Source: Flavobacterium hibernum
GTDB lineage: Bacteria; Bacteroidota; Bacteroidia; Flavobacteriales; Flavobacteriaceae
Length of the DNA: 64,000 nucleotides
Assembly (NCBI RefSeq): GCF_000832125.1
Contig: NZ_JPRK01000007.1
Span: forward strand, 310,001-374,000
Direction of reading: 5' to 3'
In this document: piece after piece, positions 1-64,000 of the stretch
Position numbering within the stretch: position 1 is the first letter of the stretch
Layout of the letters: each line of letters begins with the position of its first letter
Notes under the pieces: generated by a model
What the model saw: the letters and a program-made list of their open reading frames with translations, nothing else
Told to the model about the DNA's origin: nothing
The model's database searches: none
Position numbers and translations under genes: made by a program

Positions 1-444
1 CCAAGTTCCAAAAATAGCACTTACTAAAGTCACTACAATTACAGTAACTCCAGTTCCAATTTGTGCAAAAAGTGGTCCGGGACAAGCTCCAGTAATTGCC
101 CATCCAAAACCAAACATTAATCCGCCATAGATTTGTCCTTTGTTGAAAGTCTTTGGCTGAATTTCGATTTTTTCTCCTTGCAGCGTTTTAATATTGAACT
201 TTTTAATCAATTGAACAGATATTAGTCCAACTACAACTGCACTTCCAATTACGCCATACATAAAGAAAGATTGCAGGTGAAACATTTCCTGAATGCGAAA
301 CCAACTTATGATTTCGGCTTTTACGAATACAATCCCAAAAAAGATCCCGACAACAAGATATTTTAAGTTTGAGAAACCCGAATCTTTAATTTGACTTCCG
401 TTGATTCCTTCTGTATCTGTATTTTTATTTTCTAAATTACTCAT
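1..444 (-). CDS. YeeE/YedE-family sulfur transporter, second half (partial, C-terminus outside window)
   Basis: Inner-membrane protein of the YeeE/YedE family, which moves thiosulfate or other reduced sulfur compounds. The 148 visible residues start at an ATG 10 nt after the stop of the preceding YeeE-type gene and run off the left edge with no stop. Three hydrophobic segments are visible (about residues 28-42, 59-80 and 105-125). The family cysteine motif GACPGP has its Cys at residue 121. In this branch the usual single YeeE protein is split into two adjacent genes, and this is the second half. The tight spacing and the persulfide dioxygenase upstream in the operon support a sulfur substrate. 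The exact substrate is not readable from sequence. Family call is firm, substrate inferred. Confidence 0.85.
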   Translation of the reverse strand, partial: MSNLENKNTDTEGINGSQIKDSGFSNLKYLVVGIFFGIVFVKAEIISWFRIQEMFHLQSFFMYGVIGSAVVVGLISVQLIKKFNIKTLQGEKIEIQPKTFNKGQIYGGLMFGFGWAITGACPGPLFAQIGTGVTVIVVTLVSAIFGTW

Positions 445-454
445 TTTTGAAATT

Positions 455-1018
455 TTAAAGTGAAAGAATATAAGGTAAAATCAAAAGCGACATTACAAAA
501 CCGCCAATCATAAAACAGATTGTTGCGACTAATGAAGGCCATTGTAAATTTGAAATTCCCATAATCGCATGACCACTCGTGCATCCGCCAGCGTAACGTG
601 TACCAAAACCAACTAAAAATCCACCAACCACAATCATGATAAATCCACGAAGCGTTAATAAACTTTCCCAAGAGAAAAGTTGTGTTGGCACTAATCCAGA
701 ATGATCTGTAATGCCGTAAGTGGCTAATTGCGCAGAAAGTTCTGGCGCAATTTCAACCGGATTTGGATTGGCTAAGAAATAAGCAGAGATAACTCCGCCA
801 AGAAAAATTCCGAAAACGAAAAATAAATTCCAGCTTTCTTTTTTCCAATCGTATTTAAAAAACGAAATATTTGCCGGAATACAAGCCGCACAAATATGAC
901 GAAGTGAAGAACTAATTCCAAAAGATTTATTCCCAATAATCAATAAAATAGGAACAGTTAATCCAATGAGCGGACCTGCAACGTACCAAGGCCAAGGTTC
1001 TTTTATAATTTCTAACAT
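455..1018 (-). CDS. YeeE/YedE-family sulfur transporter, first half
   Basis: A 187-residue inner-membrane protein, the N-terminal partner of a two-gene YeeE/YedE transporter. About five hydrophobic segments are visible. Conserved cysteines occur as C43-x-x-C46 and in the glycine-rich motif GGCTSGHA (C146), as in thiosulfate-type YeeE channels, where cysteines on the permeation path contact the sulfur substrate. It sits 101 nt after the persulfide dioxygenase gene and 10 nt before the second half, so the three are probably one transcript. The 101-nt gap holds a hairpin-forming repeat. Role inferred: bringing in or exporting sulfane-sulfur species handled by the neighbouring dioxygenase-rhodanese. 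Confidence 0.88.
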   Translation of the reverse strand: MLEIIKEPWPWYVAGPLIGLTVPILLIIGNKSFGISSSLRHICAACIPANISFFKYDWKKESWNLFFVFGIFLGGVISAYFLANPNPVEIAPELSAQLATYGITDHSGLVPTQLFSWESLLTLRGFIMIVVGGFLVGFGTRYAGGCTSGHAIMGISNLQWPSLVATICFMIGGFVMSLLILPYILSL

Positions 1019-1021
1019 ATT

Positions 1022-1112
1022 TTTTTAGGTTCAAAGGTTCAAAGGAGTAGAGGTTCAAAGGTTTGATTCGAAAAGGAAGAACTTTGTCCCTTTGAACCTT
1101 TGCGTCTCTGTG
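1022..1112. repeat. Intergenic inverted repeat inside the sulfur operon
   Basis: Three direct copies of GGTTCAAAGG on one side face a CTTTGAACCT arm on the other, so the transcript can fold into a hairpin between the persulfide dioxygenase and the first YeeE gene. Such ggttcaaagg elements are typical scattered flavobacterial intergenic repeats. It may cause partial termination or RNA processing between the genes, but nothing shows that directly. Confidence 0.6.
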
Positions 1113-1119
1113 CCTTAAA

Positions 1120-2535
1120 TTATTTTAATACTTTACTCTGACAAACAAAATCTGATTTTGGAATGTTAGTTTTTGAAATTGCTCCAAAACCACCTTCAAT
1201 TTCCGTGAAGTTTCTAAAACCACGAGCTTGCAAAATCGAAGATGCGATCATACTTCTATATCCTGCTGCGCAGTGCAAATAAAAATGCTCATTTGGATTA
1301 ATGTCTTTTACCCAGTCATTAATAAATGCCAATGGTTTATTGTAAGCTTCCTCAATATGTTCAGCACTATATTCAGTTTCTTTACGAATATCGATTACTT
1401 TATCTTCTTTAATATTAAGTTGATTCGCAAATTGTTCAGCCGAAATTCGGTTTACCGTATCGACTTCAAAACCTGCTTTTTGCCAAGCTTCAAAACCACC
1501 TTCAAGATGTCCAACAATAGAGTCAAAACCTACACGGCTTAAACGAGTTACAGTTTCTTCTTCAAGACCAGCTTCTGTAACTAATATAATAGGTTGCTTT
1601 ACATCGGCAATCAAAGTTCCAACCCACGGTGCAAAATCTCCGTTAATACCAATATTAATAGATTGCGGAATAAATCCTTTATAAAAATCTACATTTTTTC
1701 GAGTATCCAGAATCAAAGCTCCAGTTTCTTCAACTACAGCCTCAAAATCTTCTGCTTTAATGGCTTTCATTCCGTTATGCAATACAGTTTCAAAACTCTC
1801 GTATCCACCTTTATTCATAGCAACATTCATACTGAAATAAGCTGGCGGAGGTAATAAACCATCAGTAACTTCTTCAATAAATTCAGCTTCCGTCATGTTA
1901 GCGCGCAAAGCATAATTTGTCGCTTTTTGATTTCCAATAGTCGAAACCGTTTCTTTGCTCATGTTTTTTCCGCAAGCGCTTCCTGCACCATGTGCCGGAT
2001 AAACAATTACCTCATCGGCCAAAGTCATAATTTTATCTCTTAACGAGTGAAATAAAATTCCTGCCAATTGATCTTGTGTCATTCCAGCTGCTTTTTGAGC
2101 TAAATCCGGACGACCAACATCGCCAATAAATAAAGTGTCTCCAGAGAAAATAGCGTGATCTTTTCCGTTTTCGTCAATCAATAAATACGTTGTACTTTCC
2201 ATAGTATGACCAGGAGTATGCAACGCTTTAATTGTGATGTTTCCAACTTTAAATTCTTGTCCGTCTTTAGCAGAAATGCAATCAAACTCGCAAGCCGCAT
2301 TTGGTCCGTACACAATTGGAGCTCCAGTTTCTTTACTTAAATCGATATGACCCGAAACGAAATCAGCATGAAAATGCGTTTCAAAAATATATTTCAATTT
2401 TACCTGATCGCGTTCTAAACGATCCAAATAAGGCTGAATTTCTCTAAGAGGGTCAATAATTGCGGCTTCGCCGTTTGAAGTTATATAGTATGCACCTTGC
2501 GCTAGGCATCCGGTGTAAATTTGTTCTATTTTCAT
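1120..2535 (-). CDS. Persulfide dioxygenase-rhodanese fusion (MBL fold plus two rhodanese domains, CstB-like)
   Basis: A 471-residue cytosolic enzyme predicted to oxidise persulfides to sulfite and pass sulfane sulfur on. Residues 1 to about 240 are a metallo-beta-lactamase fold of the ETHE1 type: THFHAD at 53-58, H110 in TPGH and D133 in SGDT supply the expected two-His, one-Asp iron site, and PAHG is at 180-183. The usual HADH is HADF here, so the last His of that motif is Phe59. Residues about 260-355 form a rhodanese domain without a catalytic Cys (the loop reads VTEAGLEE). Residues about 364-455 form a second rhodanese with active C422 in HCAAGYRS. This order (MBL, inactive rhodanese, active rhodanese) matches S. 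aureus CstB. It is first in the operon with two YeeE genes, and an FNR-type palindrome and a good -7 box lie upstream. Confidence 0.92.
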   Translation of the reverse strand: MKIEQIYTGCLAQGAYYITSNGEAAIIDPLREIQPYLDRLERDQVKLKYIFETHFHADFVSGHIDLSKETGAPIVYGPNAACEFDCISAKDGQEFKVGNITIKALHTPGHTMESTTYLLIDENGKDHAIFSGDTLFIGDVGRPDLAQKAAGMTQDQLAGILFHSLRDKIMTLADEVIVYPAHGAGSACGKNMSKETVSTIGNQKATNYALRANMTEAEFIEEVTDGLLPPPAYFSMNVAMNKGGYESFETVLHNGMKAIKAEDFEAVVEETGALILDTRKNVDFYKGFIPQSINIGINGDFAPWVGTLIADVKQPIILVTEAGLEEETVTRLSRVGFDSIVGHLEGGFEAWQKAGFEVDTVNRISAEQFANQLNIKEDKVIDIRKETEYSAEHIEEAYNKPLAFINDWVKDINPNEHFYLHCAAGYRSMIASSILQARGFRNFTEIEGGFGAISKTNIPKSDFVCQSKVLK

Positions 2536-2561
2536 GATATGAATTGAAAAATGATGGGTTA

Positions 2562-2569
2562 CAAAGATA
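2562..2569 (-). promoter_or_regulatory. -7 promoter box of the sulfur operon (TATCTTTG on the minus strand)
   Basis: Perfect match to the Bacteroidota -7 consensus TAnnTTTG, 27 nt before the ATG of the persulfide dioxygenase gene. It places the transcription start at about 2558 and sets the FNR-like site at 2592-2605 near position -40. Confidence 0.7.
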
Positions 2570-2591
2570 ACTTTGTTTTCTTTTAAAATAG

Positions 2592-2605
2592 GTGACTAAT
2601 GTTAC
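2592..2605 (-). promoter_or_regulatory. FNR-type 14-bp operator upstream of persulfide dioxygenase
   Basis: Read on the minus strand it is GTAACATTAGTCAC, two half-sites GTAAC and GTGAC (inverted) separated by 4 bp, the same 5-4-5 architecture as FNR boxes. Its centre is 33 bp from the centre of the -7 box, placing it near -40, the class II activator position. A near-identical sequence with identical spacing lies upstream of the TauE gene (11168-11181). Seen in sequence; the binding factor (Crp/Fnr protein at 11343-11969) is inferred. Confidence 0.55.
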
Positions 2606-2738
2606 AGAAATTAGGTTTTTGTGTAAAAAAATATAGTTTTAGACATTTGGTTTGATTTAAAGTGAAGCAATTAAGCTTTTACTTATAATTTTGCATATGA
2701 CGAATGTCATTTTAAAAAATATTTAAACTGCTATAGAA

Positions 2739-3332
2739 ATGAACACAGAAGATTTATTGAATCAGATTGCTTTTATTAAAGAAATTGATAAGGTTAAATA
2801 CATTCAGCGAAAAACGAAATTGTTTAATAGTGAACGAAATGAAAACGATGCAGAACACAGCTGGCATTTGGCTTTAATGGCGATTGTTTTGGCCGACCAT
2901 TCAAATGAACCAATTGATGTTTTAAAAGTGGTGAAAATGGTTTTGATACATGATATTGTCGAAATCGATGCCGGAGATATTTTTTTATACGATTCAGAAC
3001 TGAATCACGATAATACTGATGAAGAACGATTGGCGGCAAATCGAATCTTCGGTTTACTTCCACAAAAACAAGCTCAGGATTTTATTGCCATTTGGGAAGA
3101 ATTTGAAGCCGGTGAAACCAACGAAGCAAAATTTGCCAGATCGATGGACAGATTGGAACCTTTATTGCAAAACACCTCAAATAATGGCGGAACCTGGAAA
3201 GAGTTTGATGTAAAATATAATAAGGTTTACGAAAAAAAGAGCGTTATAAAAGAAGGTTCAGCAACTTTATGGAACTACGCCGAAGGTTTGATTAATGAAA
3301 GTGTAGAAAAGGGAATTTTGAAGAAAGAATAA
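2739..3332 (+). CDS. HD-domain phosphohydrolase, YfbR/HDDC2-like 5'-deoxynucleotidase
   Basis: A 197-residue soluble protein of the HD superfamily. Metal ligands are readable: H40 in DAEHSWH, the HD pair H71-D72, and D137 in SMDRLEP, the same layout as the E. coli 5'-deoxynucleotidase YfbR. That family removes the phosphate from deoxyribonucleoside monophosphates. It stands alone, divergent from the sulfur operon. A box TAATTTTG at 2686-2693 is a plausible -7 element. Family confidence is high; substrate is by analogy only. Confidence 0.82.
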   Translation: MNTEDLLNQIAFIKEIDKVKYIQRKTKLFNSERNENDAEHSWHLALMAIVLADHSNEPIDVLKVVKMVLIHDIVEIDAGDIFLYDSELNHDNTDEERLAANRIFGLLPQKQAQDFIAIWEEFEAGETNEAKFARSMDRLEPLLQNTSNNGGTWKEFDVKYNKVYEKKSVIKEGSATLWNYAEGLINESVEKGILKKE

Positions 3333-3344
3333 AGATATACTTGT

Positions 3345-3453
3345 GTCATTTCGAGGAACGAGAAATCGCACGCGCTGATCAACATAGATTGTTAATTTTG
3401 TATGTGTCCCGAGGCTTTGGGAAAGTGTGATTTCTCCCTCTGGTCGAAATGAC
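3345..3453. repeat. REP-like inverted repeat (GTCATTTCGA termini)
   Basis: About 109 bp bounded by GTCATTTCGAG and GTCGAAATGAC, inverted copies of each other, with a second inner pair (GAAATC and GATTTC). The type is common in flavobacterial intergenic DNA. A short antisense reading frame through it is an artefact of the repeat. A degenerate relative is at about 7318-7380. Confidence 0.7.
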
Positions 3454-3505
3454 AAAAATATCGCACATAAAAGTATTATTTACACATCAGGAATTGTTGA
3501 AAAGT

Positions 3506-3519
3506 TTAACAAATATCAG
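3506..3519 (+). promoter_or_regulatory. Weaker FNR-type site upstream of cydAB
   Basis: TTAAC-AAAT-ATCAG fits the GTRAY-N4-RTYAC pattern of the two sulfur-gene sites at 8 of the 10 half-site positions. Its centre is 55 bp upstream of the centre of the -7 box, putting it near -62, the classical class I activator position. An overlapping imperfect palindrome (TTGTTGAA and TTTAACAA, 3494-3512) could be the true operator instead. Confidence 0.35.
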
Positions 3520-3563
3520 ATGATAAACTTTTTTTAAAGGCAGGAATTTCGGGTTTTAATGGG

Positions 3564-3571
3564 TAAATTTG
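3564..3571 (+). promoter_or_regulatory. -7 promoter box of cydAB (TAAATTTG)
   Basis: Perfect TAnnTTTG match 26 nt before the cydA ATG. No clear -33 TTTG element lies at the right distance, which suits a promoter that depends on an activator. Confidence 0.55.
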
Positions 3572-3597
3572 TGGGACTTCATAAATAAAATACCACT

Positions 3598-4944
3598 ATG
3601 GAAGAAATGCTTTTTTATGACCGAATGCAATTCGCCTTCACAATTACTTTTCATTATCTTTTTCCGCAACTTACAATGGGTCTTTCTTTGATCATTGTTT
3701 ACTTTAAGTGGAAATATCTACGAACTAAAGACGACCAATACAATCACGCAACTCATTTCTGGATGAAAATCTTTGCTTTGAATTTTGCAATGGGTGTTGT
3801 AACCGGAATCCCAATGGAGTTTCAGTTTGGAACCAATTGGGCGAAATTCTCTGAGTTAACTGGCGGAATCATCGGTCAGACTTTGGCAATGGAAGGAATG
3901 TTTTCCTTTTTCTTAGAATCCTCTTTTTTAGGAATATTTTTGTTTGGAGAAAAAATCCTGGGACATAAATGGCATTTTGTAACCGGATTATTGATTTGCA
4001 TTGGTTCTTGGGCCAGCGGATATTTAATTATAGCAACACATTCGTGGATGCAAAATCCTGTGGGATATGAAATTCTTGAAAACGGAAAATTTGTGCTTAC
4101 AAATTTCAAAGCTTTATTTCTGAACCCGTGGTTATGGCCATCTTATTTACACAATCAAGCGGCGTCGTTAGTGACGAGTTCATTTGTTGTAGCCGGAATT
4201 GGTGCTTTTTATATTTTGAGTAAAAAGAATATTTCTTTCGGGAGATTGTTTGTTAAAACAGGTGTAATCTTCGGATTGATTTCGTGTGTTATCGTTGCAG
4301 TTCCTACCGGAGATTTATTGGCAAAAAATGTGGTTAAATACCAACCGGTAACTTTTGCAGCAATGGAAGGAATTTTTCATACAGAAAAGAAAGGTTCTGA
4401 AATTGTTTTAATTGGACAACCCGATGTAAAAGACAAAAAATTGGACAATAAAATTGCTGTACCTAATATATTGAGTTTCTTAACTTACGGAAGTTGGCAT
4501 CAGGAAATAAAAGGATTAGATCAGTTTGAAGAAGATGTTCATCCAACCAATATTTCAGGGTTGTATTATGCGTATCATATTATGGTAGGACTTGGAACCA
4601 TATTTATAGGTTTGATGTCTTTTGCAGTTTTTCAGCTTTTTAGAAAAAAATTATTCGAAACCAAATGGATTTTGTGGTCATTAATGTTCATGATGCCATT
4701 TCCGTACATCGCCAATACAACAGGTTGGTACACGGCCGAATTAGGAAGACAACCTTGGCTGGTTTATAATTTAATGAGAACTTCGGCAGGAGCATCGCCA
4801 ACGGTTTCATCTGGAAATACGCTATTTACTTTACTAGGATTTATTGGATTGTATCTTTTATTGGGAATGTTGTTTTTGCTTTTGGTTGGAAAAATCATCA
4901 ATAAAGGACCTCATCATGTTGAACTGAATTCAGAAAAAATATAA
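3598..4944 (+). CDS. cydA: Cytochrome bd ubiquinol oxidase subunit I
   Basis: A 448-residue inner-membrane subunit that oxidises quinol and carries the haems of a bd-type terminal oxidase with high oxygen affinity. Haem ligands are in the expected places: H19, H185 and M329 (AYHIMVGLG), with the proton-path acids E99 and E107. Quinol-site K247 and E257 lie in the Q loop. The late motif GRQPW confirms the family. The Q loop is short, as in bd oxidases lacking the C-terminal loop insertion. cydB follows after 2 nt. A -7 box and a possible FNR-type site lie upstream. No cydX-like small gene is seen. Cytochrome bd resists sulfide, which fits its sulfur-detox neighbours. Confidence 0.97.
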   Translation: MEEMLFYDRMQFAFTITFHYLFPQLTMGLSLIIVYFKWKYLRTKDDQYNHATHFWMKIFALNFAMGVVTGIPMEFQFGTNWAKFSELTGGIIGQTLAMEGMFSFFLESSFLGIFLFGEKILGHKWHFVTGLLICIGSWASGYLIIATHSWMQNPVGYEILENGKFVLTNFKALFLNPWLWPSYLHNQAASLVTSSFVVAGIGAFYILSKKNISFGRLFVKTGVIFGLISCVIVAVPTGDLLAKNVVKYQPVTFAAMEGIFHTEKKGSEIVLIGQPDVKDKKLDNKIAVPNILSFLTYGSWHQEIKGLDQFEEDVHPTNISGLYYAYHIMVGLGTIFIGLMSFAVFQLFRKKLFETKWILWSLMFMMPFPYIANTTGWYTAELGRQPWLVYNLMRTSAGASPTVSSGNTLFTLLGFIGLYLLLGMLFLLLVGKIINKGPHHVELNSEKI

Positions 4945-4946
4945 TT

Positions 4947-6023
4947 ATGGAATTTTTTTGGTACGTTGTTTTAATGGGAATTCTGGCCGTTTATATTGTA
5001 TTAGACGGTTATGATTTTGGCGCAGGAATTATTCATTTATTTTTTGCTAAAAACGAGAAAGATAAAAAAGCAATTACGAGCGCAATTGGTCCATTTTGGG
5101 ATGCAAACGAAGTTTGGATTATTGCTGCCGGAGGTGTTTTGTTTTTTGCTTTCCCAACGTTATATGCATCTTCTTTTAGCGGATTTTATTTGCCTTTAAT
5201 CATGATTTTATGGCTTCTAATTTTCCGTGCAATTGGTTTAGAAATGCGTGGACAAGTGCATCACCCAATGTGGGAAGCCATTTGGGACAAAGCTTTTGGA
5301 ATCGCAAGTTTGCTCTTAGCACTTTTCTTTGGGATTGCTTTGGGAAATATTGTTCGTGGCGTTAATTTAGGAATGGTAACCAATGGGGTTTCGACCCAAG
5401 AAGCACATTATTTCTTTTTGCCTTTATGGAATCCAACTTTTAGTCCGCAAGCAAATGAATTGGGAATTATAGATTGGTTTACACTCTTCTTAGGAATTGT
5501 AAGCGTTGTTGCCTTAACGATTCATGGCGCAAATTGGATTATTTTTAAAACCAATTCGTCTTTAAATACGCAACTTAAAAATGTGGTTTTTAAATTGAAT
5601 ATTGTTTTACTGGTTTTGGTTTTTATATCGCTTCAAATTTGGCATTTTATTGAACCTCAACCGTTTCATAATTTTATAGAAAATCCGATACTTTGGTTTT
5701 TTCCTCTAATGACTTTTGTTGGAATTGCGGGATTGTTTAAAGTGCGATCTTTTAAAAAAGACGGTCATGGATTTATATTTTCTACCTTATTTTTAGTTGG
5801 TGGATTTGCCTCAACAGCGGTTTCGATTTTTCCGAATGTTTTGCCTTCAACTAATAATGTAAATCCGTCTTTAACGATTTACAATACTGCTGCAGGAGAA
5901 TATGGTTTAAATGCCGGAATGAGTTGGTTTTTTATCGCTTTGTTTCTGGTGATTGTTTATCTAATTGTTCAGTACCGCGTTTTTAGTGGTAAAATGGATG
6001 AGGTTGGATATGGGGAACATTGA
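4947..6023 (+). CDS. cydB: Cytochrome bd ubiquinol oxidase subunit II
   Basis: A 358-residue partner of CydA, with about eight or nine membrane segments. The N-terminal family signature LDGYDFGAG and the FWDANEVW motif are present. It starts 2 nt after the cydA stop, so the two are translationally coupled, and a strong hairpin terminator follows at 6073. It stabilises the haem-bearing subunit and shapes the oxygen and proton channels. No further oxidase or maturation gene (cydC, cydD) is nearby. Confidence 0.96.
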   Translation: MEFFWYVVLMGILAVYIVLDGYDFGAGIIHLFFAKNEKDKKAITSAIGPFWDANEVWIIAAGGVLFFAFPTLYASSFSGFYLPLIMILWLLIFRAIGLEMRGQVHHPMWEAIWDKAFGIASLLLALFFGIALGNIVRGVNLGMVTNGVSTQEAHYFFLPLWNPTFSPQANELGIIDWFTLFLGIVSVVALTIHGANWIIFKTNSSLNTQLKNVVFKLNIVLLVLVFISLQIWHFIEPQPFHNFIENPILWFFPLMTFVGIAGLFKVRSFKKDGHGFIFSTLFLVGGFASTAVSIFPNVLPSTNNVNPSLTIYNTAAGEYGLNAGMSWFFIALFLVIVYLIVQYRVFSGKMDEVGYGEH

Positions 6024-6072
6024 TTTTTTATTTGCCACTAATTCACGAATTTTTGCAAATCATTATATAAAG

Positions 6073-6099
6073 CCGTTGGTTCTAACCAACGGTTTTTTT
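6073..6099 (+). terminator. Rho-independent terminator after cydAB
   Basis: Stem CCGTTGGTT with AACCAACGG (9 bp, 2-nt loop) followed by seven T. The palindrome also belongs to a recurring repeat: a degraded copy (TGGTTTTAACCA) occurs near 7182, and both are followed by a GGCTTTAGCC or GGCTAAAGCC palindrome. Confidence 0.85.
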
Positions 6100-6154
6100 G
6101 TTTTAAAGAATATGGCTTTAGCCAAAATGTTAGTTGTATAAAAACTTCAATTTA

Positions 6155-6949
6155 TTAAAAATTAGTTTTGCCATTAATATAAGAAGTAAAGACTTTTTGA
6201 AAAGCCGTTAAATCGATGGCACCAGATTTGATTATTTTTCCGTCACTGTATATTTGATATTGACCAATGTTGGGAGATTTTTTGGCCCATAAAATACCAC
6301 TTTTAATTTTACCCAATTCGTCAGTTGTTAAATAGGCAGTTATCTTTTCTTCCGATTCAGATTGTATTTTATCTCTATACTTGCTTAAATAAATTCTTAG
6401 AAGCGCATCTTCCTGAGAGAAAAAATCTGCAATTTCATTAAAAAGCAAATCAATAGTTACATTGTTTTCTGAAGTTTTTAGGAAAAGATATAATTTATAG
6501 CTTTTTTCATAATCGCCTTCGGGGAGTTTGGGTGAATAATTTTTAGATGAATAACTGTAATTTTCGTTGTCTAATATTTTACCGTAGATCAAGCTATTTG
6601 AGGGTAAACTGCCCATTTTAAAATCGAAAAGTTCTACAGAGGAAATAAGGACACCTTTGTAAAAAAAATCACTAACCTTTTTTTGATCCTTAACATATAT
6701 CTTTATTACGGCGTCGTTTTCTACAGTATTCTTAATAACGATCGTGTCTTTTTCTTTGGTAAAAAATATTGAATTACCATAATAAGCAGCGGAAACGTCG
6801 ACTGAGAAACTTTCAAGTTTACCATCCCTATTATATTTTTTTGTGATTGCTCCGCTTTCAATATCAATTTTTTCGGTTTTCAAACTATCTGTTTCTTGTG
6901 CGAAAACGGAGAAGGTGAATAATAAAAGTATTATTATTTGTTTTTTCAT
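6155..6949 (-). CDS. Hypothetical secreted protein
   Basis: A 264-residue protein with a clear signal peptide (residues 1-17, ending VFAQ). The mature part is rich in Lys, Asp and Ser and contains text-book features of no family I recognise. Strand-turn patterns such as YSDGKIIKSG hint at a beta-rich fold. It stands alone between repeat-containing gaps on both sides. Probably a periplasmic or outer-membrane-associated protein. Function unknown. Confidence 0.75.
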   Translation of the reverse strand: MKKQIIILLLFTFSVFAQETDSLKTEKIDIESGAITKKYNRDGKLESFSVDVSAAYYGNSIFFTKEKDTIVIKNTVENDAVIKIYVKDQKKVSDFFYKGVLISSVELFDFKMGSLPSNSLIYGKILDNENYSYSSKNYSPKLPEGDYEKSYKLYLFLKTSENNVTIDLLFNEIADFFSQEDALLRIYLSKYRDKIQSESEEKITAYLTTDELGKIKSGILWAKKSPNIGQYQIYSDGKIIKSGAIDLTAFQKVFTSYINGKTNF

Positions 6950-7428
6950 TCTTTATAAGATTATTCTTTGTAATACCAAAAGTAGTTTATCTCGATGATA
7001 AAAAAGTTTCGATACCGGAAATTTCTTTTTTTGCTCGAGTACACGTTAGAGACCACTTTTTTTCTTTACCGGAGTTCAGTAAACTTTGTTTGAAACGACA
7101 TTCTTTTCCTTGCATCTTAGACAAAGAAAAGATAATTTAGATATTGTAGTTATACGAATTAATTATATCAATAAATGCTGGTTTTAACCAATAATTATTT
7201 TGTTTTTAAGAGATGTGACTTTAGTTAAATTGTTATGTATATTTGGCTAAAGCCAAGACATTTTATTAAAACGGCTATTGAAATATCAATAATGATTAAT
7301 TTTTCAAATGTAGTTACTTCGTTCCTAGCAATGACTTTGCATGTGTCCTTCCGAGGAACAAAGCAATCTCATCTAGGATGGTTTTGTTCATCACTAATTC
7401 ACAAATATTTAAACAGTTATATTCAAAT
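6950..7428. other. Gene-free gap with degenerate repeats
   Basis: No convincing gene. It holds a decayed copy of the element found after cydAB: TGGTTTTAACCA near 7182, then the perfect palindrome TTGGCTAAAGCCAA at 7243-7256. A fragment of the GTCATTTCGA-type repeat follows at about 7318-7380. The same palindromes on both sides mean the hypothetical gene at 6155-6949 is flanked by related repeats. Confidence 0.5.
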
Positions 7429-8406
7429 ATGAAAAAATATTTTTTGATAATATTTATTGTTTTAATTCTGATTTCTTGTAAAAAGACCAATTCGCATATT
7501 GATGTGGTCAATTTAAAGAAAGAGAAGTTGTCTGAGTTTAATGTAAAAATTGATACTCTTACGCAAACTAAAAATGGAGATTTGACTAAAGTCGTTTTGT
7601 TTAGGAATAATTTTTATTGCATGTTTGAAACATCAAGAAAAAACACTACTAAACAATTTATTAAAATGATAGTTTTTAATCAGAAAGGTAAATTCATCGA
7701 AGATGCGTTTGTACCTGAAGAAATTCAAAATATGTCGCACTATGATTTAATAGTTGAAAATGACAGTTTATATGTGAAAGAAAATCAGTTTGAAAAAGAA
7801 AATTTTGTTTTGGGAGAATATATTGCAGATTTAAATAAAATCAAAACAAGAAATTTTCCCATCTTTAAGGATGAAACTTATAGTATTTATTCAGATTATA
7901 AAGGAGAGTGGGGCGGAACAATTTTTTTTGAAAATAACAAGACAAAAGAAGTTTTTGAAACTTACTCGAGTTGTCCGATAGTTGTAAATAAAATTAAAAA
8001 AGATTATTACGTAACAAATAATGGTATGTTTTCCTCAAATATTTTGAAAATATCTGACCCAACCAAACTCCATAAAAGCAAGCTAAATTTTAATGAAAAT
8101 GTAGGAAGTAAATATGATGAAGGTGTTGATGAAATTTTAAATATAGATGACATAAGTATTACAACTTCATTTGTAAATGAATATAAATTGTATCATTTAT
8201 ATTCTGATAAAAAGAATGTATTTATTGGAGTTATTGAGAATGGAAAAATGAAACCTCAGTTTAAATTTGCTTTTAATTTTTATCCTCATTTTAATCAAAA
8301 ACTTGATAATGAAAAACAATTATTAACTTTTTATATTCCATCAAATAAAGAAAATGGAATATTAATTATTGATAAAAAAAATATTTACTTTCATGTACTA
8401 AAATGA
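7429..8406 (+). CDS. Hypothetical lipoprotein
   Basis: A 325-residue protein. The reading frame stays open further upstream, but the ATG at 7429 gives an ideal lipoprotein signal, with lipobox LISC and Cys17, so I start there. The mature part has repeated short beta motifs (GKFIEDAF, YIADLNKI, YSDYKGEWG) resembling the 6-bladed beta-propeller proteins of Bacteroidota (BF3164-like family), but the match is weak. Probably surface or periplasm attached. The following small membrane protein gene begins 45 nt downstream. Confidence 0.75.
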   Translation: MKKYFLIIFIVLILISCKKTNSHIDVVNLKKEKLSEFNVKIDTLTQTKNGDLTKVVLFRNNFYCMFETSRKNTTKQFIKMIVFNQKGKFIEDAFVPEEIQNMSHYDLIVENDSLYVKENQFEKENFVLGEYIADLNKIKTRNFPIFKDETYSIYSDYKGEWGGTIFFENNKTKEVFETYSSCPIVVNKIKKDYYVTNNGMFSSNILKISDPTKLHKSKLNFNENVGSKYDEGVDEILNIDDISITTSFVNEYKLYHLYSDKKNVFIGVIENGKMKPQFKFAFNFYPHFNQKLDNEKQLLTFYIPSNKENGILIIDKKNIYFHVLK

Positions 8407-8451
8407 GAAATTGTTCAAATCAGACATTAGTGAAAAATATTTTTGAAATCT

Positions 8452-8838
8452 ATGAAAAGTAAAGGTTTTGAAGTAACAAATGGGCAATGGAAAATAATTC
8501 TGAATATTGGAATAATTATTTTCGCCGTTTTTCTTTTTGTGAAGTCATTTATCATGGATACAAGTAGGAGTAGATATGAGAAAGCATTGAAGAATATTCA
8601 AGAACAAAGTTTTCAAGGAATTGTAGTTGATAAAGGATTTGAAAAATTTAATCATAATGCTGCAATGATATATTTAAGCGATGAAACTAAATTTTCGCCC
8701 TTTGGTCAATTTTGGGCGAAAATTAAAATTGGAGATTCAATTGTAAAGAAAAAAGGAGAAACAATCATCACAGTTTATAGAAAAAATAAAAAAACGATAT
8801 TAGATAATAAAGAAATACTTGATTCTTGGAAAAAATAA
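8452..8838 (+). CDS. Hypothetical single-pass membrane protein
   Basis: A 128-residue protein starting at ATG 8452; an in-frame TTG three codons earlier is less likely. One membrane segment at about residues 14-32 is followed by a soluble domain of about 90 residues with beta-strand and turn patterns. The order suggests the C-terminal part is outside the cytoplasm. Not recognised. It follows the lipoprotein gene on the same strand and may share its transcript. Confidence 0.6.
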   Translation: MKSKGFEVTNGQWKIILNIGIIIFAVFLFVKSFIMDTSRSRYEKALKNIQEQSFQGIVVDKGFEKFNHNAAMIYLSDETKFSPFGQFWAKIKIGDSIVKKKGETIITVYRKNKKTILDNKEILDSWKK

Positions 8839-8861
8839 ATCCGTACTATTTTTGCGTTTTT

Positions 8862-8894
8862 ATCTTTTTCAAAGTTTAAAACTTTGAAAAAGAT
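8862..8894. repeat. 33-bp perfect palindrome (16-bp arms)
   Basis: Arms ATCTTTTTCAAAGTTT and its exact complement flank a single A. Related, less perfect hairpins (CTTTGTCAAAG with CTTTGACAAAG) occur near 10275-10305 and 44500-44530, so this is a repeat family. It lies after the small membrane protein gene and could end its transcript, though the run of T is weak. Confidence 0.65.
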
Positions 8895-8973
8895 TATCGA
8901 CCACATGTAAAATGTATCTTACAAAAAAGAAGATGTGTTTTATGGTATTAATAAATTTTTAAAGAATTTTAAA

Positions 8974-8981
8974 TATCTTTG
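8974..8981 (+). promoter_or_regulatory. -7 box immediately before the XRE gene (TATCTTTG)
   Basis: Perfect TAnnTTTG match only 4 nt before the ATG at 8986. If used, the mRNA would start at or beside the start codon, implying a leaderless transcript. Confidence 0.5.
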
Positions 8982-8985
8982 AATT

Positions 8986-9399
8986 ATGGATACAATAAAC
9001 AGACCTAGAAATATTGGCCGAAATATCAGCCGAATTAGAGAGCTTCGTGGTATGAAACAAGGAGCACTTGCTGATGCTATTGGTACAAGCCAGCAAACTA
9101 TTTCAAGCATTGAAACCAGTGAAACTGTCGAATTTGAAAAATTGGTGCAAATTGCAAAAGCACTTGGTGTGACGGTAGAAGCTATTGAAAATTTCACGGA
9201 AGAATCCGTTTTTAATTTTTTTAATAATTTTTACGATAATAGTGCAAGTAATGGTCAAGGTGCATCTGGACCTATTTTTACTTTTAATCCTTTAGATAAA
9301 GTAGTCGAACTTTACGAACGTTTGGTTCTTGCTGAAAAAGAATTGGTTAAGGCCGAAAAAGAGAAAGTTGAATATCTTGAAAAACTTTTGAAAAAATAG
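8986..9399 (+). CDS. XRE-family transcriptional regulator
   Basis: A 137-residue DNA-binding protein. Residues about 10-65 form a Cro/CI helix-turn-helix, with the recognition region GTSQQTISSIET. Residues 75-100 are a linker, and 108-137 is a heptad-like Lys/Glu coiled coil that probably drives dimerisation. It is a lone regulator with no toxin or phage gene next to it. Flavobacterial proteins of this build are common and of unknown target. The structured-RNA candidate at 9431-9537 follows directly. Confidence 0.85.
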   Translation: MDTINRPRNIGRNISRIRELRGMKQGALADAIGTSQQTISSIETSETVEFEKLVQIAKALGVTVEAIENFTEESVFNFFNNFYDNSASNGQGASGPIFTFNPLDKVVELYERLVLAEKELVKAEKEKVEYLEKLLKK

Positions 9400-9430
9400 A
9401 ACTAAAAAATATTTTAAGAGACGTGTGTTT

Positions 9431-9537
9431 GCGTTAGGGATAGGAGCGGTATCTTCCGACTTAGAAAAACAAGGCTTTTTAGCCGTAGTTTTTGTTAATC
9501 GGGAATATAGCGGATAGCCCGACCGCAGGGAACGCCC
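9431..9537 (+). ncRNA. Structured RNA candidate (conserved Bacteroidota motif, possibly Flavo-1)
   Basis: Two blocks typical of a recurring flavobacterial sequence are present: GCGTTAGGGATAGGAGCGG at the start and AGCGGATAGCCCGACC plus GGGAACGCCC at the end. GCGTT at 9431-9435 can pair with AACGC at 9531-9535, closing the whole element. AGCGG is repeated in both halves. The middle (about 9453-9509) is variable and hairpin-forming. A strong terminator follows at 9546. I recall this pattern from other flavobacterial genomes; that it equals the published Flavo-1 motif is a guess. It may be the 3' UTR of the XRE gene or an independent RNA. Confidence 0.5.
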
Positions 9538-9545
9538 AAAATATA

Positions 9546-9582
9546 AAAATCCGTTTATTCCCGAGAGTAAACGGATTTTTTG
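9546..9582 (+). terminator. Rho-independent terminator after the RNA candidate
   Basis: Stem AAATCCGTTTA with TAAACGGATTT, a 10-nt loop and a run of six T. The remaining stretch up to 9757 holds no gene that I can see. Confidence 0.85.
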
Positions 9583-9757
9583 TTTGTAATACGTGTAAGA
9601 ATTAATTTATATAAAAAATTATACTAGAAATTCATTTACTACTGAAGGCTTTTTTAAGCGTCTTAAACGCTGGATGATCTTGTTTTATATAAACTGGACT
9701 GTAAATAAATTTGGTCTTTGAAATACTTTCGTTTTTTAATTAAAATATTTAAAAACA

Positions 9758-10204
9758 ATGGATTACCAAATCAAAAAAGCAAGTATTGAAGATCTTGACC
9801 AAGCAGCAATACTTTTTAATCTTTATCGTGTTTTTTACCGTCAGGAATCTGATGTCGAAAAAGGAAAAGCATTTCTTAAGGAACGATTATTAAACAATGA
9901 ATCGGATATTTTTTTAGCAATTGTAAACGAAAAAGCTGTTGGCTTTGTACAGTTGTACAAATTATTTCATTACACAAAGTTGCAAAAACAATGGTTGTTG
10001 AGTGATCTTTTTGTGCATCCTGATTTTAGAGGCAAAGGACTTTCGGTAGCTTTAATTGACCGAAGTAAACAATGGTGTGAGGAAACAAATGCTTGTGGTT
10101 TGATGCTGGAAACTGAAAAAACAAATGATATAGGAAACAAGTTATATCCGCGTTGTGGATTTGAATATGATGGATTACACAACTATTATCATTGGTGGAA
10201 ATAA
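9758..10204 (+). CDS. GNAT-family N-acetyltransferase
   Basis: A 148-residue acetyl-CoA dependent transferase. The acetyl-CoA binding loop is read as LFVHPDFRGKGLS (R-x-x-G-x-G type) at about residues 87-99, followed by the usual helix and the C-terminal YPRCGFEYDG segment. The length is standard for the fold. It is monocistronic. Substrate unknown. Confidence 0.88.
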   Translation: MDYQIKKASIEDLDQAAILFNLYRVFYRQESDVEKGKAFLKERLLNNESDIFLAIVNEKAVGFVQLYKLFHYTKLQKQWLLSDLFVHPDFRGKGLSVALIDRSKQWCEETNACGLMLETEKTNDIGNKLYPRCGFEYDGLHNYYHWWK

Positions 10205-10206
10205 AA

Positions 10207-10248
10207 TAAAGAATGGGGAAAAAGCAATGTTTCTCCATTTCTTTTTTA
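10207..10248 (+). terminator. Imperfect hairpin terminator after the GNAT gene
   Basis: AAAGAATGGGGAAA pairs imperfectly with TTTCTCCATTTCTTT and is followed by T. A second hairpin of the CTTTGTCAAAG repeat family lies at about 10275-10305, so the region between the two convergent genes is well insulated. Confidence 0.4.
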
Positions 10249-10336
10249 ATACCATTACAATTGCTGTGTTTTCATCTTTGTCAAAGTTTTAAACCCTGAC
10301 AAAGACTACTCTACAAGTTAAACTACTAAATTCAAA

Positions 10337-11122
10337 TTAAAATAAAACTTCTTTTGTAATAATATAAAAGCCCATTACGAGTACAAACCAACCAAAAAGA
10401 GGTTTTAGTTTTGCTCCGTCGATTTTTTTAGAAAGCTGGCTTCCAATTAACATTCCTAAAAGTGCCATTGCCGAAACGCCTAATAAAAAGGTATAATTTA
10501 TGGGTATGCCAATGTATAAATCGCCTCCAAAACCTATAGAGGAATTTATAGTTATAATTAATAATGATGTACCAACGGCTTGTTTCATTGGTAAATTGGC
10601 AAAAAAGAGCAGGGCAGGAATAATTAGGAATCCTCCGCCAGCACCAAGAAATACGGTTATAATTCCAACTATAAAACCTATTATGCTTAATTGAATATAA
10701 TTGGTTTCAGTTGTTTTTACTTCGGGTTTGTTTTTTCGAATCATTGATATCGCTGCCGTAATCATCAATATAGAAAAGACGAACATAATAAGAAAGTCTT
10801 TGGAAACTGAATATGATGCTATAGAAAAGAGTGTATTGGCAATTTTTGGAAAAATTACTTCACGAATTATCAGAATCGAAATTACAGATGGAATTGCAAA
10901 ATACAAAGCCGATTTTAGTTTTAAATTTCCCATTTTGTAATGGCTGTAACTTCCAAACATGGCTGTTAATCCCACAATAAATAAGGAGTATGATGTGGCT
11001 TGCTCTGGATTGACCTTGAATAAATATACTAAAATAGGAATGGTCAATATCGAGCCGCCGCCGCCAATTAAGCCTAGTGAAATCCCGATAATGATTGAAG
11101 CAAAATAGCCTGCGTATTCCAT
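10337..11122 (-). CDS. TauE/SafE-family sulfite or sulfur-compound exporter
   Basis: A 261-residue membrane permease with about eight membrane segments. Both glycine-rich family loops are visible: GLIGGGGSIL at about residues 18-27 and VFLGAGGGFLIIPALL near 157-172. Members export sulfite, sulfoacetate or related anions. It sits just after a Crp/Fnr-type regulator gene on the same strand, with its own promoter region carrying the FNR-like site at 11168. Exporting sulfite made by the persulfide dioxygenase at 1120-2535 is a sensible role, inferred from the shared operator. Confidence 0.87.
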   Translation of the reverse strand: MEYAGYFASIIIGISLGLIGGGGSILTIPILVYLFKVNPEQATSYSLFIVGLTAMFGSYSHYKMGNLKLKSALYFAIPSVISILIIREVIFPKIANTLFSIASYSVSKDFLIMFVFSILMITAAISMIRKNKPEVKTTETNYIQLSIIGFIVGIITVFLGAGGGFLIIPALLFFANLPMKQAVGTSLLIITINSSIGFGGDLYIGIPINYTFLLGVSAMALLGMLIGSQLSKKIDGAKLKPLFGWFVLVMGFYIITKEVLF

Positions 11123-11137
11123 TGTATTTATTTTCTA

Positions 11138-11145
11138 CAAAGGTG
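11138..11145 (-). promoter_or_regulatory. Near-consensus -7 box of the TauE gene (CACCTTTG)
   Basis: Seven of eight positions cannot all be scored, but CAccTTTG differs from TAnnTTTG only at the first T. It is 16 nt before the ATG. Its centre lies 33 bp from the centre of the FNR-type site, exactly as in the persulfide dioxygenase promoter. Confidence 0.45.
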
Positions 11146-11167
11146 CTTCGTTAATTAGAAACGCACA

Positions 11168-11181
11168 GTAACATTTATCAC
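11168..11181 (-). promoter_or_regulatory. FNR-type 14-bp operator upstream of TauE
   Basis: GTAACATTTATCAC on the plus strand: half-sites GTAAC and GTGAT (inverted) with a 4-bp spacer. It differs from the persulfide dioxygenase site (GTAACATTAGTCAC) only at two positions. The gene for the likely binder, a Crp/Fnr protein, is the next gene upstream. Confidence 0.55.
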
Positions 11182-11229
11182 AGAAGATTTATTAAACACG
11201 AATTTCGCTAATTAACACGGATTTTTTTG

Positions 11230-11290
11230 GCTATCACATCGAGCGGAGTCGAGATGCTTTGTGGGTTCTCGACTCCGCTCGAACTGACAT
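11230..11290. repeat. Palindromic intergenic repeat
   Basis: Inverted arms CGAGCGGAGTCGAGA and TCTCGACTCCGCTCGA surround a short spacer, forming a strong hairpin between the regulator gene and the TauE gene. It probably ends the upstream transcript in addition to being a mobile-type repeat. Confidence 0.65.
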
Positions 11291-11342
11291 TAGTTCATGA
11301 ACAATAAATTTGTCTAATCCTTCAAATCTGTGGCTGAAAAAA

Positions 11343-11969
11343 CTATTTTAAAAGCTCGATTTGATTTCGGTTGAGTTTGACTAAACCTCTTTGTTCCATT
11401 TTTTTGAGTAATCTTGAAACGACTTCTCGTGAAGTATTTAATTCGGATGCGATTTCTTGGTGCGATAAATTTACTTCCTGACATCCACAGGTATCAGAAT
11501 GGCGTTTTAAGTAAAATTCCAAACGTTCGTCCATTGAGCGGAAAGCAATATTGTCGACAACTTCCAGAACTTCTTCAAAACGGCTTCTATAAGTATCGAT
11601 TACAAATTCGTACCAGGTTCTGTGTTCCATCATCCATTTGTCCATCATTTGTAGCGGAATCATCATAACAGTTACATCTTCGACTACTTTTGCCATAATC
11701 TGACTTTTTTCGCTTTTGGCAGTACAAATCATCGAAATAGCGCAGGCTTGTCCTGGTTGTAAATAATACATTAAAAACTCGCCACCGTCTTCTCCTTCGC
11801 GGTAAATTTTAATTTTTCCTTTGGTAATCAAAACAGTATTTTTGATGTATTGTCCGGTTCGCATTAATATTGTTCCGGTTTCAAAATCTTGCAAGCTTCC
11901 GTTTTCTTCTATTGTAGAAATAAGTTCGTTGGAGAAATTTGGAAAAATATTTTTTAATGAATTTTGCAT
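11343..11969 (-). CDS. Crp/Fnr-family transcriptional regulator
   Basis: A 208-residue regulator: cNMP-type beta-barrel at about residues 15-105, dimer helix 120-145, and winged helix at the C-terminus. The recognition helix reads TSREVVSRLLKKM (179-191), so R181, E182, S185 and R186 line up with both CRP (R-E-x-x-x-R) and FNR (E-x-x-S-R) contacts, which suits GTGA-like half-sites. The N-terminal Fe-S cysteines of FNR are absent. Cysteines are instead at 76 and 82 (beta-barrel) and 161 and 163 (before the wing), so thiol or persulfide sensing is possible but unproven. Neighbours are TauE and rhodanese genes. Predicted target sites are at 2592, 11168 and perhaps 3506. Confidence 0.92.
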   Translation of the reverse strand: MQNSLKNIFPNFSNELISTIEENGSLQDFETGTILMRTGQYIKNTVLITKGKIKIYREGEDGGEFLMYYLQPGQACAISMICTAKSEKSQIMAKVVEDVTVMMIPLQMMDKWMMEHRTWYEFVIDTYRSRFEEVLEVVDNIAFRSMDERLEFYLKRHSDTCGCQEVNLSHQEIASELNTSREVVSRLLKKMEQRGLVKLNRNQIELLK

Positions 11970-12659
11970 TGTTAATAGGTGGGATTTTATAGCCCACGGA
12001 TTTTACGGTTTGAACTGGTTTGCACAGGTTTTTTTGCCACGACCCGAGCGATAGCGAACAGGCGAAGCAATTTCACGAATTAATTTGTGATAAATAATTC
12101 TTTTTTAACACATAGAGACATAGCTTTTTGTTGCTCAAAAAAAGACGTTTCACTTTATCTTAAATCATATAGCTATGTATAAATAATGTGTTATTTTATT
12201 TTGCTCTAAACTTAGAAAATAAACCTATGTTTCTATGTGTTTAAATTTTATTTTTTTCGTCACAATTTTCACGAATCAACACGATTTAATTTATGAAAAT
12301 TAGTGCAATTCGTGGCGACCAATTTTAATCGTTTTAATCGTTTTAATCTTTGGTGAAAAAAATATTCGTGTCGTTTAGTTTTATCAAAATAATATTAAAA
12401 CTTATAATTTGTTACAAAGATAGTAGATTGTTGTGGTATAAATTGTGAGAAAACTATATTTAAGATGCATTTTATGCAAATGAAAAAATCCTATTTTCTA
12501 TCGAGTTTATAGAGTATATTTTTAAAAATAGTAAGTAAATTTGTCTTTCACTGATTATAATACTTTCTCTAAAACGTTTTCTGAGAATAATAATCGAAAT
12601 CGCATTTGGCACGTTTTTAATTAATAGAAACGTCGTAATTTTACAAAAACACATTTATT
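11970..12659. other. Gene-free gap of repeats between the regulator and rhodanese genes
   Basis: No gene is supported. Contents in order: a partly palindromic stretch with GGTTTGAACTGGTTTGCACAGG at 12008, the 136-bp ACATAG element at 12107-12242, an inverted pair CACGAATCAACACG and GCAATTCGTGG at 12270-12318, three tandem TTTTAATCG units at 12325-12351, and a TATCTTTG box on the minus strand at 12415-12422 that could be a distant promoter for the regulator gene. Confidence 0.5.
12107..12242. repeat. ACATAG interspersed repeat, copy 1
   Basis: 136 bp with inverted ends AACACATAGAGACATAG and CTATGTTTCTATGTGTTT. Inside lie GACGTTTCACTT and a second CTATGT-type block. Full-length relatives are at 57671-57808 and 61357-61487, and a short one at 56338-56388. 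Confidence 0.75.
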
Positions 12660-12971
12660 ATGAATTTATCACAAGAAGATTGGGTTGCGCAATTAGCTGC
12701 TGACGAGAATGCAGTTATACTTGACGTAAGAACTGAAGACGAATTTAATGACGGTTATATCGAGAATGCCTTAAATATCGATATTAACAAAGGTCAGGGT
12801 TTTATTTATGAAATCGAAGAATTAGATAAAAACAAAAATTATTATGTGTATTGCCGTTCTGGAGCCAGAAGTGCGAAAGCATGCCAAATTATGAATGAAT
12901 TAGGTATCGAAAATGCCTATAATTTACTTGGCGGAATTCTGGATTGGGAAGGTGAAACTGTGAATCCATAA
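12660..12971 (+). CDS. Single-domain rhodanese sulfurtransferase
   Basis: A 103-residue cytosolic sulfur carrier or transferase. The rhodanese fold is complete: ILDVRTEDEF at 20-29, the active loop CRSGARS with catalytic C65, and the closing motif NLLGGILDWEG. Short rhodaneses like this usually accept or deliver persulfide sulfur. Divergent from the Crp/Fnr gene. No FNR-type site was found right upstream, so shared control with the sulfur genes is only suggested by position. A hairpin terminator follows. Confidence 0.92.
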   Translation: MNLSQEDWVAQLAADENAVILDVRTEDEFNDGYIENALNIDINKGQGFIYEIEELDKNKNYYVYCRSGARSAKACQIMNELGIENAYNLLGGILDWEGETVNP

Positions 12972-12980
12972 AAAAAGTAA

Positions 12981-13010
12981 AAAAGAGGCACAAAAAGCCT
13001 CTTTTTTCTT
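12981..13010 (+). terminator. Rho-independent terminator after the rhodanese gene
   Basis: Perfect 9-bp stem AAAAGAGGC with GCCTCTTTT, a 7-nt loop and a T run. Confidence 0.88.
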
Positions 13011-13049
13011 TAATGCGCTATTAAATAACCAAATAAAAATAACCAGATT

Positions 13050-14630
13050 ATGAGTTTAATACCCGAAGAATTTCAAATTAAAACCCTTATCAATCAAGAC
13101 ACTTATCTTGTAAATGGAGAATTAAAACATTGGGCAGGACAAACTACGCCTGTGTTTTCGACAATTTCGTCTACAGAGAAATATACACCAACATTATTAG
13201 GATCGATTCCGTTTATGGGAGAAAAAGAAGCGCACGAAGTTGTCGACGCTGCTTGTGCTGCCTATGATATGGGACAAGGTTTATGGCCAACTATGAAAGT
13301 AGCTGATCGTATAAAATGTATGGAGAATTTCGTGAAGCAAATGAAAGAAACTCGCGAAGAAGTGGTTAAACTTTTGATGTGGGAAATTGGAAAATCGTTG
13401 GGAGATTCTCAAAAAGAATTTGATAGAACTGTCGAATATATATATGACACCATTACCAGCTACAAGGAATTAAACGGACGTAGTTCACATTTTGAAAAAG
13501 TACAAGGTGTAAATGCTATGATTCGTCGTGGTCCTTTAGGAGTTGTTCTGTGTCTAGGGCCTTACAATTATCCTCTAAACGAAACATTTTCATTATTAAT
13601 TCCGGCTTTGATTATGGGGAACGCCGTAATCTTTAAACCTGCCAAACATGGTGTTTTATGTATTTCGCCATTGTTGGAAGCGTTTAGAAGTAGTTTCCCA
13701 AAAGGAGTAATTAATATCGTTTATGGACGTGGTCGTGAAGTAGCTTCGCCAATTATGAAATCCGGAAAAATTGATGTTTTGGCATTAATTGGAAACAGTA
13801 AATCGGCGATTGCTTTACAAGATCAGCATCCAAATAAAAACAGATTGCGTTTGATTTTAGGTCTTGAAGCCAAAAATCCAGCGATTATTTTGCCAGACGC
13901 CGATTTAGATTTGACTATTCAGGAATGTATTGCAGGAACTTTATCGTTTAATGGACAACGTTGTACGGCTTTAAAAGTATTGTATGTGCATGAATCTATT
14001 ATAGAAGAATTTAATAAACGTTTTGCCGAAAAAGTTGATGAATTAGCGTTTGGAAATCCTTGGGAAAAAGGAGTTTCGTTAACGCCGCTTCCAGAATCAG
14101 ATAAGCCACATTATATTCAGGGATTAATTGATGACGCTAAACACAAAGGTGCAAAAATCTTGAATGAAAAAGGTGGAAAACATACCGATAACTTTATTTT
14201 TCCAGCAGTTTTATATCCGGTAAATAAAGAAATGCGTGTATATCATGAAGAGCAATTTGGACCCGTTATTCCGGTAATTGCTTTTAAGGATATCAAAGAA
14301 CCACTAAACGATATGGCCGAATCAAACTACGGACAACAAGTAAGTTTATTTGGTAAAGACATTAAAACTTTGGCACCACTTATCGATGCTTTGGTAAATT
14401 TAGTTTGCAGAGTAAACCTCAACAGTTCTTGCCAAAGAGGTCCGGATGCTTTTCCGTTTACAGGTCGTAAAGATTCTGCTGTAGGTACTTTAAGTATTCC
14501 AGATGCTTTGCGTTCATTCTCAATTCGTACGTTCGTAGCCTCAAAAGATATCGCTTATAACAATGAAATTTTGCAGGAATTGCTAAACAGCAAGGAATCG
14601 AATTTTATTAACACCGATTATATTTTGTAG
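13050..14630 (+). CDS. gapN: NADP-dependent non-phosphorylating glyceraldehyde-3-phosphate dehydrogenase (ALDH family)
   Basis: A 526-residue aldehyde dehydrogenase that most resembles GapN, which oxidises glyceraldehyde-3-phosphate to 3-phosphoglycerate and makes NADPH without ATP. Catalytic residues are present: N173 in GPYNYP, E273 in GLEAKNP, and nucleophile C305 in [10 protein letters not shown], the last motif being characteristic of GapN. The segment [14 protein letters not shown] near residue 455 also fits the phosphate-binding region of this group. It is monocistronic, 78 nt after the rhodanese gene and behind a terminator. Other semialdehyde substrates cannot be excluded. Confidence 0.85.
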
Positions 14631-15002
14631 TTATCAAGGTTATATATTAATTGTAGATACCGTCTTTTTCTTTTTAGAATTAGGCGGTTTTTATTTTTAG
14701 AGTTGCTAAGTTGGTGAGATTTTGAGTTACTAAGGTTTTTTACGATCTTCTTTTTTTGTCATCTCGATTTCTATAACAAAAACAAATCTTTTATTCTTTT
14801 CAACGGATTTTAATCCGTCAGATGGTTCGACAATTAGAGAAAAGCGACGTTTTTTTTTATTTATTAAACTCATAGAAAACTATTAAAATTTTTTACTTTC
14901 TTACTATGCCAGATTATTTTTTAAAAAGAAATGTAACTTTAAGTTAAAAAAATCCACTAATATTATAACCTTAATTTAATCATTAAAAAATATAATGACT
15001 TT
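14631..15002. other. Intergenic gap with a repeat palindrome
   Basis: No gene seen. A weak terminator-like pair ACCG and CGGTTTTT brackets 14659-14695. A perfect palindrome ACGGATTTTAATCCGT is at 14803-14818, of the type often scattered in flavobacteria. Confidence 0.5.
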
Positions 15003-16874
15003 ATGAAAAAAAAGACATTTCAATTTGTACTTGTTGCTTTTGTGTTTTTGGCTCAAACCAGTTTTGCACAAGAACTTTATATGCCAAGAAACATAAAAGA
15101 CGCTTATGCTAAAGGTACGCGTTCGATGGACGGAAAACCAGGTAAAAACTATTGGCAAAATCATGGAAAATATGCCATGGAAATTACTGTAGATCCAAAA
15201 ACAAAACTTGTAAGCGGAACAGAAACTATTGTTTATGAAAATAATAGTAACGAGACTTTAAAAGATTTAGTAATTAGATTTGTAAATAATTTGCACAAAC
15301 CTTCAGCTCCCAGAAGTGGGAATGTTAGTCCGGACTTTTTGAGTGAAGGCTTAACTATTACTTCTTTGAAAATTGGTGATGATATTTATAAAGAAGATGC
15401 TAAAAGCTGGGGAACTGTTGGGAACGTAAAACTGAATAAGCCAATACTTCCGCATACAAAAGTTTCAATTGCTATAGATTGGAATTATCCATTGTCTAAA
15501 GAGAGTGGAAGAGAAGGGCAAATAGACGAAACTACTTTTTTTGTGGCTTACAGTTATCCGCGTGTAAGTGTTTACGATGATTACAACGCATGGGACAGGC
15601 TGCCGCATACAGATCGTCAGGAGTTTTACAATGATTTTAATGATTATACCTTTTCTGTAAAAGCACCTAAAAATTATGTTGTTTACGCAACAGGAGATTT
15701 TTTAAATCCCGATGAGGTTTTGCAACCCGAGTTTTCGGCTCGTTTGAAAAAATCGTATCTAACAGATGAAATTTTACATGTTGCAAACGAGCAAGAATTG
15801 AAAAACGGATTAGTAACAAAACAAAATGACTGGAATATTTGGAAATTTGAAGCCAATAATATTTCAGATGTTTGTTTTGGTTTAAGCGATCATTATTTAT
15901 GGGATGCAAGCAGTGTATTAGTAGATAAAAAAACAAATCGTCGCGCAAGTGTTCAGGCGGCATATGATATTAAAGCAACCGATTTTGTAAATTCGGTAAA
16001 AAACAATCAATATGCTTTAGATTATTTTTCTAACAAGTGGCCAGGAGTTCCATATCCGTTTTCTAAAATGACCGCTTTTCAGGGTTTTGCAGACATGGAA
16101 TATCCAATGATGTGTAATGACTCACAAATGGGAGATCCTATTTTTGCTCAACTAGTTCAAGATCATGAAGTCGCACATACTTATTTTCCTTTTTATATGG
16201 GAATCAACGAAACGCGTTATGCCTTTATGGATGAAGGATGGGCAACTACTTTTGAATATTTAATTGGAATTGCAGAACACGGTAAAGAATCCGCAGATAA
16301 ATTCTACAAAGAGTTTAGAGTTAAAAAATATATTACAGATACCTCAACAGAAGAAGATCAGCCCATAATCTCAATGTCTACCCAAGTTTCGGCAGCCGGA
16401 TATGGAAATAATTCATACGGAAAAGCCTCTCTTTCTTACTTAGCATTAAAAGACATGCTTGGCGATGATTTGTTCAAAAAGTCTCTTCATGCTTACATGG
16501 ATAATTGGAATGGGAAACATCCTATTCCGTGGGATTATTTTAATTCTATCAATACTGCTTCTGGGAAAAATTTAAATTGGTTCTTTAATAATTGGTTCTT
16601 TACCAATAATTATATTGACATTGCAGTAAAGAATGTTTCGAAGAATATAATTTTTGTACAAAATGTGGGAGGTTTTGCTATTCCGTTTGATGTAATTGTA
16701 ACCTATTCTGATAATACGACTGAAACTTTGCATCAAACACCAGCAGTTTGGGAAACCAATCAAAAACATATTAGAATTGCAGTAAAAAGTAAAAAACAAG
16801 TTAAACAAGTAATTCTTGATGGAGGCATTTTTATGGATGCAACACCAAGCGACAATACTTTGACAATACAATAA
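15003..16874 (+). CDS. Secreted M1-family zinc aminopeptidase
   Basis: A 623-residue exported metallopeptidase. A signal peptide (1-22, ending SFAQ) precedes an N-terminal beta domain (about 55-300). The zinc site is complete: H388-E389-V390-A391-H392, then E411 eighteen residues later. Before it lies GFADMEYPMM (361-370), the counterpart of the GAMEN exopeptidase motif. The last about 80 residues form a beta domain; no T9SS sorting tail is evident. It likely trims peptides in the periplasm. The ACT-domain gene follows 7 nt later, so they are probably co-transcribed. Confidence 0.93.
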   Translation: MKKKTFQFVLVAFVFLAQTSFAQELYMPRNIKDAYAKGTRSMDGKPGKNYWQNHGKYAMEITVDPKTKLVSGTETIVYENNSNETLKDLVIRFVNNLHKPSAPRSGNVSPDFLSEGLTITSLKIGDDIYKEDAKSWGTVGNVKLNKPILPHTKVSIAIDWNYPLSKESGREGQIDETTFFVAYSYPRVSVYDDYNAWDRLPHTDRQEFYNDFNDYTFSVKAPKNYVVYATGDFLNPDEVLQPEFSARLKKSYLTDEILHVANEQELKNGLVTKQNDWNIWKFEANNISDVCFGLSDHYLWDASSVLVDKKTNRRASVQAAYDIKATDFVNSVKNNQYALDYFSNKWPGVPYPFSKMTAFQGFADMEYPMMCNDSQMGDPIFAQLVQDHEVAHTYFPFYMGINETRYAFMDEGWATTFEYLIGIAEHGKESADKFYKEFRVKKYITDTSTEEDQPIISMSTQVSAAGYGNNSYGKASLSYLALKDMLGDDLFKKSLHAYMDNWNGKHPIPWDYFNSINTASGKNLNWFFNNWFFTNNYIDIAVKNVSKNIIFVQNVGGFAIPFDVIVTYSDNTTETLHQTPAVWETNQKHIRIAVKSKKQVKQVILDGGIFMDATPSDNTLTIQ

Positions 16875-16881
16875 AGCATAT

Positions 16882-17274
16882 ATGTCTGGAGAAAAAGATT
16901 TACAAGTTTTACTAAAAAGTATGAAACCGGAGCATGTTTCGGGAGATTACGTATTTTGTAAAGTCGAGAATGTAAAAGATATTAATCTCGATAAGATTGA
17001 AATGTTTTTTAAAGAAAAAGAAGCAGTTACCGTCATTCTTAAAAAAGAAATTGCCGATGTTTTACAACTCGAATATTCGACTATAATGTCTTGGATAACG
17101 CTTACCGTACATTCTTCTCTGGAAGCAGTTGGGTTAACAGCGGCGTTTTCAAAAGCATTATCAGAACATCAAATTAGTTGTAATGTGGTAGCAGCTTTTT
17201 ACCACGATCATATTTTTGTAAACAAGAAAGATACACAAAAAGCAATGGAGATCTTGAATTCATTTTCGCTTTAA
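16882..17274 (+). CDS. ACT-domain-containing protein
   Basis: A 130-residue soluble protein of the small stand-alone ACT type (COG3602-like). Two ACT-type halves can be traced: EHVSGDYVFCKVEN and, in the second half, WITLTVHSSLEAVGLTAAF followed by ISCNVVAAFYHDHIFV. ACT domains bind amino acids. Coupling 7 nt behind an aminopeptidase suggests sensing of the products, but this is inference. Confidence 0.82.
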   Translation: MSGEKDLQVLLKSMKPEHVSGDYVFCKVENVKDINLDKIEMFFKEKEAVTVILKKEIADVLQLEYSTIMSWITLTVHSSLEAVGLTAAFSKALSEHQISCNVVAAFYHDHIFVNKKDTQKAMEILNSFSL

Positions 17275-17312
17275 TTGTTACTTTTTTAATTTTCAGTTTA
17301 TTATAATCACAT

Positions 17313-17347
17313 AAAAAAGGAATCTAAATTTTTAGATTCCTTTTTTT
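17313..17347 (+). terminator. Rho-independent terminator after the aminopeptidase operon
   Basis: Stem AAAAAAGGAATCTAAA with TTTAGATTCCTTTTTT, 16 bp with a tiny loop. A very similar stem with the same GGAATCTAA core ends the next gene at 18068. Confidence 0.9.
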
Positions 17348-17414
17348 ATTTGTTAATTTTTTTATTCTATAAAATAAATTTGTGGAATAATAAAGAACAA
17401 TGAAATTAAAAAAG

Positions 17415-17422
17415 TACGTTTG
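17415..17422 (+). promoter_or_regulatory. -7 box for the 17.4-kb TPR protein gene (TACGTTTG)
   Basis: Perfect TAnnTTTG match 26 nt before the ATG at 17449. No matching -33 element was identified. Confidence 0.45.
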
Positions 17423-17448
17423 CAAAAATTTGAAAACCTACTATATAA

Positions 17449-18066
17449 ATGAAAAAAGCCCTACTTTTTATTTTTTTAGTGATTGCTACTAAGACAATTG
17501 CCCAGAATGCCTCGAAAACTGCGTTTCAAAAAAGCAGATACGAACTAGCCGTTTCGTGTTACGAAAAGGCTGATTATAAAAATGCCCTTGAGTTATTTCA
17601 TGTTGCCTATAAAATGAAACCAGATACAAAAATAGGCGAGGAATCGATTAAAAAAATTGATACAATAAAGACAGTTTTAAGAGAAACTGCTTTAAATCAA
17701 GTATTAGGAACTTGGAAAATGGCTGGAGACAAGCCAGTTTGGGCAGTTAGCCAAACACAGAGCAATCCGCAAAAAGATTTCGATGAACTGGTTGAAATTA
17801 CTGAAAAAGAGATTTTGTTTTATGAGAGAAATAAAAAAACTCAGGAGAAAAAAATGGTTAAATCAGAGGATTTAGTGTATTATAACAAAGAAGAATCAGA
17901 TGCTTTGTTCTCGGATATAATTTTATCAGATGGCACAATTTGGAACTGTTCAGTTAATGAAAATGCTGATGAACTGCGTGCTATTAATGTTGGTAAAAAA
18001 GATGAGAATGGTGTAGTTAAAATTGAAAGCGATAACGACGAAATATATTACGTTAAAGTAAAATAA
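17449..18066 (+). CDS. Hypothetical secreted TPR-like protein
   Basis: A 205-residue protein with a signal peptide (1-18, ending TIAQ). Residues about 24-60 (ELAVSCYEKADYKNALELFHVAY) form one or two TPR-type helical hairpins. The C-terminal 120 residues, from VLGTWKMAGDKPVW on, have the GTW start and strand pattern of a lipocalin-like barrel (tentative). Likely periplasmic. No family name assigned. Flanked by terminators on both sides, so monocistronic. Confidence 0.75.
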   Translation: MKKALLFIFLVIATKTIAQNASKTAFQKSRYELAVSCYEKADYKNALELFHVAYKMKPDTKIGEESIKKIDTIKTVLRETALNQVLGTWKMAGDKPVWAVSQTQSNPQKDFDELVEITEKEILFYERNKKTQEKKMVKSEDLVYYNKEESDALFSDIILSDGTIWNCSVNENADELRAINVGKKDENGVVKIESDNDEIYYVKVK

Positions 18067-18067
18067 C

Positions 18068-18106
18068 AAAAAAGGGAATCTAATTATTTAGATTCCCTTT
18101 TTTATT
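18068..18106. terminator. Bidirectional terminator between convergent genes
   Basis: AAAAAAGGGAATCTAA pairs with TTAGATTCCCTTTTTT. T runs on both strands let it serve the gene at 17449 and the convergent barrel gene at 18125. Confidence 0.88.
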
Positions 18107-18124
18107 GAATATAATTCTTGTTTC

Positions 18125-18685
18125 TTAAAATTTAAATCCTAACGAGATATTAGAAACAGCAGTTTTAATACTCCTATCCGATGCATCTATATCTGTAACT
18201 CCTGCAAGATATCTATAATCTAAAGTTAGTTTCCATAAATCTACTCCGACTCCCCCAAGAATACTACTATTGTTTTTCTCGATAGCAATAGGATTCAGAT
18301 TGTTATTTGCACTTATATCTGAATAGTTTTTCCAGTTGTATCCTCCAAAAATGCGTACGTTTCCAAGTTTTCCTAACGGGATTACTTTAAAACCAACAAT
18401 TAAAGTAGCATCTGTTCCAGATAATTCATATTCAGTTTCTCCAAGTCCCGTTTGAGAAACGTTGAATTTTGATTTTGCATATCCAAATTCACCTTGTCCA
18501 TAAAAAAGCAATAAATTTACACGCGCAAATCCTGCAACTCCCATGCCGGTTCCAGAACTCTTTGAACTGAAATCGTTTGTGAGTGGAGAAGTTATGTTGT
18601 AAGAAAACTGAGGTCCAAATTGTATTAGTTGTGCAAAACCATTTACACTAATACATAATAATGCTGCTAAAAGGAATTTTTTCAT
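18125..18685 (-). CDS. Outer-membrane beta-barrel protein (porin-like)
   Basis: A 186-residue protein with signal peptide MKKFLLAALLCISVNGFAQ. The rest is alternating amphipathic strands with aromatic girdles (YNITSPL, LLFYGQGEFGYAKS, VRIFGGYNW, LTLDYRYLAGV) and ends on F (SLGFKF), as 8-stranded barrels usually do. Typical of the small OMP_b-brl family of Bacteroidota. Function unknown. Confidence 0.85.
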   Translation of the reverse strand: MKKFLLAALLCISVNGFAQLIQFGPQFSYNITSPLTNDFSSKSSGTGMGVAGFARVNLLLFYGQGEFGYAKSKFNVSQTGLGETEYELSGTDATLIVGFKVIPLGKLGNVRIFGGYNWKNYSDISANNNLNPIAIEKNNSSILGGVGVDLWKLTLDYRYLAGVTDIDASDRSIKTAVSNISLGFKF

Positions 18686-18866
18686 GTTTTTTTCTTTAGA
18701 TGATATGTAAAAGTAGGTATTGTCTGTAATTATTTAGAAAAAAATCGTATTTATTTTTCTTTAAATTTTAATTTTTGAGTTGTATGTTGTTGGTTTTTAA
18801 TATTTTGGTGTTTTGTATTAGATTAAAATCTGATAACCGTAAATTGGAATTTAGAAAAAGAATTAA

Positions 18867-19277
18867 ATGATGAGTATTAAAAGAATAAAACCTTCAGAAA
18901 CCTGGCAAATTAGGCATGATGTAATGTGGCCAGATCAGCCTTTTGAATTTGTACAATTAGAAGAAGATAATGATGGTTTACATTTTGGTTATTTTGTTGA
19001 GGAAAAATTGGTTTCGATTGTTTCCTGTTTTATTGAAGGTGACGAAATGCAGTTTAGAAAATTGGCAACCTTAAATGAATATCAAGGAAAAGGAATTGCT
19101 TCTGAACTTTTAGAATATATCTTTAAACTAGCAAAAGAGAAAGATTTGAAAAAAGTTTGGTGCAATGCCAGAACTGAAAAAAAATCATTTTATGAAAAAT
19201 TTAATATGAAAGATACCCATAAAATCTTCAGTAAAGCAGGACAGGAATTTACCATAATGGAACTTTTGTGGCAATAA
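18867..19277 (+). CDS. GNAT-family N-acetyltransferase
   Basis: A 136-residue acetyltransferase. The acetyl-CoA loop is NEYQGKGIASELL (Q-x-x-G-x-G/A), near residues 71-83, followed by KVWCNARTEKKSFYEKFNMK, typical of the C-terminal half. Two adjacent ATGs (18867 and 18870) are possible starts. Stand-alone gene, substrate unknown. Confidence 0.87.
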   Translation: MMSIKRIKPSETWQIRHDVMWPDQPFEFVQLEEDNDGLHFGYFVEEKLVSIVSCFIEGDEMQFRKLATLNEYQGKGIASELLEYIFKLAKEKDLKKVWCNARTEKKSFYEKFNMKDTHKIFSKAGQEFTIMELLWQ

Positions 19278-19518
19278 TTGAAATGAAAATTATTGTATAA
19301 AATATACAGCATCAAATCATTGCGAAATTGGTTGTTTTTGCTTTGTTCAAATAGTATTATTAATCTTATTCTGATTCGAAATTATTTTTTTATGATTTTT
19401 CAATAAAAAAGCACAATATTTTATTAGAATTCCCCGATTATAAAATAATGAAAACGTTTTCGTTTTTTTTAAATGTTAAAGCTTACAAAAAAATCTTTTT
19501 TTGTTTCGATACTTTCCT

Positions 19519-19526
19519 TACTTTCG
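19519..19526 (+). promoter_or_regulatory. Possible -7 box (TACTTTCG) ahead of the small secreted protein and efflux operon
   Basis: TACTTTCG differs from TAnnTTTG by one base and lies 7 nt before the ATG at 19534. A TTTG at 19500-19503 could be the -33 element but the spacer is short. Confidence 0.35.
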
Positions 19527-19533
19527 CACCCAA

Positions 19534-19914
19534 ATGAGAAAGTTAATAGTATTTTTAGTATTCATGAATTTGCTTCTGCTAGGCGGAGGGCAATATCTTA
19601 ATGCTGGTACTCCTAAAAATCCTCATCTACATAATCTTGAGAAAAAGCACCGAGTAAAATTCACTAATCAAGAGCAAGGCAGTTCAATAATTGAAGATGC
19701 CGATGTTGATCTTGAAGAAGAATATCTTGGAAATGATGATCTTGATGGACTTACGAATAAATTTTTTGCAACAAACTACAGTTTACTTGACAATTGGTAC
19801 CTTTCCTTTTCAAGTCAAACCATTGTAAATGATTATAATCGTTTTAAATTCTTCGTGCCATTTTGTGGCAATTCAAATCCTATTTACATTACCCAACAGG
19901 TTTTAAGAATTTGA
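19534..19914 (+). CDS. Small secreted protein of unknown function preceding an RND operon
   Basis: A 126-residue protein; I start at ATG 19534, which begins a clean signal peptide (MRKLIVFLVFMNLLLLGGG), rather than at an upstream in-frame TTG. The mature part has an acidic stretch (EDADVDLEEEYLGNDD) and an aromatic C-terminal half ending in YITQQVLRI. I recall similar short secreted proteins next to efflux operons in flavobacteria, with the same C-terminus, but know no function. The adaptor gene begins 174 nt downstream on the same strand, with no terminator visible between them. Confidence 0.65.
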   Translation: MRKLIVFLVFMNLLLLGGGQYLNAGTPKNPHLHNLEKKHRVKFTNQEQGSSIIEDADVDLEEEYLGNDDLDGLTNKFFATNYSLLDNWYLSFSSQTIVNDYNRFKFFVPFCGNSNPIYITQQVLRI

Positions 19915-20088
19915 TTCAACAGTATACATCGGTTACCTAAGTTGTGATCTGCATATCTTGTTGATGTAATTTTTTCTACTTCTTCTTATATGAAAGTTAA
20001 GTTCTGACTAAGGCTACCTGATGCATTTTTTCATCTAAAGGAATCACTGTATTCCAAGCATTCAATCGCTTAATTTCCAAACTAAATC

Positions 20089-21171
20089 ATGAAAAGAATT
20101 ATCTTGTTCACAGGCTTAATTGCCCTAGTGTGCCTTACTAGTTGTTCAACTAAAAAAGAAGAAAAAGAAGAAGCGGAAAAATTTACCGCAACAAATCCTG
20201 TCGTATTAGACACTTCATTTGTAAAAGAATACGTTTCTCAGATTAAATCTGTACGTAACATCGAAATCCGTGCTCAGGAAAAAGGGTTTCTACAAAACAT
20301 TTATGTTGATGAAGGACAATTTGTAAAAAAAGGACAACTGTTGTTTAAAATTATGCCAAACATGTATCAGGCAGAATTACTTAAAGCACAGGCAGAACAA
20401 AAATCAGTAGAAATCGAATTACAAAATTCAAAATTATTAGCAGATAAAAATATCGTTTCTAAAAACGAATTAAGTGTAGCGCAGGCAAAACTTCAATCTG
20501 CAAAAGCCGAGGTTGCATTAGCAAAACTTCACTTGTCATTTACAGAAATCAGAGCGCCGTTTGACGGAACAATTGACCGTATTCCATTAAAATTAGGAAG
20601 TCTTATTGACGAAGGTGAATTAATGACAAGTCTTTCAGACAACAGTCAGATGTTTGTTTACTTCAATGTTTCAGAGCCAGAGTATATTCAATATCAAACA
20701 GATATAAAAGACCGTGCAGATAGTAACGTTAGTTTAGTTTTGGCCAATGGAGATACTTTTAAAGAAAAAGGAAAAGTAGAACTTATCGAAAGTGAATTTA
20801 ATAATGAAACCGGAAATATCGCTTTTAGAGCAAGATTCCCAAATTCAGGAAAATTACTTAGAAATGGTGAAACAGGTCAAGTTCAAATGTTAGTACCGCT
20901 TAAAAACGCTATTATAATTCCACAAAAAGCGACTTACGAAATTCAGGATAAAAAATACGTTTTTGTTATTGATAAAAACAATAAAGTAAATTCAAGAGAA
21001 ATTACAATTACAGGCGAAATCCCTGATTTGTATGTGGTTAAAACCGGAGTTACTCAAAATGACAAAATCTTACTTGAAGGAGTTCAGAAAGTAAAAGAGA
21101 ATGACAAAATTAAATATGAGTTCCAATCTCCAAAAGAGGTAATGAATCATTTACGCGTAAAAGCCGAATAG
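20089..21171 (+). CDS. RND efflux periplasmic adaptor (membrane fusion lipoprotein)
   Basis: A 360-residue adaptor linking the inner-membrane pump to the outer-membrane channel. The lipobox is LTSC (Cys19). A biotinyl-lipoyl half motif (NIYVDEGQFVKKGQLLFKI), an alpha-helical hairpin (about 90-150) and the second lipoyl half (IRAPFDGTIDRIPLKLGS) appear in the right order, then the beta-barrel region. First of three efflux genes; the pump starts 33 nt downstream. Confidence 0.95.
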   Translation: MKRIILFTGLIALVCLTSCSTKKEEKEEAEKFTATNPVVLDTSFVKEYVSQIKSVRNIEIRAQEKGFLQNIYVDEGQFVKKGQLLFKIMPNMYQAELLKAQAEQKSVEIELQNSKLLADKNIVSKNELSVAQAKLQSAKAEVALAKLHLSFTEIRAPFDGTIDRIPLKLGSLIDEGELMTSLSDNSQMFVYFNVSEPEYIQYQTDIKDRADSNVSLVLANGDTFKEKGKVELIESEFNNETGNIAFRARFPNSGKLLRNGETGQVQMLVPLKNAIIIPQKATYEIQDKKYVFVIDKNNKVNSREITITGEIPDLYVVKTGVTQNDKILLEGVQKVKENDKIKYEFQSPKEVMNHLRVKAE

Positions 21172-21204
21172 ATTTAACTGGTTTAATCATTAAAAAAATA
21201 TACA

Positions 21205-24200
21205 ATGTTTAATAAATTTATTCAAAGACCTGTACTGTCGATAGTAATATCGCTTATAATTGTCTTTTTAGGGATATTGTCGGTATTGAATTTACCTATT
21301 ACACAATTCCCTACAATCTCACCACCAATGGTGAATGTTACTGCAGATTATCCAGGATCTAATGGTGAATTGATGATCAAGGCCGTTGTAATTCCGTTAG
21401 AAAGAGCCTTAAATGGAGTTCCAGGAATGAAATACATGGCTTCTGATGCTGGAAATGATGGTGAAGCTACTATAAAAGTGGTGTTTAACTTAGGAACAGA
21501 TCCTAATCAGGCTGCAATTAACGTTCAAAACCGTGTAGCTTCGGTTACCAATAAATTACCACCTTTAGTAATTAGAGAAGGTATCAAAATCACTCGAGAA
21601 GTGCCAAGTATGTTGATGTACGTGAATCTTTACAGTACAGACAAAAATACCGACATGAAGTTCTTGTACAACTATGCAGACATCAACGTTTTATCTGAAT
21701 TAAAAAGGGTAAACGGTATTGGTTCCGGAGATATCTTAGGAACACGTGAATATGCAATGCGTATTTGGTTGAAACCTGATCGTATGTTGGCTTACAAAAT
21801 TTCTGCCGATGAGATCATGGAAGCTTTATCTAGCCAAAGTTTGGAGGCTTCTCCTGGTAAAACTGGAGAAAGTTCAGGTAAACGTTCTCAAGCTTTTGAA
21901 TATGTATTAAAATACTCTGGACGTTTTACAACAAAAGAGCAATATGAGAATATTGTTGTAAAATCAAATGCAAACGGAGAGCTTTTACGTTTAAAAGACG
22001 TTGCTAAAGTTGAATTTGGTAGCTCGATGTATGATATCTATTCTAATTTAAATGGTAGACCATCTGCGGCTATTGTATTAAAACAATCTTTCGGAAGTAA
22101 TGCAAATCAGGTTATTGAAGAAGTAAAGGCTAAACTGGAAAAAATCAAACAAAGATTTCCAAAAGGAATGGATTACGAAATTTCGTATGACGTTTCTAAA
22201 TTTCTTGATGCTTCTATCGAAAAAGTAATCCATACACTTGTTGAAGCATTTATTCTGGTAGGTATCGTAGTATTCCTTTTCTTAGGAGACTGGCGTTCGA
22301 CAGTTATTCCGGCAATTGCAGTACCAGTATCATTAATTGGAACGTTTGTGTTCATGACTTTCTTTGATATTTCATTGAACTTAATTACATTATTTGCTTT
22401 AGTTCTTGCAATTGGAGTCGTCGTCGATGATGCCATTGTAGTAATCGAGGCCGTTCACGCCAAGATGGAGGAAGAGCATCTCTCGCCACTTAAAGCGACT
22501 AAAAAAGCAATGCACGAAATTGCAGGAGCAATTATAGCAATTACATTCTTAATGGCTGCTGTATTTATTCCGGTTGCGTTTATGTCTGGTCCGGTTGGGG
22601 TATTTTACAGACAGTTCTCTGTAACTATGGCAACTGCGATTATCCTTTCTGGTATTGTGGCTTTGACTTTGACACCTGCACTTTGTGCGATGATGTTAAA
22701 AAACAATCATGGAGAAGTTAAAAAGAAAACGCCAGTAAATGTATTTATAGATGGATTCAACAACAAGTTCAATTTAGCACAAGGTAAATATCAAAATCTA
22801 TTAGCTAAAATTGTAAACAGAAGAGCGGTTACCATTATTGCACTTCTAGGTTTTTGCGCCGGAACATGGTTAATTAGTAGTACAGTTCCTTCTGGGTTTA
22901 TCCCGAATGAGGATCAGGGTATGTTTTATGCTGTAATTCAAACGCCACCGGGTTCATCATTGGAAAGAACCAATAATATTGCCGAAAGACTGCAAAAAAT
23001 TGCGGAGAAAATTGATGGAGTAAAATCTGTTTCATCATTAGCAGGTTACGAAATTCTGTCTGAAGGTACAGGTTCGAACTCAGGAACTTGTTTGGTCAAC
23101 CTTAAAGACTGGAGCGACAGAAAGCATTCCGTTTTGGAGATTATGGCCGAAATGGAAGAAAAATCTAAAGATATTGCAGGTGCTAATATCGAATTCTTTC
23201 AACCGCCTGCTGTACCTGGATATGGTGCTGCCGGAGGATTTGAGCTTCGTTTGTTAGACAAAACAGGTTCTAACGATTACAAAAAAATGGAGCAGGTTAA
23301 CAATGATTTCGTTAAAGAGTTAAATACTCATCCGGAATTATCTAACGTGTTTAGTTTTTACAGTTCTAGTTTCCCTCAGTACATGATGAAAGTAGACAAC
23401 GACATGGCACAGCAAAAAGGAGTTTCTATCGAAAACGCGATGAATACCTTGTCAACTCTTGTGGGAAGTAACTACGAAATTAGTTTTATTAAATACGGAA
23501 TTAACTATAAAGTAATCGTTCAGGCTTCGCCGGAATATCGCGCACAGCCAGACGATATCCTAAAGTTGTATGTAAAAAACAATCGTGATGAAATGGTTCC
23601 TTTTTCTGCTTTTATGAGATTAGAAAAAGTATACGGACTATCTGAGATTACAAGACATAACATGTACACTTCTACACAAATTAGTGGTTCTGCAGCGGCA
23701 GGTTATAGCTCTGGTACGGCGATTAAAGTAATTCAGGAAGTTGCCGCTAAAAAATTACCTAGAGGTTACGATATTGACTGGGCAGGTATTTCTGCCGATG
23801 AGGTTGCTCAAGGAAATCAGGCAATTTGGGTATTCTTGATCTGTTTAGGATTCGTATACTTAGTTTTGGCTGCCCAATACGAAAGTTTTATTTTACCATT
23901 ATCTGTAATTCTTTCTTTACCGGCAGGTATTTTTGGAGCTTTCTTATTGTTGAAATTAACAGGATTAGAAAACAACATTTATGCTCAGGTTGCAATGGTA
24001 ATGCTTATTGGTTTACTAGGTAAAAATGCTGTGTTAATTGTAGAGTTTGCAATACAGCGACATGCCGCAGGAAGATCAGTACTTGAAGCAGCAATGGAAG
24101 GAGCTAAAGCGAGGTTCCGTCCAATTTTGATGACTTCATTTGCTTTTATTGCTGGATTATTACCACTTGCTTTTGCAACTGGTCCGGGTAAAATTGGTAA

Positions 24201-24372
24201 CAGAACCATTGGTACTGCTGCTGCCGGAGGTATGCTTATAGGAACCATTTGTGGTGTATTTGTAATTCCGGGCTTGTATTTCATTTTTGCTAAAATTGCC
24301 GAAAAGCATAAACTGGTAAAACATGAAGAAGAGAATCCATTAACAGAAGAAATTGATAACAATCATGTATAA
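21205..24372 (+). CDS. RND multidrug efflux permease (AcrB/MexB type)
   Basis: A 1055-residue, 12-TM proton-driven pump of the hydrophobe/amphiphile (HAE1) class. The start FIQRPVLSIVISL is typical, and so is the proton relay VVVDDAIVVIEAV in TM4 with adjacent Asp residues near 407-408, and GLLGKNAVLIVEFA in TM10. The Asp pair and the lack of a metal-binding site favour drugs or other hydrophobic solutes over metals. The stop overlaps the start of the outer-membrane factor gene by 8 nt. Confidence 0.96.
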   Translation: MFNKFIQRPVLSIVISLIIVFLGILSVLNLPITQFPTISPPMVNVTADYPGSNGELMIKAVVIPLERALNGVPGMKYMASDAGNDGEATIKVVFNLGTDPNQAAINVQNRVASVTNKLPPLVIREGIKITREVPSMLMYVNLYSTDKNTDMKFLYNYADINVLSELKRVNGIGSGDILGTREYAMRIWLKPDRMLAYKISADEIMEALSSQSLEASPGKTGESSGKRSQAFEYVLKYSGRFTTKEQYENIVVKSNANGELLRLKDVAKVEFGSSMYDIYSNLNGRPSAAIVLKQSFGSNANQVIEEVKAKLEKIKQRFPKGMDYEISYDVSKFLDASIEKVIHTLVEAFILVGIVVFLFLGDWRSTVIPAIAVPVSLIGTFVFMTFFDISLNLITLFALVLAIGVVVDDAIVVIEAVHAKMEEEHLSPLKATKKAMHEIAGAIIAITFLMAAVFIPVAFMSGPVGVFYRQFSVTMATAIILSGIVALTLTPALCAMMLKNNHGEVKKKTPVNVFIDGFNNKFNLAQGKYQNLLAKIVNRRAVTIIALLGFCAGTWLISSTVPSGFIPNEDQGMFYAVIQTPPGSSLERTNNIAERLQKIAEKIDGVKSVSSLAGYEILSEGTGSNSGTCLVNLKDWSDRKHSVLEIMAEMEEKSKDIAGANIEFFQPPAVPGYGAAGGFELRLLDKTGSNDYKKMEQVNNDFVKELNTHPELSNVFSFYSSSFPQYMMKVDNDMAQQKGVSIENAMNTLSTLVGSNYEISFIKYGINYKVIVQASPEYRAQPDDILKLYVKNNRDEMVPFSAFMRLEKVYGLSEITRHNMYTSTQISGSAAAGYSSGTAIKVIQEVAAKKLPRGYDIDWAGISADEVAQGNQAIWVFLICLGFVYLVLAAQYESFILPLSVILSLPAGIFGAFLLLKLTGLENNIYAQVAMVMLIGLLGKNAVLIVEFAIQRHAAGRSVLEAAMEGAKARFRPILMTSFAFIAGLLPLAFATGPGKIGNRTIGTAAAGGMLIGTICGVFVIPGLYFIFAKIAEKHKLVKHEEENPLTEEIDNNHV

Positions 24373-25816
24373 ATTCAAATCATATCAATATGGTATTGCA
24401 TTAGGTATTTGTCTTACGGTTGCAGGTTGTAAAGCCCCTGCGCCTGAGGCACCAATAACGCCAAGTGCAGCAGTTCCTGAGTCGTTTGGTGCATCGGCTC
24501 CAGCTCAGGATGCAAACAATAATACATCAACATTAGCTTGGAAAGATTACTTTAAAGATCAAAACCTTGTAGACTTAATTGATGTTGCCTTAAAAAACAA
24601 TCAGGAATTAAATATCACTTTACAGGAAATTGAAATTGCTAAGAATGATATTCGTGTAAAAAAAGGACTTTTATTACCAACAGTTGGTGTTCGCGCCGGA
24701 GCTGGTGTTGAAAAAGTAGGTAGATATACCAGCCAAGGTGCCGGTGATGCTACTACAGAAATTAAACCCGGTAAAGAAACTCCAGATCCGTTGGGAGATT
24801 TTACAATATCTGCTTACGCAAACTGGGAAGTAGATATCTGGAAAAAACTACGCAATTCTAAAAAAGCAGCTTTAAACAGATATTTGGCTACCGTTGAAGG
24901 TAAAAACTTTGTAATTACAAATCTTATTGCCGAAGTTGCTGACTCGTATTATGAGTTAATGGCTTTAGACAATCAGCTTGATATTGTGAAGCAAACGATC
25001 AAGTTGCAGACAAATGCATTGGAAATTGTAAAGATTCAAAAACAAGCTGCAAGAGCTACAGAACTTGGTGTTAAAAAGTTTGAAGCTGAGGTTTTAACTT
25101 CAAGAAGTATGGAGTTTGATATTTTGCAACAAATAAAAGAAGCTGAGAATAAGATCAATTTTTTATTGGGTAGATATCCACAGGAAATTAAGAGAACAAA
25201 TAATAATAACTTCTTGAGTTTATTGCCTGCCGCTGTGAGTTCTGGAATACCGTCTCAATTATTGGCGAATCGTCCAGATATTAAACAAGCAGAATTAGAG
25301 TTAGTTGCAGCAAAATTAGATGTAAAAGTTGCTCGTGCTGAATTTTATCCGTCATTGAATATCACGGCTGCAATAGGAGTAGATGCTTTTAAACCATCGT
25401 ATTTGCTTACTATGCCAGAATCACTTTTGTATTCATTAGCGGGAGAGCTTGCAGCGCCATTGATTAACAGAAATGCTATCAAGGCCGAATTTGCTAGTGC
25501 AAATGCAAGACAACTTCAGGCGTTGTACAATTATGATCGTACGGTTTTGAATGCTTATTTAGAAGTATCAAACCAGCTTTCTAAAATCGAAAACCTACAA
25601 AAAGGTTACGATCTTAAATCGCAACAAGTTGATGCGTTAAACACCTCAATTGATGTTTCTAATGATTTGTTTAAATCAGCTAGAGTTGATTATTTTGAAG
25701 TTTTAATGACGCAACGTGATGCATTAGAAGCAAAATTAGAATTAGTAGATACTAAAAAAGAACAATTGAATGCTGCTGTCCATGTTTATAGAGACTTAGG
25801 CGGCGGTTGGAAATAA
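24365..25816 (+). CDS. Outer-membrane efflux lipoprotein (TolC/OprM family)
   Basis: A 483-residue outer-membrane channel. I start at ATG 24365, overlapping the pump stop by 8 nt, because it gives a lipoprotein signal with lipobox VAGC (Cys22); an upstream TTG is in frame but less likely. Two long alpha-hairpin repeats of the OEP fold are visible, with NRPDIKQAELELVAAKLDVKVA at the start of the second. Completes the tripartite pump with the two genes upstream. A terminator follows at 25837. Confidence 0.95.
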   Translation: MYKFKSYQYGIALGICLTVAGCKAPAPEAPITPSAAVPESFGASAPAQDANNNTSTLAWKDYFKDQNLVDLIDVALKNNQELNITLQEIEIAKNDIRVKKGLLLPTVGVRAGAGVEKVGRYTSQGAGDATTEIKPGKETPDPLGDFTISAYANWEVDIWKKLRNSKKAALNRYLATVEGKNFVITNLIAEVADSYYELMALDNQLDIVKQTIKLQTNALEIVKIQKQAARATELGVKKFEAEVLTSRSMEFDILQQIKEAENKINFLLGRYPQEIKRTNNNNFLSLLPAAVSSGIPSQLLANRPDIKQAELELVAAKLDVKVARAEFYPSLNITAAIGVDAFKPSYLLTMPESLLYSLAGELAAPLINRNAIKAEFASANARQLQALYNYDRTVLNAYLEVSNQLSKIENLQKGYDLKSQQVDALNTSIDVSNDLFKSARVDYFEVLMTQRDALEAKLELVDTKKEQLNAAVHVYRDLGGGWK

Positions 25817-25836
25817 TATTGCCTGTTAATTTGTAG

Positions 25837-25878
25837 AAAAAAAGCCTTTCAAGAGTTAAATCTTTGAAAGGCTTTTTT
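25837..25878. terminator. Bidirectional terminator between the efflux operon and kinase 1
   Basis: AAAAGCCTTTCAAGA pairs with TCTTTGAAAGGCTTTT with one bulge; T run on one side and A run on the other. It separates the convergent efflux and sensor kinase transcripts. Confidence 0.85.
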
Positions 25879-25880
25879 GT

Positions 25881-27590
25881 TTATTTAGGTATAGATATTT
25901 TGGCTTTAAACCCTTTATCAGGTTCTGTGTCAAAGTTAATAGATCCTTTAACGGCTTCAATTCGGCTTTCCATGTTTTTAAGGCCGTTTTTTACCATCGT
26001 CATTTTTTCGCAGCCCTTACCGTTATCCGTATAATTTATTAAGATTGATTTTTGATCATTTTCAAATTTTATAACGACCAAATTTGCCTTACTGTGTTTC
26101 TTCATATTTACCATTAATTCCTGTAAAACTCGGCTAATAGTGATTTTTTTTATGTCATCGATAGTTTCCCAGTTCACATCTTCCAGGTTCGTAACGATGA
26201 TATTTCTTCCGTTGGTATTGTAAGTCGAAAGCATTTCTTTGATGCTGGAGGTAAAATTGATACCCGTATCAATTTTATTATTTTCTTTTGAAATTCCTCT
26301 TACACGCCCGTAAATATCATCTAATTTTTGAAGAAGATTTTCTTTAGTGTTTTCCTGAGATAAAGTTTGAGATTCGGCAAAAGCAATTACATGATAGACA
26401 TCGTTTGCCAACTCATCATGGATTTTTTTAGCAATTCGAGCTTCTGTATTGTACGAAGTCTTAAATTCTATAGCTTTGTTTTTGTTTTTATAATAACGTA
26501 TTAAAATCGCTATTAGAATGACCAAAAAGATAAAAACAATAACAAACCCAATTCGTAGATAAGTGGCTTTTTGAAGCGCTAATTCATTTTCAGCTTTTTC
26601 TAAACGAAGTTTTGCATTTTCGTCTTTTTCTTTTTTAGCGTCGTATTTAATTTTAGCAAACTTGTTTTTAAAGTTGTTTCTAACTTTAATAATACTGTCA
26701 TTTAAGGTAAAATACCTTTGTACATATTTGCCGGTTTGGTTACTGTTGTTATTAGAGATTAAAATTTGCAGCGCTTCTAATCTTTCGTCAACACTATTTA
26801 GTTTTGTGGCTGTGTTGTATGCTGCATGAGCATTTTCATCTGACTTCTGAAGATCTTTTTTGGCATAATAATCGGCAAGATGAAGATAACTTTGAATACT
26901 TCCGTAAGTATCTTTAAATTTAGTCCTTGTTTGGAGCGCATCCTTCATTAAACCGAATCCTTTTTCATCTATTCCTTTTTTAAAATAGGCAAAACCCAAA
27001 TTGTCCAGAAGTCTGGACTCATTAACTTCCTGACCTTTCTCTTTTAATAATTTTTTGCTTAAAAGAGATTCTAAAAGATTGATTGCATTATCATATTTTT
27101 TTTGTTGGATATAAACAGCAGCAATATTGCTTAAAGGGAATTGCTTAATAAGAGGATCTTTAAATTCATTGGCTGCTTCTTTATAATAGTGGATAGCATC
27201 ATCATAAAGAGAAAGTTCTTTGTCAGCAATGCCTAATATGTTTTTTATAGCTGCTTTATCCTCATTCCTTTTCGTTACATATAGTAATGCTTCGGTAACT
27301 GTTTCCTTACTGCCATAGTAGTCTCCGTTGACTTGCTGAATTGTTGCCATTTGAATGAGTATGTATCCAATATTAGCACTGTCTTTTAATTTTTCGAAAA
27401 GTAGTTTTGATTTATTATATTCGTCAAATGCGATATTGAAGTTTTGTTTGCTGTGATCTTCAATTGCTTTATCTCGTATACGAAATGCTTCATCACGTAT
27501 AGGATCTGTTTTAGTATGATTGATCTTTTTGTCTTTACATGCAAGGAGAAAAAGTAGTATAATAAAATAAAAAAACGGGGACCGTAACAT
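25881..27590 (-). CDS. TPR sensor histidine kinase lipoprotein, paralog 1 (no adjacent response regulator)
   Basis: A 569-residue kinase. Lipobox LLAC (Cys18) tethers the N-terminus; residues about 35-300 are six or so TPR repeats, followed by a coiled coil, one membrane span near 346-366 and a cytoplasmic kinase core. The phospho-acceptor region is KKIHDELANDV (HisKA_3-like, NarL type), and the ATPase part has NMKKHSKAN, YTDNGKGC and a Gly-rich end. It closely parallels the kinase at 38040-39734, sharing the opening MLRSPFF and almost every motif. Here the expected response regulator is missing: a terminator follows directly. It is led by a tiny lipoprotein gene. Confidence 0.93.
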   Translation of the reverse strand: MLRSPFFYFIILLFLLACKDKKINHTKTDPIRDEAFRIRDKAIEDHSKQNFNIAFDEYNKSKLLFEKLKDSANIGYILIQMATIQQVNGDYYGSKETVTEALLYVTKRNEDKAAIKNILGIADKELSLYDDAIHYYKEAANEFKDPLIKQFPLSNIAAVYIQQKKYDNAINLLESLLSKKLLKEKGQEVNESRLLDNLGFAYFKKGIDEKGFGLMKDALQTRTKFKDTYGSIQSYLHLADYYAKKDLQKSDENAHAAYNTATKLNSVDERLEALQILISNNNSNQTGKYVQRYFTLNDSIIKVRNNFKNKFAKIKYDAKKEKDENAKLRLEKAENELALQKATYLRIGFVIVFIFLVILIAILIRYYKNKNKAIEFKTSYNTEARIAKKIHDELANDVYHVIAFAESQTLSQENTKENLLQKLDDIYGRVRGISKENNKIDTGINFTSSIKEMLSTYNTNGRNIIVTNLEDVNWETIDDIKKITISRVLQELMVNMKKHSKANLVVIKFENDQKSILINYTDNGKGCEKMTMVKNGLKNMESRIEAVKGSINFDTEPDKGFKAKISIPK

Positions 27591-27643
27591 ATAAATTTAC
27601 TTTCCCCGAAAATAGTAATTAATTAGACACTAAAAATATTTAT

Positions 27644-27841
27644 TTATTCATCACCACCAGGTGTTTTAATTGGTGGTTTCCCAGGAGGAGTACCATCACC
27701 CGGACCATCAGCGTAAGTTGGTTTTTGATGATTAATAACCTTTTCAGTTTCCTTTTTTGGTTGTGTTTCATACTCATCAGGAGTACAAGAAAATATAGTG
27801 AATAATGACGCAAAAGCGACAAATAGTATTAGTTTTTTCAT
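27644..27841 (-). CDS. Tiny lipoprotein paired with TPR kinase 1
   Basis: A 65-residue lipoprotein with lipobox IFSC (Cys19), directly followed by TPDEYET. The mature 46 residues are Lys/Glu then Gly/Pro rich (GPGDGTPPGKPPIKTPGGDE), with no fold visible. It is the counterpart of the 64-residue lipoprotein at 39789-39983, which has IFSC-TADEFET at the same place and also ends on a Pro/Lys stretch. It lies 53 nt before the kinase gene. A ligand or partner of the kinase TPR domain is a reasonable guess. Not noticed by length-filtered gene callers in many genomes. Confidence 0.75.
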   Translation of the reverse strand: MKKLILFVAFASLFTIFSCTPDEYETQPKKETEKVINHQKPTYADGPGDGTPPGKPPIKTPGGDE

Positions 27842-28150
27842 TTTGATTTAATTTAGAAATTAGACATAGGTATGGCCGTCCGGAGTTTATCCGAAGAATT
27901 TTGGCGGCGATACCAAATTGGTTTTTGGGAAGTAAACGGTGTAGAACAGTAAGACGTTTTTTATACTTCCCGAATAAATTCGGTCTTACGGTTTTTTACA
28001 CTGTTAATTAGAACTAGTTTTTTATTTTCGTTTTAGTCTGCAGACAAAACTTGAACTAATTTCTGAGGCAAAGGAAAGGCGCTTTCAGCCCATTGTTTAT
28101 AGGAGATTCCCAGAATTCCCGCGTTTTCCCGAGATTCCTGAAAATTCCTT
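27842..28150 (-). promoter_or_regulatory. Long conserved leader of the kinase 1 cassette
   Basis: About 300 nt before the tiny lipoprotein gene that aligns well with the leader at 39984-40329 although it codes for nothing. Shared points include GATACCAAATTG, an inverted repeat GGGAAGTA (27927-27934) with TACTTCCC (27964-27971), TCTTACGGTTTT and GGCAAAGGAAAGGCG. The arms can form a hairpin in the mRNA. Such retention between paralogs suggests a regulatory 5' UTR or operator. Function unknown. Confidence 0.55.
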
Positions 28151-28280
28151 AAAACAAAATATATTGCGCGCCAGATTTAGGCTCGTTAGAACGTGTTGTG
28201 TGAATTTAAAACCAAACTTGACCTTTATTTAATAGAGGCAAAAAGCGCTAAAAAGGTTGTATTGGATTATTGAAAAAAAG

Positions 28281-28364
28281 TTAAAAATGTAACATTGAAG
28301 AAATCAGACCAATTGAAAGTGCTAATAAAGTTGCGACGATTGTTGAAATTGGGAATAATGGCAT
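28281..28364 (-). CDS. Candidate 27-residue membrane peptide
   Basis: An ATG frame translating to a wholly hydrophobic peptide (begins MPLFPISTIVATLLALS, ends SSMLHF) long enough to span the membrane once. No clear ribosome binding site or promoter was seen and no homolog is known to me. The clean hydrophobic profile in a gene desert is the only support. Confidence 0.22.
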   Translation of the reverse strand: MPLFPISTIVATLLALSIGLISSMLHF

Positions 28365-28498
28365 ATAGATAGAGATTTTGGTGAATAATAAACATGAAGC
28401 GTCAAAAGAAGATCCTAAGAAGGGAAATCTTTTGTTTAAAAGGAGCAATATATTTTCTAAAAAAAAAAGCTTAGAAAGTATATCCGTGATAAATAATT

Positions 28499-28567
28499 AT
28501 GATTGAAATTGGAGCGATTGCTCTGGTGTCTTCAGCATGTTTATACTTGCGGAAGAAAAGAGATTAG
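28499..28567 (+). CDS. Candidate 22-residue membrane peptide
   Basis: ATG frame giving MIEIGAIALVSSACLYLRKK then RD: a short hydrophobic span followed by a basic tail, the shape of type I toxin-like or accessory membrane peptides. No antisense RNA promoter or Shine-Dalgarno is apparent. Offered only as a candidate. Confidence 0.2.
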   Translation: MIEIGAIALVSSACLYLRKKRD

Positions 28568-28900
28568 AAAGAATAGTTTCTAAATGAAATTGTAAAGCAT
28601 TTAGAAAAATTAAATGCTTAGAGGAGTAAAAAAAATAATTTTTAGAGAAGTAATTAAGGAGTTTAAAAAGTCTGTTTTTCGGCATATATTTACTGTTATT
28701 TACACTATAAAGATAAGAAAAACTTATCGGAAAACCTAATAAATACAGGAGAAAATGTCGTTTTTTTTGCTTTTTTTACGATTTTTTTTTTCGCGCAGAT
28801 TTAAAATAATTTATGCAGATACACGCCCATTTTATTAGTTTTAATTTACTTAAATCTGTAAAATTTGCGTGAAATAAAAGTCTTTTTAGCGCTGGTATAA

Positions 28901-29650
28901 TTAAACAATTATTACACCGGAATCTTTGTAAGCTTTTAGAATTTCTTCTTCAGGTGAAGCATTCGTTACCAAAACATCAATATTGCTAATTGGACCAATA
29001 AAATAAGATTCTGCTGTTTCTACTTTTTCAATAGAACTTAATGCTATGACATAATTAGAATTTTGAATCATAGTTTTTTTAATCTGAGAGTCTTCGTGTA
29101 TAACGCCTGTAAGTCCGCGATCGTGATGTATACTGCAAACACCCAGAATACAAATATCAGCTCTAAAATTTCTGAAGAAATCTATAGTATCGATACTGGC
29201 TGTTGTAAAGGAAGTTTTGCACATTTTTCCGCCGGCAAAAATTAGATCAATATTGGGTAAATCTTCGACTAATGCTGCAACAGGAAAACTATTGGTAATT
29301 ACCGTAATTTTTAGATCGTAAGGAAAACTTGCAACTAATGCCACTGATGTTGTTCCGCCATCAATAAATACAACTTGACCATCTTTGAGATATGAAATGG
29401 CTTTTTCGGCAATAATTTTTTTGTTTTCAATATCGTGTTTTTCCCTTTTTCTATAATGATGCGGAATTGGAGAAGGAGCAACTGCACCTCCGCGAACGGC
29501 CTTTAGTAAACCTTGATCCGAAAGTTCTTTTATATCTCGTCTTACCGTGTCTTCAGATACATTTAAATACTCGCTGAGCTCGAGTAAAGTAACTCTGTGC
29601 TCTTTTGATAAGTATTCTAAAATTACTTTTTGGCGTTCTTCCTTTTTCAT
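28901..29650 (-). CDS. DeoR/GlpR-family transcriptional repressor
   Basis: A 249-residue regulator. The frame is open upstream, but ATG 29650 begins the classical N-terminus (MKKEERQKVILEYLSKE). Winged helix: VTLLELSEYLNVSEDTVRRDIKEL (about 20-43) with the DeoR signature, then AVRGGA. The C-terminal sensor domain (about 75-235) is the DeoRC fold with FIDGGTTSVAL and VITNSFPVA, which bind sugar phosphates. It is divergent from the deoxyribonucleotidase gene; five TTGCAA boxes between them look like its operators. Near a GH1 beta-glucosidase, but the effector is unknown. Confidence 0.9.
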   Translation of the reverse strand: MKKEERQKVILEYLSKEHRVTLLELSEYLNVSEDTVRRDIKELSDQGLLKAVRGGAVAPSPIPHHYRKREKHDIENKKIIAEKAISYLKDGQVVFIDGGTTSVALVASFPYDLKITVITNSFPVAALVEDLPNIDLIFAGGKMCKTSFTTASIDTIDFFRNFRADICILGVCSIHHDRGLTGVIHEDSQIKKTMIQNSNYVIALSSIEKVETAESYFIGPISNIDVLVTNASPEEEILKAYKDSGVIIV

Positions 29651-29653
29651 GTG

Positions 29654-29723
29654 TTGCAAATTTATATTGCAAAAATAAGTTAAAATTGCAATATTTTGCA
29701 ATATTTGCGTAAATTTGTTGCAA
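29654..29723. promoter_or_regulatory. Divergent promoter-operator with five TTGCAA boxes
   Basis: TTGCAA occurs at 29654, 29667, 29686, 29696 and 29718; the middle two build the symmetric ATTGCAATATTTTGCAAT. The -7 boxes of both genes overlap the boxes: TAAATTTG at 29710-29717 for the deoxyribonucleotidase gene and TAAATTTG on the minus strand (29657-29664) for the regulator gene. A repressor bound here would shut both promoters. The minus-strand start would be almost leaderless. Confidence 0.65.
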
Positions 29724-29735
29724 AATAAATTTATC

Positions 29736-30269
29736 ATGAAAAAGAAAACAATTGCAATCGATATGGATGGTGTACTTGCCGACATCGAAGTTCAACTTAT
29801 TGAACATTATAATAAAGCACACGGAACTACATTATCTAAAGAAAGTATTCAGGGATTGGCCGAAGATGATGCTTTCGACAGACCTCTTTTGCGTAGTGTT
29901 TTAAACGCCGATAATTTTTTTAGAACTTTACCTGTTATGGATGATGCTGTAGAAAGTTTACTTCGTTTACAGGAGAATTTTGAAATTTTTATTGTTTCTG
30001 CTGCTACAGAATTTCCAGTTTCTTTGGCTGAAAAAGTGGATTGGCTAGGAGAACATTTCCCGTTTATTAAATGGGAAAATATTATTTTATGCGGAAGCAA
30101 AAGAATCATCAATACCGATTTTATGATTGACGATCACAGCAAAAATCTGGATTATTGTATGGGAAAACCAATTATGTTTACGGCATCTCATAATATAAAC
30201 CAAACGCATCATTTAAGAGTGAATAATTGGAAAGAAGCTGTCGAAGTTTTAGAAAAAACTTTGAATTAA
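29736..30269 (+). CDS. 5'(3')-deoxyribonucleotidase-like HAD phosphatase (NT5C family)
   Basis: A 177-residue HAD hydrolase starting at ATG 29736. HAD motif I is IAIDMDGVLAD (nucleophile D10 and D12), motif II is the VSAAT segment, and the C-terminal DDHSKNL carries the motif IV acids. The arrangement matches bacterial members of the NT5C group, which dephosphorylate deoxyribonucleotides. Divergent from and probably controlled by the DeoR-type regulator. Substrate not certain. Confidence 0.87.
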   Translation: MKKKTIAIDMDGVLADIEVQLIEHYNKAHGTTLSKESIQGLAEDDAFDRPLLRSVLNADNFFRTLPVMDDAVESLLRLQENFEIFIVSAATEFPVSLAEKVDWLGEHFPFIKWENIILCGSKRIINTDFMIDDHSKNLDYCMGKPIMFTASHNINQTHHLRVNNWKEAVEVLEKTLN

Positions 30270-30276
30270 TTTAGGT

Positions 30277-30400
30277 TTAACCGCAAAGCGCGCAAAGATT
30301 TACGCAAAGTTCGCAAAGTTTTTTAAATAAAAACTTTGCGAACTTTGCGTTTTATAAAGCAGTCTAAATAGAAAAAAACTTTGCGCCCTTTGCGGTTAGA
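30277..30400. repeat. GCAAAG inverted intergenic repeat
   Basis: Arms of the type AACCGCAAAGCGCGCAAAG and CTTTGCGCCCTTTGCGGTT, with an inner pair GCAAAGTTCGCAAAG and CTTTGCGAACTTTGC. A typical flavobacterial extragenic repeat sitting between convergent genes, where it may double as a terminator. Confidence 0.75.
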
Positions 30401-30406
30401 AACAAA

Positions 30407-31759
30407 TCAGGATAAGAAATCCCTAAACCACAATCCAGAGTGTTTAATAGTTCTTTGTTGAGTTTCGAAATCAACATGAATTAACCCAAATCGGGCGTTG
30501 TAGCCCTCGGCCCATTCAAAGTTGTCTGTCAGAGTCCAAACAAAATAGCCTTCGACATTCAAACCATCTTCTTTGGCTTTAAGAATTTGTTCTAAGTGAT
30601 CCTGAATATAGTGAGTACGCTTAATGTCGTATACTTTTCCATTTTTGAGTGTATCTGGAAATGCAGCGCCATTCTCGGTGACAATAATTTTTTTGATTCC
30701 TTTGTAATTATTGAATTTTTTCAGCACATGATAAAGAGCCGGAGGATAAACTTCCCAACCCATATCAGTAGCAATTACATTCCTTTTTTCGGCACTTACT
30801 AACTCGGCACCTATGTAGGGAATTAACATAGAAGATTTTACAACTTCGCGTGTATAACATTGCAGACCAATAAAGTCAAAATCGAAAGAAAGATTGTTTA
30901 AATCGTCTTCTAAAATATAGTTGTTAAGCTTTTTTAGTACCGATAAATCGGCTTGCGGATAACCCAAACCTAAAATTGGCTCAATAAAAGTTCTGTTGAG
31001 TAAAGTATCTACACGTTTTGCGGCTTCAATGTCTTTTGAGCTTTCAGTAGCAGGTTCAATATGCGTGCAGGAAAAAGTAGTTCCAATGTTTGCATCTGGA
31101 ATTTTGTTTCGTACTATTTTTGCACCAGCAGCAGTTGCCAGCGTAACATGATGCATGGCTTTAAGATAATTCGTAATACCTTTTTTGCCCGGAGCATGAA
31201 TTCCTAAAAAATATCCCGCACCTGTAAAAACAGAAGGTTCATTAATAACCATCCAATTTTTTACCCGATCGCCAAAATATTGTGTACAAACTTCGACATA
31301 TTCTGAAAACCACTTAACAGATTCTCTGTTTGTCCATCCGCCTTTTACTTCTAAATCATGTGGCAGATCCCAATGATAAAGTGTAATCCAGGGTTCTATT
31401 CCTGAAGCTAGTAACGAATCAATGATTTTGTTATAGTAGTCTATTCCGGCTTGATTAACAGGATGGATTCCTGTTGGCATAATTCTGGGCCAACTGATCG
31501 AAAACCTGAAATTAGGTATGTTTAATTCGCGGATTAAGTCAATATCGGTTTGATAAGAATTATAAAAATCGCAGGCAATTGCGGCATGATGTCCGTTTTT
31601 TATTTTTCCTTTTTGCGATGTAAAAACATCCCAAATAGACGAACCTTTACCATCGGCATCATGTGCCCCTTCAATTTGGAAAGCGGCGGTTGACACACCC
31701 CACAAGAAATCATCTCCAAATTGGTCTTTGTTTAAAAATGAGTTCTCAGCTTTATTCAT
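30407..31759 (-). CDS. GH1 family beta-glucosidase
   Basis: A 450-residue cytosolic glycosidase with no signal peptide. Signatures: N-terminal FLWGVSTAAFQIEGA, acid/base E174 in VINEPSVF, nucleophile E362 in VTENGAAF, and the NFEWAEGY motif near the end. Length is normal for the family. It hydrolyses beta-glucosides or related beta-linked disaccharides. Monocistronic, its end facing the deoxyribonucleotidase gene across a repeat. Confidence 0.95.
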   Translation of the reverse strand: MNKAENSFLNKDQFGDDFLWGVSTAAFQIEGAHDADGKGSSIWDVFTSQKGKIKNGHHAAIACDFYNSYQTDIDLIRELNIPNFRFSISWPRIMPTGIHPVNQAGIDYYNKIIDSLLASGIEPWITLYHWDLPHDLEVKGGWTNRESVKWFSEYVEVCTQYFGDRVKNWMVINEPSVFTGAGYFLGIHAPGKKGITNYLKAMHHVTLATAAGAKIVRNKIPDANIGTTFSCTHIEPATESSKDIEAAKRVDTLLNRTFIEPILGLGYPQADLSVLKKLNNYILEDDLNNLSFDFDFIGLQCYTREVVKSSMLIPYIGAELVSAEKRNVIATDMGWEVYPPALYHVLKKFNNYKGIKKIIVTENGAAFPDTLKNGKVYDIKRTHYIQDHLEQILKAKEDGLNVEGYFVWTLTDNFEWAEGYNARFGLIHVDFETQQRTIKHSGLWFRDFLS

Positions 31760-31972
31760 TCAAATGAGTTTTCCTTTATTTTTTGGTGTAATTTATTAAT
31801 GAAGGAAAGACGATTGCATAGCTCTTAAAAAAAGCCATTCTTTGAATGAAACCAGAAAATTTAGATTGAAGAATTTCATAACATTTAGTTTTAATCAAAT
31901 TAATAAAACTAATGTGAATTAGTTGTAAAGTGTATGTTATCAAATGATTAAGTATGGAAAGATGGAAAGGTT

Positions 31973-32182
31973 TTAATCTTCCCATCCACAAAGCGTTAAA
32001 CCATAACCCTGCGCTTGTTTAAGCGATGTTTTTACAGTTTCACTACGACAGCTTTTTAAACCACGGCAATTTTCATTAAAATGATATTTTTTTGCACCGG
32101 TAGAACCACAAATAAATACACTTTTTTCCGGAGGATGAAAAGAAGTTAGAAAAACAAATAGAAGAAGTAAACTATATTTCAT
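31973..32182 (-). CDS. Small exported Cys-rich protein
   Basis: A 69-residue protein with a short signal sequence (MKYSLLLLFVFLTS) and a mature part holding Cys and His in the pattern CGSTGAKKYHFNENCRGLKSC, ending TLCGWED. The spaced His and Cys recall small zinc-binding folds such as the Ada N-domain type. I recall comparable proteins in flavobacteria without an assigned role. It lies 8 nt after the upstream lipoprotein gene, so they likely form an operon. Confidence 0.7.
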   Translation of the reverse strand: MKYSLLLLFVFLTSFHPPEKSVFICGSTGAKKYHFNENCRGLKSCRSETVKTSLKQAQGYGLTLCGWED

Positions 32183-32190
32183 TAGATATT

Positions 32191-32601
32191 TTATTTGGCG
32201 ATTAAATCGTATTTATTTCCTTTTTTATCGACAGCTTTTAATTTTCCGTACGAAACCCATTCTGTACTAATCTCAATATCTGCAACAGTATCGAGAATTA
32301 AAATTCCCGCCCCATATTTGCCAAGAACATTAATATTCCCGCAAACTGAGTCGCCTTTGGCATTTATTCCCTTTACATCATAATTATATTCATAATGCCC
32401 GGGATTTCCAGTTCTGTATTCGTATTGATACTTGGTGTTTACATGATATGTTTTTGCCTCTTCAGGTGTAATAGTTTTTCTATCATCTGCTGTAATTACT
32501 TCTTTATAAAAAGTATTGATTTGGTCGGGAGGTGGAGCCGAAGCTTTTTTACAGGATATTATAAATAATAGAAAAAGTAAAATAGAGTAGTTTTTTTGCA
32601 T
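32191..32601 (-). CDS. Hypothetical lipoprotein
   Basis: A 136-residue lipoprotein, lipobox IISC (Cys17). The mature domain is beta-rich (YEYRTGNPGHYEYNY, ISTEWVSYGKLKA) with no recognised family. Followed after 8 nt by the small Cys-rich exported protein, with which it is probably co-expressed. Confidence 0.72.
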   Translation of the reverse strand: MQKNYSILLFLLFIISCKKASAPPPDQINTFYKEVITADDRKTITPEEAKTYHVNTKYQYEYRTGNPGHYEYNYDVKGINAKGDSVCGNINVLGKYGAGILILDTVADIEISTEWVSYGKLKAVDKKGNKYDLIAK

Positions 32602-32685
32602 AGGCTTTAGGATAAGTTACTTTAAATGAGTCGAGTTAAATCTAATTAGAATTGCCTTTTTTAAAATACGTATTTACACCTGATT

Positions 32686-33741
32686 TTATTCCGTTTCATA
32701 AAGTGCCGCAGTTTCTAATAATTCTTTTTCAAATTGATAAATATCATCGATTGAAGTAATAGCAGTTTTAGATTCTGTTTTATTATCATAAAACAAGCTA
32801 ATATATTTTTTTCCTCCATTTAAATGAAGTCTGCACAAAGGTTTACGGTTATTATCATCGAGTAAAATTCCAAAATATGACTGTGTATCACGATGAACAA
32901 TTCGATTCGTTGGTAATTTTCGTCGCAAAATGGCAACTACAATGCGATAACCTTCTAATTCTTCTTCAGTAGTATTAACTTTATTTTCATCTTCCACAGT
33001 TATGATCTCTTCATCCTGTTGTTTGATTGTTTCTTTTGTAAGAGCAGCATTGAGGCGATCATTAATTTTATCATTAATAAATTGATTTACTGATTTCTGA
33101 ACCAAATCTTTAAATTCATCAACAACTTTTTCGGTAAGTCGACCAGCATACACTTTATTAGCAAAAAGTTTTGTAAAATCATTCGATGGATTTTCTAACT
33201 CCGCATTAATTTGTTTTTTAATTTCTTTAATGTATTTTAAAGAACTTGCGTTACTAACAATATTATTGATGTCAAAATTAGCCTTATGGAATTTTGCAAT
33301 TTCATTAATGGTGTTTTCTTTTAGATTAGTAATATCAAACTCTAAAAAAGGTTTTTCATCCATTTTATTCTGATCATCCAGGTCTGTGAAAAACTGATAA
33401 TTAATACCATTTGTTAGAAGAGCAAAACGAGTCTTTGTAACATGAAAATACCTAAACAGCTGTGAATTATGTATAGTCAGTTTTTCTTTCCAGCTTTTGC
33501 ATTCTACAATCAAAATTGGTTCATTATTCTGAAAAATAGCATAATCTACTTTTTCTCCTTTTTTCAAACCAAGATCTGCTGTAAACTCAGGAACTACCTC
33601 AAGCGGATTAAATGCATCATAGCCAAGAATGTTTATAAATGGTAATACAAAAGCATGTTTCGTAGATTCTTCAGTTTCAATTCTGCTTTTTAGCTGGTTT
33701 ATTTTATCTGCTAACGATTTAAGTTGAATGTTAATTTCCAT
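32686..33741 (-). CDS. HSDR_N-domain protein, stand-alone PD-(D/E)xK nuclease-like
   Basis: A 351-residue protein whose first about 130 residues match the N-terminal nuclease domain of type I restriction R subunits: E24, D66 in KVDYAIF, and E80-x-K82 in IVECKSW form an intact PD-(D/E)xK core. No helicase follows. Residues about 190-255 are charged and helical; the C-terminal about 95 residues (beta pattern VHRDTQSYFGILLDDNNRKP) are a conserved extra domain. No specificity or methylase gene is nearby. Stand-alone proteins of this kind are common in Bacteroidota and may have defence or repair roles. Function open. Confidence 0.82.
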   Translation of the reverse strand: MEINIQLKSLADKINQLKSRIETEESTKHAFVLPFINILGYDAFNPLEVVPEFTADLGLKKGEKVDYAIFQNNEPILIVECKSWKEKLTIHNSQLFRYFHVTKTRFALLTNGINYQFFTDLDDQNKMDEKPFLEFDITNLKENTINEIAKFHKANFDINNIVSNASSLKYIKEIKKQINAELENPSNDFTKLFANKVYAGRLTEKVVDEFKDLVQKSVNQFINDKINDRLNAALTKETIKQQDEEIITVEDENKVNTTEEELEGYRIVVAILRRKLPTNRIVHRDTQSYFGILLDDNNRKPLCRLHLNGGKKYISLFYDNKTESKTAITSIDDIYQFEKELLETAALYETE

Positions 33742-33841
33742 GAGATTGTGATTTAGATTATTTACTCAAATGTAAAACCAATCAAAATCAATATTTTATG
33801 GAAATCCGTAATTGGGGCATTTTAGTAAGTGCTTTAAATAG

Positions 33842-33871
33842 AAAAAAGAGGACGTCGAAACTCCTCTTTTA
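33842..33871 (-). terminator. Terminator of the TerB/vWA cluster
   Basis: On the minus strand AAAAGAGGA pairs with TCCTCTTTT, ending in a T run, 22 nt beyond the stop of the vWA-like lipoprotein gene. Confidence 0.85.
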
Positions 33872-33892
33872 AAATTTTGTTATGCATTAAGG

Positions 33893-34789
33893 CTAATTTT
33901 TCGAAATAAAATCTTTAATAATTTTATCCATATTCGAGGGTAGATCTGCATTTTTGATTTCAAAATGTTTTATTTTCATTTCAGTAAGCCATTTAGTCCA
34001 ATATGCCTTAATAACTTTTTCTTCATAAGGATTGTTTTTGCTTGGATTAATCCCTAAAATGAGAACCTCGAGGTCTGATAAATCTGTGTCAATTTTAATA
34101 AAACCAAAATCCTGATCTTTAAAATTTTTCTCCCAATCGTTATTGTTTAAACTATTTTTCCGAATCAATTCTGGCGTGATATACGATGTTCTATTGCGAT
34201 CTTTCATTATAGTACTTTCATAAAACATATAACCATCTGTCAAAATAACAAGAATATTTCGTGCCTTATTTTCGATACATTGATCTTTTACTTTAGTATC
34301 AAAAAAACGCCATATATCTGATCCGATATAATTATCGTCTTTTATGGCAGACTCATATATTTTTAAGGTTTGTGAGGCATAATTAGAGTTTATAGAATTC
34401 AGTAAGTCTTTTGAAGCATTATTTTGATCAATAACTATTTTTAGCTTTTGTGAAATTGAATTGATAGCTGGATCAAGAGGTTCGGGATTAAAAAACAATT
34501 GCATTTTATCATTAATTTGCCTTATTCTTTTTGCCTTTAAATGTTGTGTAAAAGCTTCCGAAACTGATTTTATATATCCTAAATCTCTTTGATAAAATTC
34601 CATCGTTGGATTTGGATTTTTTTTAATGCTTATTCGGTCAGATAAATCAACAAGAATGCTGATATTATAATTTTCTGAAACGGCACTTTTTACGGCTGTT
34701 TCTTTATGTTCTTTTTTTTCATCGTCTTTGCACGAAAAAAACAAAACGAGTAGTAATGGCGCTAAATATTTAAGTAAAGTTTTTTTCAT
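33893..34789 (-). CDS. vWA-like lipoprotein, last gene of the TerB-like cluster
   Basis: A 298-residue lipoprotein (lipobox FFSC, Cys20). The mature domain starts with ISILVDLSDRIS: D48-x-S50 is in the position of a MIDAS metal site, though the second Ser is replaced by Asp, and LVILTDGYMF (about 180-190) fits the later vWA strand with its Asp. So a divergent von Willebrand A fold at the outer side of a membrane is likely. It begins 4 nt after the 4-TM coiled-coil protein. The role in binding a partner is inferred. Confidence 0.7.
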   Translation of the reverse strand: MKKTLLKYLAPLLLVLFFSCKDDEKKEHKETAVKSAVSENYNISILVDLSDRISIKKNPNPTMEFYQRDLGYIKSVSEAFTQHLKAKRIRQINDKMQLFFNPEPLDPAINSISQKLKIVIDQNNASKDLLNSINSNYASQTLKIYESAIKDDNYIGSDIWRFFDTKVKDQCIENKARNILVILTDGYMFYESTIMKDRNRTSYITPELIRKNSLNNNDWEKNFKDQDFGFIKIDTDLSDLEVLILGINPSKNNPYEEKVIKAYWTKWLTEMKIKHFEIKNADLPSNMDKIIKDFISKN

Positions 34790-34793
34790 TTTA

Positions 34794-36062
34794 TTAGTTT
34801 TTAGAATATACTAAATGCTGAAAGTCAGGATCGGTTAAATTTAATTTACTCAAATGTTCTTCAGAAAAAAGTTCACAGCTTTGCAAAAGTTCTTCTTTCT
34901 CTTTGTAAGGAAGCGCTATTTCAGTACCAATGGCTTGATACCATCCTTCTTTGTATTGATGATGATAATGTAGATACTCTTTTACTGGGAACACAAAACC
35001 ATCAATTTTAGATTGAAGTTCAGAAATCTTACCTGTTATAGTAACTATTTGCTGTTTGAAATCATTGATCTTATTAATGTATTCTGCTTTTAGTTTTTCT
35101 AAATCAATCATGTTTTCTTTTTTACCTCTAATAAAAGCTCTGATTTTATCAATGTTTTCGAATTCTTTCATTACAAAATCAAAAACAAGACCCCAAATAA
35201 TATACACGACAAATCCCGCAAATATGATCATCCAAAACTCTGCTTCACCCAATGCAATATTTAAATTATAAGGAGCAGAATCAGTTGTTTTATTAAATTC
35301 ATAAATCTTTTTTTCGATTTGATAAGCCAATAAAGCATCAAAGAGAAACGTAGTAACAAATAAGGCAATCATTCTTAAGATGTTTTTAATACCTTTTCCT
35401 TTTTGAACCATATGAATTACATAACCCAATCCCATAAATACAAACGGAATTGTTATAACCAAAACACCTTCGAGCCAGCTTGCTTTAAAAGAATTTGTCA
35501 ATGCATCGGCATCAAAAATGGCGGCGGTTAAACTATCATTCGAAAATTCCTTGAAAAAAGCAGAATAAGAGGCCGATATATAAAACACTAAAACGTAAAG
35601 TGTAATAGGAAGTAGTAAAAACAAACCAATATAAAACTGAGCTTTTAAACCCTTACCATCCTCAATTCCGTATTTATCAGGATTGCGTTTTACTTCGATA
35701 ATTTCATTTTTTATCACGTCGATATTGTCGTTAATATCCTGTTCTTTCTTTTCGTAAATACCAATTGCGGTTTCAGATTTTTTAAGTTCAGTTCTGTTTT
35801 TTTCCTGTTCTTCGCGATAAGGCTGTTTTAATTTGTCTTGCTCTAATTTTTGTTTTCGGCACTGATCTTCAAAACTCATATATAAATTCTGTAGACATGC
35901 TTTTAAAACAATTGGTTTTCCAGTCGCTTTTATCGAGGCGGCAAAACCACTTTGGTAATAAGTTATTCTAATTTGTTCTCTGTCCTCTTCATTTTCTTCT
36001 AAAGATTTAAAAGTAGAATCGTCAGACTTTTTTAAACTAAATAATTGTGTAAGTGATTTCAT
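34794..36062 (-). CDS. Four-TM coiled-coil membrane protein of the TerB-like cluster
   Basis: A 422-residue protein. N-terminal soluble part, long charged coiled coil (about 80-135), then TM segments near 150-172, 195-218, 228-250 and 275-300, then a second coiled coil (about 310-355) and a soluble C-terminus. No family recognised. It is coupled to neighbours by 3 and 4 nt gaps, so the three products almost surely work together. Layout suggests a membrane scaffold carrying cytoplasmic coiled coils. Confidence 0.75.
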   Translation of the reverse strand: MKSLTQLFSLKKSDDSTFKSLEENEEDREQIRITYYQSGFAASIKATGKPIVLKACLQNLYMSFEDQCRKQKLEQDKLKQPYREEQEKNRTELKKSETAIGIYEKKEQDINDNIDVIKNEIIEVKRNPDKYGIEDGKGLKAQFYIGLFLLLPITLYVLVFYISASYSAFFKEFSNDSLTAAIFDADALTNSFKASWLEGVLVITIPFVFMGLGYVIHMVQKGKGIKNILRMIALFVTTFLFDALLAYQIEKKIYEFNKTTDSAPYNLNIALGEAEFWMIIFAGFVVYIIWGLVFDFVMKEFENIDKIRAFIRGKKENMIDLEKLKAEYINKINDFKQQIVTITGKISELQSKIDGFVFPVKEYLHYHHQYKEGWYQAIGTEIALPYKEKEELLQSCELFSEEHLSKLNLTDPDFQHLVYSKN

Positions 36063-36065
36063 AAT

Positions 36066-36461
36066 TTAAGAGTTTAGTTGACTAATAATTTCTTCTTTAC
36101 CAATGTTTTTCTGAACGCAGTCAATAAGATAATCAGATAAATCATTAATATTTTCATCCATAAAATCAAATTTTCGGCAATACTTTCTAAGCATATTTAA
36201 TTCGTCATCGGTAACTTTTCCGTCAGCCCAAATAATTCGGGTAAAATCATATAAATACTCAATTTTGGTATTTAGAGCTTCGGGAACAATAAACTCAGTA
36301 TTAACAGGGTTGAGAAAAAGTTTGTCAAGTTCTTCTTTAGGAATGCCTCTTTCATCTGCAAAATGATACAGCATTTGAAGTTCTAATACATCAAACTGAT
36401 CGTCGGATAGTGCCATTTGATACAATCTCAAAAAATGGCTTTTAAGTTCTAGTGTTATCAT
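36066..36461 (-). CDS. TerB-like helical protein
   Basis: A 131-residue all-helical protein with the spacing of the TerB fold: LSDDQFDVLELQMLYHFAD in the first half and IIWADGKVTDDELNMLRKYC in the second. The repeated acidic D-G-x-(V/F)-x-x-x-E-x-x segments are the known TerB signature. In Ter stress systems TerB links metals or membranes to vWA partners; here a vWA-like lipoprotein is two genes downstream. First gene of the coupled trio. Confidence 0.72.
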   Translation of the reverse strand: MITLELKSHFLRLYQMALSDDQFDVLELQMLYHFADERGIPKEELDKLFLNPVNTEFIVPEALNTKIEYLYDFTRIIWADGKVTDDELNMLRKYCRKFDFMDENINDLSDYLIDCVQKNIGKEEIISQLNS

Positions 36462-36474
36462 GTTTTTGGGTTTA

Positions 36475-36732
36475 TTATTTTAAAGATTCACATGCTTTTC
36501 CGTTACCATCTCGATCCAGATTTTTGTAACACGTTTTGTTACTGTTATAAGTTGCCTGTGCTTGTGCTTGAGTTTTAAAATCGTCACAGGTTTTTGTGGG
36601 ACAATTTGAGTTTGATCCTGAACTAGAACCTGAAGTTATTTCTGATGAATCTCCTGAATCTGAACAAGAAATTATAATGCCTGCTAGCATTAATGTGGAA
36701 ATAGAAATTATTTTAATTTTTTTATGTTTCAT
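36475..36732 (-). CDS. Excalibur-domain lipoprotein
   Basis: An 85-residue lipoprotein with start ATG 36732 (lipobox IISC, Cys23). After a Ser/Gly-rich linker (about 24-42) comes an Excalibur calcium-binding domain: CDDFKTQAQAQ and NLDRDGNGKACE, where D-x-D-G-x-G is the calcium loop and the Cys pair is typical. The next gene begins 13 nt away, so it may be part of the same envelope cluster. Confidence 0.85.
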   Translation of the reverse strand: MKHKKIKIISISTLMLAGIIISCSDSGDSSEITSGSSSGSNSNCPTKTCDDFKTQAQAQATYNSNKTCYKNLDRDGNGKACESLK

Positions 36733-36740
36733 TGATTCTA

Positions 36741-36965
36741 TTATTTTAAGTGATAAATTAAAAAAGTGATAAATCCTGTAAAAATAAAAAGCACAAGGCA
36801 TCCGCTATTTTGATATCGTACTCCTGATATGCCCGTTTTTACAGAATAGCCACTTTTGCCAAATGTTCCCATTTTTGTTCTTAAACTTGGAGAGATGCCA
36901 GATTTACTAATATTTAAGCCAAATCCCCCGCCAAGTCTAATTCTTTTTTGAAATCGAAAACCCAT
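36741..36965 (-). CDS. DUF4236-family protein
   Basis: A 74-residue protein matching the DUF4236 pattern: start MGFRFQKRIRLGGGFGLNIS, KSGIS, then GISGVRY, followed by a C-terminal membrane segment (about 54-72). Known DUF4236 proteins sometimes occur fused to or beside Excalibur or SHOCT domains, consistent with the Excalibur gene 8 nt downstream. Role unknown. Starts the likely cluster that runs to 33893. Confidence 0.82.
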   Translation of the reverse strand: MGFRFQKRIRLGGGFGLNISKSGISPSLRTKMGTFGKSGYSVKTGISGVRYQNSGCLVLFIFTGFITFLIYHLK

Positions 36966-37054
36966 GATTTTAAGTTTAGTTTATTAAAGTTTTTAATAAT
37001 TCAGAAACTTCTTTTGACTCTTCTCTTATTTCATGTCAATCGAAGTAGAAAACT

Positions 37055-37213
37055 TTACTTTCTTTTTTTGTAATGGTTATTAGTTTTTGAGTTCTTATAC
37101 TTTCCTCCTTTATGAGAACTTCCTTTTCCATTTTTATAATGACCACTTTGTGCTTCAATAGTGCCTCCTAAAACAAGGAAAAACAGACTGAATAAAACGA
37201 CTAATTTTTTCAT
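37055..37213 (-). CDS. Small basic secreted protein
   Basis: A 52-residue protein below usual gene-caller cut-offs. The signal peptide (1-22: MKKLVVLFSLFFLVLGG then TIEAQ) is clear. The mature 30 residues start SGHYKNGKGSSHKGGKYKN and are rich in Lys, Gly, His and Asn. I recall near-identical basic small secreted proteins in flavobacteria. Function unknown; nucleic-acid, metal or surface binding are all possible. Confidence 0.65.
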   Translation of the reverse strand: MKKLVVLFSLFFLVLGGTIEAQSGHYKNGKGSSHKGGKYKNSKTNNHYKKRK

Positions 37214-37315
37214 AATTTAATTTTAAATTGATTTAATAATTCAAACTTAAACCTATTTGAAACCAGTATTTTACGGAAATCCATAATGCATGTTTTTTTA
37301 ATTTTGGGCAATAAA

Positions 37316-37337
37316 AAAAGCCCCCGAAGGAGCTTTA
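37316..37337 (-). terminator. Terminator after the response regulator
   Basis: On the minus strand AAAGCTCC, loop TTCG, GGGGCTTT and a T run. It ends the lipoprotein-kinase-regulator transcript of the second cassette. Confidence 0.78.
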
Positions 37338-37364
37338 TAATTTAAAAATGGCATTATAATAATA

Positions 37365-38033
37365 TTAGATAATTCCCATATCTTTTGTAATAGAAACCAG
37401 GTGAACGGTATTATTTGCCTTAAAAAAGTCTTTTAGTTTAGAAAGTCTTTTTTCCATGGCACTTTTGCTATTGGGTTTTTTACCTGAGTCTTTAAAGATT
37501 TGTACAATCTCATCCTGTGGAGTTCCTGAAGATAAATGTTTTAAAATTTCAATGTCTAAATCGTCTATTTCAAAATTGCTTTTTTCCTGAAGCGCAGATG
37601 CAACATCATGCGAAATAAATTTTCGATCTGAAGTTGAGGTTAGATGAATTGCTTTTTTTAAGTCTTCAATACTATTCCGTCCTTTTAATACAAAACCATC
37701 AATTTCGGCATTATCAAAAAGAGATTTTATACGATAGCTTTTATCTTCGACAGAATAGGCAATAATTTTAATATCAGGCTGAAGTTCACGAACCTTTTCA
37801 ATAAGTTCGTCACCACAAGTAATTTTTACTTCACGATGATCTTTTTTAAAAGAAAGATCACTGATTAAAAGATCGTACGGTTCATTGTCCAGAATTGCTT
37901 TTCTTATTTTTAAAAAGGCATCATCGCAATATTTTGCGTGTTGAAAATTTACAATCTCTAAATCTTTTAAGGTTTGCTCGATGCCTAAGTTTATATCTTC
38001 AAGATCTTCGGCAACTATTACTTTTTTAAACAT
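37365..38033 (-). CDS. Response regulator with LuxR-like DNA-binding domain
   Basis: A 222-residue regulator. The receiver domain has acidic pair E9-D10, phospho-acceptor D59 in LLISDLSF and K117 in VLKGRN. The loop after D59 is longer than usual (SFKKDHREVKITCGDEL). The C-terminal about 65 residues (LDIEILKHLSSGTPQDEIV and after) are a degenerate LuxR/NarL-type helix-turn-helix. It follows the TPR kinase gene by 6 nt and is its obvious partner. With paralog 1 lacking one, it may receive signals from both kinases. Confidence 0.9.
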   Translation of the reverse strand: MFKKVIVAEDLEDINLGIEQTLKDLEIVNFQHAKYCDDAFLKIRKAILDNEPYDLLISDLSFKKDHREVKITCGDELIEKVRELQPDIKIIAYSVEDKSYRIKSLFDNAEIDGFVLKGRNSIEDLKKAIHLTSTSDRKFISHDVASALQEKSNFEIDDLDIEILKHLSSGTPQDEIVQIFKDSGKKPNSKSAMEKRLSKLKDFFKANNTVHLVSITKDMGII

Positions 38034-38039
38034 AGGCTT

Positions 38040-39734
38040 TTATTTAGGCAGCGTTATTTTTACTTTAAAACCTTTATCAGGTTCAGTGTCAAAAGTAATA
38101 GTTCCTTTTACGGCTATAATACGGTTTTCCATATTTTGCAAACCATTTTTTTTAATTTGTTCCTTTACACAGCCTTTTCCGTTATCTGAGTAATTGATAA
38201 CGATATTATTTGCGATAATTTCAAACTTAAAAAAAACGACAGAGGCCTGGCTATGCTTTTTCATATTGACCATTAATTCCTGTAATACTCTGTGAATCGA
38301 GATTTTTTTAATATCGTCAATAGTATCCCAGTTTATTTTCTCGATGCCATTAATACTAATATTTGTATCATCATTATTATAGGTAGAAAGTATTTCTTTT
38401 AAATTTTTCCAATAATTTGGTCCGGTATCGATATCATTATTTTCTCTCGAAATTCCGCGAACACGCGAATAAATATGATCTAATTTTTGAATTAAATTTT
38501 CTTTACTGTCTTCATTTGTAAGAGACTGTGTTTGCGTAAAAGTAATGGCTTGAAAAACATCATTTGCTAGTTCGTCATGAATGTTTTTTGCAATTCTGGT
38601 TTCGGTATCATAAGCAGTTTCCAGTTTAATAATTTGGGCTTTGTTTTTATGGTTTTTTTTGACAAAAAACAGCACTAATCCCAGAATAATAAATCCGGAA
38701 AGAAATGAGATTTTTTCGATTTCAGATTTTTGCAGCGCAACTTCATTCTCTACTTTCTCTAAGCGAAGTTTCTGATTTTCGTCTTTTTCTTTTTTAGAAT
38801 CGTATTTTATTTTGGCAAACTTGTTTTTAAAATTGTTTCTAATTCTAATAATACTATCGTTTATAGAAACATATTTTTGAGCGTATTGAGTTCCCGAATT
38901 ACTAGAAATTAATAAAGATAATGCTCTCAAACGTTCGTCTACGCTGTTAAGTTTCGTTGCTGTTTCGTATGCTATTTTAGCATATTGATTTGATTTTTTA
39001 ATATCGGTTTTTTCGAAAAATTCTGCTAAATGAAGATAGCTTCCAATAATTCCATAATCATCATTGGCTTCTGTTCTTAGTTTTAAACCTTCGTTAAGAA
39101 GCTGAATTCCTTTATCGTTTAATCCTTTTTTAAAATAGGCAAATCCAAGATTATCAATAACTCTGGCTTTACTTTTTACAAATTCATCAAGTGCTTTTGT
39201 TTTCAAGATCGATTCTAAGAGTTCAATAGCTTTATCATATTTTTGCTGTTTAATATAGATTACGGCAATATTATTTAAAGGAGATTGTTTTGATACTTCG
39301 TCTTTTGCCTCTTTTACTGCTTGATTATAATAAGAGATAGCGTCATCATATATAAAAAGCTCTTTATCAGCAATGCCAAAAAGATTGTTAAGAGCTACGA
39401 TATAATTATTGTCATTTTTAACATAAGGTAATGCTTCAGTTAGTGTTTCTTTACTCCCATAATAATCACTATTTACTTGCTGTATATTGGCCATTTGAAG
39501 TAAACTGAAGACGATGTTTGAACTGTCTTTTGAAGATTCAAATAGTACTTTTGATTTATTAAAGTTATAGAAAGCACTGTCATAATTGCTTTTTTGAAGT
39601 TCATTTAATCCTATTTCTTGTAAAGTTTTAGCTTCTTTTTTAAAGTTATTGGGTTTAATCAGCACGGTTGTTTTCTCTTTGCAGGAAATAAGCGAGAGAA
39701 ATATAAATATAAAAAAAAAGGGGGAACGCAGCAT
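38040..39734 (-). CDS. TPR sensor histidine kinase lipoprotein, paralog 2
   Basis: A 564-residue kinase, closely similar along its length to the one at 25881-27590: lipobox LISC (Cys18), TPR array (about 40-300), one TM near 344-362, phospho-acceptor region KNIHDELANDVF, and HATPase motifs NMKKHSQAS and YSDNGKGC. Unlike paralog 1 it is followed by its response regulator (6 nt). Preceded by a tiny lipoprotein. The external TPR domain probably senses a peptide or protein. Confidence 0.94.
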   Translation of the reverse strand: MLRSPFFFIFIFLSLISCKEKTTVLIKPNNFKKEAKTLQEIGLNELQKSNYDSAFYNFNKSKVLFESSKDSSNIVFSLLQMANIQQVNSDYYGSKETLTEALPYVKNDNNYIVALNNLFGIADKELFIYDDAISYYNQAVKEAKDEVSKQSPLNNIAVIYIKQQKYDKAIELLESILKTKALDEFVKSKARVIDNLGFAYFKKGLNDKGIQLLNEGLKLRTEANDDYGIIGSYLHLAEFFEKTDIKKSNQYAKIAYETATKLNSVDERLRALSLLISSNSGTQYAQKYVSINDSIIRIRNNFKNKFAKIKYDSKKEKDENQKLRLEKVENEVALQKSEIEKISFLSGFIILGLVLFFVKKNHKNKAQIIKLETAYDTETRIAKNIHDELANDVFQAITFTQTQSLTNEDSKENLIQKLDHIYSRVRGISRENNDIDTGPNYWKNLKEILSTYNNDDTNISINGIEKINWDTIDDIKKISIHRVLQELMVNMKKHSQASVVFFKFEIIANNIVINYSDNGKGCVKEQIKKNGLQNMENRIIAVKGTITFDTEPDKGFKVKITLPK

Positions 39735-39788
39735 AAATGTTACTTTCCCCGAATTTAGTAATTAATTGAAATATTACAGTTTTTTTTA

Positions 39789-39983
39789 TTATTTTTTTGG
39801 TGGTTTGATATTTACCGGATCATCATCTGGTCCTTCTTCCCCAGTTGCTTGTGTTGCATTTGGTTTTGTAATCTCTTTTTTTACCTCTGTTTTTTTAGCT
39901 GTTGTTTCAAATTCGTCTGCTGTACAAGAAAAAATTGTAAGACTCAATAGCGCGCACGCTCCCAATGTAAATAGTGTTTTCAT
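39789..39983 (-). CDS. Tiny lipoprotein paired with TPR kinase 2
   Basis: A 64-residue lipoprotein, lipobox IFSC (Cys20), followed by TADEFET and Lys/Thr/Pro-rich sequence to the end (VNIKPPKK). It matches the lipoprotein at 27644-27841 in size, position and motif (CTxDExET). 54 nt before the kinase gene; that gap shares TTACTTTCCCCGAA with the first cassette, a conserved element possibly for kinase expression. Confidence 0.75.
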   Translation of the reverse strand: MKTLFTLGACALLSLTIFSCTADEFETTAKKTEVKKEITKPNATQATGEEGPDDDPVNIKPPKK

Positions 39984-40329
39984 TTTTTTATGATTTAAAA
40001 TTTAGTTAAAGGGCATTGCCGTTCAAAAAGGTTCTGAACTTTGTTATGGCAATACCAAATTGCTTTGGGAAGTGAATTGCGTAGAACTATAAAACTTTAT
40101 TTATACTTCCCGGAATAAACTCCGCTTTACGGTTTTCCGCACTTTTAATTAAACCAGTTTTGTACATTTGTTTTAACCGCGATTTAAAACGATAACTGAT
40201 TTTGTTATGGCAAAGTAAAGACGGTTTTCCGCCAATGTTTATACGGATTTCCGGGATGTCTTAACTTTCCTGTCTAATCCGAAAAATCCGGAGAAATCCG
40301 ATATAAAATCCTGAAAATCCTGAAGGCTT
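39984..40329 (-). promoter_or_regulatory. Long conserved leader of the kinase 2 cassette
   Basis: Non-coding. Aligns with 27842-28150 through AATACCAAATTG, GGGAAGTG (40067-40074) paired with TACTTCCC (40104-40111), CTTTACGGTTTT and GGCAAAGTAAAG. On the minus strand a TTTACTTTGCC stretch near 40207-40217 is a likely -7 region, which would give a 5' UTR of about 220 nt. It also contains the promoter area of the divergent gene at 40330. Confidence 0.55.
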
Positions 40330-41337
40330 ATGAGAAAAATTACTTTAGAAGAGATTGAAAATAATTACAAAGAAGCAATTAGAAATAAATTTAAAATTGA
40401 AAGAGTCGAAGGGAAGCATTCGCATTATTTAAGCAATCCTTCGCAAGCACTTTTAAGAGATTTGTGTTGGGAAATTTTTAGTTCAGAACCAAAAACGGAT
40501 GATTTAAGTACATATCGTAAATTTTTTAGAACCGATTTTACTCCGGAAGAAAATACTTCAAGGCAGTACACAGATAAATTTAAAAAAGTAGGAGGATTTT
40601 ATAAAGGAGATAAAGATCCAGCCAATATTAGTACCGTAGAATTAGCAGCAATTTTGGTAGACTTTCATCCAAGACCTCTTAATAAGTTTAAAAAAGAAAT
40701 TGGTGAAGAAGATATGAAACTGATAGATGAACTTAGAAATACTGACTTTTCTCCTAAAGAAGTTTCTACTGATGAATTGGTAAAAGAAAGCGAGATAGAA
40801 AATTTTACGGATTCTAACGTCGATTTTGCAGAGACAGATTCAGTACCAATACAAAATCAATATTTAGAACCAGTAACTTTGAAAAATAAAGAGCCAAAAT
40901 TAGAGCAAACACCTGAAGCAACATCAATACAAACTTTTGGAGAGTTAGTTGATAAACCGAAAGGGAAAAAAAATAGATATTTTGCAATTGCGGCTGTTTT
41001 AATATTATTAGTTGCAATAATATTTTTAGCATTGCCAGAAAAACAATGTATGCAATGGTCCAATGATCATTACGAAATAGTTGATTGTGATTTGAAAATT
41101 GAAGGTATTGGTATGCCACCTCGTATTGAACTTCTAGATAAGAGCCTTGTAAATTTGAAAAAAATAAATGTTTGTGATACCACAACTTGTTTTGATAAAA
41201 ATGGACAAGCTATGATTTGGTATGCGAAGACAGCAAATGGAATTGACTTTTTTAATGGTCATGGCAGGCATCCTGAGAATAACAGCCCGTTGAGACCAGT
41301 TACCCGCTATATTTTGGATAAATATGTAAAAAAGTAA
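40330..41337 (+). CDS. Hypothetical single-pass membrane protein next to the kinase 2 cassette
   Basis: A 335-residue protein. The N-terminal about 210 residues are cytoplasmic and charged, one TM segment lies at about 218-236 (YFAIAAVLILLVAIIFLAL), and an about 100-residue outer domain with paired Cys (CMQWSNDHYEIVDC, VCDTTTCFDKNG) follows. Not a recognised family. Divergent from the tiny lipoprotein; its counterpart is absent in the first cassette. A role alongside the kinase is inferred from position only. Confidence 0.72.
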   Translation: MRKITLEEIENNYKEAIRNKFKIERVEGKHSHYLSNPSQALLRDLCWEIFSSEPKTDDLSTYRKFFRTDFTPEENTSRQYTDKFKKVGGFYKGDKDPANISTVELAAILVDFHPRPLNKFKKEIGEEDMKLIDELRNTDFSPKEVSTDELVKESEIENFTDSNVDFAETDSVPIQNQYLEPVTLKNKEPKLEQTPEATSIQTFGELVDKPKGKKNRYFAIAAVLILLVAIIFLALPEKQCMQWSNDHYEIVDCDLKIEGIGMPPRIELLDKSLVNLKKINVCDTTTCFDKNGQAMIWYAKTANGIDFFNGHGRHPENNSPLRPVTRYILDKYVKK

Positions 41338-41499
41338 ACGATGTAAATGACTTTTCAAGACGTTGACTTAACGAAATTTATTTAAGTAAGAAATTACATT
41401 GTTTAAAAGGGTGATTATGTAAGTAAAACCAAATATTGTATAACGACTTTGTTTCATGATGAGATTAATTTAGCATAAATAATTTTAAAGAAATCAAAC

Positions 41500-41916
41500 A
41501 TGAAAACTAAAAGAATATTATTCGGATTATTATTGAGCATTGGTTTATTTGCATCGTCGTGTAGTAGTGATGATAATGAAGGGGAAACAATCATTCCTAT
41601 TCAAGGGAAATACAATCTTAGCCAAACAGGATCAATTGTTGGGGACAAAGAAGTGCTTTTTGATGCACCACAAAACGCAAGCGGATGCAGTAGAGATTAT
41701 TTAGATCTTAGATTGAGTAATGCTGCTGTTATTGGAGATTATAATGGTAGTGATTGTGCTTTAACAGAAACTACGGGAACTTATGCAAGATCTCATAACG
41801 ATTTAACAATTAGTGTTGGTAATGTAAGCTCAACAAGCGATATTATGAATCTTACGAACAAAGAATTGAAATTGAAAGACAAAACTACTGGTATAATTAC
41901 TGTTTATACAAGATAG
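41500..41916 (+). CDS. Lipocalin-like lipoprotein
   Basis: A 138-residue lipoprotein (lipobox SSC at Cys21, followed by SSDDNEGE, a surface-export type motif of Bacteroidota). The mature domain begins IQGKYNLSQTGS and is all beta with two Cys, fitting the lipocalin-like families of this phylum. Terminator at 41948. Function unknown. Confidence 0.72.
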   Translation: MKTKRILFGLLLSIGLFASSCSSDDNEGETIIPIQGKYNLSQTGSIVGDKEVLFDAPQNASGCSRDYLDLRLSNAAVIGDYNGSDCALTETTGTYARSHNDLTISVGNVSSTSDIMNLTNKELKLKDKTTGIITVYTR

Positions 41917-41947
41917 TTTGAACTGCAAATCTTAATTTAGGTTTGAA

Positions 41948-41988
41948 TAAAAAAATCCGTCAAGCACTTAGCGTGACGGATTTTTTAT
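41948..41988. terminator. Bidirectional terminator
   Basis: AAAAATCCGTCA pairs with TGACGGATTTTT, with A and T runs on both sides, between the convergent lipoprotein and MscS-family genes. Confidence 0.88.
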
Positions 41989-42010
41989 AAGTCTGAATTT
42001 TGAACAGTTT

Positions 42011-44356
42011 TTACGTAGATAAAGTCAAACCTTTAGCTTTAAAGTTACTAAACAAAACTTGTCTCGCACTGCTAATAGTTTCTTCGGTTCTATAAATACT
42101 ACACCAAAATTTCACCTGTAAATTGAATTTTCCTTCAGAAATAGCAGTGTAATAAAGTTGAGGTGTTTTTGTATTGTTTACCAATTGCATGCTTTCCAAT
42201 GATTCTAATACAATTGCATTAATTTCTTCGGGCATAATATCTCCAGTAACTTCAATCGCAATTTCTACCAATTTAAAGTTGTCTGTATACGTCCAGTTAG
42301 TAATATTTTGAGATAATAAATTACCATTCGGAATAATGATTTCCGCACCGTTGGCAGCATTTATTTTAGTAGTACGTAATCCCATCGATTTTACACGACC
42401 AGATTCTGAACTAATATTGATAACATCACCAATTTGAATGGGTTTGTCAAAAATTAAAATAATACCCGAAACAAAATTATTAACCACATTTTGAAGTCCC
42501 AGACCAACTCCAACTCCTAGAGCACCCAGTAAGATACTCAATTTATCTAATGGCATTCCAGATGCAGCAACGGCCAAAAGATAACCACTTATTAATACAA
42601 CAAGTCTTGTAATTAGTAATTTAGAATGTTGTCTTTTGTTGACGTTTTCTTCGTTTTCATCATCAATTTCGCCAAAAAAGTACGCGACATAATTTTGCAA
42701 TAAGTGCGCCATCCAAATAATGATAAAAAACAAGACAATGTTTCCTAAAGTAAAAGTGATACTTCCAATTGTATTTGGATGACTTAGTAATGCTGCTAAA
42801 CCAGTACGCAAGGATTCCCAAAAGTTTAAATTGGATGCAATTACAACCACCCACATATAAGTGATTACAATTATAAAAGGTTTTTTGAGCGTGTCTGACA
42901 AACTTTCAAAATCAAAAATCTTTTCGATACCGCGTTTTACTCGCGTCGTATAAATTTGCAAGAGAATAATCTCTAAAACTATTTTTAAAAGAACACTTAA
43001 GGCAACAATTTGTGTAAGCGAGATAAAAGCCGTTAAACTCAACATATTTGCGAGTGAAACTCTTCCAAAAAGATTATTAAGTAATGCTAAAATATTTAAA
43101 CCAATAAAAATTATAGTTGCCCATTTAAAAAAGCCCTTAATATAAAGCTGATCTTTTATACTTTTTAGTTGAACGAAACCGTAACGGATTCCTAAAATAT
43201 TGATGATAATAAAAGCGCAGCGTTGTATAAAACCTACAGCAATAAATAAGTCTAAGAAACATAGAACAAGAAATAATACCAAAAGTAATACCCAATTGCG
43301 CATGGCAATTTTTGACCAACTGCTCTTAAAAATAAAAGTAAGAAGTCCCAACAGCGCAAGCTGAATTAACTCTATAAACATTGCAGGCGCATATAAATTG
43401 CTTACAACGGCAATGTTTAAACCAATAACTGCAACGGGAATTATAACGCCTTTGTTTAAATATTTGAAATTAAATTGTGATAGATTTTCGGCATGACCAT
43501 TATTGTTGAGGTATTTTAAATTACGGGCAATGTACCAACTTAATAATCCCATTAGTAAAACTAGTGTAATTAATCCTCCGGCTCTGTAACTTAAATAATA
43601 GGCCGCGACATTTTCTTCAATAATTATTTTAGCTTTAATATTTTGCCCAACTATTTTTTTAGCCGTAGAATCAGTACTCCATAATGCAGGATATTCTTTT
43701 TTTAGCATACTAATTCCTGATTTTTCAAGTTTAGTATCCACCATAATTAAAGCATTCGAAACGGCAATTTTTCTTTCGACAGTAAGCCTTTTATTGGTGT
43801 TTAAAATACCCTGATTTTTGGTCATTAAACTATCAGTACTTAAGTATCTGTTTTTAAGATTGGCTAATTCTTGCTTAAATTGTTTACGACGAATGGTATC
43901 TTTTATAAGTACCATTAAGGTTTTGTCTTTGCGTAAATCGATTACTCTATTTTTAATTTTTTCAAGAGCCAGATTGCGGGCATTGATTGCTGCATTTTGT
44001 TCATCCAGTTCTTGCTCAATCTCTTTCAGTACGATACCATACATTTGTTGGTTGCGAACGTTAGGATTTGAACCCTTTAAACTTGCCAAAATAAGATCAA
44101 GTTTGCTTTGAGTTCTTTTAATATCTCCAAACAAATGATGACTATTACCATCAAATTCAGTGTCGTTATGTGCAGATTCTAAAACCTCTCCAGCTTTTTC
44201 AATGGCCATTAAAAAATCACTATCGGTAGTGGTTTCTTCAAATAGTTTAGATTTCGTTTCAGTTTTTGGCGGAGTTGTTTGCGAATAGGTAAGTGGTGCG
44301 TAGAAAAAGACTGCTAATAAGGCAAGTAGGTAAATATAATTTCTTTTTTGGATCAT
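42011..44356 (-). CDS. MscS-family mechanosensitive channel (large, MscK-like)
   Basis: A 781-residue inner-membrane channel. Signal sequence (1-25) and a periplasmic helical region (about 30-255), then about eleven TM segments and the MscS core: GALGVGVGLGLQNVVNNFVSG lines the pore and SGIILIFDKPIQIGD starts the beta domain, with RTTKINAANGAEIIIPNG in the cytosolic part. The large exported N-terminal part and extra TMs resemble MscK and MscM types. It releases solutes under hypo-osmotic stress. Confidence 0.94.
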   Translation of the reverse strand: MIQKRNYIYLLALLAVFFYAPLTYSQTTPPKTETKSKLFEETTTDSDFLMAIEKAGEVLESAHNDTEFDGNSHHLFGDIKRTQSKLDLILASLKGSNPNVRNQQMYGIVLKEIEQELDEQNAAINARNLALEKIKNRVIDLRKDKTLMVLIKDTIRRKQFKQELANLKNRYLSTDSLMTKNQGILNTNKRLTVERKIAVSNALIMVDTKLEKSGISMLKKEYPALWSTDSTAKKIVGQNIKAKIIIEENVAAYYLSYRAGGLITLVLLMGLLSWYIARNLKYLNNNGHAENLSQFNFKYLNKGVIIPVAVIGLNIAVVSNLYAPAMFIELIQLALLGLLTFIFKSSWSKIAMRNWVLLLVLFLVLCFLDLFIAVGFIQRCAFIIINILGIRYGFVQLKSIKDQLYIKGFFKWATIIFIGLNILALLNNLFGRVSLANMLSLTAFISLTQIVALSVLLKIVLEIILLQIYTTRVKRGIEKIFDFESLSDTLKKPFIIVITYMWVVVIASNLNFWESLRTGLAALLSHPNTIGSITFTLGNIVLFFIIIWMAHLLQNYVAYFFGEIDDENEENVNKRQHSKLLITRLVVLISGYLLAVAASGMPLDKLSILLGALGVGVGLGLQNVVNNFVSGIILIFDKPIQIGDVINISSESGRVKSMGLRTTKINAANGAEIIIPNGNLLSQNITNWTYTDNFKLVEIAIEVTGDIMPEEINAIVLESLESMQLVNNTKTPQLYYTAISEGKFNLQVKFWCSIYRTEETISSARQVLFSNFKAKGLTLST

Positions 44357-44724
44357 AATTTATGGCAATGAATTTAAGGGTCAAATGTAGATTTTTTTAA
44401 GATAAATATGATTGACAGAATAATAAAATTAGGTTAAAAGAGATTTTGGTTTTTGCCACAGATTTAAAGGATTATAATGATTTATGGCGTAGCAACTTTG
44501 TAAAAGATTTAAACTTTGACAAAGTTTCAAAAGTAAACGAGATATAGTTTTACACAAAGATACTCACGCAAACTAAAAAAGAAAATCTGTTCAATCTGCT
44601 AAATCTGCGTGCAAAAATAACTACAAGCATAAGAAAAAATCATTTTAATCTGCGGCTAAAAAAAGAAAAATTAAAAATATTATATTCGTACTCTCATACC
44701 ACAAATACCAAAAACAATTAGAAA
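44357..44724. other. Gene-free gap with repeat fragments
   Basis: No gene seen. Fragments of flavobacterial repeats: CTTTGACAAAG hairpin near 44515-44525, and aaatctg-type and cgcaaa-type stretches at 44560-44650. A TATATTCG at 44680 could be the antiporter -7 box. Confidence 0.45.
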
Positions 44725-46326
44725 ATGGAGAATATTACCGTAATTATCATGTTACTATTTGGAGTCGCTTTCCTGAGTCTCGTTAGTAAAAAATACAATT
44801 TTCCCATTCCAATTGTGTTGGTGCTTTGTGGAGTAGTCATTAGTATTATTCCTGGACTTCCGGTAATTGCTTTAAGTCCCGAGGTTGTTTTTATTGTTTT
44901 TTTACCGCCTCTTTTATACCACGCTGCGTGGTACACGAGTTGGTCAGATTTTAAACAAACCATAAGACCAATTACTTTGGCAGCTGTAGGTTTAGTGTTT
45001 TTTACCACTTTTGCCGTAGCAGTTGCTGCCCATTGGCTGATAGATGATATTTCCTGGCCGTTAGCTTTTTTATTGGGAGCCATAGTTTCTCCGCCCGATG
45101 CTGTTTCGGCAACTTCTATAACAAAAGGTTTGGGTTTACACCCCAGATTAATTGCTATTCTTGAAGGCGAAAGTTTGGTAAATGATGCCAGCGGTCTTGT
45201 GGCTTACAAATATGCTCTCACCGCTATTACTGCCGGAAATTTTGTGCTTTGGCAAGCCGGACTAAATTTTGTTATCATGTCGGTTTTAGGAATCGCGATT
45301 GGTTTAGCCGTGGGTTATGTAATGAGTTTTATTCATAAAAGGTTTGTTTGCGATGAGGTGATCGAAGCCACTTTAACTTTATTGACGCCTTTTGCATCTT
45401 ATTTAATTGCAGAACATTTTGAAGCTTCGGGAGTTTTGGCAGTAGTGGCAACAGGACTTTTTCTATCGGCGAGATCGGGAACGATTTTTACGCACGAAAG
45501 CCGAATGACGACGGGAACAATCTGGAGCGTTTTAACGAATATTCTAAACGGATTAATTTTTATTTTAATCGGATTGCAACTGCGACAAATTATGGAAGGA
45601 ATAGGAGATTATTCCGGTTGGTCTTTATTTGTTTGGGGCGCTTCGGTAAGTTTGGTCGTAATTCTGGTGCGTTTTTTATGGGTAATTCCGGCAACTTTAT
45701 TGCCAAGGGTAATCAGTAAAAAAATTCGTTTACAAGAAGAATTCGATTTCCGAAATATGATTGTTTTCGGTTGGTCCGGAATGCGTGGCGTGGTGTCGAT
45801 GGCGGCTGCCTTGGCGCTTCCGCTGATGATGAACGAAACGGAGAAATTCCCATTGCGAAACCTTATTATTTTTCTTGTATTTTGTGTGATCCTTTCGACT
45901 TTGGTCATTCAGGGATTAACTTTGCCGTGGCTGATTAAGAAATTAAAAATTGAACGTTATTCAATTCTTGCCGAAGAATATGAAATACGAAATACCATTG
46001 TTTCGCAAACCATTACACATATCGAAGATAATTTTTCATTACTTAACGATGACTTGCTGCACAATATAAAAAGCAAATACGAGGTAAAATTCAACCGTCT
46101 CCAAAAAACAGAACTTCCTGCCAACTTCTTTGGAAAAGGAAATTTAATAGGTGGCGAGATCTTCAACGATTTTACTAAACTTCAAATTGATCTTTTGAAT
46201 GTTGAACGTAATAAACTAGAATCCATGCACAAATTTGGTTCCGTCAATGAAGAGATTTTCAGAAAGATTGAGAAGGAACTGGATTTAGAAGAGACTAGAT
46301 TGTGGATGGAGATGTATGAGGAGTAA
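44725..46326 (+). CDS. Na+/H+ antiporter, CPA1 family
   Basis: A 533-residue inner-membrane antiporter with about twelve or thirteen TM segments in residues 1-410. The signature EGESLVNDASGLVAYK includes the ND pair of the ion site, with SPPDAVSA before it. The C-terminal about 110 residues are cytoplasmic helices. It exports Na+ (or K+) in exchange for protons and contributes to pH balance. The YjcE or NhaP subgroup is likely. Monocistronic. Confidence 0.94.
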   Translation: MENITVIIMLLFGVAFLSLVSKKYNFPIPIVLVLCGVVISIIPGLPVIALSPEVVFIVFLPPLLYHAAWYTSWSDFKQTIRPITLAAVGLVFFTTFAVAVAAHWLIDDISWPLAFLLGAIVSPPDAVSATSITKGLGLHPRLIAILEGESLVNDASGLVAYKYALTAITAGNFVLWQAGLNFVIMSVLGIAIGLAVGYVMSFIHKRFVCDEVIEATLTLLTPFASYLIAEHFEASGVLAVVATGLFLSARSGTIFTHESRMTTGTIWSVLTNILNGLIFILIGLQLRQIMEGIGDYSGWSLFVWGASVSLVVILVRFLWVIPATLLPRVISKKIRLQEEFDFRNMIVFGWSGMRGVVSMAAALALPLMMNETEKFPLRNLIIFLVFCVILSTLVIQGLTLPWLIKKLKIERYSILAEEYEIRNTIVSQTITHIEDNFSLLNDDLLHNIKSKYEVKFNRLQKTELPANFFGKGNLIGGEIFNDFTKLQIDLLNVERNKLESMHKFGSVNEEIFRKIEKELDLEETRLWMEMYEE

Positions 46327-46624
46327 TTTTTAATGAAAAATTACGTTTGATATCAAGAAAGACTAATTTTTAGAAAGACTTTTTAGTTTATTCTTTTTCT
46401 CAAAATCCAACAAAAACTGTATACTGTATCCTAAAATCGTATAATAATTACACACATAAAAAACACTAAAAACACTTAAACTGCTAGAAACCAGTTAAAA
46501 TAAATAATGGCACAAGCCTTGCAAAATGGGATAATGTAAAATCCTTTCCGATACATGAAAATAAAGCATCGGAGGGGAAACAATAAATAAAAGCCCAATA
46601 GCAAGCAATAAAAAGTAGTGCCAT

Positions 46625-48079
46625 ATGAAAAGTGAAACCCTAACATCAGAACAGTTTTATACTTCAAATCCAGATCTTAATACCGAACAAGCCTTAAAAA
46701 GTTCCATTTTTCGTATTAGTAATGACAATGTCGCATCAAAAAAAGTAAGCGAACGAACCAAAAGTAAGTTTGGGTTGTTCGTTTTGGTGAGTACTTTTAT
46801 TTTACTATTTGTTGGAGCATATTCGGTGTATCATTTGCAAGCTGATTTTGATCAGTTTCAAATCGATCGAATAAATTCTTCTTGGGGATTGCCTTTCCTG
46901 ATTGTTGCAGGAATATTGTTTTTCTTTCAAACAGGAGTTTTTCTATACAATTTATACTTGTATTATAACTACAAACCAATCGAATCCGTTTCGGACGAAA
47001 TGTTGCCAACGGTTACGGTAATTGTTCCTGCATACAACGAGGGAAAACTGGTTTGGGATACTTTAATGAGTTTGGCAGAAAGTGATTTCCCTGCTCATAA
47101 ATTAGAAATTTTAGCAGTTGACGACGGAAGTAAGGATGATACTTGGTACTGGATGCAACAAGCCAAAATAAAATTAGGAGATCGTTTAACGATTTTTCAA
47201 CAGCCAGAAAACGCAGGAAAACGTCACGCATTGCACCGTGGGTTTGAACTGGGAATGGGAGAAATTTTTGTAACAGTTGATAGCGATTCAATTGTGAAAA
47301 AAGATACGCTGCGTAATTTAGTAAGCCCGTTTGTGGTGGACGAAAAATGTGGAGCAGTTGCCGGAAATGTTCATGTGTTGAACAGTAAAAAAGCAATTTT
47401 ACCAAAAATGCTTAATGTAAGTTTCGTAATGAGTTTTGAATTCATGCGTTCTGCCGAAAGTAAATTGGGTTCTGTACTTTGTACTCCGGGAGCAGCAGCG
47501 GCTTACAGAAAAACTTCGGTTTTTGCTTGTCTGGATGAATGGATTAACCAAACATTTATGGGACAACCATCAGACATTGGTGAAGATCGTGCAATGACCA
47601 ATATGATTTTAAAACAAGGTCAACATGTATTGTTTCAAAGAAATGCTTATGTATTGACAAACGTTCCGGAAGAATACACTGGATTGTACAAAATGTTTAT
47701 TAGATGGAGTAGAAGTAATGTTCGTGAGAATATTGCAATGGCAAAATATGTTTTTACTGATTTTAGAAAAGAATCTAAATTTGGTTCTCGACTTTTATGG
47801 TTAAACCAAGCTACAAAAATTGTTATGGCATATCCGTTCATGCTTTTTATGTTCTTTTTTATCGCTATGCATCCATTATTGTTTTTGAGTTCTACACTTT
47901 TGGGAATCTTAATTGTATCGAGTTTTCCGGTTTTGTTTTACGCTAAAAGATATAATCTTGAAGATTCGCTTTGGGCATATTCATACAGCGTGTTTTACAC
48001 TTTCAGTTTATTCTGGATTACGCCTTATGCTATTGTAACGGCAAACAAAAGAGGTTGGTTGACACGTGGTTTAGTTTAA
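46625..48079 (+). CDS. Family 2 processive glycosyltransferase (PgaC/IcaA or cellulose synthase-like)
   Basis: A 484-residue membrane glycosyltransferase. Two N-terminal TM segments (about 51-70 and 90-113) precede the GT-A domain with VDDGSKDD, TVDSDS, EDRAM and FIRWSRSNVREN (QxxRW-equivalent), then two to three C-terminal TMs. This layout belongs to enzymes that extend and export beta-linked polysaccharide. No accessory export genes lie nearby. Which sugar is used cannot be read here. Confidence 0.88.
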   Translation: MKSETLTSEQFYTSNPDLNTEQALKSSIFRISNDNVASKKVSERTKSKFGLFVLVSTFILLFVGAYSVYHLQADFDQFQIDRINSSWGLPFLIVAGILFFFQTGVFLYNLYLYYNYKPIESVSDEMLPTVTVIVPAYNEGKLVWDTLMSLAESDFPAHKLEILAVDDGSKDDTWYWMQQAKIKLGDRLTIFQQPENAGKRHALHRGFELGMGEIFVTVDSDSIVKKDTLRNLVSPFVVDEKCGAVAGNVHVLNSKKAILPKMLNVSFVMSFEFMRSAESKLGSVLCTPGAAAAYRKTSVFACLDEWINQTFMGQPSDIGEDRAMTNMILKQGQHVLFQRNAYVLTNVPEEYTGLYKMFIRWSRSNVRENIAMAKYVFTDFRKESKFGSRLLWLNQATKIVMAYPFMLFMFFFIAMHPLLFLSSTLLGILIVSSFPVLFYAKRYNLEDSLWAYSYSVFYTFSLFWITPYAIVTANKRGWLTRGLV

Positions 48080-48118
48080 AAAATACTATTATTAAAAATA
48101 GAAATTGATTTGTTTTTG

Positions 48119-48156
48119 AAAACTCCTATTCATTTTGAATAGGAGTTTTTTTTTTG
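48119..48156 (+). terminator. Terminator after the glycosyltransferase
   Basis: AAAACTCCTATTCA with TGAATAGGAGTTTT, a 3-nt loop and ten T. Confidence 0.92.
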
Positions 48157-48406
48157 TTACGTCGATTGGAATTAAACCCGACAGTCCCGAAGCGTCGGGA
48201 TAAAACCTGTCGGGTTTGCTGTTGAGAGGTATTCGTTTTTAAAAGAACTTCTCTCGGAGCTTTGGGATAGCTTAGTTTGACAAGGGAGTTTGTGATGTCG
48301 ATTGGATTTAAACCCGACAGGTTTTAAAAACCTGTCGGGTTTGTCGTTGTGAGGACTTCTCCCGAAGCTTCGGGACCGCTCAGTCTGACACAATAGTTGG
48401 ATAAAT
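48157..48406. repeat. Duplicated CCCGACAGG palindrome element
   Basis: Two tandem units, both starting GTCGATTGG and AAACCCGACAG. The second holds a perfect hairpin AAACCCGACAGGTTTT with AAAACCTGTCGGGTTT (48310-48345). Each ends with a CTTCTC plus CGAAGCTTCGGGA-like stretch and ends GACA. A reading frame on the minus strand through it is an artefact. Confidence 0.72.
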
Positions 48407-48441
48407 AAAAAAAGCTCTAAAGTTTTAACTTTAGAGCTTTT
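48407..48441. terminator. Bidirectional terminator
   Basis: AAAAAGCTCTAAAGTT with AACTTTAGAGCTTTT, a strong stem between the repeat block and the lipoprotein gene pair. Confidence 0.85.
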
Positions 48442-48511
48442 AGATTGAAATTTTAAGTAATCAGAAAACTTAAATTACTTATATAACTTATATGGTTTAA
48501 AAAAAAGAATA

Positions 48512-49516
48512 CTAATTCTGTTCTGCAATTGTAGACTTATTCAGTTTTAAAACTCTAATTTTTTTATTGGTATTATCAGATAAAAATAAACGATCGTTAA
48601 GTTGTACAACACTTACAATACTTCCAAATGCATTTTGTCCTAAAACATCCGAAACATTTACGCTTGCCGTAAAGTTACGGTTCATAAAGTCTGATTTTGG
48701 ATAAAGACGCAAGTAATTAACGCTTCCAACATTTTCAGAAGTTACAGCCCAATCTTTACTAAAACTTACTGAAGTTGGTTTAGCATCAAAAGTTGAAGTA
48801 ACTGGTTTGATTGGTTCCGTTAGCGATTTGGCAGCATTGGCTTTAATCTCAGCAATGTTATAGTACAAATAACTTTTTGCATCTCTTCCTGCAACAACTA
48901 GATTTCCTGCTTCAACATCCATCGAATAGAATTGGTCAAAACCGTTTAAAGTATTCAGTTTTGCAATAGGAGTTAAGTTCCAGTTACTAGTTTCTGTGAT
49001 TTGAGAAGTTTCGAAAACTTTAATTGAAGTTTCTTTTTCTTTCACGAAAACCAATCCGTCTCTTACCACAACGCCAAAAACGTGCACAAAAGTTTGCCAC
49101 CATTGACCGTTTCCTAGAATACTAATTCCTGCATTTGTAGCTTCGTCCATAACAAAAAGTCTGGACTCACGGCTTCCAATATAAATTCTACCATTATCAA
49201 CAGCTACAGAAGTAATTTCGCTTAAAGGAGTTGTAGTTGTTCCTTTTTTAAATTCTGTAATTGTTTTAATGTGAGCCAGTGTTACAGCATTAAAAACTTC
49301 GAGTACATTGCCATTTGCTACATATAATTTTTCGTTGGCAATTGTCATTCCTCTTGGTTCAAGAGTTCCCGTTCCGTTTCCAATTTGAGCCGCAGTTATT
49401 GTTGCTTCATCAGTTGGGTAGAAGTAATTAAATGTTGTTGGATTTGCGTCTGCGGAATCTTTGCTACAATTAGTAAACAAACAAAGCAGTAGTAGTAAAA
49501 ACGGTATTTTGTTCAT
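48512..49516 (-). CDS. Beta-propeller-like surface lipoprotein
   Basis: A 334-residue lipoprotein. ATG 49516 is chosen because it gives lipobox TNC (Cys17); an ATG eight codons earlier overlaps the upstream gene. Repeats of about 40-50 residues with patterns such as GRIYIGSRESRLFVMD and LFLSDNTNKKIRVLKLN indicate a six- or seven-bladed propeller (NHL/quinoprotein style). It immediately follows the metzincin lipoprotein gene, so the two likely form a surface pair. Confidence 0.78.
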   Translation of the reverse strand: MNKIPFLLLLLCLFTNCSKDSADANPTTFNYFYPTDEATITAAQIGNGTGTLEPRGMTIANEKLYVANGNVLEVFNAVTLAHIKTITEFKKGTTTTPLSEITSVAVDNGRIYIGSRESRLFVMDEATNAGISILGNGQWWQTFVHVFGVVVRDGLVFVKEKETSIKVFETSQITETSNWNLTPIAKLNTLNGFDQFYSMDVEAGNLVVAGRDAKSYLYYNIAEIKANAAKSLTEPIKPVTSTFDAKPTSVSFSKDWAVTSENVGSVNYLRLYPKSDFMNRNFTASVNVSDVLGQNAFGSIVSVVQLNDRLFLSDNTNKKIRVLKLNKSTIAEQN

Positions 49517-49530
49517 GATAGTTTTGTAGG

Positions 49531-50769
49531 TTAGTTCCATTTTCCTTCTCCTTTATATTTTAGTAAAAATGGATTTTTAGGATTGATTTTAAACACAGGT
49601 TTTTTGTAATTACCTTTTAAATACGCTGTTTTAGAGTATCCTTTTAAAATGTCCGGATCTATAAAAGGAAGATCATTTAAAGAAATCAGGTATTTGTAAA
49701 AATCGGTTAACATTTCCTGTTGTCCTCCACCTTCGCCACTATTGGCTAAATTACTACTATGACTATACCCACAGTGGTGTGAATATTCGTGTGACCAAAC
49801 CGACATTTCGCCGTTCCAGTGTCCGGTTACATAACCAGATTCCCATTGCGAAGCTAAGGCTCCACCTCCCCAGGCCGAACCACCGCCAACCATCGCCATA
49901 TTTAGCGTTCGGCTATCGATGTATGTGTTATATGCTTGTTCAATTTGAGCTTTGGTAAAATAATCGTAAACACCATCTTTGTCTTCGGCGTTTCCGTGCC
50001 AGTTTAAAGCGCCGTTTATAGCCGTTCCAGCTGTTGCTGCCTGCTCTTTTTTATAACGGTCAAAATTCATAAACGTGTCATAATACAAAGGATGACTTAT
50101 CGCGTACGAATAATTAATAATCATTGTAATGGCTTCTTTTGCCAAAACAGGATTCATTGGTAAAAATTTATTAGGATCATCAGCAGGATTATTAATATGG
50201 TACTGTGTGCTGAATTGAACTAGTCGATTTGATTTGATTTTTTTGAATTTTGCAAACAAAGGATCACTAGATTCTACCGAGAACTGAATAGCGCCAGAAG
50301 AGAATCCGTCAATTTTGTCGATAGTAACCGTTTTACCGTTTTCCAGTTGATAATCATGTTTTCCGTTTACTAAAGGAATTTGATGAAATGAACGATGAAA
50401 AGCGGGAACTTTTGTAAATTCATAAATTAAAAAACGTTTGTCGTAGTTGGCTAGTTTGGCGTAGATTTTTACATCTGTAAGTCCAACTGGAGAATAGAGG
50501 GAAACCTGAACAGAATCTTTTCCTTTTTGAATGATTTGCATAGGTTGATTTACACGAAACCATCGGTCTTTATTGTCGTACATTTTCGAAGAGCTTTCGT
50601 TGTCTTCAAACATTGTCATTGGGGAATTACCAACCGGTAAATTTGTAGCGTCAATTGTAGGTAAATAATTGGCTTTGTAGTTTTCTCCTTGTGAGTCGTC
50701 GTCGCTGCATCCTAAAATTATGCTCGCGAGAACAACAAAAGGGAAAAACCAGGAAATGGGTTTTCTCAT
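49531..50769 (-). CDS. Predicted metzincin-type metallopeptidase lipoprotein
   Basis: A 412-residue lipoprotein (lipobox ILGC, Cys21, followed by Ser and Asp typical of surface export). A complete zinc motif HEYSHHCGYSH lies at 327-337, fitting HExxHxxGxxH, and a Met-containing segment (QEMLTDFY) follows as in a Met-turn. The N-terminal 200 residues are beta-rich and may hold a substrate-binding domain. No standard peptidase family name can be given. It is next to a sialic acid locus, so glycoprotein substrates are possible. Co-transcribed with the propeller lipoprotein. Confidence 0.78.
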   Translation of the reverse strand: MRKPISWFFPFVVLASIILGCSDDDSQGENYKANYLPTIDATNLPVGNSPMTMFEDNESSSKMYDNKDRWFRVNQPMQIIQKGKDSVQVSLYSPVGLTDVKIYAKLANYDKRFLIYEFTKVPAFHRSFHQIPLVNGKHDYQLENGKTVTIDKIDGFSSGAIQFSVESSDPLFAKFKKIKSNRLVQFSTQYHINNPADDPNKFLPMNPVLAKEAITMIINYSYAISHPLYYDTFMNFDRYKKEQAATAGTAINGALNWHGNAEDKDGVYDYFTKAQIEQAYNTYIDSRTLNMAMVGGGSAWGGGALASQWESGYVTGHWNGEMSVWSHEYSHHCGYSHSSNLANSGEGGGQQEMLTDFYKYLISLNDLPFIDPDILKGYSKTAYLKGNYKKPVFKINPKNPFLLKYKGEGKWN

Positions 50770-50946
50770 TGGGTTTTGTAGATTAAATTTGGGGTTAAAT
50801 TTTAATAGAGCAAAACTACCAATATCCTTGTAGAAAACAAGGGTAATGACAGAAAATTGCTATTTAAGTTTGTTGTTTGATTTGATTTTTATACGATTTT
50901 ATCACTATTAATGTTTTTGTGTTTTTGAAAAATAGATCCTCGTTCA

Positions 50947-51861
50947 TTATTTTGTTTTTTTATCAACTGAAAGACTGGTGTATAAACCAATTATAACAAA
51001 GACAACACCAAATAGTGTGTATAAAGTAAGCGGTTCTTTGACCATAAAATGGGCAATTAAAAATCCGAATATCGGACAAAGAAAAAGCCAGTAGGAAGCT
51101 TTTATTGGGTTGATTTTTAAGAGATACAACCAAAATTGAACGGCGCCAATAGATACTGCTATTGCAAGCCATGATGTTGAAAACCAAAAATCACTATCAA
51201 AAATATTTTTGTTGGCCTGATAGGTTAAAAATAAAACCGGAAGCAGAAACACTGCGCCAATAATGGTTTGCCACCCATTAATGGTAAGAATGTGTAATCC
51301 GTTCCAGTTTTGTTTTGAATAATAAATTGTTCCTAACGAGTAAGCAATCATACTTGTAACTAAAATAAGTATGCCGCCGGGGGTTGCAAAACTGCTTTGT
51401 AATAATGGGTATGCCGCTAGAAATACGCCAATAAAACAAAGAACTAAACTCAGAATGTTTTTAAACTTGATTTTATGCGATAACCAAATAGCCGAGATCA
51501 GAACAATAAAAACAGGATTAGTTGCAACAGCTAAACTCCCCAAGCCAGCGGATACTTTTTCCATGGCAATGACGTACAAACCCAAATAAAAAGTGATATT
51601 AAACAAACCATAAATACTGATTTGAATCCACTCTTTTTTTTGTGGAAGTCGTTTTGTCATTACGATATGTGAAATGAAAAGCATAATGCTCCCGGCTATA
51701 ATAAATCTAAAAATAGAAATCACAAAAGGTTGCGCGGCATGTAATCCAATTTTGGTTGCAGTAGATGCTGAAGCCCATAAAAAGGAAAAAATAAGTCCGG
51801 CAAAAATGATCTTAAATTCTTTGATTTTATTGGTAATCGGAAGCATTTTTTCTTTGATCAT
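50947..51861 (-). CDS. EamA-family (DMT) permease
   Basis: A 304-residue inner-membrane protein with about ten TM helices and two EamA repeats (one near 17-145, one near 160-295). It starts 2 nt before the nagA stop, so it is coupled to it. Transporters of this family move small metabolites or amino compounds. Its position suggests a link to amino-sugar metabolism, but that is only positional. Confidence 0.85.
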   Translation of the reverse strand: MIKEKMLPITNKIKEFKIIFAGLIFSFLWASASTATKIGLHAAQPFVISIFRFIIAGSIMLFISHIVMTKRLPQKKEWIQISIYGLFNITFYLGLYVIAMEKVSAGLGSLAVATNPVFIVLISAIWLSHKIKFKNILSLVLCFIGVFLAAYPLLQSSFATPGGILILVTSMIAYSLGTIYYSKQNWNGLHILTINGWQTIIGAVFLLPVLFLTYQANKNIFDSDFWFSTSWLAIAVSIGAVQFWLYLLKINPIKASYWLFLCPIFGFLIAHFMVKEPLTLYTLFGVVFVIIGLYTSLSVDKKTK

Positions 51862-51862
51862 T

Positions 51863-53002
51863 TTAGGAAATAGTTGTTGAGGTTTTAGAAAAATCTAAAG
51901 TTTCTATCTCAGATAAATCATCATTAAATTGTACAAAAGTCGCTGGAAATCCAGTTTTTATTTTTCCGAATTTATCCGCTAAACCAATCGCACTTGCTAC
52001 GTGTGAAGTTGCCATTTTAATCGCTTCATCTGCCGAAACTTCTAAATGATTATAGGCATTCTGTACTGCTTCAAGCATCGAGATTGTTGCTCCGGCTAGA
52101 TTACCATCGTCATTTCGATAAAAGCCATTGTCTAAATGTGCATCGAAATTATCCCAATTAAAAACTTCTACTTTTCGGCCTAAAAAGGTAGCATCGCTAA
52201 TTAAAAAGAATTTGTCTTGCTTTAATTTGTAAGCCAATTTTGCAGCTGCATAATCGCAATGTGCACCATCTAAAATAACAGGAGCAAATACATTTTCGTT
52301 TTCGAGGGCAGCACCAACTAAACCTGGTTCACGATGACCGAATTGTGTCATTGCATTAAATAAATGCGTTACGAGTTTTATGCCTTTCGAAAAATAAACC
52401 TGAGCTTCTTTGTGTGTAACTGTCGAATGTCCAATTGAGATTGCAATGTCACTTTCTAATAACATATTGAGTTGTTCGTCAGTAAAACATTCCGGAGCAA
52501 TCGTGATAACTTTAATAACACCTTTTCCAAGTCTGATAATTTCTTCAAGCTCAGCATTTGTTGGTTTTCGAACCTGATCAATACTATGTGCACCACGTTT
52601 TAACGGATTCAAAAACGGACCTTCTAAATGCATTCCAATTATGCCATTATCATGCTTATTTCTGTAATCGCGCACAGCTTCAATTCCCTGTAGAATGGTT
52701 TCGTGAGAAGACGATATTAAACACGGAAGTACTTGCGTAGTTCCATATTTTAAGCTAGCATCATAAATATCCTGAATCGCTTCTTCGGTTGGAGTTTGGC
52801 TAAAATATAGTTTTTCTCCACCGTTAATCTGAATATCGATAAAACCCGCAGCAATATGTTTTCCCTTTAAATCAATTGTTTCAAGATCATTAGGAATGTC
52901 TTTTTGAACTGCTGTAATTTTTCCGTTTTCGATGATAATTACTCCGTTGGCAATAATTTCATCGCCTGTGTGTACGGTCGTATTGATAATCGCTTGTTTC
53001 AT
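51863..53002 (-). CDS. nagA: N-acetylglucosamine-6-phosphate deacetylase
   Basis: A 379-residue amidohydrolase, turning GlcNAc-6-P into glucosamine-6-P plus acetate. Family marks: AAGFIDIQINGGE, metal-binding HLEGPFLNP with downstream KRGAH, SIGHSTV, THLFNAMTQF and LILDGAHCD-type motif, and ISDATFLG. It takes up the end of the sialic acid pathway after the epimerase. Coupled to the DMT permease gene; 9 nt behind the sialidase gene. The GlcNAc kinase (RokA type) and NagB needed around it are not in the window. Confidence 0.95.
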   Translation of the reverse strand: MKQAIINTTVHTGDEIIANGVIIIENGKITAVQKDIPNDLETIDLKGKHIAAGFIDIQINGGEKLYFSQTPTEEAIQDIYDASLKYGTTQVLPCLISSSHETILQGIEAVRDYRNKHDNGIIGMHLEGPFLNPLKRGAHSIDQVRKPTNAELEEIIRLGKGVIKVITIAPECFTDEQLNMLLESDIAISIGHSTVTHKEAQVYFSKGIKLVTHLFNAMTQFGHREPGLVGAALENENVFAPVILDGAHCDYAAAKLAYKLKQDKFFLISDATFLGRKVEVFNWDNFDAHLDNGFYRNDDGNLAGATISMLEAVQNAYNHLEVSADEAIKMATSHVASAIGLADKFGKIKTGFPATFVQFNDDLSEIETLDFSKTSTTIS

Positions 53003-53011
53003 TTTTTAATT

Positions 53012-56000
53012 TTATTTCTTTATTATTTTTCGGCTTATGGTAGTATTTGTATCATTTACATTTACAAGATAAATACCTTTGGCTTGATTTCCCAATGAGA
53101 AGAAAGTTTCTTTTTCATTTGATTGTAAGACTTCGCTACGAATCATTTTACCAGACAAATCAAATATTTGTATTACCACTTTTCCTTTAGGATTATTAAT
53201 GCTAACTTTTATTAAATCTTCGGTAGGATTTGGATTTATAGTAATGTTGAAGTTTTGATTTTCAGTTGTGTCAACTTTTGCAGGTTTTTTACTGAGCGTA
53301 TTATTATTGGCAGCAACAAATGTATCAGCACCATTAGTTAACCAATTTAAACTAAAGCGAACAAAATACATTTGATAGGTTGAACTTTCGCCATTTTCAT
53401 AATAAATACCAATAGTTCCGTCAGGTAAAATCGTTAAACTTGAATATGCAGATGCTCCTGCAAAGATAGTTTTTGGCGAACCCCAAGTTGTTCCTTCGTC
53501 AGTACTCATTAAAACGCTCACATTTTTTCGACTGCTTGAAAACGGAATTGAATGTAATAAACGATTTTTATCGTAACCGTCAAGGGTAGAAGTATAGCGA
53601 ATAAAATCGCCATCGCAATTTGGATCTGTTATGCTCGTTTGATTGTAAGCTGTTCCCCAAGTTGCACCTTTATCTGTAGAAACATTAAAACGGCGTGTTC
53701 CTGAGTTACGAATACTCATCATAATATTACCATTGTTCAATTCAACAACTTTAGATTCGTCACCGTCTAATTCGGCTCTTCCGGTAGATGCTGTCCAAGT
53801 AATTCCGTGATCTGCGCTTGTAATCATATAATTGTTGATATGTTCAACACCAGATACATTTTCGCGTACGGCAATTGCCGCTACAATTTTTCCATCACGC
53901 AATTGATGCGCTCTTCCTGATGCTACAAATAAGCCTTTCCAGTTTGGATTTGGACCATAAATTTGGCTTGTAATATCAACAGGAGTTCCCCAAGTTACAC
54001 CGTTGTCTGTACTATGAATTACTAAAATTTTTGCAGGCGCAGCATTTGTAGAAGCAAAGAAACCTTTCTCAGCAGAAACCAAACAAATTAATTCGCCAGT
54101 GGTTTTGTCTAAAACCAGAGCAGCATCTCCCGCGCCAGTCGAAGCACCAAAATTTGCAATCGTTAAAGGTGCCGACCATGTTTTTCCATTGTCTGTACTA
54201 CGACGAACTACAGGATCAATTTTGGCGGCTAAATCTCCTGCACCATTCCATCTTTTATCCGTTACAGTTACCAATGAACCATCGGCAGCAGTAATAATTG
54301 CCGGAATACGATAGTTAGATGAACCTGCATCTCCGGGTGTAAACAAAAGAGTATTGGCTAATAAAATTACGCGATTACCCGTAACAGTATTGGTTGTTGT
54401 ATTGTATGTAATGCTATTGGCTACAATAGATTCGCAAGTAGCATCTAATATATTTCCTTCGGTTGCAGATGCCGAAACATCATAGGTTATAAAAAAATAA
54501 TTGTCTCCGCTTGATAAAGCTTTTGAACCATTTGTAACAAGATTTCCGCTTGCAGGTGTTACAGTTCCAAATAAAGTTGCAGTAGCAGGATCAAAAATTG
54601 CCGTAGCTCCGCTTGAATAAACTTTGATATTGGTAACATCAGAAATAATAGTTGTACCAGTCATTGTAAATTTTAAAGCACTCATTGTTAACGGATTTAA
54701 TGTTCCGCTAACTGAAGCTTTTACAGCAATAATACGTTGGTTTACATCTCCAATACCAGTAGGTAATTCCGTTTGAATTAATGCAACCGAATTAATTTGC
54801 ATTTCGTTAGTTTGAGCAATTACAGCCGCTCCGTTATTTAATGTACCCGGATGATTGTGTCCGGAAATGTCCGGAACATTTGTCCCGCTTACATTTTCAA
54901 AATCCCAAGCCGCAATTAGATTCGTTTCAGTTCCCGTTATAACGGCCGTTTTATCGGTCAGTATTTCGGCAGCTGTCATCGCTTTATTCCAAAAACGAAT
55001 ATCATCTAATTGTACATTCATGTAAGATGCAAAATTGCTAAGCGTTCCAAACAATAAATCTCCCGTGTTCGAAACGGTACTCGTTGCGCTAATATTTGTT
55101 GACGTTTTGGTTTGTTGCAAAACACCGTCGACATAAATTTTACAACTTGTTGAAGCAACATCGATTACCATTGCTAAATGATGCCAAGTATTATCGGCTA
55201 TATTTGATGTTCCGTACGGAGGTCCCGCAGCGCCAGCACTTGTCGTTAAATTTACTCCAAATTGTCCTCCGCCAGACGACGTATTATTGATAAATTCGTA
55301 TCCAATACCAGCACCATTTGGACGTTTACTTAAAATACGTTTTCCGGTATCTGCTGTTTTAATTTTAAGCGTAACTGTTAAATTTTGACCCGCTGCAATA
55401 TTAAAATCACTATGATTAACCACAGACATATAATCGTTGATACCATCTAAAGATAAAACATTAGGAAATGCATTTGATACTGTTGGAGATCCAACAAGAG
55501 TTCCGGGATGGTTATTTCCTGAAACATCCGGAACCGATGTTCCTGTGATGTTATCAAAATTCCAAGCTGCAAGTAAATCGTTTGCAGGAGCATTTACGAC
55601 CGCAGTCATATCAGCTTGCAATTCAAGTGCTGTCATCGCTTTATTCCAAACACGAACATTATCAATTTGACCTGCCCATTTATAACTATTACTAGCATCT
55701 GAAGTTGCGCCAACAACAAAATTTACAGCATTAGAAAAATCTGAACTAACCGATGTAAATGTTTTACCAGTATTCGCCAGAACGCCATCAATATAACCGT
55801 ACATCGTTCGATTGCTGGAAGCATCCATAACCAAAGCAATATGATGCCAGGTTCCGTCTGCAATTGAATTTGCAGAATATCCTGCTGTACTTATGTTACT
55901 TGGAGTTCCGGTGCCACTCATATTCATGGCAAATTTTCCGGCATTAGTACCATTTCCAGTCCAAAATTCATATCCGTTTCCGGAAGCTCCGGTTCTTTTG

Positions 56001-56215
56001 GCAAAAATTCTTGGAGTACCAGTATTAGTAGTTGTTTTGATCCAACAAGTAATAGTCTTGTTTTGGCCTGCGCCAAAGTCCAAATCGTTGTGATCGGGGA
56101 CAGTCATATAAGTAGAAATTCCATCAAGGTTTAAAACCTTACCACTTTGTGCACTAATACCTGCACAGAAGAAACACATAAAACACGAACAAAAAAAGAG
56201 TAATGATTTTTTCAT
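53012..56215 (-). CDS. nanH: Secreted sialidase with two LamG domains and a T9SS sorting tail
   Basis: A 1067-residue exo-alpha-sialidase. Signal peptide (1-22), two LamG/concanavalin-type domains (about 30-220 and 245-440), an Ig-like domain (about 470-600) and a six-blade sialidase (about 620-970) with the YRIPAI arginine motif and five Asp boxes (STDNGKTWS, STDNGVTWG, SADHGITWT, STDKGATWG, STDEGTTWG). The last 70 residues (start NPNPTEDLIKVSINN) are a type A T9SS C-terminal domain. It releases sialic acid from glycoconjugates outside the cell; the LamG domains may bind glycans. Confidence 0.96.
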   Translation of the reverse strand: MKKSLLFFCSCFMCFFCAGISAQSGKVLNLDGISTYMTVPDHNDLDFGAGQNKTITCWIKTTTNTGTPRIFAKRTGASGNGYEFWTGNGTNAGKFAMNMSGTGTPSNISTAGYSANSIADGTWHHIALVMDASSNRTMYGYIDGVLANTGKTFTSVSSDFSNAVNFVVGATSDASNSYKWAGQIDNVRVWNKAMTALELQADMTAVVNAPANDLLAAWNFDNITGTSVPDVSGNNHPGTLVGSPTVSNAFPNVLSLDGINDYMSVVNHSDFNIAAGQNLTVTLKIKTADTGKRILSKRPNGAGIGYEFINNTSSGGGQFGVNLTTSAGAAGPPYGTSNIADNTWHHLAMVIDVASTSCKIYVDGVLQQTKTSTNISATSTVSNTGDLLFGTLSNFASYMNVQLDDIRFWNKAMTAAEILTDKTAVITGTETNLIAAWDFENVSGTNVPDISGHNHPGTLNNGAAVIAQTNEMQINSVALIQTELPTGIGDVNQRIIAVKASVSGTLNPLTMSALKFTMTGTTIISDVTNIKVYSSGATAIFDPATATLFGTVTPASGNLVTNGSKALSSGDNYFFITYDVSASATEGNILDATCESIVANSITYNTTTNTVTGNRVILLANTLLFTPGDAGSSNYRIPAIITAADGSLVTVTDKRWNGAGDLAAKIDPVVRRSTDNGKTWSAPLTIANFGASTGAGDAALVLDKTTGELICLVSAEKGFFASTNAAPAKILVIHSTDNGVTWGTPVDITSQIYGPNPNWKGLFVASGRAHQLRDGKIVAAIAVRENVSGVEHINNYMITSADHGITWTASTGRAELDGDESKVVELNNGNIMMSIRNSGTRRFNVSTDKGATWGTAYNQTSITDPNCDGDFIRYTSTLDGYDKNRLLHSIPFSSSRKNVSVLMSTDEGTTWGSPKTIFAGASAYSSLTILPDGTIGIYYENGESSTYQMYFVRFSLNWLTNGADTFVAANNNTLSKKPAKVDTTENQNFNITINPNPTEDLIKVSINNPKGKVVIQIFDLSGKMIRSEVLQSNEKETFFSLGNQAKGIYLVNVNDTNTTISRKIIKK

Positions 56216-56410
56216 AGTTTTTAATATTTGGTTAAAATTGGTTAATAAGCGTAAGATTTAAAAACGAACGACTTGATGTAATTGCTAAATTATCATAATA
56301 CTATTTAGAATATAATCTTTGTAATTTTATTGTACAAATAGAAACATAGTTTTTAAAATGAAATTTATAGACTATGTTTCTATGTGTTAGAAATTATATT
56401 CAACAGATTA
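56216..56410. other. Promoter region of the sialidase gene with a short ACATAG repeat
   Basis: Holds the 13-bp inverted pair ATAGAAACATAGT (56338-56350) and ACTATGTTTCTAT (56371-56383), a short relative of the full ACATAG repeats. Since the epimerase gene lies upstream on the same strand, the hairpin may break or process the transcript between the two. Confidence 0.55.
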
Positions 56411-57601
56411 TTAATTGTTTTTTTCAAGATATTCGTTTAGTATTTGTGTACAATACCATTCCTGACGTGGTAAATGAAAAGGTCCTTTATAAAGATTTCC
56501 TTTGGCAGTTTGTGCTACACTTCCGTCGCGGTGTAAATATCCAAACCATTCTCCGTTCTCTTTATCATGAAATTTATCGTACGAGTAATCGTGAATCATT
56601 TTATGCCATTTTGCGTATTTTTCGTCACCAGTCATTGTATAAGCCAGTAACGTTGCAATGATAACTTCGTTATGTGGCCACCAAAATTTCATATCCTGCC
56701 AGTATTCCTGAACTGGCTGACCATAAACGTCACAGAAATATAAAATTCCGCCGTGTTCTTTGTCCCAACCGCGTTCCCACATATAATCCAGCATTTTGCA
56801 GCCTAATTCTATTAAACGAGGATCATTGTTTCTGTGTTTCGCTTCGTGCAATATAAACCAAGCGCCCTCGATAGCGTGTCCCGGATTTAAGGTGCGACCG
56901 TCAATATGATCGATTATAGAACCATCTGGCGCAACTTGTTCCATAACACATTTTATATCGTGTTTTACAAAATCATTTTCGATTTCGGTAATGCATTTCG
57001 TGATATAGTCGTCGCAGCGCGGATCGCCAATAGTATCTCTAAGTTGTTGCGCTGTATTGATCATAATCATTGGAGAACCAATTCCTTTTGAAGGGCGAAC
57101 GGCTGTATATTTTGGTTCTAATAATCCCGGAGTGGTCGAGTATTTTATGCATTCACCAAATAAAAAACGGGCTTGTTCTGCAATGGCTTCATCTCTGCTT
57201 GCTTTTGCGTAAGCACTCATGGCAATTACGGCAAAGGTTTCAGAAAAATAATAACGTCGTTTACGAATTGGACTTCCGTCGCGAGTTACGTGAAAAAACA
57301 TTCTTCCATCGGTATCAAAACAATGCTTATTTATAAAATCGATTCCGGATTTTGCATCGTCCAGCCATTGTTGTTTTGGTTCAACTGTGTTATAAAGTGT
57401 CGCTAATAACCAAGAAGCGCGTCCTTGAAACCAAACCGACTTATCGTCATCGATTAAATTTCCTTTTTGATCGCGCATCAATAAATAACCTCCGTGAATA
57501 GGATCAACAGAACGTGGAAACCAAAATGGGACTGTGTTATTTAATAATTGGTTCTGATAAAATTCTTTTAATTGTAATAGATCAGTTTTTGAATAACTCA
57601 T
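56411..57601 (-). CDS. nanE: N-acylglucosamine 2-epimerase
   Basis: A 396-residue (alpha/alpha)6-barrel epimerase of the renin-binding-protein type, converting ManNAc to GlcNAc as NanE-II does in Bacteroides. The regular pattern of six helix pairs, the LLPALLATLYNTVEP-like start and the central HAIEGAW with RNNDPRL fit the family. In the pathway it acts on the product of the neuraminate lyase and precedes NagA (after phosphorylation). Confidence 0.93.
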   Translation of the reverse strand: MSYSKTDLLQLKEFYQNQLLNNTVPFWFPRSVDPIHGGYLLMRDQKGNLIDDDKSVWFQGRASWLLATLYNTVEPKQQWLDDAKSGIDFINKHCFDTDGRMFFHVTRDGSPIRKRRYYFSETFAVIAMSAYAKASRDEAIAEQARFLFGECIKYSTTPGLLEPKYTAVRPSKGIGSPMIMINTAQQLRDTIGDPRCDDYITKCITEIENDFVKHDIKCVMEQVAPDGSIIDHIDGRTLNPGHAIEGAWFILHEAKHRNNDPRLIELGCKMLDYMWERGWDKEHGGILYFCDVYGQPVQEYWQDMKFWWPHNEVIIATLLAYTMTGDEKYAKWHKMIHDYSYDKFHDKENGEWFGYLHRDGSVAQTAKGNLYKGPFHLPRQEWYCTQILNEYLEKNN

Positions 57602-57908
57602 TTTATATATGTTTTAGACTTAGTGTTTTGTATTTACTAAGTGTTGATTTCGTAAGTTTTTTAATTTTTTAAACACATAGAATCATAGTTTTTTGGAGCG
57701 TAAAAAGGCATTTCATTCCAAATAAAACTCATAGTGCTATGTGTGTGTGGAAAATGTATTTTCTTTAATTCTCTTTTTGCGTATCGAAATCTATGTTTCT
57801 ATGTGTTTAATTTTTTTTACGCAGATTTTATTTTTTACTTTCGGAGCTTACTTTGAGTTGAAAAGTCGAACAAGGCAAATTGGCTTCGTTTGTTAAGTTT
57901 GCCGTTGT
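57602..57908. other. Gap holding a full ACATAG repeat
   Basis: No gene seen. The ACATAG element fills 57671-57808. The remaining flanks are AT-rich and carry the gene-proximal promoter region of the epimerase. Confidence 0.5.
57671..57808. repeat. ACATAG interspersed repeat, copy 2
   Basis: 138 bp with inverted ends AAACACATAGAATCATAG and CTATGTTTCTATGTGTTT, an inner GGCATTTCATT and AAAACTCATAGTGCTATGTG. Same order of blocks as copies 1 and 3. Confidence 0.75.
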
Positions 57909-59933
57909 TTATGGTTTCCACGCGTATAAAATTGTTTTTATTTTTTCGTCTTTTGGAATTTGAATTCGAACTTCATTTCCAATAATTGTGGCGCTACTTT
58001 CTATCCTAAATCCTTTTTCGGTTACTAATTCAAAACCAATTAGCTCTTTTTTATTTGCCGTAGATAATTGTTTTGCATTCGAAAAAGAAATTAGAATTTT
58101 CTCTCCTTTTTGTATTGCTTTTACCGCCTGAGGACCATTTGCAATAATGGCTTTACCGTAAGTGTTTTTTAATGCCAAAAGTGCGAGACGATCTGCAATT
58201 TGTTTTTTCCTGATGGGATGAACATTTGTAGCATCACCATAATCCATACTAACTGCCATTCCGCTGTTTGGAATTTGTTTTTGTATTCGGTTTTGAGCAT
58301 CTCTAAACAATGGCCATGTTGGACGATCTATACTTGACAATTGAACGTAGTAGAAGGGAAGTGAAGCGCCCCATGCTTGTCGCCAACTCTGAACCAAAAC
58401 GGGCATTAAATGTTCGTATAATTCAATATTATGAGCGTTGCTTTCGCCTTGGTACCAAATAATTCCTTTTATGGGGAAATTGGTAAAATTTGATACGCCG
58501 GCTTCAAAATTGTAACAAGGTGAGTATGGATGTCGTTGTTTTGGGTTTTTCGCATCTTTTAAATTAACATCGGCTCGTGATCGTACCCATGGCATTATAA
58601 AATCTGATTTTCGCCAGTTGGTTAAGGCGTCAACAATTTTGTCATCGTGCTCAAAAGTGTAGCGATCAATCCAGGATTCTATGGGTGAACCGCCAACGGC
58701 AACTTGTATTAAACCTATTGGAACATTTTCTTCCTGAGCAATGTTTTTTCCGAAGTAATAGGCTATTGCCGAAAAATCTTTGGCACTTATAGAATCACTA
58801 ACTGCCCATTTTCCTGAAAAATATTGTAATTGATTCGTTTTTTGCAACGTAATAGAATCCCAAGCTTTGTCATCGGTTTCTTCGATTGCTTTATAATTAA
58901 ATAGTCGAAGTGTTTTATTGTTTAAGGCTTTCTTTACTTCGGCAATTCCATTTTCTGATTTTTCTAATGTAAATTCCATATTCGATTGTCCGGAGCAAAA
59001 CCAAACATCGCCAATTAGAATATTTTTTAAAACGATATTTTTTCCATTTGATGCAATCGTAATTTGATGTGTTCCTCCAGATTTCATTGCGGGAAAAGCA
59101 GCTTTCCATTTTCCATATTCGTTTGCAATTACATTTTTTTTCTGATTGTCAAATGCGATTTCGACATTCTTACCACCATTTGCATTTCCATAAATTAAAA
59201 TGGGTTGGTCGCGCTGAAGCACCATATTATCTGTAAAAACTGGCGCTAGTTGTAATCCGCCAAAATCTTTGGTAATATTTCCGTAAACGGTTTGAGCCAA
59301 AATCGTTGCGCCTTCTTTTGTTGGATGTAAAGCATCTGGAAAAAGATCTGGACGATTGTATAATTTTTCGTGTAGGTCGATTAAGCTTACTTTGTTAGCT
59401 TTTGCTATTGAAGAAATATGTTCCTGAATTTGCCAAAACCAATCCCGAGTTCCGGATTTAAAACGAGGATGCTCATTAAATATGGGAGTCATTTTGCAGA
59501 TGTAGATTTTTACTGCCGGATTTTGTTTTCTTAAACTATCAATTAACCAAGAATAATCAGCATCAAAATCTTCTCTGTAATTTGCCCAATTTCTCGGGTC
59601 AGTATCATTTAATCCCAAATGAATAATAGCAATATCCGGGCGATAGGCAATGGCTTCTATACATTTTTCAGTTTTAAAATAAGGTGTACTTCCTTTCTTT
59701 AAAAGAGTAGCTCCGCTGTGTCCAAAATTTTTAACCTCATATTGATTTCCCATTAAAATTTGAAGTTGCGAAGGATAAGATTCTGCCGAAGGATTCGCTA
59801 AAAGATAACCCGCAGTTACAGAGTCTCCAATGCAGGCAATTTTTGTAATGGTTTGTTGCGCTGTTATTTCAAGATGCAGCATCATCGAAAGTAACAGTGT
59901 GACTATAAAAATATTTCGTTTTTTCGTTCTCAT
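57909..59933 (-). CDS. nanS: Two-domain sialate O-acetylesterase (SGNH plus SIAE)
   Basis: A 674-residue exported esterase. Signal peptide (1-26). N-terminal SGNH hydrolase (about 30-215) with block I IACIGDSVTAG (S38), a Gly-Asn style HLGLNDTDP and a catalytic DALHP. Then a second hydrolase of the sialate 9-O-acetylesterase type (about 225-674) with GDVWFCSGQSNME and its Ser, and WYQGESNA. Both halves seem intact, so de-acetylation at different positions is plausible, as reported for NanS of Tannerella. It prepares O-acetylated sialic acid for the sialidase or lyase. Confidence 0.92.
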   Translation of the reverse strand: MRTKKRNIFIVTLLLSMMLHLEITAQQTITKIACIGDSVTAGYLLANPSAESYPSQLQILMGNQYEVKNFGHSGATLLKKGSTPYFKTEKCIEAIAYRPDIAIIHLGLNDTDPRNWANYREDFDADYSWLIDSLRKQNPAVKIYICKMTPIFNEHPRFKSGTRDWFWQIQEHISSIAKANKVSLIDLHEKLYNRPDLFPDALHPTKEGATILAQTVYGNITKDFGGLQLAPVFTDNMVLQRDQPILIYGNANGGKNVEIAFDNQKKNVIANEYGKWKAAFPAMKSGGTHQITIASNGKNIVLKNILIGDVWFCSGQSNMEFTLEKSENGIAEVKKALNNKTLRLFNYKAIEETDDKAWDSITLQKTNQLQYFSGKWAVSDSISAKDFSAIAYYFGKNIAQEENVPIGLIQVAVGGSPIESWIDRYTFEHDDKIVDALTNWRKSDFIMPWVRSRADVNLKDAKNPKQRHPYSPCYNFEAGVSNFTNFPIKGIIWYQGESNAHNIELYEHLMPVLVQSWRQAWGASLPFYYVQLSSIDRPTWPLFRDAQNRIQKQIPNSGMAVSMDYGDATNVHPIRKKQIADRLALLALKNTYGKAIIANGPQAVKAIQKGEKILISFSNAKQLSTANKKELIGFELVTEKGFRIESSATIIGNEVRIQIPKDEKIKTILYAWKP

Positions 59934-60067
59934 TTTTTCTCAGAGCTATTATTAAAAATGTGGCATTTATGAGCTGGGCAGAACGCATGGCTCCGCCCTA
60001 GCTTATAAAAACAAAAAGCCAACTAACATTTTTTAAAATTTAAAAAGGGGGTGTGAACGACTAGGTT
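59934..60067. other. Short intergenic region between transporter and esterase genes
   Basis: No gene; a weak hairpin GGCGGAGCC-type stretch at about 59983-60000. Nothing else visible. Confidence 0.4.
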
Positions 60068-61309
60068 CTAGGCATCTGCAAAGTCATTTACTTTTGGACG
60101 CAGAAAACTAATTTGAACCAGTAATGCAACCAACACGACACCGGCCATTAGGGCAAAACCAAAACCTAGAGTTCCGGTGTCAGCTGATTTACCAAGTAAT
60201 GATGTAACCAACGCACCACAACCAACTCCGGTCATATTTAATACACCATAGGCAGTTGCCCGGTGTTTAGACGAAACAAATTGACAGATGATGGGCATAT
60301 TATTCGCGTCAAACATTCCATATCCTATACCAAAACATAAAACCGCTCCAACTACGTGAAATAATGAATGCCCAAAACCAATCAACATTAATGCGGGTAT
60401 CGTTAAACTCAGCCCAATTGCACTGGTATAAACTCTTCCCTTAATATTTTTTTGTACCCATTTATCAGATAAGATTCCTCCAAAAATTACTCCGATTAAT
60501 GACGATAATGAGATTGTAATTGTTGCTATTGGACCTGCCTGATCCATTGAAATTCCTAAATTATCAGAGAATAGGGTAGGAAGCCAGTTTTTGGTTGCCC
60601 ATCCCGGTAAACTAATAATGGCGAAATAAAATAAGATTACCCAAAATGAAATGTTGGTGAACAATAATGCCAATCCTTTAAAAAGGGAATCTTTTTCGTG
60701 TGTTTTATTAAATTGAGTGTCAAAAGTTTTAGCAAGATCTTTTTTCTCACTTAAAAAGAAAACCAAAACGATCGAATAAACTATTCCAATAATACCAAAA
60801 TGATGAAAAGTAGTATGCCAAGAAAACTTTGCTGCGATTGTAGCTCCAAAACCACCCAATGCAGACCCAACGTAAAGTCCTGTCATATGAATACCAATGG
60901 CAAGCGATCTTGTTTTTTGTTGGTGATAATCGGCGATTAAAGATAATCCTGCCGGAATATACAAAGCTTCACTCACGCCCATAACAGCTCTTAACCAATA
61001 AATTTGATTGTATGTTGTAGCATAACCCATTGCATATGTAACAGCAGACCAAACAAATAAACTACCAATAATTAACCATTTACGGTTTAATTTGTCGGCA
61101 ATAATCCCTGAAATTGGGCTCATTAAAGCATAAATCCAAAGAAAAATGGCCATTAAACGTCCAAAATTTTCGCCCGATACCAATTCCGGAATGTCAGCTT
61201 CCATAGATGGTCTCATGGTTGCCAGCATTTGCCTATCCATATAGTTAAGCAACGCTACAATCCAAAGTAACGCAACTACCAGCCAAGGATAATATTTAGA
61301 GTTTTTCAT
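60068..61309 (-). CDS. nanT: MFS sialic acid transporter (NanT-like)
   Basis: A 413-residue major facilitator permease with twelve TM helices. Start KNSKYYPWLVVALLWIVALL and LNYMDRQMLATM are typical of the ACS group, which includes sialate and hexuronate carriers; NanT of Bacteroides and Tannerella belongs here. Placed between the esterase and the mutarotase, it almost certainly imports N-acetylneuraminate. The exact specificity is inferred. Confidence 0.88.
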   Translation of the reverse strand: MKNSKYYPWLVVALLWIVALLNYMDRQMLATMRPSMEADIPELVSGENFGRLMAIFLWIYALMSPISGIIADKLNRKWLIIGSLFVWSAVTYAMGYATTYNQIYWLRAVMGVSEALYIPAGLSLIADYHQQKTRSLAIGIHMTGLYVGSALGGFGATIAAKFSWHTTFHHFGIIGIVYSIVLVFFLSEKKDLAKTFDTQFNKTHEKDSLFKGLALLFTNISFWVILFYFAIISLPGWATKNWLPTLFSDNLGISMDQAGPIATITISLSSLIGVIFGGILSDKWVQKNIKGRVYTSAIGLSLTIPALMLIGFGHSLFHVVGAVLCFGIGYGMFDANNMPIICQFVSSKHRATAYGVLNMTGVGCGALVTSLLGKSADTGTLGFGFALMAGVVLVALLVQISFLRPKVNDFADA

Positions 61310-61356
61310 ATTTTGATATGCTTTATATTTTTATTTAATGGGTTGCATTTTGTTCT

Positions 61357-61487
61357 AACACATAGAGACATAGTTTGCATTGTGTGAAAAGGCGTTTCAC
61401 TTCAACTAAAACTCATAGAACTATGTGTAAAAACGTGTTTTTTTTAATGAACTTTTTTTCAATTTGAATCTATGTTCCTATGTGTTT
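61357..61487. repeat. ACATAG interspersed repeat, copy 3
   Basis: 131 bp with ends AACACATAGAGACATAG and CTATGTTCCTATGTGTTT, and inner GGCGTTTCACTTC and AACTCATAGAACTATGTG. Best copy for deriving the consensus. It lies between the NanM and NanT genes. Confidence 0.75.
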
Positions 61488-61568
61488 AATTTTTTTTTCT
61501 CGCAGATTGAACAGATTTTATTTTCATTTGTTGCTAAACCTGTCAGGTTTAATAAACTGATGAATAAA

Positions 61569-62729
61569 TTATTTAATAGTTCCCAACATAACATCTGGTG
61601 TACGAATACCAGGTTTTATTTCTCCGTTTGATAAAACAATTTTATCATTCCAGATTGTTGCTGTTGTTGTTACATGAGCAAGAAATGGCAATTCGCCAAT
61701 TTTCAACCATTTGTTTGTGTGTGTGTTGTATAGTAAAATGTCGTTGTAAAAACCTTTGTGGGTAGTGTTTAATATATTCTTTTCGGCAATAAGCCTTGAT
61801 TTTTCTTCTTCAGAAGTGGCTTGTGCGATTTGAGATAAATACGTTTCGATTTTATGAAAAGTAGTGCCGTTATCTCCGCCAACGATTAAAATGTATTCTT
61901 TTCCAATAGCAACTCCGGCACCGGCCGAAAAGTTGGTGGTGTGTTTTTCGTCAGAGATATCAGCTTTATTTTTCCAAACTTGCTTTTTTAAATCAAAAGC
62001 CAAAGTTGTATGATGCAAATCGCTTATTCCTGATGGTGTCTTAGTTCTTCCTCCAACAACATAAATTTTACCATCTTGGACAACTGAAACTGAATTTGCC
62101 AAAGCAAAAGGCAATTTGGTCAACAATTTCCATTCTGGTTTTTCAGCATTCAAATCAATACTATAAATTAGATCTGATGATTTTTTTGCTTCATCGCCGC
62201 CAATCGCATAAACGACATTCTCACTATGTGTTAGCGCGATATTGGTAATGGCAATTGGAAAATTAGGTAATGATTTTGTTTCAACTTCATTTTTGGATGC
62301 ATTCCAAGTTAGCATAAAAGCTTTGCTCGAAAGCCCATTTTCATTTTCTCCACCTACATAAACAATTCCTAATTGCGTAGTTGTATTTCCCGGATAGGCG
62401 ATAGGTTCCGGTAAATTACTTGCGTTTTTTTTGTTCCATTGGTATTGATCGCCAACTTTTTGCAAAACATGAATTTCGTTCGAATAATGTTTTTTTCCAC
62501 CTTCCCAAGGCATTTTATCCTGAAAATTTGCTCCGCCTGCCACAATCAAAACGTCATTGCTCACGCCATTAATTGGTCCCGCAAAACCTAATGAAATAGT
62601 TCCGTCTGCATTTTGTAATTGAGCAGCTTTTTTCCATTCGACATTTGAAATATTTGTTTTTTGCGAAAAACCAAGCGTTGTTGACATAATTGTAATAGTA
62701 AGGATTAGGGTAGAAATTGACTTATTCAT
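61569..62729 (-). CDS. nanM: N-acetylneuraminate mutarotase (Kelch beta-propeller, NanM-like)
   Basis: A 386-residue exported protein (signal peptide about 1-22). The body is a six-bladed Kelch propeller: repeated VLIVAGG, YVGGEN, VYAIGGDE, KIYVVGGRT and YILIVGGDNG motifs. This is the N-acetylneuraminate epimerase that speeds alpha to beta anomer change of the released sialic acid. It stands between the lyase and transporter genes. The cyclically permuted form common in Bacteroidota is likely. Confidence 0.92.
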   Translation of the reverse strand: MNKSISTLILTITIMSTTLGFSQKTNISNVEWKKAAQLQNADGTISLGFAGPINGVSNDVLIVAGGANFQDKMPWEGGKKHYSNEIHVLQKVGDQYQWNKKNASNLPEPIAYPGNTTTQLGIVYVGGENENGLSSKAFMLTWNASKNEVETKSLPNFPIAITNIALTHSENVVYAIGGDEAKKSSDLIYSIDLNAEKPEWKLLTKLPFALANSVSVVQDGKIYVVGGRTKTPSGISDLHHTTLAFDLKKQVWKNKADISDEKHTTNFSAGAGVAIGKEYILIVGGDNGTTFHKIETYLSQIAQATSEEEKSRLIAEKNILNTTHKGFYNDILLYNTHTNKWLKIGELPFLAHVTTTATIWNDKIVLSNGEIKPGIRTPDVMLGTIK

Positions 62730-62758
62730 AGTGTTTGTTTTAGAAAAAACGAACTCGT

Positions 62759-63679
62759 TTATTTTGATTTAAAAGCATCGAAATTTAAACCTGCAACATC
62801 TTTTTTGAAAAGTTCGAATTGTTCTGCACTCATATTTTTAACCGGTAATCTAAAACCTCCTAAATCATGACCAACTAATTTCATGTATGCTTTTCCAACA
62901 GAGATTCCGCCGTATTTGCCTAAGAAACGAATCATGTCGATCGATTTTTGTTGAAGTTCACGAGCTTTAACCAAATCATTTGCATTAAAAGCATCAATTA
63001 AATCATAATAAAGTGGAGCTGCATAATTAAAAGTACTTCCTACAGCACCTTTTGCACCTAATACTAAAGCTGATAACATATTTTCGTCACGTCCCCAAAG
63101 CATATCAAATTTTCCGTTTTCGTAGCTCATGCAACTCTGGAAATCCATAAAATCTTCGTGTGTATATTTTACTCCGGCAAAATTTGGAAGTTTACCATCA
63201 AGAGCTCTAACCAAGTCATACATTGCAACATTTACACCGCTTAATACTGGAATGTGATAGTAGTAAAATGGCATATTTGGAACGCTTTCTCCCACTTTAA
63301 TACAAGTTTCGGCTAATACATCAACATTTGCAGGTTTAAAGTAAAAAGCACCTGTTAATGAAACAGCATATAAACCAATTTCGTAAGCATGTTTTGCCAA
63401 ATCAATACAATCATCCAGACAAGTTCCTCCAAGAAAAACCATTACTTTAAAATCGTCATCATGATTAGAACAATCTGCCCAAGCTTGAGCAACTGCTTTT
63501 TTTTCTGCCAATGTAATAGAAACTCCTTCGCCAGTAGATCCGTTAATAAAAGCTCCGGTAACGCCGTTTCTTTTTAAGAAAGCGTAATAAGGAGGGATAA
63601 GGCTTACATCTAGTTTTCCGTTGCTGTCAAAAGGTGTAAATGGAGCAGAAATCAGACCTTGTAAATGTTGAATTTTCAT
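62759..63679 (-). CDS. nanA: N-acetylneuraminate lyase (DHDPS family)
   Basis: A 306-residue TIM-barrel aldolase splitting N-acetylneuraminate into ManNAc and pyruvate. GSTGE (47-51) is the carboxylate-binding loop, catalytic Tyr141 is in YYYHIP and Schiff-base Lys171 in AGVKYTHEDF. The remaining loop residues suit neuraminate rather than dihydrodipicolinate, since all neighbours are sialic acid genes. First enzyme of the intracellular path; SusD-type gene is upstream. Confidence 0.93.
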   Translation of the reverse strand: MKIQHLQGLISAPFTPFDSNGKLDVSLIPPYYAFLKRNGVTGAFINGSTGEGVSITLAEKKAVAQAWADCSNHDDDFKVMVFLGGTCLDDCIDLAKHAYEIGLYAVSLTGAFYFKPANVDVLAETCIKVGESVPNMPFYYYHIPVLSGVNVAMYDLVRALDGKLPNFAGVKYTHEDFMDFQSCMSYENGKFDMLWGRDENMLSALVLGAKGAVGSTFNYAAPLYYDLIDAFNANDLVKARELQQKSIDMIRFLGKYGGISVGKAYMKLVGHDLGGFRLPVKNMSAEQFELFKKDVAGLNFDAFKSK

Positions 63680-63780
63680 GAGTTTAATTTTTAATTTGTT
63701 TATGTTTTTTTGTTTTTAATTAGACTGGAAACTTTTACATTTCCAGCCTAATTGTAAACTGTAATCTTTAATTCTGGTTT

Positions 63781-64000
63781 TTATAGTGGATTTTGAGTAA
63801 TTTTTGGATTAAAGTTGATTGTGTTTTGAGAAATTGGAAACAATATTTGTTTTCCTGTCATTGATGGTACCCAACTTGTTCTGTTAAAACGAACTAAATC
63901 CCACCAAGATTTTCCTTCAAAAGCCAATTCTTTTAAACGCTCTCTCAAAATTGCATCGTCATTTGCAGTAGGCGTACTGTTTGTAAAAGTTGCTGAAGCA
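63781..64000 (-). CDS. SusD/RagB-family nutrient-binding lipoprotein, C-terminal end (NanU-like, partial)
   Basis: The last 72 residues or so of a SusD-family protein, cut by the right edge. AILRERLKELAFEGKSWWDLVRF is the hallmark of the SusD C-terminal region, followed by VPSMTGKQILFPISQNTINF and QNPL at the end, matching the classic P-I-P-x-x-x-x-x-N-x-x-L-x-Q-N-P finish. In sialic acid loci this protein (NanU) captures sialic acid for the SusC-type channel (NanO), which should lie beyond the window. Stop TAA at 63781. Confidence 0.9.
   Translation of the reverse strand, partial: ASATFTNSTPTANDDAILRERLKELAFEGKSWWDLVRFNRTSWVPSMTGKQILFPISQNTINFNPKITQNPL

Follow-up and report, generated by a model that had tools for sequence, protein, structure and literature searches.

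The core of the gene set described here is a pair of adjacent genes, one for a 422-aa protein with four transmembrane (TM) helices and two coiled-coil regions (TMCC) and one for a vWA-like lipoprotein. The pair lies in a 64,000-nt stretch of Flavobacterium hibernum DNA (contig NZ_JPRK01000007.1, positions 310,001 to 374,000), which we call the window. We read it as a transmembrane sensor-relay with exchangeable DNA-directed effectors, most likely directed against phage or incoming DNA, and we put the probability of this reading at roughly 0.45. We place the core in TMCC-vWA, and not in the Ter part, because seven distant loci carry the pair without TerB and without the kinase. The initial annotation had called the set a Ter-like system; since the pair exists without TerB, that name fits one branch. 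The same annotation took the set to be undescribed, and as far as our literature search reached this holds for the TMCC-vWA pair as well; the literature searched yielded no description of the gene set, the palindrome discussed below or DUF4236.

ORF calls and a hairpin bear out the initial picture of five same-strand genes with gaps of 3–13 nt ending in a terminator. The genes occupy 33893–36965 of the minus strand, all in the same direction, with gaps of 8, 13, 3 and 4 nt. The hairpin was equalled by 5 of 200 shuffles and was not listed by a simple hairpin scan with loops limited to 8. These five genes form the central part of a longer conserved locus at approximately 31.97–41.34 kb (Table 1). 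It adds a kinase and regulator upstream, an HSDR_N gene and two small genes downstream, and a divergent gene past the kinase, none of which the initial annotation had included. The Excalibur ORF extends to 36801, and its likely ATG is at 36732.

Table 1. Features of the conserved locus, in window coordinates.
Feature	Position	Strand	Evidence and remarks
DIV335, 335 aa, one TM helix (217–235)	40330..41337	+	beyond kinase; no Pfam match
Small putative lipoprotein, 64 aa, ahead of kinase	39789..39983	-	52/60 Flavobacterium loci, 0/13 others
Histidine kinase (HK) with lipoprotein-like start, TPRs and HATPase_c	38040..39734	-	Pfam HATPase_c 31.1 bits, TPR
Response regulator (RR)	37365..38033	-	Response_reg 27.4 bits, below cut-off 30.2; conserved beside kinase
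Palindrome TACGGAAATCCATA, candidate regulator site	37272..37285		upstream of operon
Gly/Lys-rich peptide, 52 aa, signal-like start	37055..37213	-	first gene past palindrome; no Pfam match
DUF4236 protein	36741..36965	-	PF14020 36.1 bits (cut-off 27)
Excalibur-domain lipoprotein	36475..36732	-	PF05901 26.4 bits (cut-off 22)
TerB-domain protein, cytosolic	36066..36461	-	PF05099 29.6 bits (cut-off 24.4); 73/73 loci
TMCC, 422 aa, 4 TM helices, two coiled-coil regions	34794..36062	-	no family match
Lipoprotein with predicted vWA fold, altered MIDAS motif (DLSDR ... LTDGY)	33893..34789	-	AlphaFold, PDB fold comparison, aligned motif
Terminator hairpin with U tail	33844..33870	-	-10.1 kcal/mol, z -2.1
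Second palindrome TATGGAAATCCGTA	33797..33810		56 bp upstream of HSDR_N gene
HSDR_N protein, PD-(D/E)XK-type residues	32686..33741	-	PF04313 49.8 bits
Lip136, lipoprotein-like, 136 aa	32191..32601	-	no Pfam match; 55/60 Flavobacterium loci, 0/13 others
KYH69, 69 aa, signal-like start, KYH..CRGL..LCGWED	31973..32182	-	no Pfam match; 56/60 Flavobacterium and 6/13 other loci

We collected 73 TerB-type loci, 60 from Flavobacterium (two of them titled otherwise) and 13 from other genera. TerB, TMCC and the vWA-like gene are together in every one, and with phmmer all three were found in 78 of the 80 loci examined, co-directional in 78/78. The neighbourhood is kept in other genomes and its TerB domain is real; neither of the outcomes that the initial annotation had named as refuting was seen. 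Across Flavobacterium, TMCC copies often share about 90% identity, so their synteny is not independent. The loci of other genera keep the core in 13/13 and the regulator, kinase and DIV335 in 11/13, and none of the 13 has any of the five flank genes that lie within the 8-kb reach and can serve as a control (28901, 29715, 30407, 41500 and 42011). On this control we rejected a chance neighbourhood. The remaining flank genes are beyond that reach, although two of them still match 8/60 and 13/60 loci; another flank gene, fl_25881, is a paralogue of the kinase and matches it.

Around the core, the locus varies. DUF4236 is present in 54/73 loci (49/60 Flavobacterium, 5/13 other) and Excalibur in 51/73 (48/60 and 3/13), so the five genes do not form the unit that had been proposed; these two are variable extras. 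The 52-aa peptide occurs in 21/60 Flavobacterium loci and 0/13 others, and HSDR_N in 31/60 and 3/13. HSDR_N is single-copy in the genome and its nuclease residues D...ECK are kept in 34/34 orthologues (31 by pattern, 3 by eye). DIV335 is present in all 60 Flavobacterium loci and is divergent from the kinase at a distance of at most 1.2 kb in 68/73. The kinase-regulator pair is upstream on the same strand, also in 68/73. The initial annotation had noted that a kinase was missing, which is correct for a Ser/Thr kinase but not for this histidine kinase.

TMCC has predicted TM helices at residues 145–163, 192–210, 228–246 and 276–294. Its AlphaFold model has a mean pLDDT of 65.8 and is confident (about 90) only near residues 81–120 and 311–350, with a poor membrane part. 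TMCC adjoins vWA in 18/18 neighbourhoods that we read, and on a Runella plasmid the two are fused in one 704-aa protein. That was the only plasmid with a match, and a search of phage records gave none. Neither protein has a Pfam family above cut-off or a useful match in PHROGs or NCBIfam, and no PADLOC model matches either of them convincingly; the TMCC matches to LmuB, Jet, PbeC and DinG (E 0.001–0.05) read as coiled-coil noise. No messenger-binding domain (CARF, SAVED etc.) was detected in TMCC or vWA by PADLOC or Pfam, searches that could miss weak domains. From the TMCC tree, which has long branches, we take two points only: the TerB type comes together in a single supported group (100/99), and the CRISPR-linked rows are spread over three places.

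The model of the vWA-like protein (pLDDT 84.2) supports a vWA/I-domain fold for the lipoprotein, in agreement with the initial annotation. In Foldseek against the PDB, vWA and I domains lead the matches (E 1e-4 to 1e-3, TM by query 0.3–0.4), and VIA comparison aligned 172 residues with 4fx5 (Z 12.7, 2.9 A) and 173 with 1n3y (Z 12.3, 3.1 A). Searching 23 vWA rows against Pfam returned sub-threshold noise only, such as Rho_RNA_bind. The MIDAS pattern DxSxS...T...D is not intact: the sets of 23 and 10 aligned rows have DLSDR, with one DLSNR. The DLSNR gene (L010/L135) entered the profiles after inspection, as an adjacent gene with that motif, and its profile match is not independent. An N-terminal TM anchor in one relative, and a fusion behind a fifth TM helix in another, make the periplasmic face of the inner membrane the most likely place for this domain to work. 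The initial annotation had made it an outer-leaflet lipoprotein. We set aside surface exposure, as the positions following the lipobox Cys show no conservation and the anchored and fused forms favour the periplasm.

Type III CRISPR genes adjoin five of the seven TerB-less loci. The Runella pair has cmr4-6, csx2, cas1 and cas2 as neighbours, and the others have a Csx20-like gene (L130), a weak Csx3-like gene (L131), Csx20 at 2e-23 (L132), and a Card1-like gene at 2e-48 with NE0113 CARF and RT-Cas1 (L133). Cas queries found no CRISPR gene at the other two (L134, L136) and none at the 73 TerB-type loci. These queries were largely drawn from the positive loci and most matches were self-matches, so we also scanned neighbours of at least 100 aa with PADLOC at E 1e-10. 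For the TerB-less loci (67 proteins), CARF/Csx20, Cas1 and Cmr4 were among the first 25 of 209 families. For 13 of the 73 TerB-type loci, those of other genera (105 proteins), there were 16 families and no type III family. In both scans the families are pooled over the loci. The Cas queries also missed RAMP genes 11 kb away in one genome (G194) that Pfam detected. RAMP genes were present in 4/4 genomes examined that have CRISPR-linked pairs; the window's own genome has none, and Cmr2_N was found in 0/11 genomes. A class-level search around G194 gave 2/98, both already known. Matches near E 1e-4 (six in one search, five in another) were set aside as probable chance, and a repeat at L169 reads as a coding repeat.

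In other Flavobacterium, TMCC is fused to a PLD nuclease domain with its HKD motif intact in 7/7, and the vWA motif of this type is DMSSR, DMSDR or DLSSR (7 rows). One such PLD-TMCC and vWA set sits between hsdS and hsdR (L207), another has Cas9 after vWA (L208), and a third has an AbiD gene inside the set (L205). Lip136 and KYH69 are also present in four PLD-type loci (L165, L166, L205, L206). A search for the PLD type matched 44 genomes of the genus; five matches are full length and the others cover different PLD proteins. One further locus close to the Flavobacterium PLD type (L164, in G347, 88% complete) may be contamination. The TerB type is near defence genes only sometimes and is no regular member of defence islands. 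A small panel of queries for restriction, Abi and CRISPR genes, drawn largely from the positive loci like the Cas queries, matched 2/73 loci (L063, L075), and PADLOC found AbiEi, Cas9, PD-Lambda-2 A and B, a phospholipase effector, mad2 and DpdF, one protein each, across the 13 loci of other genera.

The palindrome is within 300 bp after the regulator gene in 34/60 Flavobacterium and 3/10 other loci, and is absent near it in the remaining 26/60 and 7/10. It is within 150 bp before HSDR_N in 19/31 Flavobacterium loci with that gene and 0/3 others, and weak before the kinase (6/59 and 2/10). The sites concentrate at the first two places: there are 93 in 1.24 Mb of loci and 0 in one local shuffle, a single shuffle set against sites that are not independent among related Flavobacterium. 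The site after the regulator also occurs in Pedobacter (L076, L082, L083). We wrote the pattern for the genome search after seeing both window sites; a stricter form, TACGGWWWWCCGTA, has six positions in the genome, none at the locus. Further copies in the genome adjoin unrelated genes.

Putting these together, we propose that TMCC and vWA form a membrane relay, probably as a complex. TMCC would make four passes through the inner membrane and hold both coiled coils in the cytosol, and the vWA domain on the periplasmic side would sense a protein or surface signal. That signal would presumably pass inward, altering the coiled coils and switching on a DNA-directed effector. The effector would vary by lineage, with TerB and HSDR_N here, the fused PLD domain in other Flavobacterium and type III CRISPR components elsewhere; secreted nucleases are often encoded next to the relay. 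The envelope histidine kinase and its regulator would raise expression of the relay, HSDR_N and the small envelope proteins, probably by regulator binding at the TACGGAWWTCCGTA palindrome. Inducible immunity to phage or other incoming DNA would be the likeliest purpose; phage defence was already among the initial guesses, and we favour it at a little below even odds, while metal sensing was not supported. More tentatively, TMCC-vWA may be a new and portable transmembrane immune relay in Bacteroidota, with a periplasmic vWA sensor and a coiled-coil transducer serving PLD nuclease, TerB with HSDR_N, type I restriction or type III CRISPR signalling, and with a two-component switch in Flavobacterium and relatives that links envelope sensing to DNA-directed immunity. 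If so, it would show how an envelope signal might couple to DNA-cutting immunity with one sensor serving unrelated effectors, and would hint that defences can be armed by two-component systems. It would also explain hypothetical genes retained across Flavobacterium and relatives, and give some type III CRISPR loci membrane partners.

An envelope-stress response would account for several of the same observations. Here the kinase would sense envelope damage and induce a periplasmic vWA, a TMCC scaffold and TerB, these would steady the membrane or sense metal, and the nuclease neighbours would be incidental. The frequent kinase-regulator pair, the numerous small secreted or lipoprotein partners and the TerB-type loci without regular defence neighbours all suit it. 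We nevertheless consider it unlikely, as it leaves unexplained the CRISPR genes beside most TerB-less loci, the fused PLD domain, the placement between hsdS and hsdR and the common site before HSDR_N, and the genome has no TerD. The small secreted proteins and secreted nucleases would suit an envelope role, or DNA handling at the envelope without immunity, as well as they suit defence. In the DNA-handling reading, an inducible set would degrade or process external DNA as a nutrient, to control transformation or to compete. Seven of the 13 loci from other genera, as well as L065, carry a staphylococcal-nuclease-type gene with a signal-like start near vWA, and an Exo_endo_phos protein is found in 7/60 Flavobacterium loci and in L123, L129, L165, L166 and L206; the Excalibur protein, HSDR_N and PLD point the same way. 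However, neither type of secreted nuclease was found in the window, the CRISPR and type I restriction surroundings favour defence, and a secreted nuclease could serve defence too, which makes this explanation rather improbable.

Finally, the neighbours may have no common function and simply stay together through common descent or because operons are generally stable. With 60 of the 73 loci from Flavobacterium and their TMCC copies so similar, part of the synteny could arise this way. The loci of other genera keep the core, and mostly the regulator, kinase and DIV335, while losing the flanks, and there are also the TMCC-vWA fusion and the embedded cassette, so we give this very little credence and retain the immune relay as our preferred reading.

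Ter systems have TerC and TerD as defining parts. As initially reported, TerD is missing: a search of the entire genome (99.73% complete) with PF02342 gave 0 matches, though its first pass can lose weak members and missed the window's TerB. No TerC, Ser/Thr kinase or PP2C phosphatase turned up when the locus genes were scanned with Pfam. With no TerD in the genome and an altered vWA motif, we rejected membership of the Ter systems. The likeness is to a TerB domain with a vWA-fold partner, as in the consulted part of the account of Ter and TerY-P, the latter being associated there with DNA restriction and processing (PMC11090510). The differences are that vWA here is probably periplasmic and without DxSxS, that the core also occurs without TerB, and that a histidine kinase takes the place of the Ser/Thr kinase and PP2C of TerY-P. 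Shango also has a TerB-like protein in an anti-phage system, together with a helicase and an ATPase, and in the portion of its description consulted has no TMCC or vWA (PMC10250203); the locus genes here include no helicase or such ATPase, and the sole PADLOC match of the TerB protein was PDC-S48 (7e-5). Type III loci have membrane proteins of their own, namely Cam1, Cam2, Cam3, Csx23 and CorA, and several such effectors have messenger-binding CARF, REC or other domains, according to the sections consulted (PMC11229360). Unlike these, TMCC-vWA is a two-protein pair, with no messenger-binding domain detected, that also occurs outside CRISPR loci; the word "Willebrand" does not occur in the consulted text of PMC11229360 or PMC12669027. 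The BatB-type vWA proteins of Bacteroides share a vWA fold within Bacteroidota, and 3ibs is among the Foldseek matches (E 1e-3), but the identity in that alignment is 11% and the partners and motif are different. PADLOC contains Zorya models, and ZorA and ZorB were not among its matches to TMCC or vWA. In overall plan, the proposed relay resembles Zorya, in which an envelope-anchored sensor with a cytosolic coiled coil is combined with a nuclease effector.

The conserved unit exceeds the five genes of the initial annotation. Those five are present as first read: the gaps between them measure 8, 13, 3 and 4 nt, a hairpin terminator closes the run, and Pfam backs the DUF4236, Excalibur and TerB domains. 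Upstream we find a response regulator (RR), a histidine kinase with TPRs (HK), a small lipoprotein and then DIV335, a divergent gene with one TM helix; on the downstream side the set continues with two small genes and one for an HSDR_N protein. A scan of genome contigs gave 73 loci: 60 were taken as Flavobacterium, two of which carry the titles [Flexibacter] sp. and Flavobacteriaceae bacterium, and 13 come from other genera. The five genes hold together only in part: TerB, the 422-aa core protein (TMCC) and the vWA-like lipoprotein (vWA) are in all 73 loci, whereas DUF4236 and Excalibur are not constant.

Features of the locus and related stretches, with the loci carrying each gene
Feature	Position	Flavobacterium loci	Other-genus loci
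TerB		60/60	13/13
TMCC	34794-36062, minus	60/60	13/13
vWA	33893-34789, minus	60/60	13/13
DIV335	40330-41337, plus	60/60	11/13
RR	37365-38033	60/60	11/13
HK	38040-39734	59/60	11/13
KYH69		56/60	6/13
Lip136		55/60	0/13
DUF4236		49/60	5/13
Excalibur		48/60	3/13
HSDR_N	32686-33741	31/60	3/13
Terminator hairpin	33844-33870		
Palindrome after RR	37272-37285		
Palindrome before HSDR_N	33797-33810		
Two-mismatch palindrome	26018		
Second TPR histidine kinase with relative of small lipoprotein	25881-27841		
Relative of small lipoprotein	27644-27841		
Efflux-like genes	20089-25816		
TerB-like stretches, own genome	C11:208056; C17:26387		
Aquimarina small protein	L072:10182-10574; L073:10195-10590		
AAA ATPase gene and restriction operon with PLD-TMCC	L207:1378-13442		
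Displaced HSDR_N with second HK-RR pair	L036:12390-15922		

HK and RR stand side by side upstream, on the strand of the core genes, in 68 of the 73 loci. L065 has both genes, with an overlap larger than the limit set for a pair, L070 has RR and no HK, L077 has both downstream, and neither was found in L071 and L079. As a control, the five flank genes of the window that lie within reach were found in 4, 5, 29, 32 and 1 of the 60 Flavobacterium loci and in none of the 13 others. Because most Flavobacterium copies are about 90% identical, the weight of the synteny rests on those 13 loci. The window also holds a paralogue of HK, the second TPR histidine kinase, with a relative of the small lipoprotein before it and efflux-like genes (named by eye) after it. 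Elsewhere in the own genome (that of the window) there are further TerB-like stretches, one above and one below cut-off, in a search that skips weak members at first look and does not have the window's TerB among its matches.

The core of the locus is TMCC-vWA. In a survey of 395 Bacteroidota genomes, 26 (own genome counted) had a match, 20 at E <1e-20 and six near 1e-4; a second model matched 27 of 394, five near 1e-4, with G142, G259 and G347 new. TMCC adjoins vWA in all 18 neighbourhoods examined (L122-L136 and L164-L166), which cover 13 of the 20 strong rows, genomes G033 and G031 and the three added genomes, with six same-genus rows outside them; phmmer missed the vWA partner of L135 and L164-L166, which a profile detected. 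Eight of the 15 loci L122-L136 have TerB (L122-L129; a short ORF in L124), each time with HK and RR. L135 lacks TerB and has an HK-RR pair; the ORF of its TMCC also includes, ahead of TMCC, a DUF6804-like stretch.

In Pfam and NCBIfam neither TMCC nor vWA reaches a family cut-off, and PHROGs and PADLOC have no convincing family for either. The vWA fold, formerly a guess, is now supported by predicted structure (AlphaFold pLDDT 84.2) and structure comparison: the top Foldseek matches are mostly vWA or I domains (E 1e-4 to 1e-3, TM by query 0.3-0.4), and VIA-align gives Z 12.7 against the bacterial vWA protein 4fx5 and 12.3 against the integrin I domain 1n3y. A common vWA fold is no proof of function, and in the window's protein and its aligned relatives the metal-site motif is altered, with DLSDR (DLSNR in one relative) in place of DxSxS.

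By hydropathy, every TMCC tested has four TM helices (window, L075, L133, L165 and the Runella plasmid locus L003, where a fifth stands between the TMCC and vWA parts). Six basic residues and then a TM anchor open the vWA protein of L135, and that of other loci mostly has a lipoprotein-like start. A periplasmic position at the inner membrane is the simplest one that all these forms of vWA could share.

In other Flavobacterium, TMCC carries a PLD-like domain at its N-terminus (PF13091, 82.5 bits), and because of this fusion we place the N end of TMCC in the cytosol. A PLD-TMCC model matched 44 of 299 genus genomes, five at full length; these and L165 make six PLD-type loci, with L164 as a doubtful extra. 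The HKD motif is intact in all seven proteins. The genome of L164 (G347, contig C58) belongs to another class and is 88% complete; its PLD-TMCC is near the Flavobacterium form and is probably contamination or a recent transfer. HK, RR, HSDR_N and DIV335 are near PLD-TMCC in five of the six. The sixth, L207, has a type I restriction operon in which PLD-TMCC, vWA and a 70-aa ORF separate hsdS from hsdR. The order there is AAA ATPase gene, hsdM, hsdS, PLD-TMCC, vWA, hsdR; the ATPase gene matches NsnB (1.6e-31) and AriA (2.3e-26) in PADLOC, and the stretch is possibly a composite defence island. In L208 a Cas9 gene follows vWA, and the set of L205 includes an AbiD gene. In the PLD type a cytosolic PLD domain thus takes the usual place of the TerB gene.

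Seven relatives have neither TerB nor kinase (L130-L134, L136 and L003), and type III CRISPR genes adjoin TMCC-vWA in five of them: cmr4-6, csx2, cas1 and cas2 in L003, a Csx20-like gene upstream in L130, a weak Csx3-like gene in L131 (21.7 bits, cut-off 21), Csx20 in L132, and Card1-like, NE0113-type CARF and RT-Cas1 genes in L133. Csx20 is described as a ring nuclease (PMC12409355). The Cas queries found no CRISPR gene in L134 and L136. Since most of these queries came from the seven loci themselves, we made like-for-like PADLOC scans (E 1e-10). The seven loci contributed 67 neighbour proteins, and the best 25 of their 209 families include CARF/Csx20 (4 members), Csx15/20 (3), Cas1 (2) and Cmr4. 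The 105 neighbours of the 13 other-genus TerB-type loci gave 16 families, none type III; they include a staphylococcal-nuclease family (5 members) and, once each, Cas9, AbiEi, PD-Lambda-2 A and B, phospholipase effectors, mad2 and DpdF. RAMP genes occur in the four genomes with CRISPR-linked pairs (about 11 kb from the pair in G194, on other contigs in G068, G070 and G273) and in G347, and are absent in the own genome, G031, G259, G142, G033 and G309.

A staphylococcal-nuclease-like gene with a signal-like start is near vWA in seven of the 13 other-genus loci (L071, L072, L073, L075, L077, L079, L084) and in L065; the L075 copy matches thermonuclease structures at E 1.5e-10. An Exo_endo_phos protein is found in 7 of the 60 Flavobacterium loci; L123, L129, L165, L166 and L206 have one too. 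The window has neither. Directly after vWA, two Aquimarina loci encode a small protein with RGGCYYINSNGNKTYV; it has relatives in L076, L084, L125 and L128 and none in the PDB.

The palindrome TACGGANWTCCGTA, with at most one mismatch, has 93 sites in the 1.24 Mb of the 73 loci versus 0 in a single local shuffle. In 34/60 Flavobacterium and 3/10 other loci a site follows RR by at most 300 bp; in 19/31 and 0/3 one precedes HSDR_N by at most 150 bp; in 28/60 and 0/13 one follows vWA by at most 300 bp; and in only 6/59 and 2/10 does one precede HK by at most 700 bp. The window has one copy after RR and one before HSDR_N. In L036, HSDR_N has left the TerB operon for a place after another HK-RR pair, and the palindrome stands between that pair and HSDR_N. 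We infer that RR may bind this candidate site. In the own genome (5.28 Mb), TACGGAWWTCCRTA is at four places, two inside the window locus, and the stricter TACGGWWWWCCGTA at six, none at the locus. On contig C2 (L093, L095), further copies stand roughly 100 bp ahead of two genes, one with an AAA-like GGKTT motif (a 790-aa gene is next) and one of 382 aa; both are named by eye only. A two-mismatch copy is inside the second TPR histidine kinase gene.

TMCC-vWA behaves as a relay combined with varying DNA-directed effectors, and its neighbourhoods in relatives are often immune. We believe defence is its most likely function (probability about 0.45), which would extend to the TerB type of the window by kinship. 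HsdM, HsdS, HsdR, OLD, Cas9 and Abi queries matched only 2 of the 73 TerB-type loci, which counts against a simple reading. The window's own neighbourhood, with its two-component switch, its envelope proteins and a single nuclease, is also accounted for by a role in envelope stress, which we consider less likely, and by DNA handling, which seems less likely still; the secreted nucleases fit plain DNA handling and defence against incoming DNA equally.

Literature searches on TerB with vWA, type III accessory with vWA, DUF4236, the palindrome, HSDR_N with TerB and Flavobacterium, and anti-phage VWA with coiled coil returned no title or abstract describing the gene set; related papers are PMC11229360, PMC12669027, PMC10250203, PMC11090510, PMC8011034 and PMC12409355. 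The literature covered had neither the 2012 Ter survey nor, beyond citations of it by others, a 2019 listing of accessory families for type III, and because either may include such a protein unnamed, we rank the gene set only among Ter-associated or membrane-anchored defence or stress modules.
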